The notes below the pieces were generated by a model. It was given only the letters and a program-made list of their open reading frames with translations. It was not told the DNA's origin and made no database searches. A stretch of 63,709 nucleotides of DNA from Candidatus Physcocola equi. GTDB lineage: Bacteria; Bacteroidota; Bacteroidia; Bacteroidales; Paludibacteraceae. This document shows positions 1 through 63,709 of the stretch, piece after piece. Within the stretch, counting starts at the first letter, position 1, and each line of letters starts with the position of its first letter. Position numbers and translations under genes: made by a program. The stretch is taken from the NCBI GenBank assembly GCA_018064855.1, contig JAGHUM010000021.1, positions 1-63,709 of the forward strand. The letters are read 5' to 3'.

Positions 1-983
1 GCTGCTTTTTCTTCGCTCAATTTAGCATTCCATTTTGCAATATCCTCGGTGGTGATACCTGCAGCGACGGATTTCTTAAATTCAGGGTCAGCTTCAACAA
101 CTGAATCCAACTTTGCATTCCACTTTGCAATATCCTCAGTTGTGATTCCCGCAGCGACGGAATTCTTAAACTCAGGGTCGGGTTCTACGACTGAATCCAA
201 TTTAGCATTCCATTTTGCAATATCCTCGGTGGTGATACCTGCAGCGACTGACTTCTTAAATTCAGGGTCGGCTTCAACAACCGAATCCAATTTGGCATTC
301 CACTTTGCAATATCCTCAGTGGTGATGCCCGCAGCGACGGATTTCTTAAACTCAGGGTCGGTTTCTACGACTGAATCCAATTTTGCGTTCCACTTCTTGA
401 TGTCTTCAAAGGTGATTTTCGAAAATGCTGAAGTGTCTCCAATAGTGTTGTCTTTGTTGAAGAAATTAAGGTCGTTTTCCAACTCGCTCAACTTTGTTGG
501 TATGGTTGGTTTGTTGGTGATTTCTTCGTAGGTATATACGGGCTTTTTTCCCGATTGAACCCATTCTGGCAAAGCGTTGGGCGATACTTTCTCCGCATAG
601 AGTGCGTATGGCACGCTTGTCAACTGGGTGGTGAGCGAGAGTGTGTATTCGCCTGATCCTGTCAGGTCAACGCTGCATCGAACAAAAAATGGCCCGCTTG
701 CCCAATCGACGTCGGATAGTGATTGTGAACTTGATGCGTTTTCATCACCTATTGCGAATGAAATCAATCCGTTTTTGTTGGATGTGACGGTGCGTGTCTC
801 GGCATAGACCTCGTCTCCATTGGATTTGACGATGACGACTTTGACGCCTACAGGTGATTCTGAAACCAATGCGCCTTCTGCGTCGCGAACGACAGCCTGA
901 TAACTGATGCTATGTGGGACTCCAGCGAACAGTGAACAGGCAAAGTGGAGTAAAAACAATATGTATAAACCAAACTTTTTCAT
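1..983 (-). CDS. Exported repeat protein, C-terminal part beyond window edge
   Basis: The frame starts at the ATG at 983-981 (MKKFGLYILFLLHFACSLFA, a clear signal peptide) and stays open to base 1, so about 327 codons are visible and the 3' end is missing. After the signal peptide comes a beta-rich region starting with SISYQAVVRDAEG, a pattern common in exported Bacteroidetes proteins. From about residue 190 there are 30-residue repeats containing ITTEDIAKWNAKLDSVVE and DPEFKKSVAAG. The gene begins 5 bases after the stop of the upstream T9SS-sorted protein, so the two probably form one operon. Function is unknown; a surface or adhesin-like role is an inference from export and repeats. Confidence 0.75.
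   Translation of the reverse strand, partial: MKKFGLYILFLLHFACSLFAGVPHSISYQAVVRDAEGALVSESPVGVKVVIVKSNGDEVYAETRTVTSNKNGLISFAIGDENASSSQSLSDVDWASGPFFVRCSVDLTGSGEYTLSLTTQLTSVPYALYAEKVSPNALPEWVQSGKKPVYTYEEITNKPTIPTKLSELENDLNFFNKDNTIGDTSAFSKITFEDIKKWNAKLDSVVETDPEFKKSVAAGITTEDIAKWNAKLDSVVEADPEFKKSVAAGITTEDIAKWNAKLDSVVEPDPEFKNSVAAGITTEDIAKWNAKLDSVVEADPEFKKSVAAGITTEDIAKWNAKLSEEKA
21..410 (-). repeat. 90-bp tandem coding repeats (about 4.3 copies)
   Basis: The block tttagcattccattttgc recurs with small changes at about 21, 111, 201, 291 and 381, a strict 90-bp period that encodes one 30-residue unit of the exported protein. Copies differ by scattered substitutions, some synonymous. The array continues to within 20 bases of the window edge, so more copies may lie outside. 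Confidence 0.9.
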
Positions 984-988
984 TCTAT

Positions 989-1498
989 TTATTCCTTAAT
1001 GATTTTGAAAATGTATGAGCAATTTGGAACGTTCCCTTTCACTCTTAAAAGATAAACACCTTGTGAAAATTCTTCAAAGGATACACGGTTGTTGCTGTCT
1101 ATGGCATTTCTCTTCAATTCTCGTCCGGCCATGTCACAGATGGTGAAATCAAGAGAGGAAATGTCTCTGCCCTCAACCAAGACTGTGCAGAAATCGGTTG
1201 TCGGATTGGGTGCTATCCGGATGGATATGGACTGATCTTCGTAGTTCGATGATTTTGTATCTTTGTCCGGCTCTATGTAGGTTTGCTGGACACCTGCTGA
1301 AAGACTTTCGCTGTTCTCGTTGGTGGTGTATTGGTAGCCTGTCTGTCCTATTGAGGCAGATATGCCACCTGTTTGCGGAGAAAAAAAGGAACCACCCCCA
1401 GCAACAACTGCCGACTGAGAGTAGCCGTGTAAAGAGCAAACCTGCAAAACAGATAAACAAATAATTAACCGGTATGTCTTTTTTAAAAGTAGGAACAT
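989..1498 (-). CDS. Small exported protein with T9SS type A sorting domain
   Basis: About 169 residues. The chosen start (MFLLLKKTYRLIICL) gives a normal signal peptide ending near HGYSQ; a Met eight codons upstream would lie before the predicted promoter box. The short middle part (VVAGGGSFFSPQTGGISASIGQTGYQ) is typical of small Bacteroidetes surface proteins. The C-terminal ~80 residues (IRIAPNPTTDF, then DMAGRELKR, then FSQGVYLLRVKG) form a type A C-terminal signal that targets proteins to the type IX secretion system and the cell surface. The repeat protein gene follows 5 bases downstream. Host gene outside the prophage. Confidence 0.8.
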   Translation of the reverse strand: MFLLLKKTYRLIICLSVLQVCSLHGYSQSAVVAGGGSFFSPQTGGISASIGQTGYQYTTNENSESLSAGVQQTYIEPDKDTKSSNYEDQSISIRIAPNPTTDFCTVLVEGRDISSLDFTICDMAGRELKRNAIDSNNRVSFEEFSQGVYLLRVKGNVPNCSYIFKIIKE

Positions 1499-1511
1499 TT
1501 GAATTTTTTTG

Positions 1512-1519
1512 CAAAAGTA
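1512..1519 (-). promoter_or_regulatory. Bacteroidetes -7 promoter box (TACTTTTG)
   Basis: On the minus strand TACTTTTG matches the TAnnTTTG consensus. It lies about 14 bases before the ATG at 1498, giving a very short leader and supporting that start over the ATG at 1522. The -33 element is less clear (a TTG lies about 23 bases upstream). Confidence 0.5.
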
Positions 1520-1626
1520 CAAAAAAATGATGTTTTGCCCTACAATTTTTGTTTATGTTTACATTGAGAGTCTGCTGATTGCCAAATAATTTAGGGAAAT
1601 TCATCCATTTTTTGAAAAATAGAAAA

Positions 1627-1663
1627 ACAAAAATCGTTGCTGAATTATCGGCAACGATTTTTG
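1627..1663 (-). terminator. Stem-loop terminator
   Basis: A 12-bp perfect stem (aaaaatcgttgc pairs with gcaacgattttt) with a loop of about 10 nt, flanked by A/T tracts on both sides, so it could work in either direction. It lies just downstream of the small minus-strand gene 1675-1926. Confidence 0.65.
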
Positions 1664-1674
1664 TTTGTCACTTC

Positions 1675-1926
1675 TCACATTTCGTCGATGTTGTCTTTGT
1701 AGTCATTATATCCATCCCCTTTCATCTTCAATTCTGGAGATTTGAGGATTTCTTTGTCCCCGTCAAAATGTTTGTTGAATGCTTCTGCCATTATTTGAGA
1801 CAGTTGTACGTGTGCCGGATTCCATAAACATTCGCTCCAGGCAATTCGGATTGCTATGCCGTTTACTTTGTCCGAATGCTCAAGGTGACGACAATAGTAT
1901 AATCCGCAAAACGAAATGTTAGACAA
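1675..1926 (-). CDS. Small hypothetical protein at the prophage edge
   Basis: 83 residues starting MSNISFCGLYYCRHLEHSD and ending in an acidic tail (GDGYNDYKDNIDEM). I do not recognise a family. Support comes from plausible amino-acid composition, a good terminator immediately downstream, and a divergent spacer with operator-like repeats shared with the ASCH gene. The first of those repeats overlaps its first codons. Whether it belongs to the phage or the host depends on the true phage end. Confidence 0.45.
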   Translation of the reverse strand: MSNISFCGLYYCRHLEHSDKVNGIAIRIAWSECLWNPAHVQLSQIMAEAFNKHFDGDKEILKSPELKMKGDGYNDYKDNIDEM

Positions 1927-1965
1927 TTTTTAAACGAAACGTATTTTTTAGAAAAACGAAACGTA
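1909..1965. repeat. Three AAACGAAACGT-type direct repeats, 22-23 bp apart
   Basis: AAACGAAATGT at 1909, AAACGAAACGTA at 1932 and AAACGAAACGTA at 1954 sit between the divergent genes 1675-1926 and 1971-2237. The helical-turn spacing suggests a binding array for a regulator or for the transposase. A single inverted copy (ACGTTTCGTTT) occurs at 39596-39606 on the other side of the prophage. Confidence 0.6.
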
Positions 1966-1970
1966 TCATT

Positions 1971-2237
1971 ATGAATACACTCCACCTCGTACTGAAAGCT
2001 AAATGGTATGAACTGATTGAACAAGGTGACAAACTTGAAGAATATCGTGAAATTAAGCCATATTGGGAGAAAAGGCTTGGTGTCTTGTATGACCAAATCA
2101 TATTCCATTATGGTTACACTAATAGAAAAATGGTTTTTCAGTGTGAAGGTGTGACAATAGGCGAAGGTAAACAAGAATGGGGAGCAGCCCCCAAAACGCA
2201 ATATTTCGTCATCAAGATAGGGAAACGGCTTGGATGA
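1971..2237 (+). CDS. ASCH-domain-like small protein
   Basis: 88 residues. The N-terminal part (LHLVLKAKWYELIEQGDK, then EEYREIKPYWEKRL) matches the ASCH/PUA-like pattern of small phage and bacterial proteins thought to bind RNA or modified nucleobases: a short beta strand, an aromatic/Lys pair and the EYR motif. The middle (VTIGEGKQEWGAAPKTQYFVIKIG) fits the closing beta strands. It stands alone beyond the tail-fibre gene, a typical place for accessory genes in Mu-like phages. The fold assignment is fairly secure; the target is unknown. Confidence 0.7.
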   Translation: MNTLHLVLKAKWYELIEQGDKLEEYREIKPYWEKRLGVLYDQIIFHYGYTNRKMVFQCEGVTIGEGKQEWGAAPKTQYFVIKIGKRLG

Positions 2238-2277
2238 TAAGATTATTCGACTGCCATTCTAATAACGTTCAAATTCT

Positions 2278-2302
2278 TAAAAAATCGACCGCCTTCGGCG
2301 GT
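2278..2302 (-). terminator. Terminator of the late operon after the tail fibre
   Basis: On the minus strand ACCGCC and GGCGGT (2288-2302) form a 6-bp GC-rich stem with a GAA loop, followed by TCGATTTTTTA. This is a standard intrinsic terminator about 80 bases after the fibre stop codon. Confidence 0.75.
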
Positions 2303-2310
2303 ATGCACAC

Positions 2311-2352
2311 AAAAAGGAGCACAGGCATAACCTATGCTCCTTTTCTTTTTTA
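2311..2352. terminator. Second, bidirectional stem-loop terminator
   Basis: AAAAGGAGCA at 2312-2321 pairs with TGCTCCTTTT at 2335-2344, with A/T tracts on both sides. It can end the fibre operon on the minus strand and the ASCH gene on the plus strand. Confidence 0.65.
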
Positions 2353-2381
2353 CGCTTCGCTTTCGCTTTACGCTTTGGCGA

Positions 2382-5300
2382 TCACGACACTTCGCTCACC
2401 GCTTTAAACGCAACGACGCTTTCCGCTTTGACGATTTTTCCGCGGAAGGCCAGACGCGAGCCGATATTCGCGTTCGAGCTCGATGCATCGTAATTCGCAT
2501 ACGCATTCGACACACCGCCACTCGCGCTCGCGAAGTTGTACCCACGATAAACCACACGGCTTGTTGATGCCGACTGCCAGTAATAATCACAATAGTAAGT
2601 CGTTGAACTGCCATTCACGGCAACCGGCGTCATATCCATGTAAAGACCATTAGCAACGGCTGTTATCCAACCTTCAGAGGAGGCTCCTTGTACCCAACGT
2701 TCTGTTCCGTCAGGCATCATATAACGCCACTTTCGGTTCCCATTTGGCACATCTACGCAGTCCATCATGTCATACTTGTTGCCATATATGTCCTCGTAGC
2801 CCAAGCAGTTGGTGTTGTTGATGCTGTAGAAAAGTGTCTCGCCATCCGCATTGCGTGCCTTATAGAAAGCCTTTCCTTCAGATTCAATACCGCCTACTAC
2901 AGTGCCGTTGGTATTCACTGTGTCTTGCATACCTATCTTTGCTGTTCCACCTGTCACTCTGTTATTGGTGTGTTGACCTGCACCACACGTCATTTGGCTG
3001 TCTCTGCGGCCGTATTTTGCGTAGAATAGGTTCGCTATATTGTTATGCATTAAACCATCGATTTGCTGCAAACCTCGTTGTGCAGAATAGTAGTGGAAGT
3101 CTGTCCATGCCATATTGGCTGCAGTGCTTCCTCCTGTAATGCATGCACGCAATTTATCACCTACAATAGAACTTCCTACAACGCCACACAAATAAGGCTC
3201 TACCTCAACCCATTCAGGCTCCATATCCTCGATTTTGTTGGAATTGCTAAGTACTACCATGTCAAACTCCGCAGTCTTGTGGATTGTGAAATTGAGCGCT
3301 ACTGCGTTGGATGGAACATCTGATATCAGATACATGCCGGCCACAAATTTCACATTCAGAGTGCTGACGACAATTGTTCCTACAACGTTTCCTGCAGAAT
3401 CGGAGAATACAGCTCCAACAAGGCCAGTGCCTGGCACACTTGGGAATCTGATTTTCTTGTGTCCGCTCACCACTACACGACACACGGCATAATTGGAGTC
3501 TGATGTATAGCTTGCAGAAAGAGTTCCTTTGCCGCTCAATATCTTGTAGTTGTTACGGTAGTCTCCTGCATCCTTTATCTCGTCGAGAGTGACGATTTTG
3601 CAACTTGGACGCGATGGTTTCTTTTCATTGCTGCTCCAGCAAGTGTAATGCTTGTTGTTCAGCGTGTCATTTACACCCTTGCACCAGCGGTGAGGTTCAT
3701 ACATCATCCAGTCTCCTTCTGTGCTGTCGAGTTTGGCGGCTGTGCACTGCTCGAGATTGGCGGCATCTGCGTAGAAGTTTGAATTGTCAGCATGCAACGG
3801 ATATATAGTCATCTCCCCATCAGGATTGTTCTGCACCGTCTGCACTCCTGCGTGTGTGATGTTTCGTGATGTTGGCCTCTTGGTCAGCTTCGCCAGAACC
3901 CTTGTTCGCTTTTTTAGGATTGCTAATACGTGACCGCTTGCTACATAGTCATTGCCGAATTTGTAGCCGGTACCATTGTCCAGGTTGCTTATATTGGCAT
4001 CGTCAACTACACTGTCATCAAACTCGATCATCGAATATTCCGGCTGAAGTATGGTCAGTTCTGGATAATGTTCCTGAATAGATGCAAATTCCTCGTCATC
4101 GATATATCTTGTCAGTTGAACAGTGCCTGTCAGTGCGCAATAATCGACTGCGTTACCACTCGCATCAACGCCTTTAAGCGACATGTATTTCTTCAACAAG
4201 GTTCCGTCGTCTTCCACATTCACGCCTTCAATTCGCACACGCTCTACATTGACGCATTTGCTGATCATTGACTGCCAACTGATATTTGGACATCCTGCAA
4301 TTCGCAATGTCTTGATGGTTCGCCAATTCTGCAGAGTCAATCCGCTTTCCTTCAGTTCTGGAAGGTACTCCAGTCGAAGAGTCTGAATAGCGTTGCCTAG
4401 TTTTGCAGTGGTCAATGGACTACCTGGGGCGAACAATACAGCCTGGACATTAACACCTCGCGCATCTAGTGTTTTAAGCTTCGTTTGGTTGCGGAAATCC
4501 AACTCCATACTGCTGAGTGTGCCGGTCTTTGCATTGCCTTGGCCGTACAGATTGACATCTGACAATTGCTGGCACTGATCAAGGACCAGACACCAACCGT
4601 TGCTACCGCTCTGGTTAGTCGATAGGTCAAGTTTGCGAAGTACCTTGCATTTGTTCAAGTTCAAGTCTCCGGTGAGGTTGTTGGCGGCTCCTGTCATGTT
4701 CAGTTCTGCGATTCGGCTCGCTCCGTAGATTCGGATTGGGTCGTTTACCGTGAAGGCGTTGCTGAACAGCAATGTGACCGTCTCTCCTTTCTTCGCCTCT
4801 TCACTAGACTGAAGGTGTGGGGCGTTGTTGGTACCATAGCCGAAATAGTACAGCTCGTTGCTGGTGACCACTATTGTATTGGCTTGGTCTGTCGCGCTAC
4901 GGCTCATATACATGTCTATATTATCAGACAAGTAGTTGCCGGTCTCGTACTTGGCATCAAGCAGGGCGAAGCGGTTATGGATGAACCAGTGGCGGAAAGC
5001 CTGCTTGTCACCTTTGAGCGCATATATGTACGGATACTTCACTATTCCGGTCTTGGTTGGTACACCCACGGTCTGTGGCTTGATATACTTGATGTCGCCA
5101 GACTTGTTGTAGGCACGGCCACACCAGTTGGCCTGCTGTTCTTTGTCGAACATGTCGTTCACAAGGTCTTCAGTCAGTTTCTCTCTTATCCTGGTTGCCA
5201 TGGACTTTATCTCGTCTGCCAAGTTCGCCTGGACAAGACACCAGAGCCATGAATCGTGACCCTCTAGCGCGTACTTGCTCTTGTCGCTGTCCCATGTGTC

Positions 5301-8300
5301 ACGTGTCACGTTATAAAGGTATGCGAGCATTGAGTCGTTTCGGTCACCCAACTGAGTGTCTCCGTCATAATAGATCATGTACCATATCAGACCGTCCCAA
5401 GTGCACCACATCATATTCTTTGCTCGTTGGTCAACGTTCAAGAAGTAGTCTGTGTAAAGCCACCAGCACAAAAGGAAGTTTGTGTTGATGTATTGGCTCA
5501 CCTCATTGCGGAACTTGGTGCTGTAGAAGGTGCTCACATCGTTTGTGTTGGCACCAGAAGGAACACAGTCCCTTATCCAACCCCACAATCGTTTGAACGC
5601 ATTCTTCTTCGATTCTGGAGCGTTGGCCCACTTTGTGTCTTCTCCTCCGGTCTTTGCTGGATAGTTGAACTCGAGTGCGTTGTCAAACTGAGCCGATGCT
5701 TGTGCGTCCAGGTCTGCTGATGCTTGGAACAGGCACAATGGTTCGGTGTTGTTCAGGAACTCGAACGCTATTGGTTCTGCAGGTGTGAAACCTTCCACAC
5801 CTTCCATACCGATGATTTCCTGCCAGTCGCTTTTGTCATGGTTCAAGTTGTACTGGCCGTAGTATTCTGGAGTGTCCTCCAAACTTTCTGCTGAAAAAAC
5901 GTCTATTGGATAGCCGTCAACAGATGTGCGGATGGTACTGTCAACCTGCTGTGGTGGTGTCAGGAAGCCAAGCGACTTCATCATATTGTTCCAGATTTTT
6001 GCACCTCCCGTGTTCTGTGCCATTGATGAGTCGGAATAGTCGGCTTTCGGACATAGAATCTTTACGGGCTTTTGACCGATGCGAAGTTCTATTTTCAGCT
6101 TTTCCTGCTGTACGCCGTTGACATACATTTCTGGAGACTCGCCCTTTGCGCAGTATATGCGGTAGTTCTTGGTTGGATACTTGGTTGAGCTCGTGCCCTG
6201 GATTCTCACATATACGTTGTGCATGTACACGTATCTGCCATCAGGTAGCCACAAGTGGACATCGGACAGGAAATCGGTCTTCTTGTTGTTTTCTGCGTTG
6301 ACGGGTGCAAGGCCGTTCGGACGGACTACCAACATTATTCCTTTGCCATTGTTACGCAGTTTCTGGAAGTCTATGCTTGTGCCGTCTTCACCGAGAACGT
6401 CGTTATCCTCGAATAGTGAGGCCATCTCGTCGAGTGTCTGACGATCGACAATGTGGTTGTCCATTTCCTCATCATCGGTCAAGTCTCGGTCATATACCCT
6501 CACAACCCTTATCTCAACGTTGGCTCCGTCACTGCTGATGTTGATTCCGTTTGGCGTGTTCTGCATGAAGTTGTCGCTGTCTCCATATATGTCGGCTGCT
6601 GAACGCACTCCATTCACATACAGTTCCATCAGGCGGCCGTTTGAACGTTTGCCGATGACGAAGGCTAGTTTCACCCACATATCGGAGCTGTACTGACGGC
6701 CTACGCCTACCGGCTGTGTTGTCTTGTTCCCGTCTTCATCTTCAACCTCTTTCGTTGAGCCTGTGTACATCATCGCCTTTTCTGCAGTTATCTGGAAGCC
6801 CTTTGAACCATCCATGCAGCTCACAACATCCGACTCCTTGTCGGTGATGTTGGAAACCTTCATTTCAACCTCAATGGTGCATCCTTTGGTGGCTGCGTCC
6901 GATACGAACGGTTTGATGCCGATGTGGGCTTTTGAGCCGTTCATCAGCTTCAGAGAGTCGCCGGTCCATCCGCTTGTGTTCCAGTCCATGTTCTCGAATG
7001 TGGTCTTGACACTCCCGTATTCCCAGTGTGCTGGGTCGCTCTCTCCATTGCTTCTGCCTGCGGCACTCAACTTCAACAGGAGTCCGTATGTTGCTTCGTT
7101 TACATCGATACTGCTCTTTATAACGTCGATATACATGAGGTATTCAGAAGCCCCACTCACCAGCTTGATGGCTTGCTTGCCCTGGTCGGTGAATCGGTTG
7201 GCATAAGTCTGCAGACTGCGTGGAACCGATATGTCCTGGACTGCGACATTGTTCTGAAAGACTGTCATGGTTGCAGGTGTCACGCTCGGATCATAGACGG
7301 AGTATTCGAAAAGGAGTTGCTCATATTGCCCTGCAGCCACCGTTGGTGTGAGATGGTCTGTTGTGAATATACGGCCGTCCTTGAATATGTGCTTGGTGCC
7401 GATTAGCGGACCTCCGCTTCCAGCCTTGTAAAAGTCCATATAGATACTCTCGCTCTTCAGCGTGAGTGTTGAACTTGCCTCCATTTCTGCGACAATCTGC
7501 ATGGTGTGACGGCCTACCTGCAGACCGGTCATCGGTATGCTGAAACTGCCGTTGGTTGTACCACTTCGTGTGACCGTCGTGCTCTCGAACTGTTTCCCGT
7601 CAAGAAACATTGTTACCACCTTTGTTCCTGTTCCCTGAACGGTGTAAGGCACAATGGCGCTCTCGTTTGAGGCATACCCACCGGTGACTATTCCGCTGCT
7701 TACACTGTAACTGCTCTGAAGGCTAAGGTTAACGACCTTGACATTGACGTAGGCCTGCTTGTTCTGTACCTTTCCGTCTGCGTCTGTAGTGGTGGCCTTG
7801 ACATAGATGTCTGTCGTGCCGACCTGCAGATACTTGCTCACATTGAGCGTGTAGGTGCCACGGCTCACATCTTCGGTGGTGTCCTCGTACACCATGATGG
7901 AACCTCTCAGCACACGAATCTCAATAGTCGCTTTTTGGCCTGTTGTCTGGCCGTTGTCGTCACCTCCAACATATTGGTGGTCGTAGCTCCATGTGAGCAC
8001 GCAGTCTCCTCCTTCCTTGATGATGTTCTGGCTCACGCTTGCTCCCAACACGATTTTCGTTGTTTGGGTGTCAGCACCGCCACCTCCACCGCCTGCAGCA
8101 AGGGTGAATTGTGTGATGGCCGCGCCACTCTTGTTTTTCAGGATTACAGTCTGTTTGCCGTCTTCGCCTTCTTCAACATCACTGTCGAAAAGGGTATTGC
8201 TCTCAATCTCGTTAAACTTTCCGGCAACAGCCTGGTTCTGCACTGGGTTCGTGCTCTGAGTGTCAAGGCTGGTGTCAACAGTAACCTCGTCAAAGGATAG

Positions 8301-9239
8301 TGATATGTTGCCAAGATTGTCGGGCATACTCTTGCGTCCGTTAAGGGTCACGCTTTTAACGGTACCTCCGCCGCCGAAGTCGTCCCAACTGCTTTCGCTC
8401 TCCCAACTGGCGAGGTTGGTGCCGATGAACTGCTTTGTCTGCCATTTGCCCTGGCTAACCTCGAATGTCACACACGCTCCCTTTGACCGTCTTTTCTCCT
8501 CTACTGCCTTGATGGCTGTAGAAAGGGTGTAGAATCCGTTGTCTAGCGGATAGGTGGTGCTGACGTTGATGGTGTTGCCTCCGCCTTTCCCGCTGGCTTC
8601 CACAAGTTCACCTTCTTCAACACTCCACGCATAGAGCGTGTCGTTGCTAAGGAAGAGTTTCGACTGCCTTACGTGCTGACCATCCATGTACATCTCTTTG
8701 CCAACCCAGTCAATACTGTAAGACGATCCCTTTTTGGCGACGAACTTACCAAGGTTCTCAGCATAATAGACTCCGTCTATGTCGCTGAGTTGGCTTGTAC
8801 CTGCAGATACAGAGCTTAAAATCCCGTCGAACAGTGCGGTCGCGCCATCCCTTCCTGCTATTGCTGTAGCCTCATGCGTTTCCAAAACTTCATTGGCGGC
8901 CATAGTCGCTGTCTCTGTGTCTTCTTTGGCCTTGATTGCCGCTTGGGTTGCCGCCTGTGCGAGTGTTGCCTGGTTTGACGCATTGCTGGCAGCTGTGTTT
9001 GCTGCTGACGCTGCCGTTTCTGCCTGTGCCTTTGCTGTCATTGCTTGTGTTGCAGCATCAGTGGCTGGCTTGCCTAGCAGGCTTACTGGTGCGCTGACCA
9101 AATCTGTGCCACGCATTGCTGGGAGTGTCTTCACGCCTTCGAGGCTTGACACTTCTTCTAGTTCTGTTACCGACTGGCTCTCGCTTTTAATTGCGTTGAG
9201 GATTTCCAGTTTCAGTTCTTCTTTTTCTTCTTCTGTCAT
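2382..9239 (-). CDS. Giant tail fibre / receptor-binding protein, DGR target
   Basis: 2285 residues, last gene of the late operon. Visible parts in order: a short acidic N-terminus; an Ala-rich coiled-coil-like stretch (~60-120); beta-rich and Ig-like segments (~400-640); a LamG-like region near residue 860 (VKLAFVIGKRSNGRLMELYV); a segment recalling CotH kinases (~1010-1300: RIQGTSSTKYPTKNYRIY, later YYDGDTQLGDRND); leucine-rich-like turns (~1540-1670); and a C-terminal domain with the aromatic pattern of DGR-diversified C-type-lectin folds. Its last ~60 residues contain the variable repeat (residues ~2226-2263), where Asn codons of the template have become Phe, Ser and Tyr. The role in host attachment is inferred from position, size and DGR targeting. 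Only 22 residues follow the VR. Confidence 0.85.
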   Translation of the reverse strand: MTEEEKEELKLEILNAIKSESQSVTELEEVSSLEGVKTLPAMRGTDLVSAPVSLLGKPATDAATQAMTAKAQAETAASAANTAASNASNQATLAQAATQAAIKAKEDTETATMAANEVLETHEATAIAGRDGATALFDGILSSVSAGTSQLSDIDGVYYAENLGKFVAKKGSSYSIDWVGKEMYMDGQHVRQSKLFLSNDTLYAWSVEEGELVEASGKGGGNTINVSTTYPLDNGFYTLSTAIKAVEEKRRSKGACVTFEVSQGKWQTKQFIGTNLASWESESSWDDFGGGGTVKSVTLNGRKSMPDNLGNISLSFDEVTVDTSLDTQSTNPVQNQAVAGKFNEIESNTLFDSDVEEGEDGKQTVILKNKSGAAITQFTLAAGGGGGGADTQTTKIVLGASVSQNIIKEGGDCVLTWSYDHQYVGGDDNGQTTGQKATIEIRVLRGSIMVYEDTTEDVSRGTYTLNVSKYLQVGTTDIYVKATTTDADGKVQNKQAYVNVKVVNLSLQSSYSVSSGIVTGGYASNESAIVPYTVQGTGTKVVTMFLDGKQFESTTVTRSGTTNGSFSIPMTGLQVGRHTMQIVAEMEASSTLTLKSESIYMDFYKAGSGGPLIGTKHIFKDGRIFTTDHLTPTVAAGQYEQLLFEYSVYDPSVTPATMTVFQNNVAVQDISVPRSLQTYANRFTDQGKQAIKLVSGASEYLMYIDVIKSSIDVNEATYGLLLKLSAAGRSNGESDPAHWEYGSVKTTFENMDWNTSGWTGDSLKLMNGSKAHIGIKPFVSDAATKGCTIEVEMKVSNITDKESDVVSCMDGSKGFQITAEKAMMYTGSTKEVEDEDGNKTTQPVGVGRQYSSDMWVKLAFVIGKRSNGRLMELYVNGVRSAADIYGDSDNFMQNTPNGINISSDGANVEIRVVRVYDRDLTDDEEMDNHIVDRQTLDEMASLFEDNDVLGEDGTSIDFQKLRNNGKGIMLVVRPNGLAPVNAENNKKTDFLSDVHLWLPDGRYVYMHNVYVRIQGTSSTKYPTKNYRIYCAKGESPEMYVNGVQQEKLKIELRIGQKPVKILCPKADYSDSSMAQNTGGAKIWNNMMKSLGFLTPPQQVDSTIRTSVDGYPIDVFSAESLEDTPEYYGQYNLNHDKSDWQEIIGMEGVEGFTPAEPIAFEFLNNTEPLCLFQASADLDAQASAQFDNALEFNYPAKTGGEDTKWANAPESKKNAFKRLWGWIRDCVPSGANTNDVSTFYSTKFRNEVSQYINTNFLLCWWLYTDYFLNVDQRAKNMMWCTWDGLIWYMIYYDGDTQLGDRNDSMLAYLYNVTRDTWDSDKSKYALEGHDSWLWCLVQANLADEIKSMATRIREKLTEDLVNDMFDKEQQANWCGRAYNKSGDIKYIKPQTVGVPTKTGIVKYPYIYALKGDKQAFRHWFIHNRFALLDAKYETGNYLSDNIDMYMSRSATDQANTIVVTSNELYYFGYGTNNAPHLQSSEEAKKGETVTLLFSNAFTVNDPIRIYGASRIAELNMTGAANNLTGDLNLNKCKVLRKLDLSTNQSGSNGWCLVLDQCQQLSDVNLYGQGNAKTGTLSSMELDFRNQTKLKTLDARGVNVQAVLFAPGSPLTTAKLGNAIQTLRLEYLPELKESGLTLQNWRTIKTLRIAGCPNISWQSMISKCVNVERVRIEGVNVEDDGTLLKKYMSLKGVDASGNAVDYCALTGTVQLTRYIDDEEFASIQEHYPELTILQPEYSMIEFDDSVVDDANISNLDNGTGYKFGNDYVASGHVLAILKKRTRVLAKLTKRPTSRNITHAGVQTVQNNPDGEMTIYPLHADNSNFYADAANLEQCTAAKLDSTEGDWMMYEPHRWCKGVNDTLNNKHYTCWSSNEKKPSRPSCKIVTLDEIKDAGDYRNNYKILSGKGTLSASYTSDSNYAVCRVVVSGHKKIRFPSVPGTGLVGAVFSDSAGNVVGTIVVSTLNVKFVAGMYLISDVPSNAVALNFTIHKTAEFDMVVLSNSNKIEDMEPEWVEVEPYLCGVVGSSIVGDKLRACITGGSTAANMAWTDFHYYSAQRGLQQIDGLMHNNIANLFYAKYGRRDSQMTCGAGQHTNNRVTGGTAKIGMQDTVNTNGTVVGGIESEGKAFYKARNADGETLFYSINNTNCLGYEDIYGNKYDMMDCVDVPNGNRKWRYMMPDGTERWVQGASSEGWITAVANGLYMDMTPVAVNGSSTTYYCDYYWQSASTSRVVYRGYNFASASGGVSNAYANYDASSSNANIGSRLAFRGKIVKAESVVAFKAVSEVS
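2438..2447. other. Perfect palindrome just downstream of the variable repeat
   Basis: TTCCGCGGAA begins 3 bases after the end of the VR in the sense of the fibre gene. In the Bordetella phage BPP-1 DGR an inverted repeat a few bases beyond the VR is needed for efficient target recognition, and this palindrome is in the equivalent place. It is absent after the TR. The functional assignment is by analogy. Confidence 0.55.
2450..2562 (-). repeat. DGR variable repeat (VR)
   Basis: 113 bases align without gaps to the template repeat at 29169-29281. There are 8 mismatches, all at positions where the TR has A: one AAC to TTC (two changes), three A to G in Asn codons giving Ser, two A to T giving Tyr, and one silent GTA to GTG. 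None of the 83 non-adenine TR positions differs. The 3' end is an unchanged GC-rich block (cggctcgcgtctgg), as expected for the initiation-of-mutagenic-homing region. Confidence 0.97.
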
Positions 9240-9251
9240 ATCGATTGTTTT

Positions 9252-12200
9252 TTATTCTTGTCTGCTGATTATTCTAGCGGTATATTTTGTTGTGAACAGG
9301 TCTATGTATGTCGTTTTTGACGGGTCATAAACAAGTAGGAACTCTATGATGTCTCCTTGCGCCATCGTGATATTGTCAAAACGGCCTCCATTCCATGTCG
9401 TTATGAGGGGGTAGTCTTCCGTGCTCAGGGTGGCGTTTTTGGAATTGCGTCCGTGAACAAGAAATTCCTTTGACCCGATGTCTGAGGTTATTATATAGCG
9501 GACGGCAAAAGGTGTGTTGTTGCCTATGTTTAGCGCGTTTCGTACCGAAGCAAGGCTTGGAAGTGCCACGCTTGAGCTGCTCAAAAGACATTCAACTATA
9601 ATTCTGTTGCTGTCGCTGAACGGAAGAACGTGGATGTTGTTTAGTGTCGCCAGGGTAACCTTGCGGAACTTGTACCCGTCAACAAATCCGGACAGGGCTC
9701 CATTTCCGGTTCCAGCGAATGCAAGGTTGGCGGTCATTGAGTTTCGGACATCGAAATTGATCCCGATTTTTGGGAACATTGAGTAATCTAAGCCCCAGTC
9801 TTTTGCCTTGTCCACAATCTGCATGCATATTGGCTGGCCAAGAAGGGTGTTCCACGTGCCAAGAACTGCGCATCTGTCTCGGTCATAGAAGCCTATTCTG
9901 TCTCCATACAGTGACAGCCCTCTGTCGTTATCGGTGATGACTGGTTGGTAGTTCCCTTCTTCATCCATTTCGTAGCTTATTAAGCTTGTGCCGATATGGT
10001 CTTCGCTGATTGAAAAGCCGCCAACGTATCCGCCATTGGCATTGATTTGACCTTTAAAGGAACCGTTCTTAGCCTCGATACTTCCGTCTTCTTTTATCTT
10101 GAAGTTACCGTTGGCTGTCACCAAGCCCTCCAACTTGATATTGTCTGCGGCCAGCTTGATTACCGTCTTTGTATTACCATACGCGTCAGTCTCTTCGATT
10201 GCTACACCTATCAGCGCAAGTTTACCATCAGGACCTTGGGCGTATATGCCACTGCCGTTTGACCTTACCATGATGCCGCTCTCCTGCAGCACATTGCCGT
10301 CACTGTCGAAGTTCTGCGCCGCTATTCGAACAAGCTTCTCACTCTGTTCGAACAGTGTTCGATACTTGTATGTCAGACCTTCCACTTTGTCTGTGCTCAA
10401 TATGAGCATATACAGGTATATGTCTCCGGTGAACGAAAGCGTGAAATCACCCGTGCCATTCCACAGTCCGTTGCAGGTGTACTGCTTGTATCCGTCTGTC
10501 ACCTCCAACTCCTCTACAACATCAATAGAATTGAAGTTCTCAAATCCGCTTTTGTTGACATTGTCGAACCTCACTCTCAGTGTGCCTCTTTCTGCACACC
10601 GGTAGAGGAATGTCAGATAGACGGGGGTTGCCTCCCTGTTCCCTTCGCTGTTGACAGCCATGTTGGGGATGCTCCGCAGATTCTGGTTCTTCTGTGTGAT
10701 GTATTTGTTCTTTATCCTCACCACAACACGGCCGTCATCTTTAGTCACGCTCGCACCGTCTCCGGTAACCGACAGCACATTGTCGTTTGCCCACACCCAT
10801 TGGTTTCCTACAAGCCAGAATACGGTCTCGTTCTCAGTATGCCACTTGCTCAGTCCGTCGTCGAAACTCGGGTTGGACAGATAGCCTTTTGTGGTCGCGA
10901 AGTCCTGCCTGAGTGCGCTCACACTGCTTTCGATTTTTCCTTCAGTAATCTCAAATCTCGTCTTGACATCCTCGCCAGTCTCTAGCAGGAATGTGCCTCG
11001 CAGATAGGCATTGTCACTGTACAGGCCGTTCCCGTGCGGCTGTTTGTCGAGAGGGAACCAGTCGTCCTTTATTCCGTCAAGTGTACCAAGACGGGCCCTC
11101 AAACATTCTGTGAAGTTCTTGTCCTTCACTCCGTCCATCACGTCAATGCGCGGTTTACCGTCTTCTGTCGCCGATATGAGTATCATGTTTTGGCGGTCGC
11201 GGTTCTCGGTGTTGCCCATCAGAACAACCTCGTCTGCCTCGCTTGGCAGAGAACTGTCGAACTCGCTCTTTTTAACCAGGACAGCGTCTCCTTCAACTTC
11301 CGACACCTCCACCCAATAGGATTTCAGGTTGCCGCCCGTGAATGTCTGGCAACGCATAAGGTCGTGCGGACGGAAAGTGTTCTCTTGCTCGAACGTTATT
11401 CGGTAACTGTCGTCTGTTTCTTCAACTTGTTTGATTTTGCCGTTCGCCGCGCTCACAACTATCTGTCCACCGGCACTGCGGATTTTCTCGACAAGCAGTT
11501 CAAAGACCGTCATAACTTGTCGAACTGTAAGTTTGTCGATCGTGAGGTTCGACAGGTTCTGCTCGTCTATCCACAGTTGCCAACCCTCTCCTCCGAATCC
11601 GTCAACGAACCTCGCGTTTCGAAGAAGTTGTCGGACAACCAGTGTCTGCAGTTCGGCGTTGCCATAGCCGTCAATTGTGCCTCCGCTCACTCCTTCCTTA
11701 AAGTCTCCGGCATCGATTCCTTCTTCAAAGATGATTTTACGCTGTGCCCTGTCTGCAGTGTTCTTGCTCAAGAACTCCTTGTGTGTGCGGCGTGCGCTGT
11801 AGATGTTGGTGTCGGTTGGTTTCGTTTCATCCCAACTCCTGATAAGGTCTGGGATACTGAGGTTGCCAAATATGTTTGCGGCATAGCTCTTAGCGTCACT
11901 GATGGAATCCTGTATCGTTTCAAGTTTGCTGCTGCTCAGCACGTCGCTTATCTCCAAGTTCATCAGGCTTGGAAGGTTGACGCTTCTGCTGATACGCGTT
12001 ATCCTGCTCTCCCGATATCCGGTTTTAGGGAAGTATTCCTTGCTGTTCAGACGCACCCTGCGGCCAACCGACAGTTCCACTCCGGTCTCTTCTACCCATA
12101 CATGGTCGGTGGCTCCCTTATACCTGCTCACGTCATGCGTGTGCTTGCGGTTATACTCATCGACAGCTGTGCGAAGTTCTGCTTCAGCTATGCCGTAGTA

Positions 12201-13334
12201 TTCTTCTGGCATGCGTATGTTCCATAGAATATACTTGTCGCCGGGCTTTGGTACGAGTCCTTGTCCTGGCAACTGCCGGTCATCATCGTATGGCCAAATT
12301 GTGATGATCTCGAATTCTCGAGTCTGGCTGTTGAAGTTCACCTCGAAATAGTGGTCGTCGTCCACACCCAAGCCTGCAAGTTCTGAACCCTCTTGGAAGG
12401 ACACATGCTTGACCAGACCAGCTATTTCATAGGAGTTCGGGTCGAAGGTCATGCCGTTGTCCTTGAAGTAGTAGATTGTGAACTTGTTGCCGTCTGAGTC
12501 ATGAACCTCCTCCGAGCGGACACTGCTGACAACACCGACACGGCGCGGATATATGCCACTGAAGGCTTCCTGCTCATAGTGGTGTATTATGCCGTATTTC
12601 GACACAAGGTCGGGGATGTCTATGTATTTCGCACCTCCTGGCAACTGTAGCCTGCTCGAGCCATACCGTTCTCTGTCGATATTACGGCTGCTCCCTATTG
12701 GATATAGGCGTGTGTAGAACTTGGCATTGTCTGCCTTGTCTTGCTCTAGGGTGGTCAGTCCCTCGCCATATCCGAGTACGACCGGTGAACCATATTCGCA
12801 ACGGCTAAGGTTTATTGTCTGGCCGTCTATCCACCATTCAACACCTACGGCTGCTGCCAGTTCGCTTAATGCCTCATCGCAGTACTTGCCCTCGTAACTG
12901 ATCACTACATTGTCGGTTCCATCAACACTCCCCACCTTGAAATTCGTGGTGTTGTCCATTCCGTCATTGATGCTCTTAACGATTAGCCGCACATGGTCTA
13001 TCGGGCGGCCTGTCAGCGTGAACACAGCCTCGTTCTCTCCGTCTGTATTATTGAGGACAAGGAAACGTTTTATAAGGCTTTCTATGCCGTACAGCTTGAT
13101 GCTGTACTCCCACTCAACACTGCTTTTTTCCGTTGGCATGTATCGTTCTAGCGCCCAATACCGCTCGCCACAGAAATCCACGTAGTCGTTCACATCGATA
13201 GTGACAAATTCATACAGTGTGAACCCAAGGCTCAATACGTTGTCAGACTGTATCTCTTTATCATTGGTGCTGCTGTCGTTTGCCTGAAGCTTTGCCTTCT
13301 CATTTCCATACAAGTCATATAGTGTTAGAAGCAT
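9252..13334 (-). CDS. Tail hub / tail-associated baseplate protein
   Basis: 1360 residues. The N-terminal ~400 residues resemble the gp27-like hub fold of siphophage Tal proteins (short beta strands, FVTIDVNDYVDF, then YWALERYMPTEKSSVEWEY, then VGVEWWIDGQTINLSRCEY). The central part is coiled-coil-like (LETIQDSISDAKSYAANI). The C-terminal part has short repeating beta segments like phage fibre shafts (GLVTANGNFKIKEDGSIEAK, then GSFKGQINANGGYVGGFSI). It lies between the distal tail protein and the fibre, the usual Dit-Tal-fibre order. It probably forms the tail tip and anchors the fibre. No peptidase motif is evident. Confidence 0.75.
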   Translation of the reverse strand: MLLTLYDLYGNEKAKLQANDSSTNDKEIQSDNVLSLGFTLYEFVTIDVNDYVDFCGERYWALERYMPTEKSSVEWEYSIKLYGIESLIKRFLVLNNTDGENEAVFTLTGRPIDHVRLIVKSINDGMDNTTNFKVGSVDGTDNVVISYEGKYCDEALSELAAAVGVEWWIDGQTINLSRCEYGSPVVLGYGEGLTTLEQDKADNAKFYTRLYPIGSSRNIDRERYGSSRLQLPGGAKYIDIPDLVSKYGIIHHYEQEAFSGIYPRRVGVVSSVRSEEVHDSDGNKFTIYYFKDNGMTFDPNSYEIAGLVKHVSFQEGSELAGLGVDDDHYFEVNFNSQTREFEIITIWPYDDDRQLPGQGLVPKPGDKYILWNIRMPEEYYGIAEAELRTAVDEYNRKHTHDVSRYKGATDHVWVEETGVELSVGRRVRLNSKEYFPKTGYRESRITRISRSVNLPSLMNLEISDVLSSSKLETIQDSISDAKSYAANIFGNLSIPDLIRSWDETKPTDTNIYSARRTHKEFLSKNTADRAQRKIIFEEGIDAGDFKEGVSGGTIDGYGNAELQTLVVRQLLRNARFVDGFGGEGWQLWIDEQNLSNLTIDKLTVRQVMTVFELLVEKIRSAGGQIVVSAANGKIKQVEETDDSYRITFEQENTFRPHDLMRCQTFTGGNLKSYWVEVSEVEGDAVLVKKSEFDSSLPSEADEVVLMGNTENRDRQNMILISATEDGKPRIDVMDGVKDKNFTECLRARLGTLDGIKDDWFPLDKQPHGNGLYSDNAYLRGTFLLETGEDVKTRFEITEGKIESSVSALRQDFATTKGYLSNPSFDDGLSKWHTENETVFWLVGNQWVWANDNVLSVTGDGASVTKDDGRVVVRIKNKYITQKNQNLRSIPNMAVNSEGNREATPVYLTFLYRCAERGTLRVRFDNVNKSGFENFNSIDVVEELEVTDGYKQYTCNGLWNGTGDFTLSFTGDIYLYMLILSTDKVEGLTYKYRTLFEQSEKLVRIAAQNFDSDGNVLQESGIMVRSNGSGIYAQGPDGKLALIGVAIEETDAYGNTKTVIKLAADNIKLEGLVTANGNFKIKEDGSIEAKNGSFKGQINANGGYVGGFSISEDHIGTSLISYEMDEEGNYQPVITDNDRGLSLYGDRIGFYDRDRCAVLGTWNTLLGQPICMQIVDKAKDWGLDYSMFPKIGINFDVRNSMTANLAFAGTGNGALSGFVDGYKFRKVTLATLNNIHVLPFSDSNRIIVECLLSSSSVALPSLASVRNALNIGNNTPFAVRYIITSDIGSKEFLVHGRNSKNATLSTEDYPLITTWNGGRFDNITMAQGDIIEFLLVYDPSKTTYIDLFTTKYTARIISRQE

Positions 13335-13357
13335 ATTATAATGGGATTGTAATGTTG

Positions 13358-13822
13358 TTAAATCGTTGGTGATGGTTCCTTGAACGTGATGTTGAACTTG
13401 CCTGCCTGGACTCCTTCATTCCAAAGGTAGGTGAGGCTTCTGAACTGCGAGCCCGACACATAGAACATCTTCAGCGTGATACCGAGTGTCGGGAATTGCA
13501 CGTTTAGCCACCCGTTGTCTCCAGACTTCAGCATTCCTATGAACGCCTGGTAACGTGACATCCATTCGCTTTTTGTTTTGGCGTATAGGGCGAAACGCAG
13601 TGTGACCTCTCGTTCCTGGTTGGTCACGGTAAGGTTCTCCGAGTATTTCTTGCCGTTCAACTCCCTGATGTCAACACCGACATGGTCTTTCACTTTGCTC
13701 GGTGCGAGTATGGCATTGATGTTGTCACGTCCACCATTTTTCTCTTCGGTCAGGAACACTCCGTATTCCTTCCAAATGTCCTTGCCGTTGATTGTGACTT
13801 GTCCTTCTAGTATGTGTGCCAT
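13358..13822 (-). CDS. Distal tail protein-like
   Basis: 154 residues (MAHILEGQVTINGKDIWKEYGVFLTE at the start). Size, beta-rich composition and position directly between tape measure and tail hub fit a Dit-like protein that joins tail tube to tail tip. The motif WMSRYQAFIGMLKSGDNGWL followed by a strand-rich end is consistent with such proteins in Bacteroidetes phages. Two bases separate its ATG from the tape-measure stop codon. Confidence 0.6.
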   Translation of the reverse strand: MAHILEGQVTINGKDIWKEYGVFLTEEKNGGRDNINAILAPSKVKDHVGVDIRELNGKKYSENLTVTNQEREVTLRFALYAKTKSEWMSRYQAFIGMLKSGDNGWLNVQFPTLGITLKMFYVSGSQFRSLTYLWNEGVQAGKFNITFKEPSPTI

Positions 13823-13823
13823 G

Positions 13824-16800
13824 CTATTTCATTTTTAGTCCGTCTAACATTATCTTATCGATTGATTCCTTGATTTCGCTCAGTCTTGACGCTGAGTTGC
13901 TAGTGTTGGTGGCGATTTGTCGGAGTTGGTCGCTCGCTTCGCTCATCTGCACCGACACGTCAGTCATTTTGTCATCAATACTCGCCCAATGTATTTGACC
14001 GCTAACGAACAGGCCTTCCAGTTTACCTGCTTGGTCTTGGGTCATTGTTGTGAATGCTCCAGCCTTTCCGCTTTGCGAAACACCGTTGTTGGAGTCTGTT
14101 TCCTTCACGATGCCTTCCGTTCGCAATGTCTCCAGGTCGCGTCTGGCGTTTTCAATATAGCTGTCATATTCGGCCTTTAGGGCATCCATGCGATTACGGT
14201 ATTCTACGTCGGTGATGTTGCCATTGGTACGAGACTCGTTGAGTTTGGCAAGTTCTTCATACCAACCCTCAAGTTCTTTTTGGAACTTTGAACCGACAAG
14301 GTTGTTAACCGCCATTCTGTTCACCATCTTTTGCCAGTTTTCAGCAATGTTGTCCATCACATCCTCACTTCCGTCGGCCATTTCGTACAAACTGTTAAGG
14401 AACTCATCAAACACGTTCCCCTTAGTTGTGGTGGTGAGTGTCTCATATAGTCCGTCGGTGATTTCCTGTATCTTCCCTGCTTGTTCGATGTAGTCGTTCA
14501 GTTTCTCTGCGACTCTTCCTCCATAGCCGCCCTTGCCGGTGTCCTGGATCTTCTGCCACATATCCACATTCGAGCGAAGCATCCTCATTTCCTCGGGTGT
14601 CAGGTTCCAAATACTTCCGTTCCAGTCACGGCCTATCTGCTTGCTGAGTCGGCTCACTTGCTCTTCGCTGTAGTCGCTCCAATAATAGTCGAAGGAGCGG
14701 TGGGCGCTGTGGTAGCCGGCTTGTGCTTGCGCAATCTGCAGATAGTTCTTGATGGTTGCCTCTTGCAGAACTTTCGCTCGCTCTGACGCGTCTATCGCAC
14801 TAGCGCCTCTTGCAGACTTCATCTCTTCGGTCAAGTCCTTGATGGATTGTTCGAGCAGGGCGTTGCACTTGGTCAGTCGGTCTATGGTCTTTGCCACTTC
14901 GTCCTCATTTGAGTTGAGGAACCAGTCGCTTGGACCTTTATGGCTGAGGGCACCGAAACTGAGTATGTTGCCTATACGGCCTATAACTCGGTCTAAAAGA
15001 CCTCCAATACCATCTACTACAATTGACTTGATTACCTTCCACAGATTGTCTGGAAGGTCGAAGACTGCATCTATCAAGTCGCCAATGGCATTGAGAATGC
15101 TGTTGACAAAATCGTCAATCCAACGGAGGCTGATCAGTTCGGTTATGGCATTGAGGACACCGGTGATAAAGTTCTTGATAGCACCTACGATGTCCAGGAT
15201 CAATCGTGGTATCTGTGCAACAATTCCGATGATGCCACCAATACTGCTCGACAGCATACTGCTAAGGCCACTGCCCAGGCTTCCGAGAGAACTACTGATT
15301 CCACTGCTTACTGTTGTGCCGATTGTCTTGGCCATACTGTCTCCCATTTGTGGAAGTATGGAGTCGAGCGTGCCTTTCAGCTTGTCGATGCCGCCAACGG
15401 CATTCTGCACGTTGCTGAAGCCGTCGGCACCGGTCCATCCTTTAGCGTTGCTCAGTGCTGTTGTCAGTCCGCTGGTGAAGTTGGCCACTTCTTCGCTGGT
15501 CCTATTCAATGCCGCACCGAATAGTTCCATGTCTTTTTTCGCGGTTGCTGTTGCGTCGCCTAACTCTTGTGCTTCTTTCTCGAGTTGTTTGAACTCAGCA
15601 TCGCTTATTTCTTTGTTTTTGAGTTTCTGTTTGCCTTCATCACGGGCCTTTACTGCAGCGTTCTCTGCTTTGACGGCCTTGTCGTATGTGGCAACCGAGT
15701 CGGTGAAGTTCTTGATGGCGTTGTCTAATGCTTTCCAGTTCATACTGTTGTCAGTACCAACATACTTGCGCATCTCCTGTATGAGTTCAGCCACCTTCTG
15801 TTGTGTGCCGCTGTCGGCATTCCGGTATTCTTCGGTCTGTGTCCATGCCTTCAGTTGCTCAATCATAGGTTGCATCATTTCCTTCGTAAGGTCACCGATG
15901 CTTCCAAATAGCGCTTGCCAGTCGATACCTCTTGATATGTTCTCGAAACTAAGGTTTGACTCCTTTTGCTGTCTCTCCTTGTCTAACAGTTTCTTCTGCC
16001 ATTGCTTTGTGGCTTCGTCAGCCTCCGATGCCTCCACTTCCGCAATCTTTTGCGCATACTCTTCCGCTATTGCGAGTTTCTGCTGTTGGAAGCTGCCATA
16101 TTCCTTCAGGTATTCCATCATGGCCTGCACTTCCGCTTTGCGTCTTGCGCGTTCCTGGTTCGCTTCCTCCTTGGCAATTTCCTTCTCTCCTTCCTCCATC
16201 TGTGACTTGGCCAGGCGGCGAGACGCAGTGAGAGCGGATTCCTGTTGCTGGCTCAATCCTCCGTTCTGAGCTTTACGCCATTGTTTTTCAAGATTGGCAA
16301 GTTCTGACAGCTCTTTCTCGTAATCGAGGCGCAACTGAGCCCGCTTCTTTTCTGAGCCCTCCTTCATTTGGTCTATTTCTGCCTGGCGGTTCTTTGCCTG
16401 AAGGTCCGACAATTCTTTAGCCAGTTTATTCTCTTCTTTCGTTGTGGAGGTCTTGTTATCTCCATTGTACTGCAGGTTTGATGGTATCTTCTGTTTTGCG
16501 GCCGATGCCTTCTTTGTCGCTTCTTCCCATTTCTGCGAGTAAAAGTCCACCTCTTCGTTATAGATCTTTTCGATTGATGCTTTTAACTCAAGAGCATTAT
16601 TTTTGCGGTATTGGTTCAGCTTTTCTTCACCTTGTTTGGTGAGTTTGAACTTGTTTGAATACTCCGATTGGTAGGACACATCGTAGTCACCTTTCCCTAA
16701 TTTGGCGTTTCGCCATTCTTCAGGCAGTATCATTCCAGATTGTTCGCGGTCTTTATCCGTTATGCTATTATAGTAGTCTCCGGTAGCTCTCGACTTGGTT

Positions 16801-18269
16801 CTGTGTTCCCATTTTTCTGCACGCTTCTTGATGGCTCCACTATACAGTTCGCTATAAGCCTCTGCCTCTGCTACTGATTTTAGGGCCGCTATCACTTCGG
16901 GTGCCATATTGACCAGCACCTGCTCTGCATCTGCAACAGAGTTGACATTAAGACCAAGGTCGTGGAACTTGTTGGCGTTGTCCTTTATCCACTTGTTTTT
17001 CTCTGCTTCAGTCCGCAATCGGCTCCACTGCTGTTGCAGAGAGCGGTATTTTGCCTCAACCTCTCCTGCTGATTTGCCGAGTGCCTGCGACATTTCCTCT
17101 TGCTGTTTCTTCAGACGCTCTCCTTCTTCACGTTGTTTCTTCTCTGCCTCTGTTGCCTCCTTTGCTCCAGATGAGAATGCGACCAGGGCACCGACTACAG
17201 TAAGCACTGCCGTTGCCAAGAGCACATACGGGTTAGCGTTCGCTACTGCGTTGAATGCCGCTTGGGCAACTGTTGCCAGTTTCGTCACTACGATTCCACG
17301 ACCCTCGGCCGCAGAACGCACAGAGATGGCCGCCGCATGGGCCTTTTCCTGTATGGTGCGTATGCCGATCATCAGTGAGCTTTCCTTCTGCAGGTTGTTC
17401 TGTATGACGGATAGTGCGTTGCTGATGGCGAGTGTTGCCTGAAGTTTGGTCTGTATGTTGACCAACTCCTCCTGCTTTGCTCCGAACATCTCAAACACGC
17501 TTATCGCAGCTCCTGCAGAAGATGCCACCACATTAAGGCCTTGTGCCATGGCATCGAAGTTCTTAGTGTCGGACGCATCGCCTTTTACCTGTCGGTTCAC
17601 ATCGTCCATCACGTCACGCAGATTGCTGGCCTTTTTCACCAGTTCCTCAATCTTGCGTTTGAGTTCCATACCGGCAGCGGAGTTACGTTCAGCTTCCGAC
17701 ATGTTGCGGTATTCCACTGTGGTGCTCTGTAGTTCGTTTGTCACCAAACGGAGTTGCGCACGCATACTCTCGGTCTTTTGCTCCGTCGCTTTGCTCGACG
17801 ATTCATTGATCATCGTTGGCAGCAGTTCAGCTTTCTTCTTGATGGTTTCGTAGGCTTCATCTATATTGGATTCTGCTGCTTCCAATTCGGTCTTTAGCGC
17901 ATCAGCCAGAACTGTGTTGCCGTTTTCCACATTCGTTCTAACCTGCTCCTCCATGACACGGATTCTGTTGGTTTGCGTCTCCACAAACTTTACATTCTGC
18001 TCGATGGATTTGACCAGGACACTTGCTGACTCCTTCTCAGATACGCCCATTGACTTTAACGATGACGACATCTTCTCAACTTCCTGACGGAGTGCGTTCA
18101 GTTTGTTGGCGTATTTGGTGGATGCTTTTTCTCCTTCCTGACCGCTCTGACCTATAACTTCCACCAAACGGCGAGAGGTGTCAAGCAACTGCTCAACACC
18201 TTCGCGATTCTTCTCCACTCCGCCCGACATCTTGTCCTTCATCAGAAATTCTATCTCAACCGGTTTCAT
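13824..18269 (-). CDS. Tail tape measure protein
   Basis: 1481 residues, the second longest gene in the phage, placed after the G/GT chaperone as in most long-tailed phages. It is rich in Ala, Glu, Lys and Gln, with long predicted helices and coiled coils (for example ~600-760). Hydrophobic segments lie near residues 345-365 (YVLLATAVLTVVGALVAF) and ~1000-1055 (SIGGIIGIVAQIPRLILDIV). These are usual tape-measure features: the helical rod sets tail length and the hydrophobic parts may help DNA cross the membrane. At about 1 residue per 1.5 angstrom the length suggests a tail of roughly 200 nm, an estimate only. Confidence 0.88.
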   Translation of the reverse strand: MKPVEIEFLMKDKMSGGVEKNREGVEQLLDTSRRLVEVIGQSGQEGEKASTKYANKLNALRQEVEKMSSSLKSMGVSEKESASVLVKSIEQNVKFVETQTNRIRVMEEQVRTNVENGNTVLADALKTELEAAESNIDEAYETIKKKAELLPTMINESSSKATEQKTESMRAQLRLVTNELQSTTVEYRNMSEAERNSAAGMELKRKIEELVKKASNLRDVMDDVNRQVKGDASDTKNFDAMAQGLNVVASSAGAAISVFEMFGAKQEELVNIQTKLQATLAISNALSVIQNNLQKESSLMIGIRTIQEKAHAAAISVRSAAEGRGIVVTKLATVAQAAFNAVANANPYVLLATAVLTVVGALVAFSSGAKEATEAEKKQREEGERLKKQQEEMSQALGKSAGEVEAKYRSLQQQWSRLRTEAEKNKWIKDNANKFHDLGLNVNSVADAEQVLVNMAPEVIAALKSVAEAEAYSELYSGAIKKRAEKWEHRTKSRATGDYYNSITDKDREQSGMILPEEWRNAKLGKGDYDVSYQSEYSNKFKLTKQGEEKLNQYRKNNALELKASIEKIYNEEVDFYSQKWEEATKKASAAKQKIPSNLQYNGDNKTSTTKEENKLAKELSDLQAKNRQAEIDQMKEGSEKKRAQLRLDYEKELSELANLEKQWRKAQNGGLSQQQESALTASRRLAKSQMEEGEKEIAKEEANQERARRKAEVQAMMEYLKEYGSFQQQKLAIAEEYAQKIAEVEASEADEATKQWQKKLLDKERQQKESNLSFENISRGIDWQALFGSIGDLTKEMMQPMIEQLKAWTQTEEYRNADSGTQQKVAELIQEMRKYVGTDNSMNWKALDNAIKNFTDSVATYDKAVKAENAAVKARDEGKQKLKNKEISDAEFKQLEKEAQELGDATATAKKDMELFGAALNRTSEEVANFTSGLTTALSNAKGWTGADGFSNVQNAVGGIDKLKGTLDSILPQMGDSMAKTIGTTVSSGISSSLGSLGSGLSSMLSSSIGGIIGIVAQIPRLILDIVGAIKNFITGVLNAITELISLRWIDDFVNSILNAIGDLIDAVFDLPDNLWKVIKSIVVDGIGGLLDRVIGRIGNILSFGALSHKGPSDWFLNSNEDEVAKTIDRLTKCNALLEQSIKDLTEEMKSARGASAIDASERAKVLQEATIKNYLQIAQAQAGYHSAHRSFDYYWSDYSEEQVSRLSKQIGRDWNGSIWNLTPEEMRMLRSNVDMWQKIQDTGKGGYGGRVAEKLNDYIEQAGKIQEITDGLYETLTTTTKGNVFDEFLNSLYEMADGSEDVMDNIAENWQKMVNRMAVNNLVGSKFQKELEGWYEELAKLNESRTNGNITDVEYRNRMDALKAEYDSYIENARRDLETLRTEGIVKETDSNNGVSQSGKAGAFTTMTQDQAGKLEGLFVSGQIHWASIDDKMTDVSVQMSEASDQLRQIATNTSNSASRLSEIKESIDKIMLDGLKMK

Positions 18270-18276
18270 TGAATTG

Positions 18277-18510
18277 TCATTTTAATTGGCTCTGGAAAAA
18301 ACCTACTATGTCGTCGGCCTCTTCCTTCGCACTCTTGTTTTCTTTGTTTTTTTTCTGATCCACATAGCGTGGAGCATCGGCTATCATCATGATAAGCGCT
18401 TGGTAGTTCACTCCATGCAGTATGTATTCAACGCTCCAGCCTGTAGCCGAAGCTATTGACCATATAAAACCGAAAGGGCTATGGGAGCCTTCCCAACGGC
18501 TCTTTAACTC
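18277..18510 (-). CDS. Tail chaperone T-part, read by -1 frameshift
   Basis: Open frame of 77 residues with no start codon near its beginning, overlapping the end of the G-like gene in the -1 frame. It includes GELKSRWEGSHSPFGFIWSI, then GWSVEYILHGVNYQALIMMI, and a Lys/Glu-rich tail ending GFFQSQLK. In the G/GT systems of long-tailed phages the T part is made only as a fusion. The shift site would be the GGGG run at 18510-18513 (GGG in the P site re-pairs with GGG one base back) just before the TAA of G. The predicted fusion is about 236 residues. It stops 8 bases before the tape-measure ATG. Confidence 0.7.
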   Translation of the reverse strand, partial: ELKSRWEGSHSPFGFIWSIASATGWSVEYILHGVNYQALIMMIADAPRYVDQKKNKENKSAKEEADDIVGFFQSQLK

Positions 18511-18986
18511 CCCTTCTTTGCCTGGCTCAGTCTCGCCTTCAGCGGATTCGCTATCTCGGCTGATCTGATAATAGGTATAAAACTTTCGGTGCCCATAAGC
18601 GTTACGAACTTCTCAAAAGCACCTTTTTGGTATTCCCATTTCATTAAATGGCGGATGAACCACGACAACACGCTTGTGGGAAGCCACCAGTGTGGCATGG
18701 TCAGTGCAATCATCCTGCTCAGTTTCTTGCCGTGCTTGACCAGGAACTTCATCTGTCCGTCGTAGTCAAGGCTCTCAAACTCCGAGAGTGTCATGCCAAC
18801 GCTCAGCCATGTGCGAGCTATAGATATCTGACCCGCCATCGTTGGGCGTTTCATTGTCAGTCTGAGGTGTAGGGGCTCTTTCCTAAAGGGCACCTTAAAA
18901 TCCATAAGAGGGAGCGAAACTCCCACGTTCAGTAGGGCTTCCGCTCCCTCTCTTTGGATTTGACGTATCAGATGCGCATCCATCAA
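18504..18986 (-). CDS. Tail assembly chaperone (gpG-like)
   Basis: 160 residues, between tail tube and tape measure. The protein starts MMDAHLIRQIQREGAEALLN and ends KARLSQAKKGS. Position and small, partly helical character fit gpG-type chaperones that coat the tape measure during tail assembly. A second frame that continues after the stop is described separately. Its ATG overlaps the tail-tube stop codon, so the two genes are translationally coupled. Confidence 0.7.
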   Translation of the reverse strand: MMDAHLIRQIQREGAEALLNVGVSLPLMDFKVPFRKEPLHLRLTMKRPTMAGQISIARTWLSVGMTLSEFESLDYDGQMKFLVKHGKKLSRMIALTMPHWWLPTSVLSWFIRHLMKWEYQKGAFEKFVTLMGTESFIPIIRSAEIANPLKARLSQAKKGS

Positions 18987-19474
18987 CCTTCAGGTGGTGT
19001 GTTGTTGATTTCGTATGGTTCGCCTCCGTCTTCCGGATTCATCACCTTGAGTTGGCATTCCACCTTAGACACTTCGGTCAATGTCAGTTTACCGCCCAAG
19101 TTAGCCAGGATAGTGCCATTTGGAATGGTCATTGTCTGTCCGCTGACAAAGTCGATAGTCCACTTGCCGCTAAGGTTGACAAGACTTGTTGGAGCCTTCC
19201 AACCGGTGACAGCCTCACCTGTCTTTACCAATGTGCCACCAAGTACTGCCTGCAGATTCTCGTAGTCCAACTGGATAATGTTGAATGTTGGGGAAATCTG
19301 TCCGTTTTTCTGTTGGAGGACGAGTACCGGAGCCCCAGGCACCTGTTCCGCCTCTACGTCTGTGCTCTCGGGCTTTGTGCCGCCCCAATCCCAGCTACCT
19401 TTTTCAATGTAGCCGATTACGGTATCTTCAAAAAGGACTTTTGCAATGCCGTAGATAAATTTCTTCTCGCTCAT
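18983..19474 (-). CDS. Major tail tube protein
   Basis: 163 residues from MSEKKFIYGIAKVLFEDTVIG; an upstream in-frame ATG would add 21 residues that overlap the preceding gene and look non-coding. The sequence is beta-rich with Gly/Thr turns (GYIEKGSWDWGGTKPESTDV, then SGQTMTIPNGTILANLGG, then MNPEDGGEPYEINNTPPEG), typical of tail-tube subunits in Bacteroidetes phages. It sits directly upstream of the tail chaperone, the conserved order tube-G/GT-tape measure. The start overlaps the stop of the lipoprotein gene 19471-20106. Confidence 0.75.
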   Translation of the reverse strand: MSEKKFIYGIAKVLFEDTVIGYIEKGSWDWGGTKPESTDVEAEQVPGAPVLVLQQKNGQISPTFNIIQLDYENLQAVLGGTLVKTGEAVTGWKAPTSLVNLSGKWTIDFVSGQTMTIPNGTILANLGGKLTLTEVSKVECQLKVMNPEDGGEPYEINNTPPEG

Positions 19475-20106
19475 TTTTTGATTAGTTTTATTGTGATTGC
19501 AATTCCAATGATGACAAATAGCGGTATCGAAATCCATTTTAATGTTCTTCGAACACCATTAGTTGTCTGTTCGTTTACTGCCTTGACTTCTGTTTTCGTA
19601 GAGTCAAGACGGATGTTTTTTGCTGTCTGTTGTGTCGCATAATCTTTTCGCAAGCTTTTGACAAGCCGCTCATACCTTTCGCACTGCAGTTGCAGACTGT
19701 CGCATGTCGCATACACATAGATGTATTCGGGTTCTGTTGCATTTGCACCAACGTGCAGCACTTTCACACTTGACTGACCGCTTCGCTCGCTATAACATGC
19801 GCCGGATGGCAGGTTATGGAGGCTGTCCATCGCAATCGTCAGACTCGCCGACGACATGGGAACTGTCTTCGGTTCCATCCTGACCTCCACCAGCTCGTAT
19901 AGGCTGTCCTGGTTCATTTGTGACAGGCTGTCCGCGTATGTTGTCACGTTTGTAGTTGCAGTGTTTGCTTCCATCGCCTTTCGAGTAGCGCACCCGTTCA
20001 AGAACAGGGCAGTCAGCGCGATGCTTGCAATTGTTAGCGTCATCAATAGCTTTCCTAAGAAGGGACATCTCACGCTTTGTCGCATTGAGGTCTTTTCTTG
20101 TCTCAT
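19471..20106 (-). CDS. Lipoprotein with C-terminal TM: u-spanin candidate
   Basis: Up to 211 residues; likely starts are 20106, 20085 (MRQSVRCPFLGK) or 20043. It has a lipoprotein signal (LTIASIALTALFLNGC, lipobox LNGC), a ~130-residue periplasmic part with a helical stretch (DSLQLQCERYERLVKSLRKD), and one C-terminal membrane segment (WISIPLFVIIGIAITIKLI). An outer-membrane lipid anchor plus an inner-membrane C-terminal helix is the architecture of unimolecular spanins such as phage T1 gp11, which fuse inner and outer membranes at the end of lysis. It follows the endolysin by two genes. It overlaps gene 19814-20323 by about 290 bases in another frame. Confidence 0.6.
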   Translation of the reverse strand: MRQEKTSMRQSVRCPFLGKLLMTLTIASIALTALFLNGCATRKAMEANTATTNVTTYADSLSQMNQDSLYELVEVRMEPKTVPMSSASLTIAMDSLHNLPSGACYSERSGQSSVKVLHVGANATEPEYIYVYATCDSLQLQCERYERLVKSLRKDYATQQTAKNIRLDSTKTEVKAVNEQTTNGVRRTLKWISIPLFVIIGIAITIKLIKK

Positions 20107-20323
20107 TAAGCTCTTGTTTTAAGGGTTCAACAATGTTTTGTATCAGTATTCTGGTGGCTTGCTCAGTGTTAGTGATCTTCACCGTGTCGGATTCGGCGAG
20201 TGCCTTTTCCGCATCCGCTTTTGCCTTTTTCAGTGCACTGCGGATAGTGACGATTGTGATTATCGTACCAACAAGACTTCCACCGAGAACCACGTTGATT
20301 ACCTCACTGAGTTCCATTTCCAT
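19814..20323 (-). CDS. Small membrane protein, i-spanin or holin-like
   Basis: 169 residues. One N-terminal membrane segment (VINVVLGGSLVGTIITIVTI) is followed by a charged coiled coil (KKAKADAEKALAESD, then LKQELNETRKDLNATKREM) and a short Cys-containing end (NNCKHRADCPVLERV). The last ~60 residues are low in hydrophobic residues and may be under the constraint of the overlapping lipoprotein frame. The layout matches inner-membrane spanins (Rz-like), and overlap with a lipoprotein gene recalls Rz/Rz1. A holin with one TM is the alternative. Four bases separate its ATG from the endolysin stop. Confidence 0.6.
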   Translation of the reverse strand: MEMELSEVINVVLGGSLVGTIITIVTIRSALKKAKADAEKALAESDTVKITNTEQATRILIQNIVEPLKQELNETRKDLNATKREMSLLRKAIDDANNCKHRADCPVLERVRYSKGDGSKHCNYKRDNIRGQPVTNEPGQPIRAGGGQDGTEDSSHVVGESDDCDGQPP

Positions 20324-20326
20324 ATC

Positions 20327-20800
20327 CTATTTTTGGTTGATACCTATTTCCTTCAGCCACTTGGGTACGTCGAAACTTGGGCATGCCTTGTTCGCCACCT
20401 GGTTGTGACCAATTATCTTCACTTTCGGGAATCGTTTGTGGAAGTTCAGCACATAGCGCTTGAGTGATTCTTTCTGTGCGGGTGTCCGGGTGTCTCTTGC
20501 CCGACTAACATCCATTGCGTCACAGCCACCTACATATACGATATGCCGTGATATCTGGTTGTAACCTATCGCACCATTGGTAATCTCCCAAGAATCCACA
20601 TTCGCGTCCTCATTGTTTTTCACAAGACGTTCCACTCGTCCATCGAGATGAAACATATCTGTGTAACCCACCTGCTTCCAACCACGTCCCCCTTTCGACA
20701 CCGGGTCTGTGTGCCAATGGCGAATCTCGCTTGAGGTCACCTCTCGGCCTGCTCTCGTGCCTGTGCAGTGGATTACCAGATATTGTATTTGTTTACTCAT
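20327..20800 (-). CDS. Endolysin, N-acetylmuramoyl-L-alanine amidase
   Basis: 157 residues from MSKQIQYLVIHCTGTRAG. The Amidase_2 / T7-lysozyme fold is visible: Zn ligand His in VIHCTGT, a middle motif GWKQVGYTDMFHLDGRV, and the second His and Cys ligands near the end (IIGHNQVANKACPSFDVPKW). It cleaves the bond between MurNAc and the stem peptide to release phage. There is no signal peptide, so export needs a holin. It overlaps the preceding small gene by 8 bases. Confidence 0.9.
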   Translation of the reverse strand: MSKQIQYLVIHCTGTRAGREVTSSEIRHWHTDPVSKGGRGWKQVGYTDMFHLDGRVERLVKNNEDANVDSWEITNGAIGYNQISRHIVYVGGCDAMDVSRARDTRTPAQKESLKRYVLNFHKRFPKVKIIGHNQVANKACPSFDVPKWLKEIGINQK

Positions 20801-20987
20801 TGTCAGCATCAAGACTGTTTTCTTCCTCACACTTGTCGGCTACAGCTTCTTGGACGTATTCGCACAGCCCCCGTTTCACAAGGTCTGATATACGGGCTTC
20901 GTCTGTAATCTCAAGTGTAGAACCTTCATGATATTCCGTGACGTGGTCATTCTTGTCACGGAATGTTTGTATTACCTTCAGAATCAT
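20793..20987 (-). CDS. Small conserved phage protein
   Basis: 64 residues: MILKVIQTFRDKNDHVTEYH, then EGSTLEITDEARISDLVKRG, then a short acidic tail. This resembles small phage proteins with a KVIxxFRDK start and a RxxxLVxRGL turn that often lie just after the capsid gene. Possibly a head or neck decoration protein; function is not established. Six bases separate its ATG from the capsid stop, and it overlaps the endolysin start. Confidence 0.65.
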   Translation of the reverse strand: MILKVIQTFRDKNDHVTEYHEGSTLEITDEARISDLVKRGLCEYVQEAVADKCEEENSLDADNE

Positions 20988-20993
20988 GCCAGG

Positions 20994-22046
20994 TTAGGAT
21001 GCCTTGTAACCGCTCATCATGACAGCACCTGCGTCAGTCTTCTTAGGCATACAGATGAAGTAGTGGCGGAAGTTAATCTTGTTCTGCTGGTATTCTGGGT
21101 CAGTTGATGACTCGCTGTAGTACATCTTAGTCGAGCCAGTCGCCTTGAACACGCGCTGTGTGTAGAATGCGAAAGAGCATTGGAACTCGCCTGTTTCGGC
21201 AACAGCGCCAACAGACTTTTTCTTGCCAGCGGCTGTGTAAACAGGGTTGTTTGCGAATTCATAGATGTCGAATCCGAACAATCGGCCTACAGTGCCTTCG
21301 TTTCTGTTGATGTTGTACTGTTCCTTGAAACGCTGGTCAACTTCCAGAAGGTCGTTAACGTGGTCTCTGCAGAGCACTAGTCTTCGGCCTTGTGTAGGCA
21401 CTTTCAATTTGTCGAGCGACTTCTTCAGTTTGATGAGGTCCAAGGTTGTCAACTTCAAACGGCCTGTGTCAGCGTCACGCTCTCCGGTAGTCTGTAATAC
21501 TGGAGTTTTTGCTGTGTTTTCATTTGCGCACATACTGTGTGCAGCTTTTGCGAATTTAGCATCGGTGAGAGAGTTCGCGTGGCTTTCTTTCACACGGCTC
21601 ATCTTGTCATAGCTGATAGCATAAAGTTCGTCGTCTGTGATAGGAGTCACCTTGGTTTGGAACTTGTCAAGACCAATAGGAATATCTGCATCAGAAAGTA
21701 CCTGTGTAGGGATTGGATAGATGGTGTTGTTGATGATTACATCAGGATCGACACCAACATCTACTAGGTGGATGACATCGTTGTCTACTATTGAACTGTT
21801 GTCTGGAATACCATCCAACCATGTTGCTTCAAGGCCTGCACGCAGAGACTTTACCATCTCACCAGTCCAAACCTCAGTCAGAACACCGCCACGCAATGCG
21901 CCTTTCATGTCAGCGCCGCCCATCGCGACACCGATGGCGTTGGCACCGATACAACTCAATGCAGGTGAGAAGCCAGTCACCATGGCGAATGTTACACCTG
22001 CGAGGCAGTTAAACAAGACTGCCATAATAAATCGCATAAAAATCAT
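20994..22046 (-). CDS. Major capsid protein
   Basis: 350 residues. It follows the protease/scaffold gene directly, as in Mu-like and HK97-like phages. Features include the Ala/Gly-rich start, WLDGIPDNSSIVDNDVIHLV, IYPIPTQVLSDADIPIGLDK, a long helix region (LTTLDLIKLKKSLDKLKVP) and LFGFDIYEFANNPVY, a pattern of Bacteroidetes phage capsid subunits. Several Met codons occur in the first eight residues (MIFMRFIM), so the exact start is uncertain. The catalytic and structural assignment rests on synteny and general pattern. Confidence 0.8.
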   Translation of the reverse strand: MIFMRFIMAVLFNCLAGVTFAMVTGFSPALSCIGANAIGVAMGGADMKGALRGGVLTEVWTGEMVKSLRAGLEATWLDGIPDNSSIVDNDVIHLVDVGVDPDVIINNTIYPIPTQVLSDADIPIGLDKFQTKVTPITDDELYAISYDKMSRVKESHANSLTDAKFAKAAHSMCANENTAKTPVLQTTGERDADTGRLKLTTLDLIKLKKSLDKLKVPTQGRRLVLCRDHVNDLLEVDQRFKEQYNINRNEGTVGRLFGFDIYEFANNPVYTAAGKKKSVGAVAETGEFQCSFAFYTQRVFKATGSTKMYYSESSTDPEYQQNKINFRHYFICMPKKTDAGAVMMSGYKAS

Positions 22047-22073
22047 TGAATCTTTTGTTATAAGGGTTAATAA

Positions 22074-22526
22074 TCAGAAAATGCACTCAATACCGTACTC
22101 CGCTTTGTAGAGTCGGGCATATTCTTCTCTGTTGTTTTCTCGCAGTTCCATAATCTTGTCTGCAGGAACTTCGCTCAACTTCTTGTATGAGTTTGGGACC
22201 TCAACCGGAGAGCCTGATGCGGTACTGATAACAGTTGTGAGTTTCTGCTGTGGAGACATGGCTGCGAAGATGTTCTTCAGTTCGTCGATGCCAGTGGTCT
22301 TTCCAAGCTTGATGAACTGGTCCTTTTTGTCGGCACCAATGCGCTTTTCCCTGATGGCAGTTTCTACTACCGCGGTGATACCTGATAGCGTGAGTTGGTC
22401 CTTCTCTTTAAGGAGTTCCTGTTCATTCTTCTTTGCTGCCTTCAAAGAATCCACTTCCGCTCGGATGGCTGCTTCGTCGGCATTCTCAGTCAAGCCCAAC
22501 ATAAGGGCAAAGTCTTTCAATTCCAT
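22074..22526 (-). CDS. Possible internal scaffold product nested in the protease gene
   Basis: An in-frame ATG at 22526 (MELKDFALMLGLTENADEAA) follows a poly-Lys/Thr linker and an A-rich leader and opens a ~150-residue helical, charged C-terminal part. In phage Mu the scaffold Z is made from an internal start inside protease gene I. The same arrangement is inferred here from layout only. Confidence 0.35.
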   Translation of the reverse strand: MELKDFALMLGLTENADEAAIRAEVDSLKAAKKNEQELLKEKDQLTLSGITAVVETAIREKRIGADKKDQFIKLGKTTGIDELKNIFAAMSPQQKLTTVISTASGSPVEVPNSYKKLSEVPADKIMELRENNREEYARLYKAEYGIECIF

Positions 22527-23012
22527 TTTTTCTGTTTTTTTGGTTGTTGTTTTAAGTAGGGGGATTTGGCAACTGCCATCCTTCCCAAGTTCAATTGTTG
22601 ATCCGTCTTTTGTCAAAACGATGGCATCGTCGTTAGATCCCACATCGACAAGGCTCACCTCGAATAGTTTGCTCTTTGTTACAGTAGGGCGGGTCTGGCC
22701 TTCAACCAAGTGTTCGGGGTTGTCGCTCAACTCAAGGATGTCGATACCCACACTTACCATTCTCAGGCTGCCGAACTCATACTGTTTCTTACAGCGCGTA
22801 CTCAGTTCAGATGCTTCGTCGAACATCAGTTCTCCAGTGATCTCGTCACCTTCAACCTTCAGGTCTTTGACGTAGCCAATGACATTACCACGGTTGTGCA
22901 TGTACAGTAGGACTGGGTTCCTGCAGTACTGCTCAACATTCATTCCATTAGTCAGCACACGGGTTCCGTAGCTGTTCAGTTTGTTGCTTGTTAAACGTAC
23001 TCTTTTGCTCAT
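22074..23012 (-). CDS. Prohead protease with C-terminal scaffold
   Basis: 312 residues from MSKRVRLTSNKLNSYGTRVL; an upstream ATG would add 19 residues that look like leader. The N-terminal ~160 residues match the Mu I / HK97 protease pattern: NPVLLYMHNRGNVIGYVKDL with a possible catalytic His, FGSLRMVSVGIDILEL with a possible Ser, then LFEVSLVDVGSNDDAIVL. The C-terminal half (KAAKKNEQELLKEKDQL and following) is a helical scaffold domain, normally removed on maturation. It is the first gene of the leftward late operon and diverges from the terminase genes. Confidence 0.85.
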   Translation of the reverse strand: MSKRVRLTSNKLNSYGTRVLTNGMNVEQYCRNPVLLYMHNRGNVIGYVKDLKVEGDEITGELMFDEASELSTRCKKQYEFGSLRMVSVGIDILELSDNPEHLVEGQTRPTVTKSKLFEVSLVDVGSNDDAIVLTKDGSTIELGKDGSCQIPLLKTTTKKTEKMELKDFALMLGLTENADEAAIRAEVDSLKAAKKNEQELLKEKDQLTLSGITAVVETAIREKRIGADKKDQFIKLGKTTGIDELKNIFAAMSPQQKLTTVISTASGSPVEVPNSYKKLSEVPADKIMELRENNREEYARLYKAEYGIECIF

Positions 23013-23081
23013 AGCGTTGATGTAAAGTTTTTGCGATTTCGCACAGCAAAACAAAAAACAAATTCTCACTCCTCAAAAAAA

Positions 23082-23147
23082 GTGTGCAATGGTTGCACAC
23101 TTCTATGCAATGGTTGCACACTTCTATGCAACCGTTGCACACTTTTT
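23082..23147. promoter_or_regulatory. Three 21-bp direct repeats with dyad symmetry (operator array)
   Basis: The unit tgcaatggttgcacacttcta starts at 23085 and 23106, and a variant (tgcaaccgttgcacac) at 23127, an exact 21-bp period. Each unit holds an inverted repeat; the first reads GTGTGCAA-TGG-TTGCACAC, 8-bp arms with a 3-base centre. The array lies in the 190-base spacer between the two divergent late operons. Two-turn spacing plus dyads suggest cooperative binding of a dimeric phage regulator. A stem-loop role is less likely because three nearly identical copies are present. Confidence 0.7.
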
Positions 23148-23202
23148 ATTTACCCTAATCTTTTTTTATGAACTTTGTTTCGTGTTAACCAATGATTTAC
23201 TT

Positions 23203-23676
23203 ATGACAAAAACAGAAACCGAAAAAAAGAAGAACCTTGCCAGGGCATTGTACCTATCTGGCATGGAACAGACCGAGATTTCGGAAAAGGTGGGAGTCTC
23301 AAGAGTCACTATTTCCAAGTGGAGCACAACCGACGGTTGGAAAGAGGCTCGAGCGGCCAAGAACATCACACGTCCGGAACTCGTCAACAAACTGCTGCTC
23401 ACGATCGACAAACTGATCGAGCAAGTCAACAGCTCAGAAGACCCTAATTTGATTGCCGGTTTGGGCGACAAACTCGCAAAACTGTCTTCTGTCATCGAGA
23501 AGCTGGACAAGAAAGCGAACGTGGTGGATGCCATCGATGTGTTTATGGCGTTCTCAAAATGGCTGGAATATCGTTCTCAAACAGACCCTGACCTGTCTCC
23601 AGAACTTATCAAGGCAATCAACAAGTACCAGGATAAGTATATCATCGAGTCGATGGGGTCAACATTAGGCAAGTAG
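23203..23676 (+). CDS. Terminase small subunit-like HTH protein
   Basis: 157 residues from MTKTETEKKKNLARALYLSG. The longer frame upstream reads through the 21-bp repeats and is not coding. The N-terminus holds a helix-turn-helix (QTEISEKVGVSRVTISKWST) like Mu gp27 / DUF1804 and other small terminase subunits, followed by helical segments (LLLTIDKLIEQVNSSEDPNL). It lies one base upstream of the large subunit. It should recognise phage DNA for packaging. Confidence 0.8.
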   Translation: MTKTETEKKKNLARALYLSGMEQTEISEKVGVSRVTISKWSTTDGWKEARAAKNITRPELVNKLLLTIDKLIEQVNSSEDPNLIAGLGDKLAKLSSVIEKLDKKANVVDAIDVFMAFSKWLEYRSQTDPDLSPELIKAINKYQDKYIIESMGSTLGK

Positions 23677-23677
23677 T

Positions 23678-25231
23678 ATGAATGCGGATTTGAAACAACG
23701 GTATGCGGAATGGCAGGAGCACTGCAAGCGCATACAGTCAATTACCGACACTTCATCTCTTGTTAGCGAGACTCCGGTTCAGAAGGAGAAAAGGATCAAC
23801 AGGCTTCGGCAGAACTACGCTGATTTCTGCGAGTATTACTTTCCCCACTTCCTTACACTAACCGACAAGACGACAGGTGAAGTGATACGAACCGTCCACA
23901 ACGCTCCATTCCACAACTCTGCGGCATTGAAGGTAAAGAACACGCCAAACCTTAAAGCGGTGTTCAAATGGCCTCGCGGTCACGCCAAATCCACCCATTT
24001 CGACATCTTTCTGCCACTATGGATGATGTTCCAGAAAAGGAGGCTCATCAATGTGATGGTGATTGTCGGCAAGAGTGAGGACAGTGCCCGTGGACTTCTT
24101 TCTGATGTGCAGGCGGAGTTGGAATACAACCAGCGACTGATTGCCGACTTCGGCGAGCAGAAGAACCTGGGCAACTGGCAGGATGGCGAGTTTGTCACCC
24201 AGCAAGGTGTGGCATTCTTCGCCCGTGGCCGTGGCCAGTCTCCACGTGGTCTCCGTTACAAGGAGGCACGTCCTGACTACATCGTCATCGACGACTTGGA
24301 CGATGATGAGCTCTGCCGTAACGAGAAGAGGGTAAACGAACTCACAGATTGGGTAAGGGAAGCGCTGTTTGGTGCTCTTGACGTTGGCCGAGGGCGATTC
24401 ATCATGGTGGGGAACCTCATCTCCAAAAACTCGGTACTTGCCAAGATTGCGAATACCAAAGGGGTTTACGTGTCGGAGATTAAGGCGGTTGACCACAATG
24501 GCGAACCGGTGTGGAAAGACAAGTGGACAAAGGAGGAAGCCCAAGAGGCTGCCGCTTTCATGGGATACAGGTCGTGGCAGAAGGAGATGATGCACAATCC
24601 TATCATCGATGGAACCATATTCAGGATCGAGTGGATAAAGTACAAGAAAGCACTGCCACTGCACAAGTATGAGCAGCTGATTTGCTACACCGACCCTTCG
24701 TTCAAGTCTTCAAAAGACAACGACTACAAGGCTTCAAGACTATGGGGCAAGATAGGTTCGGAACTGCACCTTATCGACTGCTACGTCCGTCAAGACACCG
24801 TAAGCGGTATGGTGAGGTGGCTTTACAACCTTTACGAGAGCCTTCCCGAAAATGTGGTTGTTTCCTTCTTCATGGAGGCAAACTTCCTGCAGGACACTAT
24901 TCTCGACGAGTTTACCGCAGAGGGCAACATCAGGGGGTACCAACTCCCAATAATGCCAGACAAACGCAAGAAACCCGAAAAAATACAGCGTATTGAGGCT
25001 GTCAGCCCTCTGTGGGAGCGTGGTTTCGTGTACTACAACGAATCGCTCAAAGACTCGATAGACATGCAGGTGGGCATTGAGCAGACACTTGCGCTGCAGA
25101 GGGGGAGCAACGTGCACGATGACGCTCCCGATGCCGACGAGGGAGCAATATGGATGCTGCAGAGAAACAGCCGTCAAACAGAATTCAAACCGCGCTTTGG
25201 CAAACGCCCGAGCCCAAAAAACAAATGGTGA
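23678..25231 (+). CDS. Terminase large subunit
   Basis: 517 residues. The ATPase domain has a Walker A-like loop WPRGHAKST at ~98-106, as in other terminases where the loop is non-standard, and Walker B YIVIDDLDDDE at ~201-211. The nuclease domain has acidic residues in YTDPSFK (~337), FFMEANF (~403) and HDDAPDADEGA (~480). It translocates DNA into the prohead and cuts it; in Mu-like phages it packages headful-length DNA from integrated copies. Start chosen at ATG 23678, one base after the small subunit stop. Confidence 0.93.
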   Translation: MNADLKQRYAEWQEHCKRIQSITDTSSLVSETPVQKEKRINRLRQNYADFCEYYFPHFLTLTDKTTGEVIRTVHNAPFHNSAALKVKNTPNLKAVFKWPRGHAKSTHFDIFLPLWMMFQKRRLINVMVIVGKSEDSARGLLSDVQAELEYNQRLIADFGEQKNLGNWQDGEFVTQQGVAFFARGRGQSPRGLRYKEARPDYIVIDDLDDDELCRNEKRVNELTDWVREALFGALDVGRGRFIMVGNLISKNSVLAKIANTKGVYVSEIKAVDHNGEPVWKDKWTKEEAQEAAAFMGYRSWQKEMMHNPIIDGTIFRIEWIKYKKALPLHKYEQLICYTDPSFKSSKDNDYKASRLWGKIGSELHLIDCYVRQDTVSGMVRWLYNLYESLPENVVVSFFMEANFLQDTILDEFTAEGNIRGYQLPIMPDKRKKPEKIQRIEAVSPLWERGFVYYNESLKDSIDMQVGIEQTLALQRGSNVHDDAPDADEGAIWMLQRNSRQTEFKPRFGKRPSPKNKW

Positions 25232-25232
25232 T

Positions 25233-25463
25233 ATGTTAGAACTTATCAAACGATGCATTTTCGCTTTCAAGTACAAGCGAGCAGTGAAGAAGGCCATCCG
25301 CCTTCATGAACAGACAGGTATGAAGTACCTTGTCATCTATCTCAATGGCGCAATCAAGATTGTGCCAAGGAAGAATATCAAAAAGCTAATTTCCATGCAC
25401 CGATTCAAGAAGGGCGTGAAGATTGGCGACATCGAAAAACGCGCACTTTTCATCACTAAGTAA
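25233..25463 (+). CDS. Small basic phage protein
   Basis: 76 residues, MLELIKRCIFAFKYKRAVKK, then LHEQTGMKYLVIYLNGAIKI, then a Lys-rich end. The start is one base after the terminase stop. The protein is strongly basic (many Lys, few acidic residues). I do not recognise a family; position between terminase and gp36-like gene suggests a head or DNA-binding role, which is a guess. Confidence 0.65.
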   Translation: MLELIKRCIFAFKYKRAVKKAIRLHEQTGMKYLVIYLNGAIKIVPRKNIKKLISMHRFKKGVKIGDIEKRALFITK

Positions 25464-25465
25464 TT

Positions 25466-25885
25466 ATGTTTCTAACGGAAGAAGACTTTCAGGTAGTTAT
25501 CGGTGATGCCGCATTGAAGGCGGTGTCACAGGTATCTGAAGAGAACCGGCAGAACGCCGAAATGGAAGCAATTGAGGAAATATCTGGCTACCTCAGACCA
25601 AAATACGACTGCAAGGCCATATTCTCTGCCAATGGGATTGAGAGGAACAGCCTTATCGTCATGTACACGTGCGACATTGCGCTGTACCACCTTGTGGCTT
25701 CTATGCCGCAGAAGATGGGTTCCGAAATTAGGAAGGAACGGTACGAGCGTGCAGTCAAGTGGTTGGAGGGTGTCCAGGCAGGAAAGATAGTGCCAGACCT
25801 GCCTCTTGTTACAGATGAAGACGGCTCTCCTGTCAATGGTTCCTTCATTTGCGGCTCACAAAGTAAACTACGTCATAACTGGTAA
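25466..25885 (+). CDS. Mu gp36-like protein (DUF1320 type)
   Basis: 139 residues. The sequence (MFLTEEDFQVVIGDAALKAV, then EEISGYLRPKYDCKAIF, then IVMYTCDIALYHLVASMP, then RYERAVKWLEGVQAGKIVPD) follows the gp36/DUF1320 pattern of head-tail connector proteins: an N-terminal helix, YLRxKYD, and LYHL followed by RYExAxxWL. It acts in head completion or head-tail joining. It is separated from its neighbours by 2 and 4 bases. Confidence 0.8.
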   Translation: MFLTEEDFQVVIGDAALKAVSQVSEENRQNAEMEAIEEISGYLRPKYDCKAIFSANGIERNSLIVMYTCDIALYHLVASMPQKMGSEIRKERYERAVKWLEGVQAGKIVPDLPLVTDEDGSPVNGSFICGSQSKLRHNW

Positions 25886-25889
25886 TAGT

Positions 25890-27227
25890 ATGGGAATTTT
25901 ACAAGATATCAAACAGCGCATAATGGGCAATCCTACTGTCCTGCGCACTAGTTACGGAGACTTCAATCTTGCTAAGAAAGATGATGTCAGACGGCTACAG
26001 AAACAAGTCATTCAGCTACAGCGGACAACTGATGCGCTTACACGAAAAGACATCAGAGACTGGAGGTCTGCTTGGCAGATGGCGATCAATGTGGAGAATC
26101 CGAATCGTCAGAGACTATACGACATATATGGCGATGTGAACATCGACCTGCACCTTTCGGGCTGTATCGAGCAGAGAAAGGGTTATGTGCTCGCCCGTTC
26201 TTTCAAACTTGTTGACCCAAAGGGGAACGAGGATGAGGAAGCCATGCACTATTTCGACCAGTCCTGGTTCAAGCAGCTCATGGGCTATGTGCTCGACTCA
26301 AGGTATTGGGGACACTCGCTCATCGAGTTGGGAGATGTCACCACCGATGGAGACGGATGCGTGTGCTACGATGGGGTGAGACTTGTGCCAAGAAAGCACG
26401 TCATACCAGAATACAACCGTGTTGTGGTAAATTTGGGAGACGAGTGGAAAGCGGGAATAGACTATCACCAGCCACCATTCAGCGACTGGCTTATTGAAGC
26501 GGGGTCGCCAGACGACCTTGGATTGTTCCTAAAGGCGGCAACGCAAACAATACCTAAGAAGAACGCACTCGCTTTCTGGGATACATTCGCCGAGATTTTC
26601 GGTATGCCTATGCGAATAGCGAAGACTACGCTCAGAGACGAGAAGGAACTGAAAAGGATGGAGGAAATGATGGCCAACATGGGAACCGAGTTTTGGGGCC
26701 TATTCCAAGAGGGGACTGAGATTGACGTTGTGGAATCAACCAAGGGCGATGCCTTCAATGTTTATGACAAACGCGTCGACAGGGCGAACTCCGAGCTGTC
26801 TAAGCTCATCATCGGCCAGACTATGACCATTGAAGACGGTTCGTCGCTTTCGCAGTCGGAAACACACCTTCAGGTTTTCGAGAACCTGGTTGAATCGGAC
26901 CGCGACATGTTGCGCGACATCGTCAACAACCAACTCATTCCACGCATGATGAAGCATGGTTTCCCCGTTAAGGGACTTCGATTCGATTGGGACTATTCTG
27001 TGGACTACACTCCAGAACAGCAACGCTCATACGAGGAGCTTGTGCTTAACAACTACGAAGTGGACCCTTCTTATTTCGAGGAGAAATACAGTATGCCTGT
27101 TGGCGAGCGTAGGAGCATGATGCCTACTCCGACACCAGACTCTCCTGCTGATGACGAGGAAGGAGACGATGATCCGGACGATAAGAAGAAGAAACAGCAG
27201 CACAACGCACATGGTTTTTTCGACTGA
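25890..27227 (+). CDS. Portal protein (Mu gp29 / DUF935-like) with frameshift signal at its end
   Basis: 445 residues from MGILQDIKQRIMGNPTVLRT. Typical portal features: helix-rich body, QRLYDIYGDVNIDLHLSGCI, RKGYVLARSFKLV, YWGHSLIELGDV, FGMPMRIAKTT and a long helix near SLSQSETHLQVFENLVESD. It forms the dodecameric DNA channel of the head. The end is low complexity (acidic, then Lys/Gln) and finishes HGFFD. The codons for the last residues form a T TTT TTC slippery heptamer followed by a stem-loop, so a fraction of product is predicted to continue into the MuF frame. Confidence 0.88.
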   Translation: MGILQDIKQRIMGNPTVLRTSYGDFNLAKKDDVRRLQKQVIQLQRTTDALTRKDIRDWRSAWQMAINVENPNRQRLYDIYGDVNIDLHLSGCIEQRKGYVLARSFKLVDPKGNEDEEAMHYFDQSWFKQLMGYVLDSRYWGHSLIELGDVTTDGDGCVCYDGVRLVPRKHVIPEYNRVVVNLGDEWKAGIDYHQPPFSDWLIEAGSPDDLGLFLKAATQTIPKKNALAFWDTFAEIFGMPMRIAKTTLRDEKELKRMEEMMANMGTEFWGLFQEGTEIDVVESTKGDAFNVYDKRVDRANSELSKLIIGQTMTIEDGSSLSQSETHLQVFENLVESDRDMLRDIVNNQLIPRMMKHGFPVKGLRFDWDYSVDYTPEQQRSYEELVLNNYEVDPSYFEEKYSMPVGERRSMMPTPTPDSPADDEEGDDDPDDKKKKQQHNAHGFFD

Positions 27228-27249
27228 GCCCCTCCGACTATGAGGGGCT
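27215..27249 (+). other. Predicted programmed -1 ribosomal frameshift site
   Basis: In the portal frame the heptamer T TTT TTC occupies 27215-27221. Both slipped codons re-pair as TTT. Six bases later (spacer GACTGA, which contains the portal stop) an 8-bp stem begins: AGCCCCTC at 27227-27234 pairs with GAGGGGCT at 27242-27249 around a 7-base loop. No T-run follows, so it is not an intrinsic terminator. After slipping, reading continues CGA CTG AGC and on to the MuF stop at 28753 with no interruption, giving a fusion of about 954 residues. Confidence 0.75.
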
Positions 27250-27301
27250 GCATCAGAGATATAGCGAGATTCTAAACACTGAACTTGCCTACTGTGCAAC
27301 C

Positions 27302-28753
27302 ATGCCTATGGAGTTGGGGAAAGGCGACCTGCTGAAGAGACTGCGTGAAGCGTTCTCTGCCATGATGGGAACACTGCACAAGCAGAAAGGCGCTTCGCTC
27401 GACATTCAGATAATGGCAGACCCTTCGGTTACAGATTTTATCGAAAAACATTCCTCGGTGCTCGACTCTGCCATACAGCAGCAGCCAATGTCCGAAGGCA
27501 TGCGCAACCGACTCCAACGCTCGAACTACATATTCTCGGGCATGAAGACGTTCCACGAACTGAACGAGGCATTCCCTTCCTTGCTTGATGAGAATGGCAA
27601 TAGAAAGCCGTTCGAACAGTTTTTGAACGAGGTTCAAAATATAGACTCTAAATACAACAGCAACTACCTTCGGGCAGAGTACAACTTTGTCCAGGCATCA
27701 GCGGAGATGGCGGCAAAGTGGGAGCAGTTCATGGAGGATGGCGACCGATACTATCTGCAGTACCGCACGCAGAAGGACGACAAGGTGCGTCCGGAACATG
27801 CGGCACTCGATGGCGTTACACTGCCACCTTCCGACTCGTTCTGGGAGGAATACTACCCACCTAACGGATGGAACTGCCGATGCACCGTTGTCCAAGTTCG
27901 AAAGTCAAAATACCCGGCTACTCCTCACGACGAGGCAATGGCAAGAGGGCAGGTGGCTTTAGACAAAGACACGCGAGGCATCTTCCATTTCAATCCTGGC
28001 ATTGAGCAGAAGACCGTTCCAGACTACAACCCATACACAATCAAGAGGTGCCGTGACTGCGATATCTCTTCAAAACTTGCAGGATACATACCCGACAATG
28101 AAGTGTGTGCCGCATGCAAATTGGTACACAAGTGTTACGAAAACAAAACAGTGGGAAATGAAATAAAGCAAAATAAGGAAAGAAATAAGGAGCTATATGA
28201 TAAAATGAAGATAGATAAGGAATTTAGATTCGTAGAATATAATGAAGAGACTGGCGGTATAAAAGCCGAAAGTATTCATCATAATAGCACGTCAAAAGGC
28301 GACAAATTTTTCACTAATGAAAACAACGGGAAGGGGTATTCTGGTCCTGAACTAGAAAAGTTTTGTCAGGATGAATTGTATATGAAAGGACATTCGTGTA
28401 TTCTGATGGGAGAGAACCTACCTAAAGGAGATGGAACTTTCTTGACCGCACTAGATGCTATTATTGACTGTCACAGAATGGATATCAGAACCATAACTGA
28501 AAATTCAGATAATTATCGAAATCAGATTACGTCAAAAAATAAGCAATTAAAAAAATGGTTAGAACAGAATCCCAATTCTTCAGAAGATAGCGTGTGCCTA
28601 TACTTCCATGACAGTAGTATGTTTTCAGAGCAGAAAATGAATAATACGATTAGTGCAATAAGAAATAGTCAACGAATCATGTCGACATTAAAAATAAACC
28701 GTATAGTATGTGTTGTAAGGCAGGGGCCTATCAAGGAGTATCGCATTAGATAA
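27302..28753 (+). CDS. MuF head morphogenesis protein with C-terminal toxin-like domain
   Basis: 483 residues from the first ATG. The open frame begins at 27185, and its upstream part (RLSPSDYEGLHQRYSEIL) looks like genuine MuF N-terminus although it has no ATG, GTG or TTG, which fits translation by frameshift from the portal. The MuF domain includes YYPPNGWNCRCTVVQV near residues 182-200 and two Cys pairs (CRDCD, CAACK) near 240-270. From about residue 280 base composition falls sharply and a new module begins: FRFVEYNEETGGIKAE, MKGHSCILMGEN, then DAIIDCHRMDIRT (385-397), which looks like a PD-(D/E)XK-type nuclease core, and SVCLYFHDSSMF. Such modules end MuF and CDI polymorphic toxins. Target and activity are inferred. 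Confidence 0.8.
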   Translation: MPMELGKGDLLKRLREAFSAMMGTLHKQKGASLDIQIMADPSVTDFIEKHSSVLDSAIQQQPMSEGMRNRLQRSNYIFSGMKTFHELNEAFPSLLDENGNRKPFEQFLNEVQNIDSKYNSNYLRAEYNFVQASAEMAAKWEQFMEDGDRYYLQYRTQKDDKVRPEHAALDGVTLPPSDSFWEEYYPPNGWNCRCTVVQVRKSKYPATPHDEAMARGQVALDKDTRGIFHFNPGIEQKTVPDYNPYTIKRCRDCDISSKLAGYIPDNEVCAACKLVHKCYENKTVGNEIKQNKERNKELYDKMKIDKEFRFVEYNEETGGIKAESIHHNSTSKGDKFFTNENNGKGYSGPELEKFCQDELYMKGHSCILMGENLPKGDGTFLTALDAIIDCHRMDIRTITENSDNYRNQITSKNKQLKKWLEQNPNSSEDSVCLYFHDSSMFSEQKMNNTISAIRNSQRIMSTLKINRIVCVVRQGPIKEYRIR

Positions 28754-28757
28754 AAAA

Positions 28758-28790
28758 AATAGCGGCTACTTGAGTCGCTATTGCTTTTTT
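28758..28790 (+). terminator. Terminator after MuF
   Basis: AATAGCG at 28758-28764 pairs with CGCTATT at 28776-28782, followed by GCTTTTTT. It lies 5 bases after the MuF stop and would end the terminase-portal-MuF transcript. Confidence 0.8.
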
Positions 28791-28864
28791 AAGTCTGGCG
28801 AGGATCGCTCCCCCCCCTACATTGCATTACAAAATTACATTATTTACAAAAATCAACAAATCCT

Positions 28865-29095
28865 ATGAGCAAAATTTTATCATTTCTTAGAGAATCGAAC
28901 CGAATTAAGCACCTTTTAGGCGGTTTTTTGGTTGCGTTATTCGCTTTTGGAGCAATTCAGGCAGTCTATGCCTCAATTGTGGCTGCTTCTTGTCTTGAGT
29001 TCAAAGACAAACTTTGGGGCGGAAAATGGGATTGGATTGACTGGGCATTCACCGTTTTTGGTGGAATTGTTGCCTCAATCATCTATCTTTTTTAA
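28865..29095 (+). CDS. Small membrane protein, holin candidate
   Basis: 76 residues. Two hydrophobic segments (HLLGGFLVALFAFGAIQAVY, and WAFTVFGGIVASIIYLF) flank a conserved-looking loop with KDKLWGGKWDWIDW. The pattern (R/N-rich start, HLLGGF, KDKxWGGxWDWIDW) is familiar from small membrane proteins of Bacteroidetes phages that are sometimes called YfiM-like. Two TMs and 76 residues suit a holin that lets the endolysin out, but its distance from the endolysin makes this uncertain. It is not an obvious immunity protein for the MuF toxin module. Confidence 0.6.
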   Translation: MSKILSFLRESNRIKHLLGGFLVALFAFGAIQAVYASIVAASCLEFKDKLWGGKWDWIDWAFTVFGGIVASIIYLF

Positions 29096-29136
29096 GTCTT
29101 GGAGGTCTCAGCGCAGTTAATTTGTTAATTATGCAG

Positions 29137-29144
29137 TAAATTTG
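29137..29144 (+). promoter_or_regulatory. Bacteroidetes -7 promoter box before the template repeat
   Basis: TAAATTTG matches TAnnTTTG and lies 25 bases before the TR. Transcription would start at about 29151 and make an RNA that begins close to the TR and runs into the reverse transcriptase gene. A -33 element at the ideal distance is not obvious; a TTTG lies 12 bases upstream. Confidence 0.6.
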
Positions 29145-29150
29145 CCCGCA

Positions 29151-29487
29151 AAAGGTGGAGTTCCATATAAGCCGTGTGGTTTATCGTGGGTACAACAACG
29201 CGAACGCGAATGGCGGTGTATCGAATGCGAATGCGAATAACGATGCATCGAACTCGAACGCGAATATCGGCTCGCGTCTGGACAACAGTATAATATCGGC
29301 GTACAACACAAGGAACGGGTTTCCTGCCGTCGTGCCGAATGGAACAAGCCTCACTAAAAGCAGCCCTCACAGGCTGGAATGTGAAAAATCAAGTGTTGGA
29401 CAAAGTTTGGTAGGTCAGCAATGATTCGAAGAAGTTAGGTCCAGGGAAAGGAAGGCCCACATCTTCCTATTTGCCAAATCAAGTAAC
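29151..29487 (+). ncRNA. Predicted TR-containing RNA leader of the DGR
   Basis: This stretch has no gene. It contains the TR (29169-29281) and a ~206-base spacer before the reverse transcriptase ATG. In studied DGRs the RNA spanning TR and the TR-RT spacer is both template and cofactor for mutagenic cDNA synthesis. The spacer includes purine-rich blocks (ccagggaaaggaaggcc) and short inverted repeats. RNA boundaries are inferred from the promoter box. Confidence 0.55.
29169..29281 (+). repeat. DGR template repeat (TR)
   Basis: 113 bases, 30 of them A, mostly in AAC and AAT triplets. Read as protein it would give SRVVYRGYNNANANGGVSNA and so on, the Asn-rich form of the fibre C-terminus, but it has no gene structure of its own. 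Identical to the VR except at 8 adenines. The 3' GC-rich block (cggctcgcgtctgg) is identical in both copies, and the sequences diverge right after it. Confidence 0.97.
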
Positions 29488-30789
29488 ATGCGAAGAGAAG
29501 GTTACATCATCGAGGAGATAACACAGTACCACAACATGTACAACTCTTTCGACAAGGTGCTTCAAGGCTCCAAGCGAAAGAACAGTGTTCAGGGTAGAGT
29601 GTTGCTTGCTCAAAGGGAAGAAGTCATCAAGGAACTCACCGAGCTGATCGCTAAAGGGGAGTTTCGTGTAAAGGACTACCACGAGCGAGACATCATCGAG
29701 GGTGGAAAGCTAAGGCGCATACAGATTCTCTCGATGAAAGACCGCATTGCCATCCACGCCATCATGAACGTGGTCGATGAGCATTTGCGGAAACGGTTCA
29801 TCCGGACGACATCTGCAAGCATCAAGAACCGTGGCATGCACGACCTGAAGGAGTATATCCAGCGCGACATGCGCGAGAACCCCGAAGGTACGAGGTTCTG
29901 CTACAAGTTCGACATATCGAAGTTCTACGAGAGTGTCAACCAGGAGTTCGTGATGTACTGCGTCAGACGCGTTTTCAAGGATGAGAAACTCATTGCCATG
30001 CTCGACAACTTCGTCCACATGATGCCCAATGGGCTCAGCATCGGTCTCCGAAGCTCACAAGGCCTCGCAAACCTCCTTCTATCGGTGTTTCTCGACCACT
30101 ACATTAAGGACAAATATGGTGTGCGCTATTTCTACCGCTACTGCGACGATGGTGCCGTCCTTGCTGGTTCGAAGGCTGAACTATGGAATATTCGTGATAC
30201 CATACACGGGCTTATCGAGGATATCGACTTGAAGGTAAAGTCGAATGAGCGCGTGTTCCCGGTCACGGAAGGAATAGACTTCCTTGGATATGTCATATAT
30301 CCAAACCACTCCGAACTCCGCAAGCGCATCAAGAAACGCTTTGCGAGGAAGATGCACACAGTTAAAAGCAGAAAGAGACGGAGTGAACTCATAGCGTCAT
30401 TCTACGGAATGGCGAAACATGCCGACTGTAACAATCTATTCAATAAATTAACAGGCAAAAACATGAGATCATTCAAAGACTTGAACGTCGCCTTCAAACC
30501 AGAAGACGGCAAGAAGCGTTTTGCGGGTACGGTGGTAAGTATCCGCGAGTTGGTAAACCTTCCCATCATCGTAAAGGACTTCGAGACGGGCATAAAGACC
30601 GAACAGGGCGAAGGCCGATGCATCGTGTCCATCGAGGTGAACGGTGAGATGAAGAAGTTCTTCACCAACAGTGAGGAGATGAAGAACATCCTCACACAGA
30701 TAAGAGAAATGCCAGACGGCTTCCCTTTCGAGACCACCATCAAGACAGAAGCCTTCGGCAAAGGTCGAACAAAATACGTTTTTAGTTAA
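29488..30789 (+). CDS. DGR reverse transcriptase
   Basis: 433 residues. The polymerase core runs to about residue 310: the region RFCYKFDISKFYESVNQEF holds the first catalytic Asp, IGLRSSQGLANLLLSVFLDH is the fourth RT motif in the SQ form seen in DGR enzymes (group II intron enzymes usually have SP), and YRYCDDGAVLAGS contains YCDD at 218-221. FLGYVIYPNHSELRK follows, as in other RTs. A further ~110 residues (from about KNMRSFKDLNVAFKPE) form a strand-rich extension resembling a small nucleic-acid-binding domain; its family is not recognised. The enzyme copies TR RNA with errors at adenines and the cDNA replaces the VR. No Avd-type accessory gene is seen next to it. Confidence 0.95.
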   Translation: MRREGYIIEEITQYHNMYNSFDKVLQGSKRKNSVQGRVLLAQREEVIKELTELIAKGEFRVKDYHERDIIEGGKLRRIQILSMKDRIAIHAIMNVVDEHLRKRFIRTTSASIKNRGMHDLKEYIQRDMRENPEGTRFCYKFDISKFYESVNQEFVMYCVRRVFKDEKLIAMLDNFVHMMPNGLSIGLRSSQGLANLLLSVFLDHYIKDKYGVRYFYRYCDDGAVLAGSKAELWNIRDTIHGLIEDIDLKVKSNERVFPVTEGIDFLGYVIYPNHSELRKRIKKRFARKMHTVKSRKRRSELIASFYGMAKHADCNNLFNKLTGKNMRSFKDLNVAFKPEDGKKRFAGTVVSIRELVNLPIIVKDFETGIKTEQGEGRCIVSIEVNGEMKKFFTNSEEMKNILTQIREMPDGFPFETTIKTEAFGKGRTKYVFS

Positions 30790-31274
30790 TGAGGAGAATT
30801 GAAGGTTCTGAAGGTGTTGAACTCATTGAATGCGTCAACCCTATCAGAGACAAGTGGCGCATCCGCTGGGATGTGCAGAAACAAGATAACGGCAATGTGA
30901 ACTACATGGAGGCTGAGTTCAACCACAAGCCGTCCGATTCGGAGATAAGAGACACTGTGTTCGGATGGATCAACCGACGCACGGAAGACAAGATCCTGAC
31001 AGGACTCATCTACGACGGACACATGGTGTGGCTCTCTTCCGAGAACCAGTTCAACTACAAGGCGCTCTACGACCTCGCACACCAAAGCAAGGGAATATCC
31101 CTGCCGGTCACTGTGAAGCTCGGCACTGATGACGAGCCACACTACATGGAGATTGACTCTATGGCCAAAATGGGAGACTTCTACATGGCTGCATTGTATC
31201 ATGTAAGGAGGACGCTCGAGGAAGGCTGGAAGATGAAGGACGAGTTCTCGATTGACGACTACCATAAGAGCTGA
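30789..31274 (+). CDS. Conserved phage hypothetical protein after the RT
   Basis: 161 residues, starting at the stop codon of the reverse transcriptase (the two genes overlap by one base), so likely co-translated. The C-terminal half (VWLSSENQFNYKALYDLAHQ, then SLPVTVKLGTDDEPHYMEID, then FYMAALYHVRRTLEEGW) resembles a small domain found at the end of many Bacteroidetes phage tail-associated proteins (DUF4376-like). It is too long and too beta-rich to be a classical four-helix Avd protein, but its tight linkage to the RT leaves a DGR-related role open. Function unknown. Confidence 0.65.
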   Translation: MRRIEGSEGVELIECVNPIRDKWRIRWDVQKQDNGNVNYMEAEFNHKPSDSEIRDTVFGWINRRTEDKILTGLIYDGHMVWLSSENQFNYKALYDLAHQSKGISLPVTVKLGTDDEPHYMEIDSMAKMGDFYMAALYHVRRTLEEGWKMKDEFSIDDYHKS

Positions 31275-31297
31275 CATACACCGTTTGAACAAAAAGG

Positions 31298-31327
31298 AAA
31301 CCGCCACCCGAAATCGGATGGCGGTTT
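31298..31327. terminator. Bidirectional terminator between convergent phage operons
   Basis: AAACCGCCA at 31298-31306 pairs with TGGCGGTTT at 31319-31327, with an inner ccg/cgg pair. T-runs follow on both strands. It separates the rightward DGR operon from the leftward early/middle operon. Confidence 0.8.
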
Positions 31328-31332
31328 TCTTT

Positions 31333-31770
31333 TTACAGGCTCTTTAGGAACACGCAGCTGTAACTTTCTATGCTTTCAACCAGGTCCTCGTGGTTGTGGT
31401 TGGTGATGCTCTCCTGAAGGTCGAACTCGGCGAAGGTCTCGCCCTCCATGCCGGCAAGGGTCTTGTGTATCTCTTCAAGCAGGTCGAACACCTCAAGGCT
31501 CTTTTCACGCAATTCGCTGTCTGCAGAGCTGCTCCCATGCCAGTCGGTGACCACATGCAGGTTCACCACCGGTTTCGAGCGGTACTCAACGCCAGGCTGG
31601 ATGGTTATCCACTGGATGGGTTGGAACTCGACGAACACTGCCGGGCGTTCCCAATTCTCCTCCTGTTCTATGAACTCAACATTGTGGTTCCACAAGTCGA
31701 TGTACTTTATTGCCCCACCGCCTACTGTCTTCAGCCGTTCGCAGAGCTTCTCATATAATTCTTTCCTCAT
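31333..31770 (-). CDS. Phage tail-terminator-like hypothetical protein
   Basis: 145 residues: MRKELYEKLCERLKTVGG, then IKYIDLWNHNVEFIEQEENW, then RPAVFVEFQPIQW, then LEVFDLLEEIHKTLAGME. An N-terminal helix followed by a strand pattern with RPAVFVEF recalls small tail completion/terminator proteins. It is the last gene of the leftward block, and its ATG overlaps the stop of the virion morphogenesis gene (ATGA). The assignment is tentative. Confidence 0.6.
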   Translation of the reverse strand: MRKELYEKLCERLKTVGGGAIKYIDLWNHNVEFIEQEENWERPAVFVEFQPIQWITIQPGVEYRSKPVVNLHVVTDWHGSSSADSELREKSLEVFDLLEEIHKTLAGMEGETFAEFDLQESITNHNHEDLVESIESYSCVFLKSL

Positions 31771-32330
31771 TTCTCGTTTATGTCAAAATTGATAGCGTCT
31801 TCAATATATCCCTCTAGGTTTTCTTCTATTATGCTTCTTACTGTCTCTTCCACCTCCGGACTGACACCAAGGAACCTTCTGCGTGGGATGACGATTTTCG
31901 TGCCCTTCTTCTTCAGCGCCATGAACTTCCAGAACTCTGCCTCGTCGCTCAGCTGTATGGTCCGCTTGTCGTTCCTGCGGCTTCCGTTCTTCTTCCTTCC
32001 GAAAGAGCCCGTGGCCGAATAGTATCTGTACCAGAAGTACCTCTTCATCTTCTCTGTCACCACTATCTCGCCACCGTCGTTGTGTATGGCGGCATAGGGA
32101 AGCGTGGTGTAGAAGGTGATGCTGTTTTCAGTAGTTCGGCTTTGAATGCTACGGCGCAGGTTGCCTGTGTCAACCAATATGTGTCCGCCAGGACGGGTTG
32201 GGCTTATCCGGCGCTGCCACGCCTCTGAAAAGAAGGCCTGCCGTTCGAAGTTCCTGTCAAACTCATCGGCAAGGTCAACCTGAATGTCCTTCAGGATGCG
32301 TTTCACTATCGTTTGAATCTCGTTTCCCAT
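31767..32330 (-). CDS. Virion morphogenesis protein (Mu gpG / tail completion type)
   Basis: 187 residues. The sequence matches the phage virion morphogenesis family: helix (VDLADEFDRNFERQAFFSEA), then GGHILVDTGNLRRSIQSRTT with the conserved LxDTGxLRxSI motif, then YAAIHNDGGEIVVTEKMK and RRRFLGVSPEVEETV near the C-terminus. It works in joining heads to tails. The last ~15 codons of the upstream HTH gene overlap its start. Confidence 0.85.
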   Translation of the reverse strand: MGNEIQTIVKRILKDIQVDLADEFDRNFERQAFFSEAWQRRISPTRPGGHILVDTGNLRRSIQSRTTENSITFYTTLPYAAIHNDGGEIVVTEKMKRYFWYRYYSATGSFGRKKNGSRRNDKRTIQLSDEAEFWKFMALKKKGTKIVIPRRRFLGVSPEVEETVRSIIEENLEGYIEDAINFDINEK

Positions 32331-32553
32331 CTTCGTCTGTTTTTTGCTGAAGGTCCAGTTCCTTCAAGAGGTCAATCTTTTTGTCTTCCGACACCTTCAG
32401 CATGTTGTAAAATGTACGCTCTGATATAGCGTAGAAAGGATATATGAACCGCCGCCATATCTCGCGGTTAGACAAACCGCTCTTGGCATGCTGGTCATAT
32501 ATCCTGTTCACATCTGTTACACGTTTCTGATAACTTACTCCGCGTCTTCCCAT
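32275..32553 (-). CDS. Small helix-turn-helix protein
   Basis: 92 residues. The segment HAKSGLSNREIWRRFIYPFY, then ISERTFYNMLKVSEDKKIDL looks like a helix-turn-helix of the kind found in phage regulators and small terminase-like proteins. The acidic C-terminus overlaps the next gene by 56 bases. Its role is unknown; a regulator of middle or late genes is possible. Confidence 0.6.
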   Translation of the reverse strand: MGRRGVSYQKRVTDVNRIYDQHAKSGLSNREIWRRFIYPFYAISERTFYNMLKVSEDKKIDLLKELDLQQKTDEDGKRDSNDSETHPEGHSG

Positions 32554-32566
32554 ATAGGATTTTCTA

Positions 32567-32791
32567 CTATGTCTTTCTGTTCGTTTTATAAGGCCTTATG
32601 TCGAGTGTCATTTGGCATGTCACCGTCACGCGTCCGCTTCCCTCGCATTGGGGGCATGTGCTTTCGCTGCTCCCTATAGTGTGAGATGATGATTCTGCCG
32701 ATTCTGTCTCTTCCGATAGGCGGACTCTGCCTGTTCCGTGGCACTTTCTGCATAAGGCAATCTTTAGCGGTTTTCTTATCTCTTCTATCAT
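32567..32791 (-). CDS. Zinc-finger protein with DnaJ-like CxxCxGxG pairs
   Basis: About 74 residues from MIEEIRKPLKIALC; a longer frame from 32833 overlaps the upstream gene. Two motifs, CRKCHGTGRV and CPQCEGSGRV, are spaced by ~30 residues and match the zinc-binding repeats of DnaJ cysteine-rich domains. This is one zinc site with a Ser/Glu-rich linker. Small proteins of this kind occur in Mu-like phages of Bacteroidetes; function unknown. Confidence 0.7.
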   Translation of the reverse strand: MIEEIRKPLKIALCRKCHGTGRVRLSEETESAESSSHTIGSSESTCPQCEGSGRVTVTCQMTLDIRPYKTNRKT

Positions 32792-32796
32792 AGCGC

Positions 32797-33468
32797 TCAA
32801 CTTTCTGTCATTCCAAGCGGAATGGTTCTCCACTGTCCCTTATCGTCTTTCACCTCAGCCCTTACATACTGCTTGCTTACTGCAGGCTGATAGGCTTCCT
32901 CGATGATTTGCACGCCCTGGATAAATCGCTCGTTGCCACTCTCCTCGGCGATTTTTCTGAGCTGCACTATTCGGCTTGCCTTCAGCGTGCCCTTCGCGTC
33001 ACGGCTGAGCAGTTTCAGCACCATCTTCACCAGAGCCTCCGTTTCAGGGGTGTTGGCGAATCCGCTGATTACTTCCTTCACGATGTCGATGCCGTCTTCC
33101 ACGGTGTCGCGGTAGCCGTCGGTCACATACACGCCAAGTGTGATGCGCTTGTCGCCTGCGGCGTTGGTGAAGGTGTGGCTGCGCTGGTTGTCCTTCATCT
33201 TGCTACCGAACAGGTCTGCCTTCATTTCCAAGATGGTCTTGAAATTGCCGTACACGGCATCCTTGGTCGCCTTGATCTGCTCGCTGAGCGAAGAGAGTTC
33301 TGGGATGCTGTTCTCAATCTCCTCATCCACCATCTTGCTGTAAACCTCGCGCTGTTCCTTGGCTTTCTGCTCTTCGGCCTTCTTGGCCTGTTCCTTCTTG
33401 AAGGCTGCGAATGCCTCCTTCTCCTCAGCCGTCATCATAACGGCTTCTTCTGTTACGTTTTCTGTCAT
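32797..33468 (-). CDS. DUF3164 family phage protein
   Basis: 223 residues. A Lys/Glu-rich N-terminal helix (FAAFKKEQAKKAEEQKAKEQ) is followed by the DUF3164 core: SHTFTNAAGDKRITLGVYVT, EALVKMVLKLLSRDAKGTLK, then RIVQLRKIAEESGNERFIQG and SKQYVRAEVKDDKGQWRTIP at the end. Family members are found in the early regions of Mu-like phages; their activity is not known. Confidence 0.8.
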   Translation of the reverse strand: MTENVTEEAVMMTAEEKEAFAAFKKEQAKKAEEQKAKEQREVYSKMVDEEIENSIPELSSLSEQIKATKDAVYGNFKTILEMKADLFGSKMKDNQRSHTFTNAAGDKRITLGVYVTDGYRDTVEDGIDIVKEVISGFANTPETEALVKMVLKLLSRDAKGTLKASRIVQLRKIAEESGNERFIQGVQIIEEAYQPAVSKQYVRAEVKDDKGQWRTIPLGMTES

Positions 33469-33502
33469 TGTAATGATGTTTAAATGTTGTTAGAATCCTT
33501 TT

Positions 33503-33970
33503 TTATGCTTCCCCCCGAACGGTGGGGATGTAAACCAAATGCGTGTCGCATTCGGCCGTGTCGTTGTCTTGTTCCGGCTCCTGTTTCTTTTTCAGTCCTC
33601 CGTTCTTGTCGATGGCCCTCAGTTTCTTCTGCAGTGCCACAAGCCCGTCATGGCTTATCTGGGCGAACCGCTTTCCGGCTATGCGCGGGTTAAGGCAGAA
33701 GTTGTCAACTGTTGGCCAGTCCGAGGTGTTTACGCCAAGCTTCTGCATCAGCCTCAACGCGCTGCTCCGTTCCTTCTTTATCTTATCGTTCCAGCCGGTC
33801 ATCCTTTCGAGCGACGAGCAGCACGCGTTGTATTCGTCTGCCGACATCTCTCTGAGGCTCGATGTGCGGTTTGATGTGAACTGCATCACAAGGCTTTCCT
33901 TGAAGGTGTCTCTGTCGCCATAGAGCGGCAGTTTGTTGAAAAGGGCGAAAAATCTTGAATAGTTTTCCAT
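33503..33970 (-). CDS. GemA/gp16-like regulatory protein
   Basis: 155 residues. The middle part (EYNACCSSLERMTGW, NDKIKKERSSALRLMQKLGV, then DWPTVDNFCLNPRIAGKRFA and LVALQKKLRAIDKNGGLKKK) resembles the Mu gp16 (GemA) family, which modulates host gene expression or DNA topology early in infection. Similarity is partial, so the family call is moderate. Neighbours (DUF3164, MuB, MuA) fit the early region of a Mu-like phage. Confidence 0.6.
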   Translation of the reverse strand: MENYSRFFALFNKLPLYGDRDTFKESLVMQFTSNRTSSLREMSADEYNACCSSLERMTGWNDKIKKERSSALRLMQKLGVNTSDWPTVDNFCLNPRIAGKRFAQISHDGLVALQKKLRAIDKNGGLKKKQEPEQDNDTAECDTHLVYIPTVRGEA

Positions 33971-33976
33971 ACGCTT

Positions 33977-34228
33977 TTAGAATGTTTGATATCGGTCTTT
34001 TTCTTTCAAATCTCGTATTAGTTCCTCCACGTCTCCATATACGCCCGGGTTTCCCACTGAGTCTTCCACTATTGCAAGTTCCATCTTCTTGCAGATATGC
34101 GATATGCGATTCATTTGAAACACGAAATCGGAAGCCGATTCCGGTATAGGCATGCTCACCTTTCGTAAGCGCCTGTCTATTTCGTTGAGGACCATCCCCG
34201 CTGTATTTCTGTACTTTTCTTCGTTCAT
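33977..34228 (-). CDS. Small early phage protein
   Basis: 83 residues from MNEEKYRNTAGMVLNEIDRR; the longer upstream frame overlaps the ATPase gene in another frame and is discarded. Helical with charged residues (MNRISHICKKMELAIVEDSV, then DVEELIRDLKEKDRYQTF). The ATG overlaps the stop of the ATPase (ATGA), so translation is coupled. No family recognised. Confidence 0.65.
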   Translation of the reverse strand: MNEEKYRNTAGMVLNEIDRRLRKVSMPIPESASDFVFQMNRISHICKKMELAIVEDSVGNPGVYGDVEELIRDLKEKDRYQTF

Positions 34229-34851
34229 GGCAGATTGTTGCTTGTTCTTATTACTCCTTCTTCCCACACGGTGTAGTAACTGCCGGGGTCTCCGGTGAAT
34301 CGGCCTTGGCAGTAGGCCTTGAAGCCGCTCACCCATATCTTCATTCCGGCTATGTAGCGCAACCGCTTGGCTGGCTTGCCCATCGGCTGTCCCTTCTCCT
34401 CCTGGCTGACGAATATGAAGCACTTCTTGTCGAACTTCTTAGTCAGTTCCACGGCCTGCTCGTAGGTCCAACCGGCAACCTGGATTGAGTCGATGATGAC
34501 GAACTTTGCCGACTTCGGTTTTGCCAGGCGTGCCACAAGTTCGTCGTAGGTGTCTTCGGTCACCACTCTGAACCTTCCCTGCTCCTCGTTCATCTTGAAC
34601 CTCATCGTGCGTTCTTGGAACGACTGGCTGATGCCCTCCTCGTAACTGAGGTAGAGTGCCCTCCCGAACTGGCAGAGGCGCTTGACGAGTTGCATCACGA
34701 AACTGCTCTTGCCGCTAGCGCTCTGTCCGCAGATGAACCAAGTCTCGTTGACCGGAGGCGAGCCGAACGGACCCTTCCATTTGTCTTCCCATTCGATGCA
34801 GTTGTAGGTCTTTACCGCTATCTCCTTGGGGCTGTATGCTCTTTTTCCCAT
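34225..34851 (-). CDS. RecA-like P-loop ATPase
   Basis: About 208 residues from MGKRAYSPKEIAVKTYNC; an ATG 15 codons upstream is possible. Walker A is WFICGQSASGKSSFVMQLVK, Walker B lies in KFVIIDSIQVAGW, and YLSYEEGISQSFQ is typical of RadA/DnaB-type RecA folds. IFVSQEEKGQPMGKPAKRLR fits the part after Walker B. It probably helps phage replication or recombination after transposition. Position next to MuB is consistent with a replication role. Confidence 0.75.
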   Translation of the reverse strand: MGKRAYSPKEIAVKTYNCIEWEDKWKGPFGSPPVNETWFICGQSASGKSSFVMQLVKRLCQFGRALYLSYEEGISQSFQERTMRFKMNEEQGRFRVVTEDTYDELVARLAKPKSAKFVIIDSIQVAGWTYEQAVELTKKFDKKCFIFVSQEEKGQPMGKPAKRLRYIAGMKIWVSGFKAYCQGRFTGDPGSYYTVWEEGVIRTSNNLP

Positions 34852-35023
34852 AAGTTTAATTATTGATGTAGTTGGGCAGTAGGGAGTCGAACCCATTTCA
34901 GACCAAACTTTGAAGCGATTTTTCCACCATGCCGGCCGGAGTTTTTAAGAATCTTATGCGTGGTGAAGTAATTGCGCCAACCGTGGCTCTGCCCATTTGT
35001 CGCCCGTGTTGTGGGCGAGTGTC

Positions 35024-35896
35024 TTATCCGTGTTTCAGTTTCTCGATCTCGGTATAGACGCGACGGAGGCCACCTCCGCTCTTCCTTACGACCAGTGCGA
35101 TGTCGGTGCCTTCTGGTGCGTTCAGTTTCGCTATGACGCGTGCCTGCTCGTTAAGGAACTTCTCGCGTTCGCGTCCGTCGTCTGGTGTCACACGGCTGTA
35201 TCGGTCGCCATAGCGGCTCAGCATTTCGGTGTAGCCCACCTTCTTGCAGTCGATGGAGCGGTTGATCTTCTCCTTCAGTCCGTCAGCCCCCATCATGTAC
35301 CATGCGCAGCAGCGCTCTGTGGCGTTCCAAAGCGCCTTCAGTTCAAGGAAGGCCTCATACTGCAGGTCGCCAGCCTCGTCGAGCACGATGAGCGGGTTTT
35401 CGATGGAGCGGAGGTAATAGACCAGGTCTTCATACATGTCGGCATACCTTCCGTGCGTGCCCACTCCAAACTCTCCGGCAATCTTCTTCACCATCTTCAG
35501 TTTCGTCTTCACCTGGCTGCAGTCGATGTAGATGGCGTTGGCATGGTGTGCCACGTAGTGGCGTGCGGTGAAGGTCTTGCCAATGTTGGGTATGTCGCAG
35601 AGTATGCCGCTCAATCCAGCGCTCTGGCACAGCTCCAACTGTGCGTTGATGTACTTGAACGTTGATGTGTTGGCGGCCTTCCACTCGATTTCGCCACGCA
35701 GGCTGACGTTCAGTCGGCGTGCGATGCTTATCCAGTTGGCGTCGCTCAGCACTTTTTCTGTCTGCCCGTTCTTGATGGCCGAGTAAACGCTTGTCGTTAT
35801 TCCGAGTGATGCCGCGTGCTTGGCATCGCTCGGGTAGTTGGCGCGGTTCGCGTTGATCGCGCCAATAATCTTCTTTTTGTTCTCTGTTGTAATCAT
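35024..35896 (-). CDS. MuB-like transposition target ATPase
   Basis: 290 residues. The N-terminal ~70 residues form a lambda-repressor-like HTH (KHAASLGITTSVYSAIKNGQ). The AAA+ domain has a P-loop CDIPNIGKTFTA (~100-110), where the first Gly of the usual motif is Asp, and Walker B PLIVLDEAGDLQ (~167-177). It delivers target DNA to the transposase and gives target immunity in Mu. The gene follows the transposase by 23 bases in the same operon. Confidence 0.88.
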   Translation of the reverse strand: MITTENKKKIIGAINANRANYPSDAKHAASLGITTSVYSAIKNGQTEKVLSDANWISIARRLNVSLRGEIEWKAANTSTFKYINAQLELCQSAGLSGILCDIPNIGKTFTARHYVAHHANAIYIDCSQVKTKLKMVKKIAGEFGVGTHGRYADMYEDLVYYLRSIENPLIVLDEAGDLQYEAFLELKALWNATERCCAWYMMGADGLKEKINRSIDCKKVGYTEMLSRYGDRYSRVTPDDGREREKFLNEQARVIAKLNAPEGTDIALVVRKSGGGLRRVYTEIEKLKHG

Positions 35897-35919
35897 AATC
35901 TAACAGTGTTTAAATCGTT

Positions 35920-37929
35920 TTATAAGTCGGCCAGGGCTCTCATAACGCTGTCCTCTGGCTCGTATGTTTCTTCATCCGTCACGTCTTCCACAACCTCCTC
36001 TGCCACCTCTATGTCTTCGTCGTCGGCAGGCTTGGTGTAGGCTTCGTCCACAGGCTTTGCCACTCCGACCTTGCCGATGGCGTTCTCGCGGATGTACTTG
36101 CCGAACTTGGCTATCTTCTTCTGTTGCTCTATGTAGTTGGCAACGTCTTCGTCGGTCTGTTCTGCCATCACGCGGTTGTAGGTCGCTATCCGCTCCAGTT
36201 GGTCGATGTACCTTTCGCCTTGGAAGATATAGACGTCAGTCGCCTTTCCTTCCTCGTCTGGTATGTAGTAGGCTGTCACCTTGTAGTCGTTTGGCTGCAG
36301 TTTCTCAAGCACCTCGGTGCCGCTCAGCCACCAGTCTTCGTAGGCCACCCTTACAGTTGAGTTCCTCTTCACGCTTGTTTCCACCCTCTCGCCGATGTAG
36401 CGGCTTAGTGTCACCTTGTTCAGCGGCTGCAGTGTAGGGTTGATGTTAGCCACAAGCACGTCCCACCTCGTCATGCCGGGATACTTCTTCTGGTTGGGGT
36501 GCAGGGTGTTGTTCCACTCCATGCTGTCTGCACGGTCTTCCTCCACCAGCTGCTCCCAGCTGAAGTATTCCTTGTCTTCGTAGAGTTCGTTGGTCTCGTC
36601 GCTAATCTTCTGCGACTCTGTGCGCCATTTTCCCTTGCCGTAGAAGCGTCCGATACCTTCGTGGTTCTTGTGTATCACACTGCGTTTCTTCGCTCCGTTG
36701 AGCGGCTCTGCGTACTTCTCTTGCGAGTTCTGCGGTGCGCAGAAGTGCACGAACGGGAAGGCGACACCAGCCTGAAGGAATCCGTCCTTGTACTGTGTCA
36801 TGAGGTGGTTTTCCACCTCGATGCCTGCCGGCATTCCCCATCCGTTACGCTCTATCAGCCTGAACATGTCGCGGAAGCATTCCACCACCAGCAGTTCGTC
36901 CTTCTTCCTGGCGTAACTCGCACCAATCACGCATTGGCTGACCACATCGTAGGCATAATAGGCGTGCACCCTCTGCTTGGTGTCTTTCAGCTTGCGAGTG
37001 AGGTCCACGTCGTCCATCGTGATCTGGCTGAGAGAGAATTCGCCGTTGTGGCGGTGCATGTGGGGCATGTTCTCGTGCATGAAGGTTGTGTATAAGTCCA
37101 GCCTGTGGGCTATCAGCAACTTGTTCTTGGGTTTGTTAAGTATGTTGTTGATGGTGGTCTCGCTCAGCACCAATGGGTCTCCGTTCTTGTCGGTGAAGTC
37201 GTCGGGGTTGTACAGTTCACCTGTATCGAGGTCATACACGTCGAGTTCGCCACACACAAACTGGTTATACATCTCTGCCACGTTGGTGTTGTATGGCTTG
37301 TTTGGAAGGATCGCGATACTTACGATTAGTTTTTCCACCTTGATGTCAACCTTCCTTGCGCTCTGGTTGCCGAACTTGCCGGAGATAAGGCACGCATATC
37401 CGTTGTTCTTGTACTCGTTCACCTTCTTGCGGAAGCGGAGTGTGCTTGCCGGCAGTGTGTGTCCGAAATCCTTTCTCAGGCTCTCGATGGTAGAAGCCAT
37501 CTGGTCCCAGTTGTACTTGTTTCCGAACAGCTTTTGTGCGGTCTGTGCGCGTTCGTAAAGCTTGATGCAGGTGTTCAGCACGCTTGCGTTCACCACATAC
37601 TCCTTGATTTTGTCTTCCGGAAGGTCCACGCCGGTCTCTTTCTTGTCGTGGAAGAACACCACTGCGGCCTGGTCGGTCTCGTAGTTGCTCTTTATCCATC
37701 CGCTCAGCCTTGTTTTGTCGCCTTCAGGATAGAGGAGGTCCACTTTCTCCTTGTAGGTGGTAGGAAGACTGTCAACGGCAATCAAGGCGTAATTGCCAAG
37801 GCCCTTGCCCTGCCTAACCACGTCCACCTTTCCACGCGCTACCAACTGCTTGTAGTTGGCTGAGGTCATCACAGCCTTGTCCACAAGCTCGCGCATAGAA
37901 ATACATAGTTTACCGCCGAAATATTCCAT
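35920..37929 (-). CDS. MuA-like transposase
   Basis: 669 residues. The N-terminus (LCISMRELVDKAVMTSANYK) is HTH-like, followed by a DNA-binding region with RFRKKVNEYKNNGYA. The catalytic RNase H fold begins near ITMDDVDLTRKL (~305, first Asp), then VHAYYAYDVVSQCVIGASYA. The second acidic position appears to be Glu in GIEVENHLM (~371) rather than Asp, and the third Glu lies in QEKYAEPLNGAKKRS. The Mu-type C-terminal beta barrel follows (VTLSRYIGERVETSVKRNST). It performs cut-and-join replicative transposition. Confidence 0.92.
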   Translation of the reverse strand: MEYFGGKLCISMRELVDKAVMTSANYKQLVARGKVDVVRQGKGLGNYALIAVDSLPTTYKEKVDLLYPEGDKTRLSGWIKSNYETDQAAVVFFHDKKETGVDLPEDKIKEYVVNASVLNTCIKLYERAQTAQKLFGNKYNWDQMASTIESLRKDFGHTLPASTLRFRKKVNEYKNNGYACLISGKFGNQSARKVDIKVEKLIVSIAILPNKPYNTNVAEMYNQFVCGELDVYDLDTGELYNPDDFTDKNGDPLVLSETTINNILNKPKNKLLIAHRLDLYTTFMHENMPHMHRHNGEFSLSQITMDDVDLTRKLKDTKQRVHAYYAYDVVSQCVIGASYARKKDELLVVECFRDMFRLIERNGWGMPAGIEVENHLMTQYKDGFLQAGVAFPFVHFCAPQNSQEKYAEPLNGAKKRSVIHKNHEGIGRFYGKGKWRTESQKISDETNELYEDKEYFSWEQLVEEDRADSMEWNNTLHPNQKKYPGMTRWDVLVANINPTLQPLNKVTLSRYIGERVETSVKRNSTVRVAYEDWWLSGTEVLEKLQPNDYKVTAYYIPDEEGKATDVYIFQGERYIDQLERIATYNRVMAEQTDEDVANYIEQQKKIAKFGKYIRENAIGKVGVAKPVDEAYTKPADDEDIEVAEEVVEDVTDEETYEPEDSVMRALADL

Positions 37930-37940
37930 CTTCTAACTCC

Positions 37941-38318
37941 TTATGATAATGACATGGCGTATTGCTGGATAGCAGGAATGTCGTCTATTCTTACTTCGTC
38001 ATAGTGTCTAAGAAGCTCTCCGTTAAATAATACATCTCCGTGAGAATCTACCTTTGACAACTCAATAAGTGCACCATTGTTGAAATACTGTCTTAGATAC
38101 CCGTCATGGTCGTGGAAAGTTGAAAAATCACAAGCGGGAGCAACGATAAATTCAATTCCTCCACATTGAATTGCTGTATTACGTATTTTCTTTGCCAGTT
38201 CTGAATCACTGTTAAATGTCAGAGCCTTCCATACAGTCACACTAGTCACATTAAATCGAGTAGAAAGGAATTCTCGAACATCTTTTGTGACCGCGATTTG
38301 CTTTTTCTCTTTTTTCAT
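37941..38318 (-). CDS. Early HTH regulator
   Basis: 125 residues. The N-terminal ~55 residues (AVTKDVREFLSTRFNVTSVT, VWKALTFNSDSELAKKIRNT) form a winged- or lambda-like HTH found in small Bacteroidetes phage regulators. The rest is a beta-rich domain (YLRQYFNNGALIELSKVDSH, then LRHYDEVRIDDIPAIQQYAM). First gene of the early operon, divergent from the repressor gene. A Ner-like negative regulator or activator of transposition is likely. Confidence 0.7.
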   Translation of the reverse strand: MKKEKKQIAVTKDVREFLSTRFNVTSVTVWKALTFNSDSELAKKIRNTAIQCGGIEFIVAPACDFSTFHDHDGYLRQYFNNGALIELSKVDSHGDVLFNGELLRHYDEVRIDDIPAIQQYAMSLS

Positions 38319-38487
38319 ATTGTTTAATCTTTGCTTAAAATCTGATTTGTTTGTGAATTTTCGTTTTTCTGCGCAGAATTTTGTAACATTGCAAATAAGT
38401 TAATTTCTTAACTACGTCGCAAAAATAGTGACATCTCACGATTTTGCAAACTATTTTCGTGAAAGATTACGATTTTAACATAAAATT
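38319..38487. promoter_or_regulatory. Lysogeny control region between divergent regulators
   Basis: 169 bases, AT-rich, between the early HTH gene (-) and the repressor (+). It contains attttcgtttttctgcgcag, the dyad gttaatttcttaac, and two copies of a TCACGAT/TTACGAT-like word near 38435-38475 (tctcacgattttgc and gattacgattttaac), which could be operators. Promoter boxes are not clear enough to place. Confidence 0.5.
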
Positions 38488-38925
38488 ATGGCACAATTCG
38501 ATACAATACACGATAGAATCAAACATCTTATAGATGTAAAAGCAGGTGGAAAGAATACGGTTTTTGCTCAAAAACTGAATGTTAGCGAAGCAAATATAAG
38601 AGGTTATATAAAAGGAGTAATACCAAAAGCTGATGTACTTGAAAAAATCGTGATTTCTTACGATGTTAATGCTATGTGGTTACTTACAGGTTTAGGTTAT
38701 GTTGATTTACCAAATTCTGAACCTGGGACACCAACATTATCGTCTTCGGAAACTTCTGTTTCACAATTCTTTAGTCAATTAGAACCATACATACAGAGCA
38801 AGGATGCAAAGATTATCCAACAAGCTGAAGAAATTGGTCAATTGAAGGAAACTATACGCCAGTTGGAACGAGAAAGGGGGCAGAATGCATCCGGTGCGAC
38901 TTCTATTCATGCAAATGTAGGGTGA
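38488..38925 (+). CDS. Phage repressor-like XRE-type protein
   Basis: 145 residues. The N-terminal HTH (DRIKHLIDVKAGGKNTVF, AQKLNVSEANIRGYIKGV, then LEKIVISYDVNAMWLLTGLG) is typical of Bacteroidetes XRE/CI-type repressors; the C-terminal part has a coiled coil (LKETIRQLERERGQ). The only phage regulator reading toward the prophage end, so the lysogeny repressor is the best guess. It is more AT-rich than its neighbours. There is no evident LexA-like peptidase domain. Confidence 0.75.
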   Translation: MAQFDTIHDRIKHLIDVKAGGKNTVFAQKLNVSEANIRGYIKGVIPKADVLEKIVISYDVNAMWLLTGLGYVDLPNSEPGTPTLSSSETSVSQFFSQLEPYIQSKDAKIIQQAEEIGQLKETIRQLERERGQNASGATSIHANVG

Positions 38926-39190
38926 GCGTTTTCACGATCATCACAAACAATCCATAGCGTACTCCAAACGGTACCCCCCTGGGTACCCCCCGGTGACCCC
39001 TCGGGGTGACCCACCCCCCCGCCAAAAATCGGCCGTTTTTTAATAATAACTGATAATCACTATTTTAACTTTTTATTAAGTGAAATAGGGGTGGCTTTTT
39101 CTTCGACCCAAAACGCCAATCGCATCGCTATTTGCTAAAAAAACGGCACGTTTCTTTATTCAGCTATTTGCTCTCCAAAAACCCAATTTT

Positions 39191-39247
39191 GTAACCCTAA
39201 GTATATAAAAATGTAACCCTAAACTGTAACCCTAAATGTAACCCTAA
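39191..39247 (+). repeat. Four GTAACCCTAA repeats near the phage end
   Basis: GTAACCCTAA occurs at 39191, 39213, 39226 and 39238, spaced 22, 13 and 12 bases. The last copy ends 5 bases before the candidate terminal CA. Transposase binding sites near the termini are expected in Mu-like phages. The similarity to a telomere-like motif is coincidental. Confidence 0.7.
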
Positions 39248-39471
39248 CGTCATTTTTCTGTATCAAACGTCCCAAATCTGTCTGCCGAATAAAGGCTGTT
39301 TGCGTGTGTGTGATGGGCATATATATCGCCGTGCGTTCCAACGCTTTTCTAAGCCCTTAAAAATGGCGTTATAAGGCCATTATACCGCACTTGTTACATC
39401 CTCGGAATCCCTTTGTTTAAGCGGTTTTAAGGCACTTTTACGCAAAAGTGGGGCAACACACCATCAGGCAC

Positions 39472-39499
39472 AAAAAAAGCCGTGAGCAACGCCCACGGC
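39472..39499 (-). terminator. Terminator of the channel gene
   Basis: On the minus strand GCCGTG and CACGGC (39479-39499) form a GC-rich stem followed by TTTTTTT. It lies ~170 bases past the channel stop and, if it belongs to that gene, implies that the prophage ends to its left. Confidence 0.7.
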
Positions 39500-39672
39500 C
39501 AGCCTATATAACACTATTAAAATCGCATGTAATCTGGTGTAAACCTAAAGGATCGTTTCAACCCCGATATGTAAAGCAAAATTAAACAAATGTAAACGTT
39601 TCGTTTTGTGCCGCCCTTCTCCCCATTTCTCCATAACTCGCTATCACTCACAAACTTCAACCAACTTTCACA

Positions 39673-41220
39673 TCACCCCTGCATATACGCTTCGTTCTGT
39701 GCCCTGTAATAGAACTTCGGATTCGAGGTGTCGTGATATCGTTGTCTGTCAGATTTGATGTTGAGTTCAGATTCTAATCGTTCTGTTAATTCAGTGTACA
39801 TTTTGTCAAACAAAGGAACGTTGTGGATGGTGATATTCGGGTCATCGTAGGTCTCGTCTCCTCGTTTGCCTCCATACGAAAAGTGCATTTGTGTTGGATA
39901 GTTTGGCTCATTAGCGCCGCTGGCGGCTAGAATGGTGATCACATAGTGATCTTCCGAATTGGCAAGACGGTTTAAGTCGTTCATATAATCTTGGAATCCT
40001 TCTTCTTTTTTGGATTCATCACTTACCAAATAGAATGACACGTAAGGACGAAGAACGCCGATTTCACGGCTTATTAGGTTGAATCCTCCAAGTTTTGCCA
40101 AATAATAGGCAAAATGGTACATGCCTGGGTCCACAAGGCTCGCTGGTGATACGATCGTCACTTTTGATCCGCGGTTGATGCAACAGCCGTACGAACGGTT
40201 GACAGGATAGTGCTCTACAGCCAATTTGTCGTCTGCGCGTTCATCTACAGTTCGTGTGGCCGATAAATTTACCAGGCGGAACTGGTTGGAGTTGTCAATG
40301 CCGTCGAAAATGTCATCTAAATTCATCCTCAAACGTGCTTGGATATCTCCAATAGAAACAAATTGGGGGGCAATTTGGAAACGTGTAAAACGGTCGAGTT
40401 TTCGCTGGAAGGCCAAATGGAGTTTCTCCACATTTTTCTTTGTTTTCTGTTTTTTTGCCTCGTTTTCAATCTCCTCGGTAAAACCTGAACCGATTAAACC
40501 GGCGGGTACTGCGAAAATGGCGATTCCAAGCACGCCGATTATACAGGCCACGATTTTTCCAAGCATGGTGACGGGTGGATAGTTTTCCGCCAAACTGCCA
40601 GGGTCTCCTATGTATTGCATGAATGCCCACAAAACTGGGACTGATCCGTCGGTGTAAACATCGGGTTGGGCGTCATGCTCAATGAAAAATAATGCGAATG
40701 AAAGAATTACTGTGATGATGATAAGAAATTGAAGGGACACAAACAGTTCTTTGCTCTTGTTGGAGATGGCCGCAGACAATAGTCTGAATGAACGCATGAA
40801 TCTGAATATGCGTAATAGACGAAATACACGTAGTACCTTCATCGTGTCGATTGGCAATTTGATGCCTGGGATCATGTTGATGTATATCGTGTAAGTGGAC
40901 ATGATGTCGATAAAACCGTAGAATGAAAAACAATATTTGATTCTACCCCAAATTCCTTTGTATTTTTCTTCCAATAAATCTATTGTCCAAATTCGCAAGG
41001 CGATTTCTATGGTAAATACCAATGTGGTGAAATGGTCAATGATATTCAGAATGGTTCCATATTTTTCTACTATGCCAGGAAATGTGGACAGATAGATCTC
41101 CGCTGTGCTCAAAAATATCAAAAACAATATCGAATAATCGAGATAGTTCTTATACACTACGGTATTGGTGTTGTCATCAAATACCAAAGACAGGTCTTTT
41201 TTGAAATCTTCTATAGTCAT
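39673..41220 (-). CDS. Voltage-gated ion channel with unusual pore sequence
   Basis: 515 residues. Six membrane segments in the first ~240 residues; S4 carries regularly spaced Arg (VLRVFRLLRIFRFMRSFRLL, ~127-150). The pore loop reads WAFMQYIGDPGSLAENYPPV (~198-217), without the TVGYG filter of K+ channels, although the following S6 (GVLGIAIFAVPAGLIGSGF) is K+-channel-like. The ~270-residue cytoplasmic C-terminus (YGCCINRGSKVTIVSPASLV, then HYVITILAASGAN) is not a recognisable RCK or CNBD domain. Ion selectivity is therefore uncertain. Host gene next to the prophage end. Confidence 0.85.
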   Translation of the reverse strand: MTIEDFKKDLSLVFDDNTNTVVYKNYLDYSILFLIFLSTAEIYLSTFPGIVEKYGTILNIIDHFTTLVFTIEIALRIWTIDLLEEKYKGIWGRIKYCFSFYGFIDIMSTYTIYINMIPGIKLPIDTMKVLRVFRLLRIFRFMRSFRLLSAAISNKSKELFVSLQFLIIITVILSFALFFIEHDAQPDVYTDGSVPVLWAFMQYIGDPGSLAENYPPVTMLGKIVACIIGVLGIAIFAVPAGLIGSGFTEEIENEAKKQKTKKNVEKLHLAFQRKLDRFTRFQIAPQFVSIGDIQARLRMNLDDIFDGIDNSNQFRLVNLSATRTVDERADDKLAVEHYPVNRSYGCCINRGSKVTIVSPASLVDPGMYHFAYYLAKLGGFNLISREIGVLRPYVSFYLVSDESKKEEGFQDYMNDLNRLANSEDHYVITILAASGANEPNYPTQMHFSYGGKRGDETYDDPNITIHNVPLFDKMYTELTERLESELNIKSDRQRYHDTSNPKFYYRAQNEAYMQG

Positions 41221-41450
41221 TGGGGGATGTTTTGATTGATATTCTTTATTGTGTTATATGCTTTAATCGGTGATTTGATGGAAGTCACCTTTATTCCTGC
41301 CTTCCCGGAAGATAAAGGAAACCTAATCTATCTTGTAAAAGTATTGTATAATTCCCAATTGTGATTGGTCCTTTTTGGTCCTTTTTGTTTTCTTGTAAGG
41401 TCAGGGTTTTCCCATCAAATTCTCCATCCGACAAAAAAAGTTATCAACAA

Positions 41451-41481
41451 TTTGTTTTCTCATTAAAATGTACTAACTTTG
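41451..41481 (+). promoter_or_regulatory. Promoter of rpmH
   Basis: TTTG at 41451-41454, 19 bases, then TAACTTTG at 41474-41481: an exact Bacteroidetes promoter. The rest of the 345-base gap between the channel gene and rpmH (41221-41566) shows A/T-rich leader sequence and no gene. Confidence 0.85.
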
Positions 41482-41566
41482 CAAACCGAAACATTGTGTC
41501 GCCCGAGGCACGACGTTTCCACCCGACAGTTTTTATCAATACGGAAAAAATTAAAACGAAATAAAA

Positions 41567-41737
41567 ATGAAAAGAACATTCCAGCCCTCTATCAAAAAGA
41601 GAAAGAACAAACACGGTTTCCGTGAAAGAATGGCTACTGCTAATGGTCGTCGAGTTTTGGCTTCTCGTCGCGCTCACGGACGTAAGAAACTTACTGTTAG
41701 CGATGAAATCGCAGTTCGTTTGCACGCTCACCGTTAA
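41567..41737 (+). CDS. rpmH: 50S ribosomal protein L34
   Basis: 56 residues: [20 protein letters not shown], then [20 protein letters not shown], then a short tail. The L34 signature (KRTFQPS, HGFRxRM, NGRxVLxxRRxxGRK) is complete. It binds 23S rRNA in the large subunit. The tail after KKLTVSDE is longer than in E. coli, which is usual for Bacteroidetes. It has its own promoter and terminator and stands apart from the usual rnpA neighbour. Confidence 0.97.
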
Positions 41738-41762
41738 TCAGTGCTAAACCTAGCAAAAAAAT

Positions 41763-41791
41763 AAAGGAGTCTCATTTGAGACTCCTTTTTT
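41763..41791 (+). terminator. Terminator of rpmH
   Basis: AAAGGAGTCTCA at 41763-41774 pairs with TGAGACTCCTTT at 41777-41788, followed by TTT. A 12-bp near-perfect stem 25 bases after the stop codon. Confidence 0.9.
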
Positions 41792-41844
41792 GTTGTGTGC
41801 ATATTTGATTGTGTGGACTGCAATCACTTGACTGATCCACAAAC

Positions 41845-41871
41845 AAAAAAGCACCGCCATTTGGCAGTGCT
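41845..41871 (-). terminator. Terminator of the PurF-like gene
   Basis: On the minus strand AGCAC/GTGCT with an inner GCC/GGC pair, followed by TTTTTT, 24 bases downstream of the stop of 41895-43304. Confidence 0.75.
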
Positions 41872-41894
41872 TTTTCTATATTTTTTTTATGCTT

Positions 41895-43304
41895 TTATTC
41901 GTGTCCGTAACTGCTGCCGTCGAAGCAGTGTGTGCAGACACATTCTTTGTCCAAACCGATAGCCTCAATGATGTTCTCCAATGTGTTGAACTTAAGGCTG
42001 TCCATTCCCAAGCGCTCGCAGATGCAGTCGCACATCTTTTTGTATCGTGCGGTGCCTGGTGTTTTGTATTCGTCAATGTGTGCGTCCATGTCACCTTCCA
42101 ATTCCTGAACAATTCGACGAGTAATCAACTCAAGGATTGATTTGGATGCGGAGAAGTTGATGAACGGACAACTATAGAGTAGTGGTGGACAGCTGATACG
42201 CATGTGTACTTCTTTGCAACCATAGTCGTAAAGAACTTTCACATTATCGCGAAGTTGGGTGCCACGCACGATACTGTCGTCGCAGAACATAGCCACCTTA
42301 TTTTTCAAAAGCGCTTTGTTTGGCACAAGTTTCATCTGTGCTACCAACTCACGCATCTTCTGGTTGGTTGGGGTGAAACTGCGAGGCCATGTTGGGGTGT
42401 ATTTCACGATGGCGCGGCGGTATGGTACGCCCAATCCATTGGAATAACCCAAGGCGTGACCGATACCAGAGTCTGGAATGGCTGCCACATAGTCTGGTTT
42501 CACATCATCGTCTTTAGACATGAGCAAACCACTCTTTACACGGAACTCGTCAACGTTGATATCCTCGTAGGTTGATGGTGGGTATCCGTAGTAGATCCAC
42601 ATAAACGAGCAGATCTGCATCTTCTTTTCCGGCTTGCGGAGTTGTGTGTAGCCTTCGGCGGTAATCAATACGATTTCGCCCGGACCGATATTATAGACTG
42701 GCTCGTATCCGAGATTTGGGAATGCCACGGTTTCGCCTGTCACAGCATAGCCGTCATCCTTCTTGCCGATAACGAGCGGGAGTCGTCCGTATTTGTCTCT
42801 CGCAGCAATGATACCCTTGTCTGTTAAGAGCAGCATGGTGCAAGAGCCTTTTATGGTCTCGTAAACGCGCTCAATGCCATCTACGAAGTCTTTCCCTTCG
42901 GTAATCAGCATCGAGATGAGTTCTGTCTGGTTCGTGTCGCCACCACTGAATTCGGCGAAATGATGCATTCTGCCGAGCAGTTCTCCTTCTATCTGCTTGA
43001 GATTGTTGATTTTTGCAACTGTGGTCACCGCAAAACGGCCAAGATGGCTGTTGACGATGATTGGCTGCGAATCGGTGTCGCTGATGACGCCGATGCCCGA
43101 TTTGCCACTGAATTTTTCGAGGTCTGGCTCAAATTTTGTGCGGAAATAGGTGCTCTCCAAATTGTGGATGGAGCGGATGAATCCCTTTTCCGATAATGTG
43201 GCCATACCTCCTCTTTTGGTGCCGAGGTGCGAGTTGTAGTCTGTTCCGTAGAACAAGTCTTTTATGCACTCAGATTTGCATATAGTGCCGAATAAACCGC
43301 CCAT
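41895..43304 (-). CDS. Amidophosphoribosyltransferase homologue lacking Cys nucleophile
   Basis: 469 residues. The N-terminal Ntn-hydrolase-like half (NSHLGTKRGGMATLSE, IVNSHLGRFAVTTVAKINNL, TNQTELISMLITEGKD) and the phosphoribosyltransferase half with the PRPP loop MFCDDSIVRGTQLRDNV (~338-352) are those of PurF. But the chain starts MGGLFGT, where active PurF enzymes have Cys right after the initiator Met or propeptide, so glutamine hydrolysis in the normal way seems impossible. Bacteroidetes carry such an MGG form, often next to other purine genes. It may use ammonia, act on another substrate or be regulatory. Lies beside the AICAR transformylase. Cys-rich end (CVCTHCFDGSS). Confidence 0.85.
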   Translation of the reverse strand: MGGLFGTICKSECIKDLFYGTDYNSHLGTKRGGMATLSEKGFIRSIHNLESTYFRTKFEPDLEKFSGKSGIGVISDTDSQPIIVNSHLGRFAVTTVAKINNLKQIEGELLGRMHHFAEFSGGDTNQTELISMLITEGKDFVDGIERVYETIKGSCTMLLLTDKGIIAARDKYGRLPLVIGKKDDGYAVTGETVAFPNLGYEPVYNIGPGEIVLITAEGYTQLRKPEKKMQICSFMWIYYGYPPSTYEDINVDEFRVKSGLLMSKDDDVKPDYVAAIPDSGIGHALGYSNGLGVPYRRAIVKYTPTWPRSFTPTNQKMRELVAQMKLVPNKALLKNKVAMFCDDSIVRGTQLRDNVKVLYDYGCKEVHMRISCPPLLYSCPFINFSASKSILELITRRIVQELEGDMDAHIDEYKTPGTARYKKMCDCICERLGMDSLKFNTLENIIEAIGLDKECVCTHCFDGSSYGHE

Positions 43305-43437
43305 TTGTCAGTATGTTTTTTATTATGTAGCAAATTTAACAATAATCGTTTTTTTGCGGATAAGTTTGTGTAAAAAAATGTAGGTCTCCTTTCATTTTTT
43401 TGTTTTGAAACGGTTTCCCAATTATGCCATAATGAGG

Positions 43438-43469
43438 AAAGGCATGGAAGATGTTTCTCCCATGCCTTT
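43438..43469 (-). terminator. Terminator of the AICAR transformylase gene
   Basis: AAAGGCATGG pairs with CCATGCCTTT around a 12-base loop, 25 bases beyond the stop codon at 43494. Confidence 0.75.
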
Positions 43470-43493
43470 CTTTTGTCGGTAACAGGTACCAAA

Positions 43494-44666
43494 TTAATGG
43501 TGGAACAAGCGGATGCCTGTAAATGCCATTGTGATACCGTATTTGTCGCAAGTCTCGATAACATTGTCGTCACGGACACTGCCGCCTGGTTGTGCGATAT
43601 ACTTCACACCGCTCTTGTGGGCGCGTTCGATGTTGTCGCCGAATGGGAAGAAGGCGTCGCTGCCGAGGGCAACACCATCGAGCTTTTCAAGCCATGCTTT
43701 CTTTTCTTCGCGGGTGAGTGGTGCTGGCTTTTCTGTGAAGAGGGTTTCCCATGTACCGTCGCGAAGCACGTCATCGTATTCTTCTGAGATATATACATCG
43801 ATGGTGTTGTCGCGAACTGCACGCTGCAATCCTGGCTTGAATGGAAGGCTCATCACTTTAGGGTTTTGGCGAAGCCACCAGATGTCTGCCTTGTTGCCTG
43901 CGAGACGGGTGCAGTGAATACGGCTCTGCTGACCTGCACCGATACCGATGGCCTGACCGTCTTTCACGTAGCATACCGAGTTGCTCTGAGTGTACTTAAG
44001 GGTGATGAGGGCGATGATAAGGTCGCGCTGTGCTGCCTCGCTGAGGGTTTTGCTCTTGGTTGGGAATTCTGTGAGCACGCTCTTGTCGAGGAGGATATTG
44101 TTGTGGCCCTGCTCGAAACTGATGCCATAGACCATCTTGGTCTCAAGTTCGGCTGGTTCGTAGTTAGGGTCCATCTTGATGACGCAGTATGTTCCCTTAC
44201 GCTTGTTCTTGAGGATTTCAAGCGCTTCTGGAGTGTAGTCTGGTGCGATGACACCATCTGACACTTCGCGGTTGATCAGTTTTGCGGTCTGAACGTCGCA
44301 AGTGTCGCTCAATGCGATGAAGTCGCCGTAACTCGACATACGGTCTGCACCACGGGCTGCTGCGTATGCGCTCGCGATTGGGCTGAGTTCGAGGTCATCT
44401 ACGAAGTAGATCTTTTTCAAGGTATCGCTGAGCGGAATACCTACGGCTGCGCCTGCAGGACTTACGTGTTTGAACGATGCTGCAGATGGAAGACCGGTGG
44501 CTGCCTTAAGCTCTTTTACTAACTGCCAGCTGTTGAAAGCGTCGAGAAAGTTGATGTAGCCTGGACGTCCGTTGAGCACTTCGATAGGGAGCTCTCCGTT
44601 TTCCATGAAGATGCGAGAAGGTTTCTGGTTGGGGTTGCAACCATACTTCAATGCTAATTCTTTCAT
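43494..44666 (-). CDS. Stand-alone AICAR transformylase (PurH C-terminal domain only)
   Basis: 390 residues. It matches only the AICAR formyltransferase domain of PurH: LKYGCNPNQKP, SFKHVSPAGAAVGIPLSD, AARGADRMSSYGDFIALSD, KYTQSNSVCYVKDGQAIGIG, GAGQQSRIHCTRLAGNKADI and the closing GIRLFHH. Full PurH has an N-terminal IMP cyclohydrolase domain of ~200 residues that is absent. It formylates AICAR with 10-formyl-THF late in purine synthesis; ring closure must come from another protein. Adjacent to the PurF homologue. Confidence 0.9.
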   Translation of the reverse strand: MKELALKYGCNPNQKPSRIFMENGELPIEVLNGRPGYINFLDAFNSWQLVKELKAATGLPSAASFKHVSPAGAAVGIPLSDTLKKIYFVDDLELSPIASAYAAARGADRMSSYGDFIALSDTCDVQTAKLINREVSDGVIAPDYTPEALEILKNKRKGTYCVIKMDPNYEPAELETKMVYGISFEQGHNNILLDKSVLTEFPTKSKTLSEAAQRDLIIALITLKYTQSNSVCYVKDGQAIGIGAGQQSRIHCTRLAGNKADIWWLRQNPKVMSLPFKPGLQRAVRDNTIDVYISEEYDDVLRDGTWETLFTEKPAPLTREEKKAWLEKLDGVALGSDAFFPFGDNIERAHKSGVKYIAQPGGSVRDDNVIETCDKYGITMAFTGIRLFHH

Positions 44667-44732
44667 TGGTTTGTATTTTTATTAAACTTATTTTCTTGTT
44701 TGTGTTGGCAAATATACGGATTTTTTGGCGCT

Positions 44733-46634
44733 TTAGCCTCCAATTTCACTCAATTCCAACCAACGCATTTCTTTTTCGTCGAGTATCTCGCCGATTTCGC
44801 CAATCCTTTGCGATTTCTCCAGCAGTTCCTGTCCTTGCAGGCTTCCGTTGCTCATGGCTTCTTCTATGGCTTTTTTCTCGGTTTCCAGTTCGTCAATCTC
44901 TATGGTCAGCTGCTCTAATTCTTTTTTCTCTTTGAAGGTGAGTTTGCGGGCACGGTTGCCTGTCGGTTTGGCGTTCTCTGTAGTGGCTGGGGCGTTGGTG
45001 GGTTTGGCGGCAGACTGGTTTTCTTTGTTGCGGCGTTCTTCTGCCTGTTTGGCTTCTTTGTATTCGCGGTAGTCGGTGTAGTTGCCCGGAAAATCCTGCA
45101 CTTCTGCCTGGCCATGGAATACCAACAGGTGATCCACCACTTTATCCATGAAGTAACGGTCGTGGCTGACGACAATCACGCACCCTTTGAAGTTCTGTAG
45201 ATACTCTTCCAGTACGTTTAGTGTCACGATGTCGAGGTCGTTGGTCGGCTCGTCGAGCACCAGAAAGTTCGGATTGGTCATCAATACGGTGCAGAGATAT
45301 AGTCTGCGGCGTTCTCCGCCACTGAGTTTATATACATAGTCGTGCTGGCGTTCAGGAGTGAAGAGGAAGTGCTGCAGAAATTGCGAGACGTTCAGTTTCT
45401 TTCCGTCTCCCAAATCTACATTCTCTGCAATGCTTTGAACGGCGTCAATCACTTTCATCTGTTCGTCAAACTGCATGCCAGTCTGGCTGTAGTAACCGAA
45501 GCGGATGGTCTCGCCGAGGTCGATGGTGCCGCTGTCGGGTTGCTCTTCTCCAACAATCATCTTCACGAATGTCGATTTCCCGGTTCCGTTGTTGCCAACG
45601 ATACCCATTTTCTCATATCGGCTGAAATTGTAGTAGAATTTGTCGAGTATCTTGATGTCGCCGTAACTTTTTGAAATGTATTTAGCTTCAAATATCTTGC
45701 TGCCGATGTAGCTGGCCTTCACGTCTAAATGCATGTTGCCGGCCTGGCGTTTTTGTTTCACTTTTTCCTCCAACTCGCCAAAGGCGTCGATGCGGTATTG
45801 TGCCTTGGTGCCGCGTGCCTGTGGCTGACGCCGCATCCAGTCCAGTTCTTTGCGGTAGAGGTTGTTGGCGCGTTGCAGCTCGGCGTTTTGCTGCTCTTGC
45901 CTTTCTTGTTTCTTCTCCAGGAAATACGAGTAGTTGCCATGGTAGGTGTAGAGCGTCTGCTGGTCGATCTCAAGGATGGTGTTGCATACTCGGTCGAGGA
46001 AGTAGCGGTCGTGTGTCACCATGAGCAAGGCCATGCGCGAGTTGCGCATGTAGTCTTCCAACCATTCCACCATTGCCAGGTCGAGGTGGTTGGTCGGCTC
46101 GTCGAGTATCAGCAGCTCAGGCTCCATAATCAGCACATTGGCCAAAGCGATGCGCTTCAATTGGCCGCCGCTCAGATGATCCACTTTCTGGTCGAGATGG
46201 TGGATGTTGAGTTTGCCCAATATCTGTTTGATGCGCGACTCATAGTTCCATGCCTTCGTGCTGTCCATCTCGGCCATTGCTGCGTTTATGGCTTCGGTGT
46301 CTTCTGGATGCAGCAGCGCTTCTTCATAGCGGGCCACGGCTTTCACCTGCTCGCTGTTGCTGTGGAGGCATGCTTGCAATACGGTCATACCTGCAGGAAA
46401 GTGGGGGTCTTGCGGCAGAATGCCCACCACAAGGTCGCGCTTGAAAGATATGCTGCCATCATCGTAGTCTTCTTTCCCTGCGATGATGTTGAGCAATGTG
46501 GTCTTTCCGGCCCCGTTCCGGGCTACGATGGCCACACGGTCGTTTTCGCTGATGCCGAACGACACCTGCTCAAACAGCACCTTGGCGCCAAAGGATTTGC
46601 TAAGACCCTCTACTTGCAGATAAGATGCGGCCAT
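44733..46634 (-). CDS. ABC-F family ATPase (Uup-like)
   Basis: 633 residues. Two ABC domains without membrane segments: Walker A VARNGAGKTTLL and signature LSGGQLKRIALAN with LLILDEPTNHLD in the first, GNNGTGKSTFVKM and LSGGERRRLYLC with LVLDEPTNDLD in the second. An ~80-residue linker between domains includes KELDWMRRQPQARGTKAQ. The C-terminal coiled coil (KEKKELEQLTIEIDELETEK) is Uup-like. Members act on the ribosome or on branched DNA. Last gene of a four-gene operon, two bases after the TPR-protease gene. Confidence 0.92.
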   Translation of the reverse strand: MAASYLQVEGLSKSFGAKVLFEQVSFGISENDRVAIVARNGAGKTTLLNIIAGKEDYDDGSISFKRDLVVGILPQDPHFPAGMTVLQACLHSNSEQVKAVARYEEALLHPEDTEAINAAMAEMDSTKAWNYESRIKQILGKLNIHHLDQKVDHLSGGQLKRIALANVLIMEPELLILDEPTNHLDLAMVEWLEDYMRNSRMALLMVTHDRYFLDRVCNTILEIDQQTLYTYHGNYSYFLEKKQERQEQQNAELQRANNLYRKELDWMRRQPQARGTKAQYRIDAFGELEEKVKQKRQAGNMHLDVKASYIGSKIFEAKYISKSYGDIKILDKFYYNFSRYEKMGIVGNNGTGKSTFVKMIVGEEQPDSGTIDLGETIRFGYYSQTGMQFDEQMKVIDAVQSIAENVDLGDGKKLNVSQFLQHFLFTPERQHDYVYKLSGGERRRLYLCTVLMTNPNFLVLDEPTNDLDIVTLNVLEEYLQNFKGCVIVVSHDRYFMDKVVDHLLVFHGQAEVQDFPGNYTDYREYKEAKQAEERRNKENQSAAKPTNAPATTENAKPTGNRARKLTFKEKKELEQLTIEIDELETEKKAIEEAMSNGSLQGQELLEKSQRIGEIGEILDEKEMRWLELSEIGG

Positions 46635-46636
46635 GC

Positions 46637-48676
46637 TTATTTCTTTACGGTTTGTTTGATGATGAGTTTTTTGCCGACGTTGTCGATCTCGATCTTACCC
46701 AAGCGACTGAGTACCGACTGGCCGAGCAAAAGTGGTGCTTTCTGGTTGCCTACAACCGACGCATGAACGTTTTTCAACTCTAAGCCGCCAAAGTTCACTT
46801 TTCGGAGGATGATGACGGTTCCGACTGATACGTCTCCGTTGGCGTCAACAAACTGGCTGCTGCCAATCACGTCTTTTTCTGAGAGGTATCCGTTTTTGAA
46901 CATGAACGATGCTTCTGTGTTGCTGATGGATACGGAACTGGCTCCCGTGTCGAAAATGAAGTGGAGTGGAAGGTTGTTGATGGAGCATTTTACTTTGCAC
47001 ACACCACCTTCTTTGGTGAATGGCACTTCGGTCGTTTTGGTGGTCGTTGCTACGATTTCTCCGTTTTCATTGGTGATGGCTGTCGCTTTTTTCTTGTAGG
47101 TCGCAATGAGGTCTTTGAATCTTTTGTCGTTGCGGATGTTGTCGAGGTCTGGATCGGCGTTGAGATGGCCGAATTTGTTGAATCCGGCTTCAAATGATTG
47201 CTTCAGGTAGTCGAGCGCTTTCTCTTTGTCATCCATCAAAGAATAGAGACATGCCGAGTTGTAAAGCGCAAGGTTCTTGTTACGTTTCCCCGCTTTGTTG
47301 AGGATGGAGTCGCAGAATGCGATGGATTTGTCTTTCTGTCCCAATGCAAAGAAGGCGTAATCGGCCACGCTGTTTACTTCTGGAACGGTGTCCATGCTGA
47401 TCACTTTCTCAAAGTCCATCTTTGCAAGCGACGATTTACCCATACGCTCGTAGCAACGTCCGCGGCGGAAGTAGTTGCCTGCGTCTGTCGGGTCTGATTC
47501 GATGGCTTGGCTGAAGTCTTCTACTGCCTGAAGGTCGTTTTTCTGCAAATAGTGTGCAGAGGCTCTCATGGCGTAGCCGCGCGCGCTGTTGGGGTAGTGG
47601 GTGATGTAGTCGGTCGCTGTTTTTTTCGCGTCGTTGAAATTGCCCTGGCTCACTTCCGCGTCATATTTGCAGGCAAGCAGATGCGCGGTGGTGTCGGTGG
47701 CAAGTCCTTCGTTGGCGTAGCCGATGGCTTCGTCAAATTCACCAAGGTTGTTCAGCGAACTGGCCAGTGTGGCGGCGAAAGTAGGATTGTTTTCTGTTTC
47801 ATAGAGCAGACGGGTCTGTTCCAATGCTTTTTGTGGCTGGTTGTTTTCTGAGTAGAATGATGCCAATGCAAGCATCCATCTTACGTCGTTTGGAGAGATG
47901 AGGCGCTGGGCCTGCAGTTTGGTCTCCATGATGGTGTAGGCTGGCTCTTCACTATAGTTTTCCAAAGCTTTCATGGCAGTCACGATGTCGCCTTTCAGTG
48001 CGCTGACTACGTCTTCACTTGCTTTGAAAAGGTCTTTCTTTGCTTCGTATGATTTCGAGCGCTCTATCAGCAGCGGTGTGCTTGGCTCCAACTTGATGCC
48101 GTAGGTGAGTTGCTTGATGGCCTCGTCATAGTTTTTCTGCTCGTTGGCTACTTTGCCAAGACCTAAATAGGCACTGGTTTCTCCCGGGTTGAGGTCGAGC
48201 ATGCCGTTGTAGTCGGCCTTTGCTTTGTCGTATTGCTTCAGGTCGATATAAAGGGTGGCTCTTTTGTTGGAAATGGCGTTGTTTGGACTGATTTTGAGCG
48301 CTTGTGTGTAGCTGTCGATGGCTTTTTGCTTGTCGCCCATCTCTTCAAAGATGGCGCCTTTGGCACCGATGGCTGCCGACAACATTGAGGCGTCTTTTTT
48401 CGGAATGTTTTTGGTTGCTTTGTCCAAATAATTCAACCCTTCACCATATTTCTTCATGTCTGCCTTCACGATGCCCATCCACATCATCACGTAGCCGTTG
48501 TCGGGGTTTTCGTCAAGTTCTTTTTCAAAGAAAGTGAGTGCGGAAGCATAGTCTTTATTGCTATAGGCTTGGAGGCCATGGCGGTAATTGTATGAGTCTG
48601 GCTGGGTTTTGATGCCTTTAGCATAGGTTGCCCCGGCAATCATCAGTGAGGCAATCAGCAATATATATTTTTTCAT
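46637..48676 (-). CDS. Exported TPR protein with retropepsin-like C-terminal domain
   Basis: 679 residues. Signal peptide MKKYILLIASLMIAGATYAK, then about fifteen TPR repeats (for example LQAYSNKDYASALTFFEKEL and ASAHYLQKNDLQAVEDFSQA). The final ~120 residues carry LPLHFIFDTGASSVSISNTE, with DTGAS (~575-579), the catalytic motif of clan AA aspartic proteases, followed by LLLGQSVLSRLGKIEI (an LGxSxL pattern of the retropepsin-like fold). Periplasmic location is inferred. Protease activity needs the Asp and a dimer. Same operon as the kinase-AAA fusion. Confidence 0.85.
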   Translation of the reverse strand: MKKYILLIASLMIAGATYAKGIKTQPDSYNYRHGLQAYSNKDYASALTFFEKELDENPDNGYVMMWMGIVKADMKKYGEGLNYLDKATKNIPKKDASMLSAAIGAKGAIFEEMGDKQKAIDSYTQALKISPNNAISNKRATLYIDLKQYDKAKADYNGMLDLNPGETSAYLGLGKVANEQKNYDEAIKQLTYGIKLEPSTPLLIERSKSYEAKKDLFKASEDVVSALKGDIVTAMKALENYSEEPAYTIMETKLQAQRLISPNDVRWMLALASFYSENNQPQKALEQTRLLYETENNPTFAATLASSLNNLGEFDEAIGYANEGLATDTTAHLLACKYDAEVSQGNFNDAKKTATDYITHYPNSARGYAMRASAHYLQKNDLQAVEDFSQAIESDPTDAGNYFRRGRCYERMGKSSLAKMDFEKVISMDTVPEVNSVADYAFFALGQKDKSIAFCDSILNKAGKRNKNLALYNSACLYSLMDDKEKALDYLKQSFEAGFNKFGHLNADPDLDNIRNDKRFKDLIATYKKKATAITNENGEIVATTTKTTEVPFTKEGGVCKVKCSINNLPLHFIFDTGASSVSISNTEASFMFKNGYLSEKDVIGSSQFVDANGDVSVGTVIILRKVNFGGLELKNVHASVVGNQKAPLLLGQSVLSRLGKIEIDNVGKKLIIKQTVKK

Positions 48677-48697
48677 TTTCTTCTGTTTTTTTTCTGG

Positions 48698-50347
48698 TTA
48701 TTTTGCGTCTTTGTTCATGTCTGCTATGATTTTGGCAATCTCAGCGGCTTTTTTCTTTGCTTCTTCTATCACGGCTTTGAATTCAGCAGTCTGTCGTATC
48801 GATTCAAAATCTTCGTCGTTCTCTGCACGCATGTAATCTGGACCTTCTTTCTCAAAGAACAGTCGCAGGTTTTCAACCGATTTGCTCTTTTCGCCCATGA
48901 TGTTGTACAAGCAGGCGATGTCGAAGTAGTTATCAAAATCGTTATTGGTGTTGATTTTCGCCTGGAGGGAGTCGATACACTGTCTCACTTTTTCATATTT
49001 TCCCAAATGCGCGTTGGCGTAGCCGTAAAGACTGTTGGCGGCTGAGGTGTCTTTTTCAAGATATTCTTCAAAGTGTTTTTTCGCAAGTTCTTTGTTGCCT
49101 GCTCTCAAGAAGGTAGATGCCCGTGCGTACAATGGGAACAGATTTTCCCCATCTCCAAGTATGTACGATTTTTGGAACCATTTTGCGGCATTGTCATATT
49201 CCTTTATACTGCGGTAGGCTATGCCCATCACAGTGTAACTTCTCACTTTGTGGGGCGCTCGGCTGAGCATGGTGTCTGCCGCTGCTTTTGCTTTTTTCGC
49301 ATTGTCTTTTTCATAGCAGAGGATCATTGTTCTTGTGTCCAGCAGGGCTGAGTTGGATGAATCAATCTCCAATCCTTTCATACAGGTTTTCAAGGCTTCA
49401 TTGTTTTGGCCCAGTCTGCTTAGAACCTGAGCTTTCTGATTGTATATGTAAGGATTGTCTTCAATAATCAGCGCTTCATTGAGCGATTTTAAGCCCTCTA
49501 TGTATTTATGCTCGTAGTTGCTGCATATTCCGTCTGCGTATGGCCAAATCACATCTTTCGGATGCTCTTTTTTCTTGGCTTCCAATGCAGGATGCATATA
49601 CGACAATTCCTCTGGGGTCAACTTCCCCATTTCGGTGTCTATTTGGTCCCATCCGTCCGTCTCTATGGCATTGGCAAATTCTTCTGCCATCTTCGCATAG
49701 TCCTTTTTTTGCTTATAGCAAAGACCAAGGCCTGTTCTTGCAGAATAATAGGTTGAATCGGTGTCAAGTTCAACGGTTTTCTTGAATTTTTCTATGGCTT
49801 GGTCGTATTGTTTCTGCGCATACAGCACAAAGCCATAGTGGCGATAGCCTAATGCGTTTTTCTTGTCGATGCTGATCACTTTTTTCAGGTCTGCCTCTGC
49901 TCCTTTGTAGTTGTCTTGCATGTAATATATCCATGCTCTCTGGTTAAGGAAGTCGGTCTCCTTGGGCTGCAGGGCGATGGCTTTGTTGATTTCTTTCACC
50001 ATTTTGGTGGTGTCTTCCATGACCTCATACAGATACGAACGCCAGAAGTGGAGATAGGCGCGGTCTTCTTTGTTGGAAGCCGGCAGGAATTTCTCTGCCA
50101 AGTAGTAGCATTTGAATGCGAGCGGGTAGTTGCTGTTCTCGTTGCTGTGCGAGAATATGCGTCCCAGATAGAGGTAGTCAAAACCATTTTGAGGATCTTC
50201 CTGCAGGTCTTGTTTGAAGTATTTTTGGGCCTCTTCTTCATCTCCGTTTCTCAAAGCATCTATACCTTTCCCCAGGTAGTGGCCTGCTTGGGCGGAAAGG
50301 AAGGTGGCACCAAACAAAATACAGAGTGTGTTTTTTAGTAAATTCAT
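48698..50347 (-). CDS. Exported TPR repeat protein
   Basis: 549 residues with signal peptide (MNLLKNTLCILFGATFLSAQ) and at least eleven TPR motifs (GNEEEAQKYFKQDLQEDPQN-like units; for example YVLYAQKQYDQAIEKFKKTV is a close variant). No catalytic domain is seen. It resembles the TPR part of its downstream neighbour, suggesting an old duplication. Probably a periplasmic scaffold that works with the other products of the operon. Confidence 0.8.
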   Translation of the reverse strand: MNLLKNTLCILFGATFLSAQAGHYLGKGIDALRNGDEEEAQKYFKQDLQEDPQNGFDYLYLGRIFSHSNENSNYPLAFKCYYLAEKFLPASNKEDRAYLHFWRSYLYEVMEDTTKMVKEINKAIALQPKETDFLNQRAWIYYMQDNYKGAEADLKKVISIDKKNALGYRHYGFVLYAQKQYDQAIEKFKKTVELDTDSTYYSARTGLGLCYKQKKDYAKMAEEFANAIETDGWDQIDTEMGKLTPEELSYMHPALEAKKKEHPKDVIWPYADGICSNYEHKYIEGLKSLNEALIIEDNPYIYNQKAQVLSRLGQNNEALKTCMKGLEIDSSNSALLDTRTMILCYEKDNAKKAKAAADTMLSRAPHKVRSYTVMGIAYRSIKEYDNAAKWFQKSYILGDGENLFPLYARASTFLRAGNKELAKKHFEEYLEKDTSAANSLYGYANAHLGKYEKVRQCIDSLQAKINTNNDFDNYFDIACLYNIMGEKSKSVENLRLFFEKEGPDYMRAENDEDFESIRQTAEFKAVIEEAKKKAAEIAKIIADMNKDAK

Positions 50348-50382
50348 ATTTTTCGTGTTATCTGAATTTTATTTTATTGTTG

Positions 50383-52146
50383 TTATCTGAATCCAATATG
50401 CGGACGATTTGAGGTGTTGCCTCCGTTGTCGTTTTTGTTTTCAATCATGTCGCGGTAACTTTCAAAGGCTTTGAGGATGTCTTCGCTCATTGAAGGTTTT
50501 TTCTTCTTTATGGTCTCTTCCAGCAGGCTTTGGGTGATTTCCGAGTCGGTTTCCGATGCGGCAAGGGCTGCGTCGTTCACCACAAAGGCGATGTCGTTGA
50601 TGATGTAGTTGTGGGTCATGTCGGCAAGTTGGTCCAGATTGATGTCTTGTGCTACCGGACGTTCGTTCAACTGTGTCTCAAACAAGGATCTTCTCGAATC
50701 TTTGTCCGGCATCGGAATGTAGATCATCTGTTCCAGCAACTCTGGTTTTCTGACGGTGAAGTCGAGCAAGTCGGGACGGCTGGTGACAGCTACCACGAAA
50801 ATCTTGTTGGACGCACATTCTCTCAGCAGTTCAAGGAATTCGTTGCCTGCCTCTATGGCGTAGGTGTATTGGGTGTCTTGGTTGCTGAACAGTTGTTCCA
50901 ACTCATCGAAACAGATGGTGACAGGTGCCAGTTTTTGAGCCTGTTTGAGCAGGGAGGCAATCACATTGTGCTGCCCCTGCATGTAGAACCGGAGCACGTC
51001 GCTTGCTTTTACGTAAATGTAGCGGTAGCCTGCTTCTTCTGAAATGCGTTGCGCCCAAATGGTCTTTCCGCATCCTGGAGGTCCGTAAAGCAGAATCCCG
51101 TTTGGAATGGAGAGTTTGTATTTTTGTGCTTTTTCAGGGTCTTTCAGCAGATTGATGACTTTCTTGGTGAGAAGTGTTTTCACTTCTTCCATGCCGGCGA
51201 TGTCGGCAAATCCATTGCCTCTCTGCTCTTCGTCTTCCAGTTCTGGCGATTCGCTTTCTTCTGTTGTGAGTGCGTCTTCATTCTCTTCTGATGCCATGCC
51301 GCCTTCTAGAGCTTGAATGAATTCTTCCGCGCTTTGAAAACGCTGCTCAGGGTCGCAAGCCAGGGCTTTGCGCAAAAGCTGTGCGAAAAGTTCGTCCATG
51401 CCTGCCACTTGCACTGGCGGTAATTTTACGGGCTGTTCCCTCACGCGCTGCAGGGCTGTGAGTTGGAAGGCTGCGTCAAACAAACTCATGTCGAAATAGT
51501 AAGGCAACTGATTGTAGATGAGTTTGTAAAGCATCACTCCGACCGAGTAGAGGTCGCTTTGCACGCTGAACACGCCATTCAGTCGCTCTGGTGCGAGGTA
51601 GAAGAGGTTGTCTTCGTTCATCAACTGACGTGCCACTCCTTGTGAGAGGAAACGTGAGTTCCCAAAATCGATCAGTTTTATGACTCCTTCTGCGTTGATG
51701 AGGACGTTTTGAAGGGTGATCTCGTTGTGGATGACGGGAATTTTTTGGCTGTGGAGGTATTTTAAGCCTTCCAGCACTTCGCAGATGATGTCTTTTGCCA
51801 CGTCGAGCTCGATGGCGCCGTTGCTGGCGACATAATCGTGAAGTGTGGCGGATGCCTCAAACTGATTGACGAGGTAAACGTATTTCTGCCCGTTGAGAAT
51901 GACTTCTCCGTCGGTGATGTAGGCACAAAGGTTGGGGTGGCTCAGTCCACGGCACACCTCAATCTCTATGTTGTTCCCGTTTTCGTCTATCTGGTTTGGC
52001 TGCATTTTTGCGAGGCTCATCAGTTTCAGGAAACATGGTGCCCCATTTTTATCGACAACCTGATAACTTTCTGCATAGGTGCCTTTCTTGATGAGGTCGG
52101 CAACTACGAATTCCGCAATTTGGTCTCCTTGATTAAGCAAGCTCAT
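50383..52146 (-). CDS. Kinase-like domain fused to AAA+ ATPase
   Basis: About 587 residues from MSLLNQGDQIAEFVVADL; an ATG 37 codons upstream lies in A/T-rich leader. The N-terminal ~280 residues are a Ser/Thr-kinase fold: Lys in PCFLKLMSLAK (~40), a catalytic loop VIHNEITLQNVLI (~139-151) and DFG in IKLIDFGNSRFL (~158). The usual HRD is HNE, so the catalytic base Asp is Glu. The linker is acidic. The AAA+ part has Walker A LLYGPPGCGKTIW (~353-365), Walker B VTICFDELEQLF and an FtsH/CDC48-like DLLDFTVRKPELLEQMIYIP. No membrane segment. First gene of the operon; signalling or remodelling with the TPR proteins is inferred. Confidence 0.88.
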   Translation of the reverse strand: MSLLNQGDQIAEFVVADLIKKGTYAESYQVVDKNGAPCFLKLMSLAKMQPNQIDENGNNIEIEVCRGLSHPNLCAYITDGEVILNGQKYVYLVNQFEASATLHDYVASNGAIELDVAKDIICEVLEGLKYLHSQKIPVIHNEITLQNVLINAEGVIKLIDFGNSRFLSQGVARQLMNEDNLFYLAPERLNGVFSVQSDLYSVGVMLYKLIYNQLPYYFDMSLFDAAFQLTALQRVREQPVKLPPVQVAGMDELFAQLLRKALACDPEQRFQSAEEFIQALEGGMASEENEDALTTEESESPELEDEEQRGNGFADIAGMEEVKTLLTKKVINLLKDPEKAQKYKLSIPNGILLYGPPGCGKTIWAQRISEEAGYRYIYVKASDVLRFYMQGQHNVIASLLKQAQKLAPVTICFDELEQLFSNQDTQYTYAIEAGNEFLELLRECASNKIFVVAVTSRPDLLDFTVRKPELLEQMIYIPMPDKDSRRSLFETQLNERPVAQDINLDQLADMTHNYIINDIAFVVNDAALAASETDSEITQSLLEETIKKKKPSMSEDILKAFESYRDMIENKNDNGGNTSNRPHIGFR

Positions 52147-52695
52147 ATATCTCTTCTTCGTTTTACTTCCAAAAATTATGTCTCTATAAGTATTTCTATA
52201 AACTATTCCAATTGATTTGATATTTGGTGAATTTATAGAGGCCACATAGATTGACAAAGATACAAAAAATATGATGCTATTCCTTTTTTTCGGAGGAAAA
52301 AATCATCGTTTTTTTCTAACCTTTTATTTAGTGTATGATTGGGAGCTCTTTGAAGTTTCTGATGGCATGGACAAATCTTTCATGGCAGATTTGTTATGGT
52401 GATATATTTTTTATTTCTGTTTGTAAACCAAAATATTAATCCGTTTTTTGTGCTTGTGTTACTTCTTTTTTTCAGGTATGGAATGACCGGATTTTCCAAG
52501 TGGTGAAAAGTTGGAAAAAATGTGGCAACATATTATTTCATATTGTTTGATTGGATTTTACAAAACCGCAGTTTGAAATAGTTCTACTTTTGCACTGTCG
52601 AAACTGAGACAGCGCGGATGTTCAGTCTAAGTTGCTTATCCGCATCAATTTTTTATTTTTTTTCTGAAAACTACATTTATTTAACAAGTAATGCC
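52147..52695. other. Divergent intergenic region, 549 bases
   Basis: No gene is visible. The part upstream of the kinase-AAA gene is A/T-rich. On the plus strand TACTTTTG (52585-52592) is a Bacteroidetes -7 box for the xylanase, so its leader would be about 97 bases. Within the leader GCGGAT (52614-52619) and ATCCGC (52638-52643) can pair, followed by T-rich sequence; this could be an attenuator-like hairpin. Confidence 0.55.
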
Positions 52696-54795
52696 ATGAA
52701 TAAAACTTTACTCACAACTATGGCTCTTGCTTTGAGCTTTGCTGGTACGGCAACTGCTCAGATGGCAAAAAACGTCAAAGGCAAGTTCCTCGGTAACATC
52801 ACTACTTCTTACAACTGGGCTGAATACTGCGACCCGCAGGAATGCAGCAACAGTTACGTTTATTCTGATTATTGGAACCAGGTGACTTGTGAAAACGCCA
52901 CAAAATGGGGTTCTGTTCACTCTGGATGGGGAAAATTCAACTGGTCTAATGCCGACAGAACATATAACTATTGCAAACAAAAAGGTATCATCTTTAAGTT
53001 CCACGCTCTCATCTGGGGTAGCCAATATCCTGGATGGATCAAAAATTTGAGCGTTGCCGATACTAAAAAGGCGATCATCGAATGGTTCGACGAAGTGAAA
53101 AAACACTATCCAGACCTCCAGATTATCGACGTGGTCAATGAGGCTATCTACGCTGGTGGCAACTACCACTCTCCTTACAAGGAAACAAAAATCATTGAAG
53201 CGTTGGGCTCTTTGGCAGAGGATCGTTTGGGTAAGAAATTTAACTGTACTACCAATGGTTATCCTAATGCTGATTCTTACCAATGGTTGGCTGAAGCCTT
53301 CCGTTTGGCGCGCGAACGTTGGCCAAATGCTGTGCTGATCTACAATGACTACAACACTTTCCAGTGGCAGAGAAATGAGTTCATCGCTCTCGTAAATGGT
53401 ATCAAGGCTTGTGGCGCCCCTATCGACGCTGCTGGTAACCAGGCTCACGACTTGAACGATATGAGCGGCAATAACTTCAAAAACGCTTTGGAAGAAATCC
53501 ACAACAAGACTAAACTTCCTCAGTATATCACTGAATACGACATTTGTAAAAACGACGACAATACTCAGCTCACTCGCTACAAAGAGCAGTTCCCTATCAT
53601 GTGGGAAGCCGACTATGTGGCTGGTGTTACACTCTGGGGATGGGTGTTCGGTAAGACTTGGGTGAGCGATAATGGTGTCGGTGGTGCGTCTGGTATCATC
53701 AGAAACTGCAGCAAACGTCCTGCTTTCACTTGGTTGGAAAGTTATATGAAGACTTCTGCCGCTCAAAATGTTAAGTCTCCTATTACTGTCGGTGGCAGTT
53801 CTACAGCGCCAAGCGTATCGGCTAAGTTGTCTTTGTCTCAGACCGCTATCTCTGTCGGCGAAACTGTGACTATCTCTTGCACCGCTGACGTGAAGAATGA
53901 CGAACTCACTCACTTCGACATCTATGCTGATAATGACCTCCTCGTTAATAAGTATGTCGCTCCTTATGAATGGACTTTCACTCCTGAAAAGGTGGGCACT
54001 TACACCATCAAGATTATCGCTTATGGCAAGTCTGGAGAAACTGACCAAAAGACTGCTGTTTTGACTGTATGCGAAGAAAGAGCTCCTTATTCGGGCAAGG
54101 CAATCGCTATCCCTGGCACAATTGAAGCGGAAGACTTCGACCTCGGATGCGCAGGCATCTCTTTCTTCGACAGCGACACTGCCAACCAAGGTGGTGAATA
54201 CAGAAAAACCGCTGTCGATATCGTTACAGGTAACAATGGTTATGCTATCGGTTACACAGCACAAGGTGAATGGACTGAATACACCGTCAACGTGAAGTGC
54301 GCTGGTGAATACGATGTGATTGCTACAGTTGCTTCTGGTAGCGACAACTCTGCTGTGACTGTTGAAGCAATGAGCAATGGACAGTCTTATGCCTCTACCG
54401 ACGATTTGAGAGTGCCTAATGGTGGCGATTGGGATACTTATACCACAGTTGAAGGCAGAATCCATCTTGAAGAAGGTGAACAGATTGTTCGTTTCTTTAT
54501 CGGCGGCTCTTATGTAAACATAGATAAGGTCACTTTTGAAAACAAAGAATGCACTACAGGTTTTGAGGTGGTTAACAACGATAACATCGTGGTTTATCCT
54601 AATCCTGCAACTAATCACATCAGTGTGAAGGGCGCTCCTGAAAATGTATCGCTCAAGTTGTATGATACAACCAGCAGATTGGTTGCTTCTTCTGAATCTT
54701 CTGAAATCGATATTCCTGAATCATTCGAAGGGGTTTATTTCCTCAAGATTTTTGGTCAGAATAATGTAGTTGTGAGAAAGGTTGTTATCAAGTAA
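52696..54795 (+). CDS. Secreted GH10 endo-1,4-beta-xylanase with CBM6 and T9SS tail
   Basis: 699 residues from MNKTLLTTMALALSFAGTAT, a signal peptide. GH10 domain (~25-360): KWGSVHSGWGKFNWSNAD, FKFHALIWGSQYPGW, acid/base Glu149 in IDVVNEAIYAGG, nucleophile Glu280 in QYITEYDICK, then GVTLWGWVFGKTW. Next an Ig-like domain (VGETVTISCTADVKNDELTH), a CBM6-like module (PGTIEAEDFDLGCAGISFFD, then QGEWTEYTVNVKCAGEYDVI) and a T9SS type A signal (VVYPNPATNHISV, then FEGVYFLKIFGQNNVV). It cleaves xylan backbones outside the cell, attached to or released from the surface. It has its own promoter and terminator. Confidence 0.95.
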   Translation: MNKTLLTTMALALSFAGTATAQMAKNVKGKFLGNITTSYNWAEYCDPQECSNSYVYSDYWNQVTCENATKWGSVHSGWGKFNWSNADRTYNYCKQKGIIFKFHALIWGSQYPGWIKNLSVADTKKAIIEWFDEVKKHYPDLQIIDVVNEAIYAGGNYHSPYKETKIIEALGSLAEDRLGKKFNCTTNGYPNADSYQWLAEAFRLARERWPNAVLIYNDYNTFQWQRNEFIALVNGIKACGAPIDAAGNQAHDLNDMSGNNFKNALEEIHNKTKLPQYITEYDICKNDDNTQLTRYKEQFPIMWEADYVAGVTLWGWVFGKTWVSDNGVGGASGIIRNCSKRPAFTWLESYMKTSAAQNVKSPITVGGSSTAPSVSAKLSLSQTAISVGETVTISCTADVKNDELTHFDIYADNDLLVNKYVAPYEWTFTPEKVGTYTIKIIAYGKSGETDQKTAVLTVCEERAPYSGKAIAIPGTIEAEDFDLGCAGISFFDSDTANQGGEYRKTAVDIVTGNNGYAIGYTAQGEWTEYTVNVKCAGEYDVIATVASGSDNSAVTVEAMSNGQSYASTDDLRVPNGGDWDTYTTVEGRIHLEEGEQIVRFFIGGSYVNIDKVTFENKECTTGFEVVNNDNIVVYPNPATNHISVKGAPENVSLKLYDTTSRLVASSESSEIDIPESFEGVYFLKIFGQNNVVVRKVVIK

Positions 54796-54816
54796 ATATA
54801 AGCAACCTATATAATG

Positions 54817-54849
54817 AAAAGAACAGGCCTGTGATGGGTCTGTTCTTTT
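54817..54849 (+). terminator. Terminator of the xylanase gene
   Basis: AAAAGAACAG pairs with CTGTTCTTTT around a 13-base loop, 21 bases after the stop codon. Confidence 0.85.
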
Positions 54850-54932
54850 CTTATATTAGGTTGGCAATAATTATGGTGTGAATACTAAAAAATGCTAAGG
54901 GATTTTAATCTTTTTTTCCCATCTTTTTTTTG

Positions 54933-54940
54933 TAACTTTG
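54933..54940 (+). promoter_or_regulatory. Bacteroidetes -7 box before lipoprotein gene
   Basis: TAACTTTG matches TAnnTTTG 33 bases before the ATG at 54974. Confidence 0.65.
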
Positions 54941-54973
54941 CACGCAATTTGTGAACAAATATTAAGAACAAAA

Positions 54974-55840
54974 ATGAAAGCTTTTTTTAAGTTATTCGTT
55001 GCTGCTATGGCGATTAGCGCAACATTTGTCATGCCTTCATGCTCTAAAGATGAAGCAGAAGATGCAAAAGAAAATGGCAAGACCGAAGAACAGGTCGAGA
55101 TGGGAAGTTATAAACTCTCATTTGAGGATTTGGATGTTGAACAATGGCCAGATACCGAATCAGATGTCCAGAAACGATATGAGGCATATCAGAAGAAGGT
55201 TACCGAAGCTCTTAATCTGGATTTGAGCAAGAAATACAAATGGAGTGAAATTGAGGCGGATAAAGAACGATTGCAGAGTGTGTTCGATTCGTTGGATGAC
55301 TTCGAGTATAAGGTTGAGTCTTGCTTGAACTATTTTCATCATTATTATGGTACTACCCTCAAGGCGATGAAGACCAATTCGGAATATGCCGATATCGACT
55401 TCGGTGCGAAAAAACTCGTTTGCACACGCAATATCCCTGCCGACGTTCTCAGCCAGGTCGTTATTACGATGAAGTCTAACGAGGCTTCAGTGCCTTCGTC
55501 AAAGGAGTATTGCACGAACTTGAGAAATCAGTTTACCAATGCCCTCAAAGAATTCTTCTCTGCTGAATATGGAGTGAAAGAAAGCACGAGAAATGAATTG
55601 GTGTATTCCAACCTGGCAAACTTCAAAGACAACTCTGATGACTTCTATAATAGCATTCTGAGTGCTTGTAAGACTGTGGATATTCCGACATTGGCAGGGA
55701 ACATCAAGGAAGATGCACAGAATGTTCTCCCTGTGAATGGTTACATCTTTCAAATTGACGTCATAGCATACAATCCATGGGCTCCTGCTCCAACAAGATC
55801 CGATAAGGTGATATTTACATATACCGTTAAGATTCAATAA
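54974..55840 (+). CDS. Hypothetical lipoprotein
   Basis: 288 residues from MKAFFKLFVAAMAISATFVM. A lipobox (MPSC, followed by SKDEAED) marks a lipoprotein, with an acidic stretch after the Cys that is typical of Bacteroidetes surface lipoproteins. The rest is helix-rich with no recognised family (SDVQKRYEAYQKKVTEALNL, LQSVFDSLDDFEYKVESCLN). A strong terminator follows. Function unknown. Confidence 0.75.
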   Translation: MKAFFKLFVAAMAISATFVMPSCSKDEAEDAKENGKTEEQVEMGSYKLSFEDLDVEQWPDTESDVQKRYEAYQKKVTEALNLDLSKKYKWSEIEADKERLQSVFDSLDDFEYKVESCLNYFHHYYGTTLKAMKTNSEYADIDFGAKKLVCTRNIPADVLSQVVITMKSNEASVPSSKEYCTNLRNQFTNALKEFFSAEYGVKESTRNELVYSNLANFKDNSDDFYNSILSACKTVDIPTLAGNIKEDAQNVLPVNGYIFQIDVIAYNPWAPAPTRSDKVIFTYTVKIQ

Positions 55841-55899
55841 TATCTGTATCTGTCACCATCCAATACCTCAAGATGGATGTTTACAGATTAATTATAAAA

Positions 55900-55941
55900 C
55901 AAACCTCCCCAAGTGCGCAGGTGCACATTTGGGGAGGTTTG
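55900..55941. terminator. Strong terminator hairpin
   Basis: CAAACCTCCCCAA at 55900-55912 pairs perfectly with TTGGGGAGGTTTG at 55929-55941. It ends the lipoprotein transcript. Confidence 0.8.
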
Positions 55942-56057
55942 TAAGTGTACAATAAGGATTTTTCCCTGATGGGATATTACGACCATACCGTAAGCATCCC
56001 ACTTGATTTTGAAGAATGGCATGTTCTCAGATATTTGGATAGAACTGCCATCGGACG

Positions 56058-56100
56058 GTAAGCGTCCAAATTGATAAATTTTATCAGTTTGGACGCTTAC
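56058..56100. terminator. Long perfect inverted repeat
   Basis: GTAAGCGTCCAAA at 56058-56070 pairs with TTTGGACGCTTAC at 56088-56100, and the 17-base loop has an inner stem. It ends 4 bases before the stop of the membrane protein gene on the minus strand. Upstream, 55969-56061 holds a 30-codon frame (MGYYDHTVSIPLDFEEWHVL) that may be a gene remnant. Confidence 0.6.
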
Positions 56101-56103
56101 TAT

Positions 56104-56547
56104 TTAGTCCGGATTTATTGATGACATCAACAGCAATAAGAAAAACACAGATGGTATGGTCAGATAACAGGCGAAACAACCTGTTATGAGCGTGAATTTG
56201 AAAACACTTTTCTCTCTAAACAATAAATATGTCATAAGTATTGCAACCCCGATGATTGTGATTCCCATCACAAAAACCGTTAGAATTAGAAATGCGTCTG
56301 CTACAACGCAGAAGAAAAGAGCACAAATACCGAGAAACTGAAAAAATGAATCTGATTTCTCAATATAACAACACAAAGCTACTGTGGGAATCAAGGGCAA
56401 TAACAGTCCAGCAAACGCAGAACCCACTATCGTCATTCCCGATTGGAACAATAGGACACAACACAGAATGCCAATAAGCAGATGGCACACGACGGGAATT
56501 CTGTGCTTTTTTATTATTGATGAGTAACAGCCTAAAGGAAGCATCAA
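56104..56547 (-). CDS. Small integral membrane protein
   Basis: 147 residues with four hydrophobic segments (for example VVCHLLIGILCCVLLFQSG, LLLPLIPTVALCCYIEK, FLGICALFFCVVADAFLIL). No known family is apparent. Isolated gene between a hairpin and the T9SS type B gene. Expression signals are not obvious. Confidence 0.55.
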   Translation of the reverse strand: MMLPLGCYSSIIKKHRIPVVCHLLIGILCCVLLFQSGMTIVGSAFAGLLLPLIPTVALCCYIEKSDSFFQFLGICALFFCVVADAFLILTVFVMGITIIGVAILMTYLLFREKSVFKFTLITGCFACYLTIPSVFFLLLLMSSINPD

Positions 56548-56691
56548 ATCTATTGTAAACGTCTAATTTATTAATTATATCTGCAAATATAGCCTAAAAA
56601 CGCTATAAAACAATAGTATCAGCACGGCTCTTTCATTTACTTCCTTTATCCACATCTCACATCTCGCCGCTCATAGCTTACCGCTCACATC

Positions 56692-57720
56692 TCACTTGTC
56701 TCTCATCAGTGTGATGTGTCCGGTATAAGGCTTATATCGGTCCCACATCATCACTTTGTACCAATAGTCGCCACTGGCGAGGGGCTTACCTTTGTAGGTG
56801 CCATCCCATGGCGCTTGGTCGTAATAGTACTCAATTATCTTTTTGCCGGTTCGGTCGTAGATGCTGATTTTGGCATCCGGACAACTCTTTTCCAGGTTTT
56901 CAATTTTGAATACATCGTTCACTCCGTCTCCGTTGGGCGTGAGAACTGTTGGAAATTTGATTTGGGGAAGTTGGGGACGGATGATGGTGTCTGATGCACA
57001 ACCCATTTCGTCTTTCACGTAATAGTGCTGTGCAGAGTTGGCGTCTGAAACGACTTGTGCATCGGAACTGAAGTCGTTCCCGTTGGTGGAGTATTGCAAA
57101 CTTCCAACGCCCCCGATGCCGGATATCATCACCAGTTGATCGTTTTGCTTGATGACGCTGTCGATGCGTGGCGGCTCGCTGGTGCTGACTTCCATCTCAA
57201 CAGTCACGTCAGGACAGGCGCCGTCGCTGACTTCCGCCTCATAGATGGTGGATGTTTGCGGGTTGACTACAAAATCGTTTCCTGTCCCCACTGGGTTGTG
57301 GCCTTCTTTGGTGAACCATTTTATGGATTCGGCTTGCTCGCTCACGTTTACATGCAATACAGCCGGTGAACCCGGACAAACAATAGTGTCAATTGCAGGG
57401 GTGACGTCGGTCATTGGGTTGATGACAGGAATGGTTATGGAGAACTCCTGCTCGCATCCTTCTATCTTGAAATGATAAGTAGTGGTTTCTTCTGGGGACA
57501 ATGAAATGTTTCGATCTTCTCCGACCAATGAACTGCTGGGTTCCCAAATAATCTTGGATGTGCTGGGGTCCACACTTTCAAAGGTGACAGCACGTTTCAT
57601 CCCTTTGCAATGTTTGACCGGCCATTTGCAGACGTAGCCGCAGCCTGATGCCATGGGTATGCTGAACGCAGAAAGGGCAATGAAGACAATACCCTTCAGT
57701 GTGGAAAATGTTTTTTTCAT
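56692..57720 (-). CDS. Exported protein with T9SS type B sorting domain
   Basis: 342 residues. Signal peptide MKKTFSTLKGIVFIALSAFS. Middle part has two Ig-like repeats (TTYHFKIEGCEQEFSITIPV; VCPGSPAVLHVNVSEQAESI). The C-terminal ~85 residues are a gliding-motility/CHU_C type B domain: FPTVLTPNGDGVNDVFKIEN, ISIYDRTGKKIIEYYYDQAP, WDGTYKGKPLASGDYWYKVM. It should be exported by the type IX system and may bind at the surface. Isolated gene. Confidence 0.85.
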   Translation of the reverse strand: MKKTFSTLKGIVFIALSAFSIPMASGCGYVCKWPVKHCKGMKRAVTFESVDPSTSKIIWEPSSSLVGEDRNISLSPEETTTYHFKIEGCEQEFSITIPVINPMTDVTPAIDTIVCPGSPAVLHVNVSEQAESIKWFTKEGHNPVGTGNDFVVNPQTSTIYEAEVSDGACPDVTVEMEVSTSEPPRIDSVIKQNDQLVMISGIGGVGSLQYSTNGNDFSSDAQVVSDANSAQHYYVKDEMGCASDTIIRPQLPQIKFPTVLTPNGDGVNDVFKIENLEKSCPDAKISIYDRTGKKIIEYYYDQAPWDGTYKGKPLASGDYWYKVMMWDRYKPYTGHITLMRDK

Positions 57721-57795
57721 AAACTTAGAAGCACTTTAGAAATCAACTGAAAACATAGAATGGCACAAAGATAATAATATATGATGTCCTTTTGC

Positions 57796-58959
57796 CTATT
57801 TTGTTGATAGTTTTTTTACATACACCCATTCCCATTCTGGCATTAATTCGGGGTGCAGCGCTTTTATCACGTCGCCTAAAAGACTGTCGGGATGGCTGAC
57901 TGCTCCTTCCCAAAAGTCGGTGGCATCCCCGTCTTTTCTGCGGTTGTAGTGATAGACCTCACCTGTTTTTATGGGTTGGATGACTTTGATGCGTGGCTCT
58001 GCATCTGTCTCATTGGTAATGCTTTCCGCTTGTGCTCCAAGCCAGATGTCGGCATCGGCGAAATGCTGTAATACAGATTCAAGACTGACGGACAGACTGC
58101 CGGTGTGGGTGTCGGTGGCATAATAATAATCACCTCCTGCATCGTTGTAAAGTCGGGCCATGTAACTCTGTCCTCCTGGCACATACCATGTGCCTCTGTA
58201 GCCACATCCACCCATGATTTTCGGCTTTTTTTTGACCGATTTTGCGATGGATTTAAGACTGTCGTATCGTAATGCTGTGGTGTGGAAAAGACTGTCGGCA
58301 AGTTTTTTTTCTCCCACTGCCGCTCCCATCACCTTGATCCATTCTGCTCGGCCAAGCAATGAGTTCTCTTGCCATTCCTGCACGAAAAGCGTGCTGATTC
58401 CGGTCTCTTTCAAAAAAGACTCACTTTGATCAACTTCTTCATATTTGCTGATGATCACCAAGTTGGCTTTGCTGCCGAGAAGCGCTTCTTTGTTGATGTT
58501 ATAGTTCTCGCCCAGCCCTCTTATCTTTCCTTCGGCATAGCGTTCCTTCACTTTTTTGTTGTAGGCTCGGTCTGGACTGCAGATGCTTACGATTCTGTCG
58601 ATGCAGCCCAGCAATTCCAGTGGTGTGTAGTGGGTGGCAGAGGTGGCGGCGATGCGGACTCCGTTGTTGGCGATGCGCTTGCCATCTGTGGGTGTGATTG
58701 TTGTGGTGTCGTTAGTGAAATAATAGACTGCCATGGCTCTGAGGCTGTCCCAAGGGTTGCGGACTGCTACTCGGCAGATGTTATCTTTCTGATAGAGGGT
58801 GAACCCGTTGGCATATTCCGCCTGGTTTTCTCCCCAACTGCTGTCGGGTGCGCATAGTTCATTCTCCCTTGCTGGAGTGGAGGCGAATGGATGGGTGTTG
58901 CAGTTTGAAAACGCCACTAAAAGCACAGCAATAATACTGTATTTGATGATTTTCACCAT
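57796..58959 (-). CDS. Substrate-binding lipoprotein of an iron/cobalamin-type ABC transporter
   Basis: 387 residues from MVKIIKYSIIAVLLVAF, with lipobox FSNC. It has the TroA/BtuF-like two-lobe pattern: IAATSATHYTPLELLGCIDR, a middle ICSPDRAYNKKVKERYAEGK, LGSKANLVIISKYEEVDQSE, ISTLFVQEWQENSLLGRAEW and a C-terminal lobe with DAGGDYYYATDTHTGSLSVS. Such proteins bind iron-siderophore, heme or cobalamin; no transporter genes are next to it, so the ligand is unknown. The ATG overlaps the ung stop by 7 bases. Confidence 0.8.
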   Translation of the reverse strand: MVKIIKYSIIAVLLVAFSNCNTHPFASTPARENELCAPDSSWGENQAEYANGFTLYQKDNICRVAVRNPWDSLRAMAVYYFTNDTTTITPTDGKRIANNGVRIAATSATHYTPLELLGCIDRIVSICSPDRAYNKKVKERYAEGKIRGLGENYNINKEALLGSKANLVIISKYEEVDQSESFLKETGISTLFVQEWQENSLLGRAEWIKVMGAAVGEKKLADSLFHTTALRYDSLKSIAKSVKKKPKIMGGCGYRGTWYVPGGQSYMARLYNDAGGDYYYATDTHTGSLSVSLESVLQHFADADIWLGAQAESITNETDAEPRIKVIQPIKTGEVYHYNRRKDGDATDFWEGAVSHPDSLLGDVIKALHPELMPEWEWVYVKKLSTK

Positions 58960-59618
58960 GCTATTTCTTTTTTTCCGTTGGCTTTCAGGTATTCGTTGGC
59001 CTTGCTGAAGTGTTTGCATCCGAAGAAACCTCCGCGGTTGGCCGATAGGGGAGACGGATGGTTCGCTTCGAGAACGAGGTGCTTTTTGCGGTCAATGTAG
59101 CGTCCTTTTTGCTTGGCGTAACTGCCCCAAAGGATGAATACGATGTGTTCGCGTTGGTCGTTGAGGGCTTTGATGGCTGCGTCGGTAAATTCTTCCCATC
59201 CTTTGCCCTGATGTGAGCCTGCCGCGTGTTCGCGTACGGTCAGTGTGGCGTTCAGCAAAAACACGCCTTGGCTTGCCCAACGGCGGAGGCTCCCGTTTTC
59301 AGGCTCTGCAATGCCGAGGTCGTCGTGCAGTTCTTTGAAGATGTTTTTGAGCGAAGGCGGGTAGGGCACACCTGGCGCCACAGAAAAACATAGACCCTCG
59401 GCTTGGTTAGGTTCGTGATAAGGGTCTTGGCCGATGATGACGACTTTCACCTCTTGGAACGGACAAAGGTCGAATGCGTTGAAAATCAATTTGCCGGGAG
59501 GGTAGCATATTGCAGATGAATACTCTTTCCTGACAAATCCGGTGAGGATGCTGAAATAGGGTTTCTCAAACTCCGGAGCAAGTGCTTCTTTCCAACCTTG
59601 TTCTATTTTTACGTCCAT
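58953..59618 (-). CDS. ung: Uracil-DNA glycosylase (family 1)
   Basis: 221 residues. Active-site motif VKVVIIGQDPYHEPNQAEGL (catalytic Asp in GQDPYH, ~62-67), GLCFSVAPGVPYPPSLKNIF, FLLNATLTVREHAAGSH, and the leucine loop HPSPLSANRGGFFGCKHFSK near the end. It removes uracil from DNA in base-excision repair. Length matches the family. Operon with the downstream lipoprotein is suggested by the overlap. Confidence 0.97.
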   Translation of the reverse strand: MDVKIEQGWKEALAPEFEKPYFSILTGFVRKEYSSAICYPPGKLIFNAFDLCPFQEVKVVIIGQDPYHEPNQAEGLCFSVAPGVPYPPSLKNIFKELHDDLGIAEPENGSLRRWASQGVFLLNATLTVREHAAGSHQGKGWEEFTDAAIKALNDQREHIVFILWGSYAKQKGRYIDRKKHLVLEANHPSPLSANRGGFFGCKHFSKANEYLKANGKKEIAW

Positions 59619-59645
59619 GTGTATTCGTGTGTTTTATACAACTTC

Positions 59646-60320
59646 TCATTCTTTTTTCTCCACCTCAAACTCTTCAAATGGAATGGTGAGTTGGCGGCTG
59701 AGCAAAGCAAAGGTTTTCCGGTGGTGCTCGCACGATCCGTTGGCTTCAATGGCGGCGCGGTGGTCTGGTGTGGGGTAGCCTTTGTTTTTCTTCCAGTTGT
59801 AGGCCGGATAGTCTTCGCCTATTTTTATCATATAGTCGTCTCGGTATGTTTTGGCCAATACCGAGGCGGCGGCAATACTCATGTAGGTCGCGTCGCCTTT
59901 GACCACAGTGTGGTGGGGCGTTTCTCCGTATGGTTTGAATTTGTTGCCATCGACGATGATGTGCTCTGGGCGTGTTTTGAGTTGGTCCAGCGCTCTGTGC
60001 ATCGCCAAAATGGATGCGTTGAGGATGTTGATTTTGTCTATTTCTTGCGCAGTCACCACCCCCACAGCCCAGGCAACTGCTTGCTCTTCGATGATGGGAC
60101 GTAGTTTGTAGCGTTGGGCTTCGGTGAGTTGTTTGCTGTCGTTGAGCAGTTCGTTTGAAAAATCGGCTGGTAGGATGACTGCCGCTGCAAAGACCGGACC
60201 TGCCAGGCAGCCTCGGCCAGCTTCGTCGCAGCCAGCCTCCGGCACGCCTTCTTGCATGAAAAGACGCAATGGCTGATGCTCTTTCTTTACTCTTGTTTTC
60301 CGTTCCGTTTTCTGTTCCAT
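59646..60320 (-). CDS. rnhB: Ribonuclease HII
   Basis: 224 residues. The motif [20 protein letters not shown] (~30-50) holds the first catalytic acids; [18 protein letters not shown] and [13 protein letters not shown] mark the later motifs. A basic extension precedes the core, so the true start may be one or two codons later. It removes ribonucleotides and RNA primers from DNA. It lies 27 bases from ung in the same direction. Confidence 0.95.
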
Positions 60321-60352
60321 GTCTTTCTGGCTTTAAGTGACCTTAGATGGAC

Positions 60353-61381
60353 TTAATTATTGCCGCATGAGGTGTAAACAAATCGGGTGAGCACTTTGCC
60401 GACTATGCCGAGCGTTTTTTTGCTGATATGGGCCATGTCGTCATGTTGGGTGTGCCAAGATTCTGGAAATCCTTGCCCGGGTCTGTAGTCTATAATGTCG
60501 AATGTCGGTATCTGGGCAATGTTGTTCACATAATAATGGTCGTCCAAAATCTCTCCGCCGGTGCCGCTGACAAAGGTTGAACGGTAACCAAATTCATGGG
60601 CGTTTTTCCAAAAACGTTCGGCGCGTGAGTTTGCAAACATGGAAGAGACCACATCAATCATGAATGTCGGGTTTTCCCCTCCGACCATGTCGAGCAGTAT
60701 GCCCATGCGCGGACGGTTTTCGCTGGTGTAATTGTGGTGAAGACTCCAGTATTGCGAGCCGAGGCACCAGTCATCGTTCCCGTCGAAGTTTGCCCATTCG
60801 GGTGCTCCGTAGTCTTCCAAATCCAGGAAAACGATATCAACTCCGATGCCAGGATCTACTCTCTGCGTCTGTCGGGCCAATTCCAGCAATACCCCTACGC
60901 CGCTGGCGCCGTCATTGGCTCCCATCACGGGTTTCTTGCGGTTTGCTTCGTCTTTCTCTTTGTCGGAGAATGGGCGGCTGTCCCAGTGTGAAAACAATAC
61001 GATGCGGTTGGTGCGTTCAGCGTGAAAGCGGCCGATGATATTGGTCCCGTTGAGTGTCGTGCCGTCAAATGCTTTGGCTTTGAATTCCTGTTTTTCGGTA
61101 GTCAGCCCATATTTCTCAAGTGCTTTTTGGAGGGCGTTGCCACATTCATCGTGTTGCTTGAGGTTGGGTACTCGAGGGCCGTAGGCACATTGCATCGCAA
61201 TAAACTGGTAGGCGCTGTCCGGATCAAAATAGGGCACTATTTTGTATTTGGATGTATCCGGTTGTTCGGTGCTTGTTTTTTTCTCGATGTCGCTTTTTTC
61301 GTTTCCCGACTGGGAAAAACAACCGGAAAGGTTGGCGCAAAGCAGGGTGGCAAATGCTATGGATAGAAGTCTTTGTCTCAT
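60353..61381 (-). CDS. M28-family glutaminyl-peptide cyclotransferase-like lipoprotein
   Basis: 342 residues from MRQRLLSIAFATLLCANLSG with lipobox SGCF; the longer frame upstream is leader. M28 zinc residues are visible: IVLFSHWDSRPFSDKEKDEA, VMGANDGASGVGVLLELARQ, DIVFLDLEDYGAPEW and a C-terminal DDHYYVNNIAQIPTFDIIDY. Bacterial glutaminyl cyclases of this fold form N-terminal pyroglutamate, which is important in the periplasm of T9SS bacteria. A general aminopeptidase is the alternative. Downstream, close to rnhB. Confidence 0.85.
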   Translation of the reverse strand: MRQRLLSIAFATLLCANLSGCFSQSGNEKSDIEKKTSTEQPDTSKYKIVPYFDPDSAYQFIAMQCAYGPRVPNLKQHDECGNALQKALEKYGLTTEKQEFKAKAFDGTTLNGTNIIGRFHAERTNRIVLFSHWDSRPFSDKEKDEANRKKPVMGANDGASGVGVLLELARQTQRVDPGIGVDIVFLDLEDYGAPEWANFDGNDDWCLGSQYWSLHHNYTSENRPRMGILLDMVGGENPTFMIDVVSSMFANSRAERFWKNAHEFGYRSTFVSGTGGEILDDHYYVNNIAQIPTFDIIDYRPGQGFPESWHTQHDDMAHISKKTLGIVGKVLTRFVYTSCGNN

Positions 61382-61610
61382 GGGTGTTTTCTCTTTTTGT
61401 TTTTCATGGCGCATCAATAGTTTGCCATTTTCCGCAAAGATAATGAAAAAAACGGCAGACACTTAATGTGTCCACCGTTTTGTGCCCTTCTTTGTTTTTT
61501 TTATAAACGCTCAGAAGTTGTTTATGTTTTTGTTGGAGATTTATATAAGTGGTTTTTGGGGATGTCACAATTATGTTGTACATAAAAACAGGTGAATTTA
61601 TAGAAGTCAC

Positions 61611-62519
61611 CTAAAGCAGCTTCTCAATATCATCTTTTGATAGCCCGGTGATTTCTGCAATGTCTTCAACAGGATATCCCTTGTCTTTCATTTTTCGGGC
61701 ATTGTCAAGTTTTTCTTTATGTGCGCCTTTTTCTTCACCTTTCTTCAATCCGATTTCTTCACCTTTCTTTAATCCGATTTCTTCACCTTCTTTCAAACCT
61801 TCTGCCTTGCCTTTCCTGTAATGTCCGTTAAGGAGTGTGATTTCAGCCGATATGGTGTCCCAGTATTTTTCGTATGCATTGATTTGTGATTCGGTATAGG
61901 CGCCTCGCTCAACGATGGCCATGGCTTTGCAAATTTCCGGGCTTTCGAGCAATTCTTGCGGAACTTCTTGCGTCTTCTCGTTGATTTCGGTGAGGAAGCG
62001 GAGCCAAAGACGTTTCATGGTGTGCTCGGCAATGGTCTGTGGTTTGAATTTCTTCAACTCCACGAAGACCAGTTCTATACCCTCAATAATGCGGTCGGGA
62101 TTTCCCTTCTCTGCCAATTGGAATTGGTGGAAATACTCGTTGCCATCAAATCCCCTGTCGTTTACTATGTTCAACGAATAGACGGGTTGGAGCGTTTTGT
62201 AGTCAACGCTTTGGTCGGCTTGCTTAACGTATGCCTTCGAAGCGTTAAACAGCACTCGCTGCTTGAACTCATCGGTCCAGTACATCTGCATCTCCACAAG
62301 AAACTGTCTTCCGTTTTGGTCTTTGCAGCGAACATCAACAATCGAGAATTTCTTGAATGGACTCTCATTGGTCAATTCCACAGGTAGGTATTCGACCTCG
62401 GTAATGACTTCTCCATTCTTGAACGGCAATAGCGCATTCAAGAAACTGATTATAAGGTCGGGATGTTCAAACACCGCCTTAAATGTCAAGTCATATCGTG
62501 GGTCTAAATACTTACTCAT
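61611..62519 (-). CDS. Rpn-family PD-(D/E)XK nuclease/transposase
   Basis: 302 residues. N-terminal MSKYLDPRYDLTFKAVFEHP, LISFLNALLPFKNGEVITEV and the nuclease core DVRCKDQNGRQFLVEMQMYW (D and E-x-Q positions) match the Rpn / PD-(D/E)XK family transposase proteins common in Bacteroidetes. The C-terminus has three short repeats, EIGLKKGEEIGLKKGEE, a linker that changes by slippage in this family. These proteins promote RecA-independent recombination in E. coli; a mobile origin is often assumed but not shown here. Confidence 0.88.
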   Translation of the reverse strand: MSKYLDPRYDLTFKAVFEHPDLIISFLNALLPFKNGEVITEVEYLPVELTNESPFKKFSIVDVRCKDQNGRQFLVEMQMYWTDEFKQRVLFNASKAYVKQADQSVDYKTLQPVYSLNIVNDRGFDGNEYFHQFQLAEKGNPDRIIEGIELVFVELKKFKPQTIAEHTMKRLWLRFLTEINEKTQEVPQELLESPEICKAMAIVERGAYTESQINAYEKYWDTISAEITLLNGHYRKGKAEGLKEGEEIGLKKGEEIGLKKGEEKGAHKEKLDNARKMKDKGYPVEDIAEITGLSKDDIEKLL

Positions 62520-62606
62520 TGAGCATCCTTTTTCGCAAATTTAGAGATATTTTGCGAGGTGGCAAAACTTACGATGTACAATTATGCTCCTACTTGATTA
62601 TCATAA

Positions 62607-62633
62607 AAAAGGAAGGCATTTGACCTTCCTTTT
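62607..62633 (-). terminator. Terminator of the fimbrillin-like gene
   Basis: AAAAGGAAGG at 62607-62616 pairs with CCTTCCTTTT at 62624-62633; on the minus strand TTTTTT follows. It lies 25 bases past the stop at 62659. Confidence 0.8.
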
Positions 62634-62658
62634 CTTTGTTTCATCATGTAGATGCTTC

Positions 62659-63489
62659 TTATAGTCCGAACTTCGACTTGTCTATCTTCACCGCTGTGAA
62701 TGTGTATTGGGAGTGTGATTTCCCTGTTGCAGTGTAAGTGTATTCTACGCCTGTTGTCTTGTTTTTGAGCGTGAATGTATAATTGTCAGATTTATTCGCT
62801 CTAAAGTAAAAGGCTGCACCATCTGCGTTTGCTACGCCATTTGTATAGTAGTTATATGCACTGTTGGATGTTGATACTCCTTTGGAATTAACAATAAAAC
62901 CCGCAGCTTTCAATAAGGCATCACATTTCAACTCATACTCATCTGCTGCTATACCGGTGACAACAACTTGGAATTCTGAAAGGGGAATCCATTTGTTGAT
63001 GCTGAAACTGATAGTGCCATCCTCGTATGTGTACTCAGCCGAGTATCGTTCTGAGCCAAATGTCAAATTGAAAGTTTCACCCCACTTAGTAGAAGAACTT
63101 GACGGACTAGTTACAATGTATTTACTCAAATCATTATATCCTTCATAAAGAAATTTGATTGTACCACTTGCAGATGGAACATTCTCACTTGTTTCAACTT
63201 CGGTGTCAATTGTCCAATTGGTACCATTGTATTTAATTACTAGGTCTGGTTTTTCACCAAAGTTTTCGTCATACCAAATGTTGATCTTGTCGCCGTTCAC
63301 CCAGCCAGACTTTGCCGCTTTAGTGCTGACACCGCCGTTATCGTCATTGCCGCCATCTAAGTTGCACACCGAAATGTTGAGTTTGATTTCGCTTTTTGGT
63401 GCTGGTGTTTCATCTTCCTCTTCATTCGAGCAAGAGGCGAAACCGAGTGCCACTACTGCAGTGGCCAACATCAATAAATACTTTTTCAT
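62659..63489 (-). CDS. Fimbrillin-like lipoprotein
   Basis: 276 residues from MKKYLLMLATAVVALGFASC, a lipoprotein signal with an acidic stretch after the Cys (SNEEEDETPAPKSE). The pattern KAAKSGWVNGDKINIWYDEN, IKYNGTNWTIDTEVE and SGTIKFLYEGYNDLS is that of the fimbrillin / Mfa-like family of surface pilins and lipoproteins. It is probably exported to the outer membrane surface and processed there. It shares an operon direction with the partial gene at the window edge. Confidence 0.8.
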   Translation of the reverse strand: MKKYLLMLATAVVALGFASCSNEEEDETPAPKSEIKLNISVCNLDGGNDDNGGVSTKAAKSGWVNGDKINIWYDENFGEKPDLVIKYNGTNWTIDTEVETSENVPSASGTIKFLYEGYNDLSKYIVTSPSSSSTKWGETFNLTFGSERYSAEYTYEDGTISFSINKWIPLSEFQVVVTGIAADEYELKCDALLKAAGFIVNSKGVSTSNSAYNYYTNGVANADGAAFYFRANKSDNYTFTLKNKTTGVEYTYTATGKSHSQYTFTAVKIDKSKFGL

Positions 63490-63560
63490 TTTCTTGTTTT
63501 TTTCTTGTTTTGTAATGGTGAATCTTCCTGAAGTCACCCTAATAAACTTTTAGATGATTC

Positions 63561-63709
63561 TTACCAATCTTCTTCTGTTCCGTCGAAAGGGTTGTCAACG
63601 TCTAAACTGGTGGCGATGATGTCTGAAACCTCGATTTTGATCACCTCGATCATAGGCTCGCCGAATACCTTTTTGCCAGTCTCTTCAACTGGTACAAACT
63701 GTTTTTCCA
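63561..63709 (-). CDS. Small protein, C-terminal part only (window edge)
   Basis: The frame is open from the right edge to the TAA at 63561. The visible 48 residues include VFGEPMIEVIKIEVSDIIAT and end in NPFDGTEEDW. The ending (EVIKIEVxDIIATS) is typical of small Bacteroidetes proteins encoded next to fimbrillin-like genes. Too short to say more. It lies about 70 bases upstream of the fimbrillin-like ATG. Confidence 0.6.
   Translation of the reverse strand, partial: EKQFVPVEETGKKVFGEPMIEVIKIEVSDIIATSLDVDNPFDGTEEDW

Follow-up and report, generated by a model that had tools for sequence, protein, structure and literature searches.

A Mu-like prophage with a DGR core in its head module

We analysed a 63,709-nt stretch of contig JAGHUM010000021.1 from Candidatus Physcocola equi (assembly GCA_018064855.1), hereafter called the window. 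Judging by its genes, the window holds a Mu-like prophage that carries a hankyphage-type diversity-generating retroelement (DGR). We placed this prophage at about 1898-39607 because its right (1898-1918, plus strand) and left (39592-39607, plus strand) end motifs match the common ends of two related prophages, SN4_B of Parabacteroides massiliensis and ME_B of Mediterranea massiliensis; the ends of these two could be defined because they are 98.35% identical over 40,985 nt. No convincing target-site duplication was found at the ends of the window prophage, SN4_B or ME_B. The transposition genes encode a MuA-like transposase (35920-37929, minus strand, phrog_310) and a MuB-like protein (35024-35896, minus strand, phrog_296). 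Tail and head genes include those for a tail tape measure protein (13824-18269, minus strand, phrog_9959), a major head protein (20994-22046, minus strand, phrog_267), a terminase large subunit (23678-25231, plus strand, phrog_38), a Mu-type portal (25806-27227, plus strand; PF06074, 254 bits) and a MuF-like head protein (27302-28753, plus strand; PF04233), which is the upstream neighbour of the DGR core. Direct repeats with a 90-nt spacing occur at 18-467 of the window, outside the prophage.

The core forms a plus-strand unit after MuF. It begins with a gene for a 76-aa protein (28865-29095), which precedes the template repeat (TR) in many related loci of both layouts described below, followed by the TR itself (29169-29281), an RT-3 RNA (29294-29443), the reverse transcriptase (RT) gene (29488-30789) and a gene for a 161-aa protein (30789-31274, phrog_19239). 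The last is the counterpart of the hankyphage DUF4376 protein and overlaps the RT stop codon by one base; the next gene starts 59 nt beyond it. The RT-3 RNA matches Rfam family RF03068 over its full length (117 bits, E 8.5e-29), and the same family matched in 20/20 related loci given. Hankyphage-type DGRs therefore seem to have RF03068 as their RNA partner. The term 'RT-3 RNA' did not occur in the papers listed from the open-licence literature.

The RT has 433 residues, with IGLRSSQ at residue 185 and YCDD at residue 218; a motif of the IGxxxSQ type is a mark of DGR RTs. Its closest PDB matches, both by sequence and by fold, are DGR RTs, including entries of the 8ub7 family, which we take to be the RT of Bordetella phage BPP-1. 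It is 75% identical to the RT of hankyphage p00 over its full length, placing it in the hankyphage family, and a search with RVT_1 (PF00078) found it to be the one RT in the host genome. The first-pass annotation had described the RT as adjoining the TR, and it indeed starts 207 nt after the TR end. Structure matches cover almost only residues 1-278. The C-terminal extension (residues 326-433; window 30463-30786) is conserved (phrog_19665) and is modelled as strand-strand-strand-helix-strand-strand; it had no Pfam family above the cut-off, and a search for stand-alone relatives matched 170 proteins (the best 120 of 170 considered).

The presumed target is a 2285-aa predicted tail fibre (2382-9239, minus strand), encoded at the opposite end of the phage from the core. 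The variable repeat (VR; 2450-2562, minus strand) covers fibre residues 2227-2263, at the 3' end of the gene and in frame with the TR's Asn codons; the RT gene starts 26.9 kb away. The earlier identification of the target as a tail fibre is kept as a prediction, based on the position of the gene and on the name that published work gives its hankyphage counterpart. No Pfam family was found in the fibre. As for a C-type lectin fold in the VR domain, the AlphaFold2 model reached a pLDDT of 33, and a profile of the domain had no sequence match in the PDB.

The DGR had also been called complete. The TR, VR and RT are all present, but neither the 76-aa nor the 161-aa neighbour matched the Avd family in a family search, and the word is not upheld because no Avd-type accessory protein was identified. 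For hankyphage, an Avd is marked in a figure of PMC12135933.

TR and VR differ only at adenines

The pair had been described as aligning without gaps and differing only at adenines, and realignment gave the same result. Over the full 113 nt, the TR and the reverse complement of the VR align without gaps and with eight mismatches, all of them (8/8) at TR adenines, of which there are 30, while none of the non-adenine TR sites is changed (0/83). Eight randomly placed differences would all fall on the 30 adenines among 113 sites with a probability of 1.1e-5, close to the earlier estimate of about 2 in 100,000. This adenine-only pattern rules out chance or plain duplication as the origin of the pair.

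Between TR and VR, seven codons and six residues are altered, by four A>T substitutions across three codons and four A>G substitutions. Two A>T changes give N2236F and one each gives N2247Y and N2250Y, while single A>G changes give N2238S, N2240S and N2254S; the fourth A>G is silent (GTA>GTG at V2243). All six residue changes start from Asn, the codons that the earlier view named as retargeted, and its count of four A>G changes with one silent agrees. Its 'three A to T pairs' are best taken as the three codons with A>T, in which the substitutions total four.

Because the VR lies on the minus strand, the two repeats are inverted relative to each other, and 26,606 nt separate them; a repeat finder returned the same pair as a single inverted repeat. 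The host genome (2.99 Mb, 121 contigs) has two copies of the repeat, this TR and this VR, and a whole-genome search found no further VR or TR beyond these two places. The DGR of the first reading is real, and what is new is the layout: the earlier reading had missed both the distance between core and target and their opposite orientation.

Comparison with known DGRs

Hankyphage DGRs have been described and are active in culture (PMC6199706, PMC12135933). In hankyphage p00 (BK010646), the VR (38049-38164), TR (38419-38534) and RT (38743-40047) are consecutive on one strand. Like p00, the window has an RT followed by a DUF4376-type gene, Mu-like transposition genes and a TR/VR pair with adenine-only differences, and in both the VR lies at the 3' end of the fibre gene (about 2250 residues in p00, 2285 in the window). 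Unlike p00, whose VR, TR and RT fit into 2 kb of a single strand, the window has its core in the head module, 26.6 kb off and inverted, and its MuA, MuB, MuF, portal and neck proteins are just 28-35% identical to those of p00 in the matched stretches. The RT family, the RT-3 RNA and the order of the DUF4376-type gene are thus of the hankyphage type, but the core (28865-31274, plus strand) does not sit directly downstream of the fibre VR on the same strand. Because of this remote, inverted layout, we regard the locus as a new variant of the hankyphage-type DGR.

Bordetella phage BPP-1 shares the DGR RT fold (8ub7 family) with the window and likewise has its VR at a 3' gene end, there in a gene for receptor binding. 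It differs in having an Avd and a nearby VR (PMC3240598); the window has a remote core, and no Avd was identified in it. According to the same source, a BPP-1 target needs the 3' region of the VR and a downstream hairpin, and a plasmid works as donor (PMC3240598). Distal VRs are already known (PMC12629997, PMC4891356, PMC7517822); a VR far from its core is a feature shared with Thiohalocapsa PB-PSB1 (PMC10907252), Treponema denticola (PMC4891356) and gut prophages (PMC12629997). Trans activity between DGR loci of one bacterial genome has been inferred from the same non-adenine argument that we use below (PMC10907252), and a remote VR of T. denticola SP32 matches the TR of another strain type more closely than its own (PMC4891356). 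Unlike the window's, the loci described in those reports for Thiohalocapsa PB-PSB1 and T. denticola are chromosomal loci of one bacterium (PMC10907252, PMC4891356), and the gut prophages as described have the distal VR as a second one besides the cassette (PMC12629997), while the window's only VR is remote. A further difference from all these distal or trans systems is that, in relatives of the window, the apparent donor and target lie on two different prophages. Among the matches listed from the open-licence literature, we came across no hankyphage-type DGR whose sole VR is remote and no case (PMC11792537 included) of homing between prophages.

The displaced layout recurs among related phages

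We classified 66 RT loci, including the window and keeping near-copies, by the nearest upstream phage gene of the core. The fibre gene is upstream in 46/66 (class A) and a head-module gene in 16/66 (class B), with 4/66 undecided. In one locus of 4.3 kb (L009) the core occupies a third site: it follows a neck-type gene, and the MuF of this head module is hankyphage-like. The locus is counted among the 16 class B loci and was treated separately in the tree. In the phage collection, the best match of the class B portal is an unannotated 4.4-kb contig of faecal origin (69.9% identity). In four class B phages (SN4_B, ME_B, G007 and G005), the Mor, ThyX and methylase genes, which lie at the genome end in hankyphage, have moved along with the core.

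A tree of the 50 distinct RTs requires at least seven changes between the two layouts. A single origin of class B on this tree, with all its members in one clade, was rejected (p-AU 0.00025). Together, these results indicate that the layout was gained or lost several times or that cores were exchanged between layouts; the latter accounts for the RT tree equally well as repeated relocation. Of 17 related RT loci in genomes, 16 are from named Bacteroidales taxa and one is from an uncultured bacterium, and the remote layout was found in phages of several Bacteroidales genera. Closer to the host, an RT of this kind (E 1e-60) was found in the window genome and one other among 61 kin genomes, and in none of five other genomes of the host genus. 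In one related locus (L017) a TAG interrupts the RT and a TR/VR pair could not be recognised; it is perhaps a decayed core.

The remote core probably writes its VR

We measured own TR/VR pairs over a 108-nt core, which gave 44 distinct pairs from 65 sequences; 22/65 sequences have no row of their own, as a part is missing, the VR is broken or unreadable, or the pair is a duplicate. No non-adenine difference occurs in 32/44 pairs, and at most one in 35/44. Seven of the 44 pairs are remote and inverted, 25.8-26.6 kb apart, and five of these are adenine-only: the window (8 differences), G007 (5), G005 (11), L045 (7) and G286B (11). The remaining two are the cross cases of P. massiliensis and M. 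massiliensis discussed below. An eighth remote fibre, in UBA1710, belongs to the nearest class B relative with a fibre (RT 88% identical to the window's); it was left out of the count because its VR is unreadable, although the visible VR edges agree with its own TR.

More than one non-adenine difference was seen in 9/44 pairs, and another TR explains six of these nine (the adjacent pair of G007, and L047, L007, L056, L044 and L098). L101, over 86 readable nt, differs from its own TR at 12 adenines and 5 other sites, and from the co-resident TR at 8 adenines and no other site. The excess in L022 is a 3-nt gap, and its best 90-nt stretch has 10 adenine differences and no others. L021 has 7 non-adenine differences and was matched by no TR in the set.

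The fibre itself provides a second line of evidence. A 2285-residue fibre protein (P0001; found among the best 120 of 2682 matches) is 96% identical over the last 356 residues of the window fibre. The two differ at 26 of 2285 residues, of which 10 fall in the 37-residue VR and 16 in the other 2248 (Fisher p 1.5e-12). All ten VR differences are at codons where the TR holds an adenine, as do 18 of the 37 codons (p 1.3e-4). P0001, as a protein sequence, thus looks like nearly the same fibre with a second VR state of the kind a DGR would make. With the adenine-only pattern and the DGR-type RT, this hypervariability at adenine codons of a near-identical fibre bears out the earlier reading of mutagenic homing into the C-terminus of the predicted fibre. 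The dual-core phage G007 is informative in another way: its VR differs from the remote TR at 5 adenines and no other site, and from the adjacent TR at 6 adenines and 13 other sites. Because the remote TR fits and the adjacent one does not, the VR of G007 appears to follow its remote template. Since five of the seven remote pairs are adenine-only and the VR variation of P0001 falls at adenine codons, the remote core likely works at a distance.

Our main reading, to which we give a probability of roughly 0.93, is that a DGR core beside MuF, 26.6 kb from and inverted to its only VR, produces an error-prone cDNA predicted to replace that VR in trans at the 3' end of the predicted tail fibre gene. 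It draws on what can be read from the sequences: TR and VR differ at adenines only, the core is displaced and inverted, the RT is of the DGR type, and relatives that share this layout also have adenine-only VRs. One could instead suppose that the VR was diversified before the core relocated from the fibre side, and that remote homing has ended and the core is now a passenger. A relocation is plausible, with the core beside the fibre in most relatives (hankyphage p00 included), and the eight changes could be old. Yet the lack of any non-adenine difference leaves little time for drift, and P0001, known as a protein alone, is a second VR state in a near-identical fibre. Moreover, G005, L045 and G286B share the remote layout with adenine-only VRs, and the VR of G007 fits the remote TR rather than the one next to it. 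We consider a passenger core extremely improbable.

VRs that fit the TR of a co-resident prophage

Two genomes each carry one prophage of either class. In P. massiliensis SN4 (G022), the RTs of SN4_A (class A) and SN4_B (class B) lie about 132 kb apart on one contig; in M. massiliensis (G020), ME_A and ME_B are on two contigs. In all four, the VR fits the TR of the other prophage. Over the 108-nt core, the SN4_A VR differs from its own TR at 13 adenines and 13 other sites, and from the SN4_B TR at 13 adenines and no other site. The corresponding numbers are 15 and 10 (own) against 11 and 0 (SN4_A TR) for SN4_B, 9 and 6 (own) against 8 and 0 (ME_B TR) for ME_A, and 10 and 4 (own) against 9 and 0 (ME_A TR) for ME_B. 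The TRs of SN4_B, ME_B, the contig G001 and the remote core of G007 are identical over the 108-nt core (B-type TR). SN4_A (G022:C3, about 1012890-1018170) has a head protein near the fibre end, while its VR carries the other prophage's backbone; there was no tape-measure or upstream tail gene match in SN4_A.

Near-identical phages show how local these changes are. Genome G321, where a single RT of this kind was found, carries the class A phage L092. ME_A and L092 have no differences in 584 nt before the VR, in the 495 nt between VR and TR, in the TR or in 3004 nt after it, 4191 nt in total, but 21 differences within the VR. The L092 VR keeps the backbone of the TR that the two have in common (13 adenine differences, no others), while the ME_A VR does not. 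L091 and L099, with the same TR, also retain their own backbone; L100 and L103, which share it too, have broken VRs and were excluded from this count. Among the fibre genes of SN4_B, ME_B and L114, there are 0-6 differences per 100 nt of flanking sequence, but 17-29 in the 108-nt VR. The L114 VR has the B-type backbone (5 adenine differences, no others), and its core is taken to be the one on G001, from the same numbered genome. Similarly, SN4_A, G007 and L007 show 0-1 differences in 900 nt before the VR and none in 2500 nt after it, while their VRs differ from each other at 13-16 sites, all of them at adenines of the B-type TR. Their adjacent TR is identical in all three and fits none of their VRs.

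Crossing is not universal. The rule that each VR in a two-core cell is written by the other core was rejected, as L086 and L099 (both in G468), G286B and L094 (in G447) use their own TR. The two TRs differ at 7/108 sites in M. massiliensis, 13/108 in G447 (where one of the two VRs is crossed) and 14/108 in SN4, compared with 19/108 and 25/108 in the genomes without a crossed VR, G468 and G286 (in the latter, the class B VR alone was measured). We infer from these five two-core genomes that the similarity of the repeats may decide whether VRs cross.

The likeliest reading of the crossed VRs is mutagenic homing between prophages. Prophages sharing a cell also recombine and these fibre genes are related, so homologous recombination or gene conversion between them might have swapped the VRs of P. 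massiliensis and M. massiliensis; G007 indeed looks recombinant, its right end being 99.8% identical to SN4_A over 6950 nt. However, the exchanged tract ends at the VR edges: SN4_B and ME_B differ at 3/100 nt just upstream, 26/108 within and 0/100 just downstream. Between the two fibre genes of one genome, the unbroken identity at these edges extends, by eye, over only about 9-21 nt. Two bases directly upstream of the SN4_B core match neither TR. Moreover, within the 108-nt core, no VR departs from its donor TR except at adenines, so recombination would need a copied VR freshly written from that same TR, and we find it unlikely. The same short edge identity speaks against an assembly error that exchanged two similar VRs. 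A mis-join would produce just such a reciprocal swap as the two named genomes show, and assemblies have trouble with VRs (unreadable in L101 and UBA1710, with deletions in G341). The one-way case of G447, with L101 crossed and L094 not, does not fit this, nor do SN4_A, G007 and L007, three separate records of one A-type right end that all have the B-type backbone with different adenine changes. An assembly error is therefore very unlikely.

A proposed mechanism and its implications

Homing in the window may proceed as follows. The TR and the RT-3 RNA would be made as one transcript, from which the RT would copy the TR with errors at adenines. The cDNA would then enter the VR via its conserved 3' edge, and by homology at the 5' side, and the altered residues may change receptor binding. 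Since the VR differs from the TR at adenines only, the RT beside the template likely rewrites the fibre gene, 26.6 kb off on the opposite strand. The BPP-1 system needs sequence adjoining its TR, and the structured RNA between TR and RT would fit a similar need here. None of these steps would bind a template to its own phage. Distance seems unimportant for homing, because the TR of one prophage among the relatives apparently rewrote the VR of another in the same genome.

The sequence evidence from relatives that such cores may act across prophages is strong. We think it probable that these cores act cell-wide, with the template of one prophage writing the tail fibre of another, and that a core placed in the head module is inherited as such, an arrangement in which template and target are free to evolve and be exchanged independently of each other.

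Surveys that look for a VR beside the RT miss the displaced-core layout, and a 2021 catalogue would, by its own account, not detect remote targets (PMC8144416). As the remote layout recurs across several Bacteroidales genera, the numbers of DGRs and of their targets in such phages have likely been underestimated. If the cross-prophage cases are true, tail-fibre diversity is a trait that co-resident prophages share, and the receptor repertoire of one phage depends on which other prophage shares its cell, even if that is one like SN4_A. Existing isolates offer a ready test of natural trans homing between phages.

Two further observations concern the repeats themselves. The TR had been expected to stay fixed, and one related lineage departs from this: in L093 and L094, the TR (1188-1295, RT orientation) differs from that of sister phages at three adenines, all A>G, which suggests that mutation or overwriting has reached the template as well. 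In the G341 prophages L087, L100 and L103, the VR deletions lie mostly at TR adenines; they may be an artefact of drawing a consensus from a mixture of VRs.
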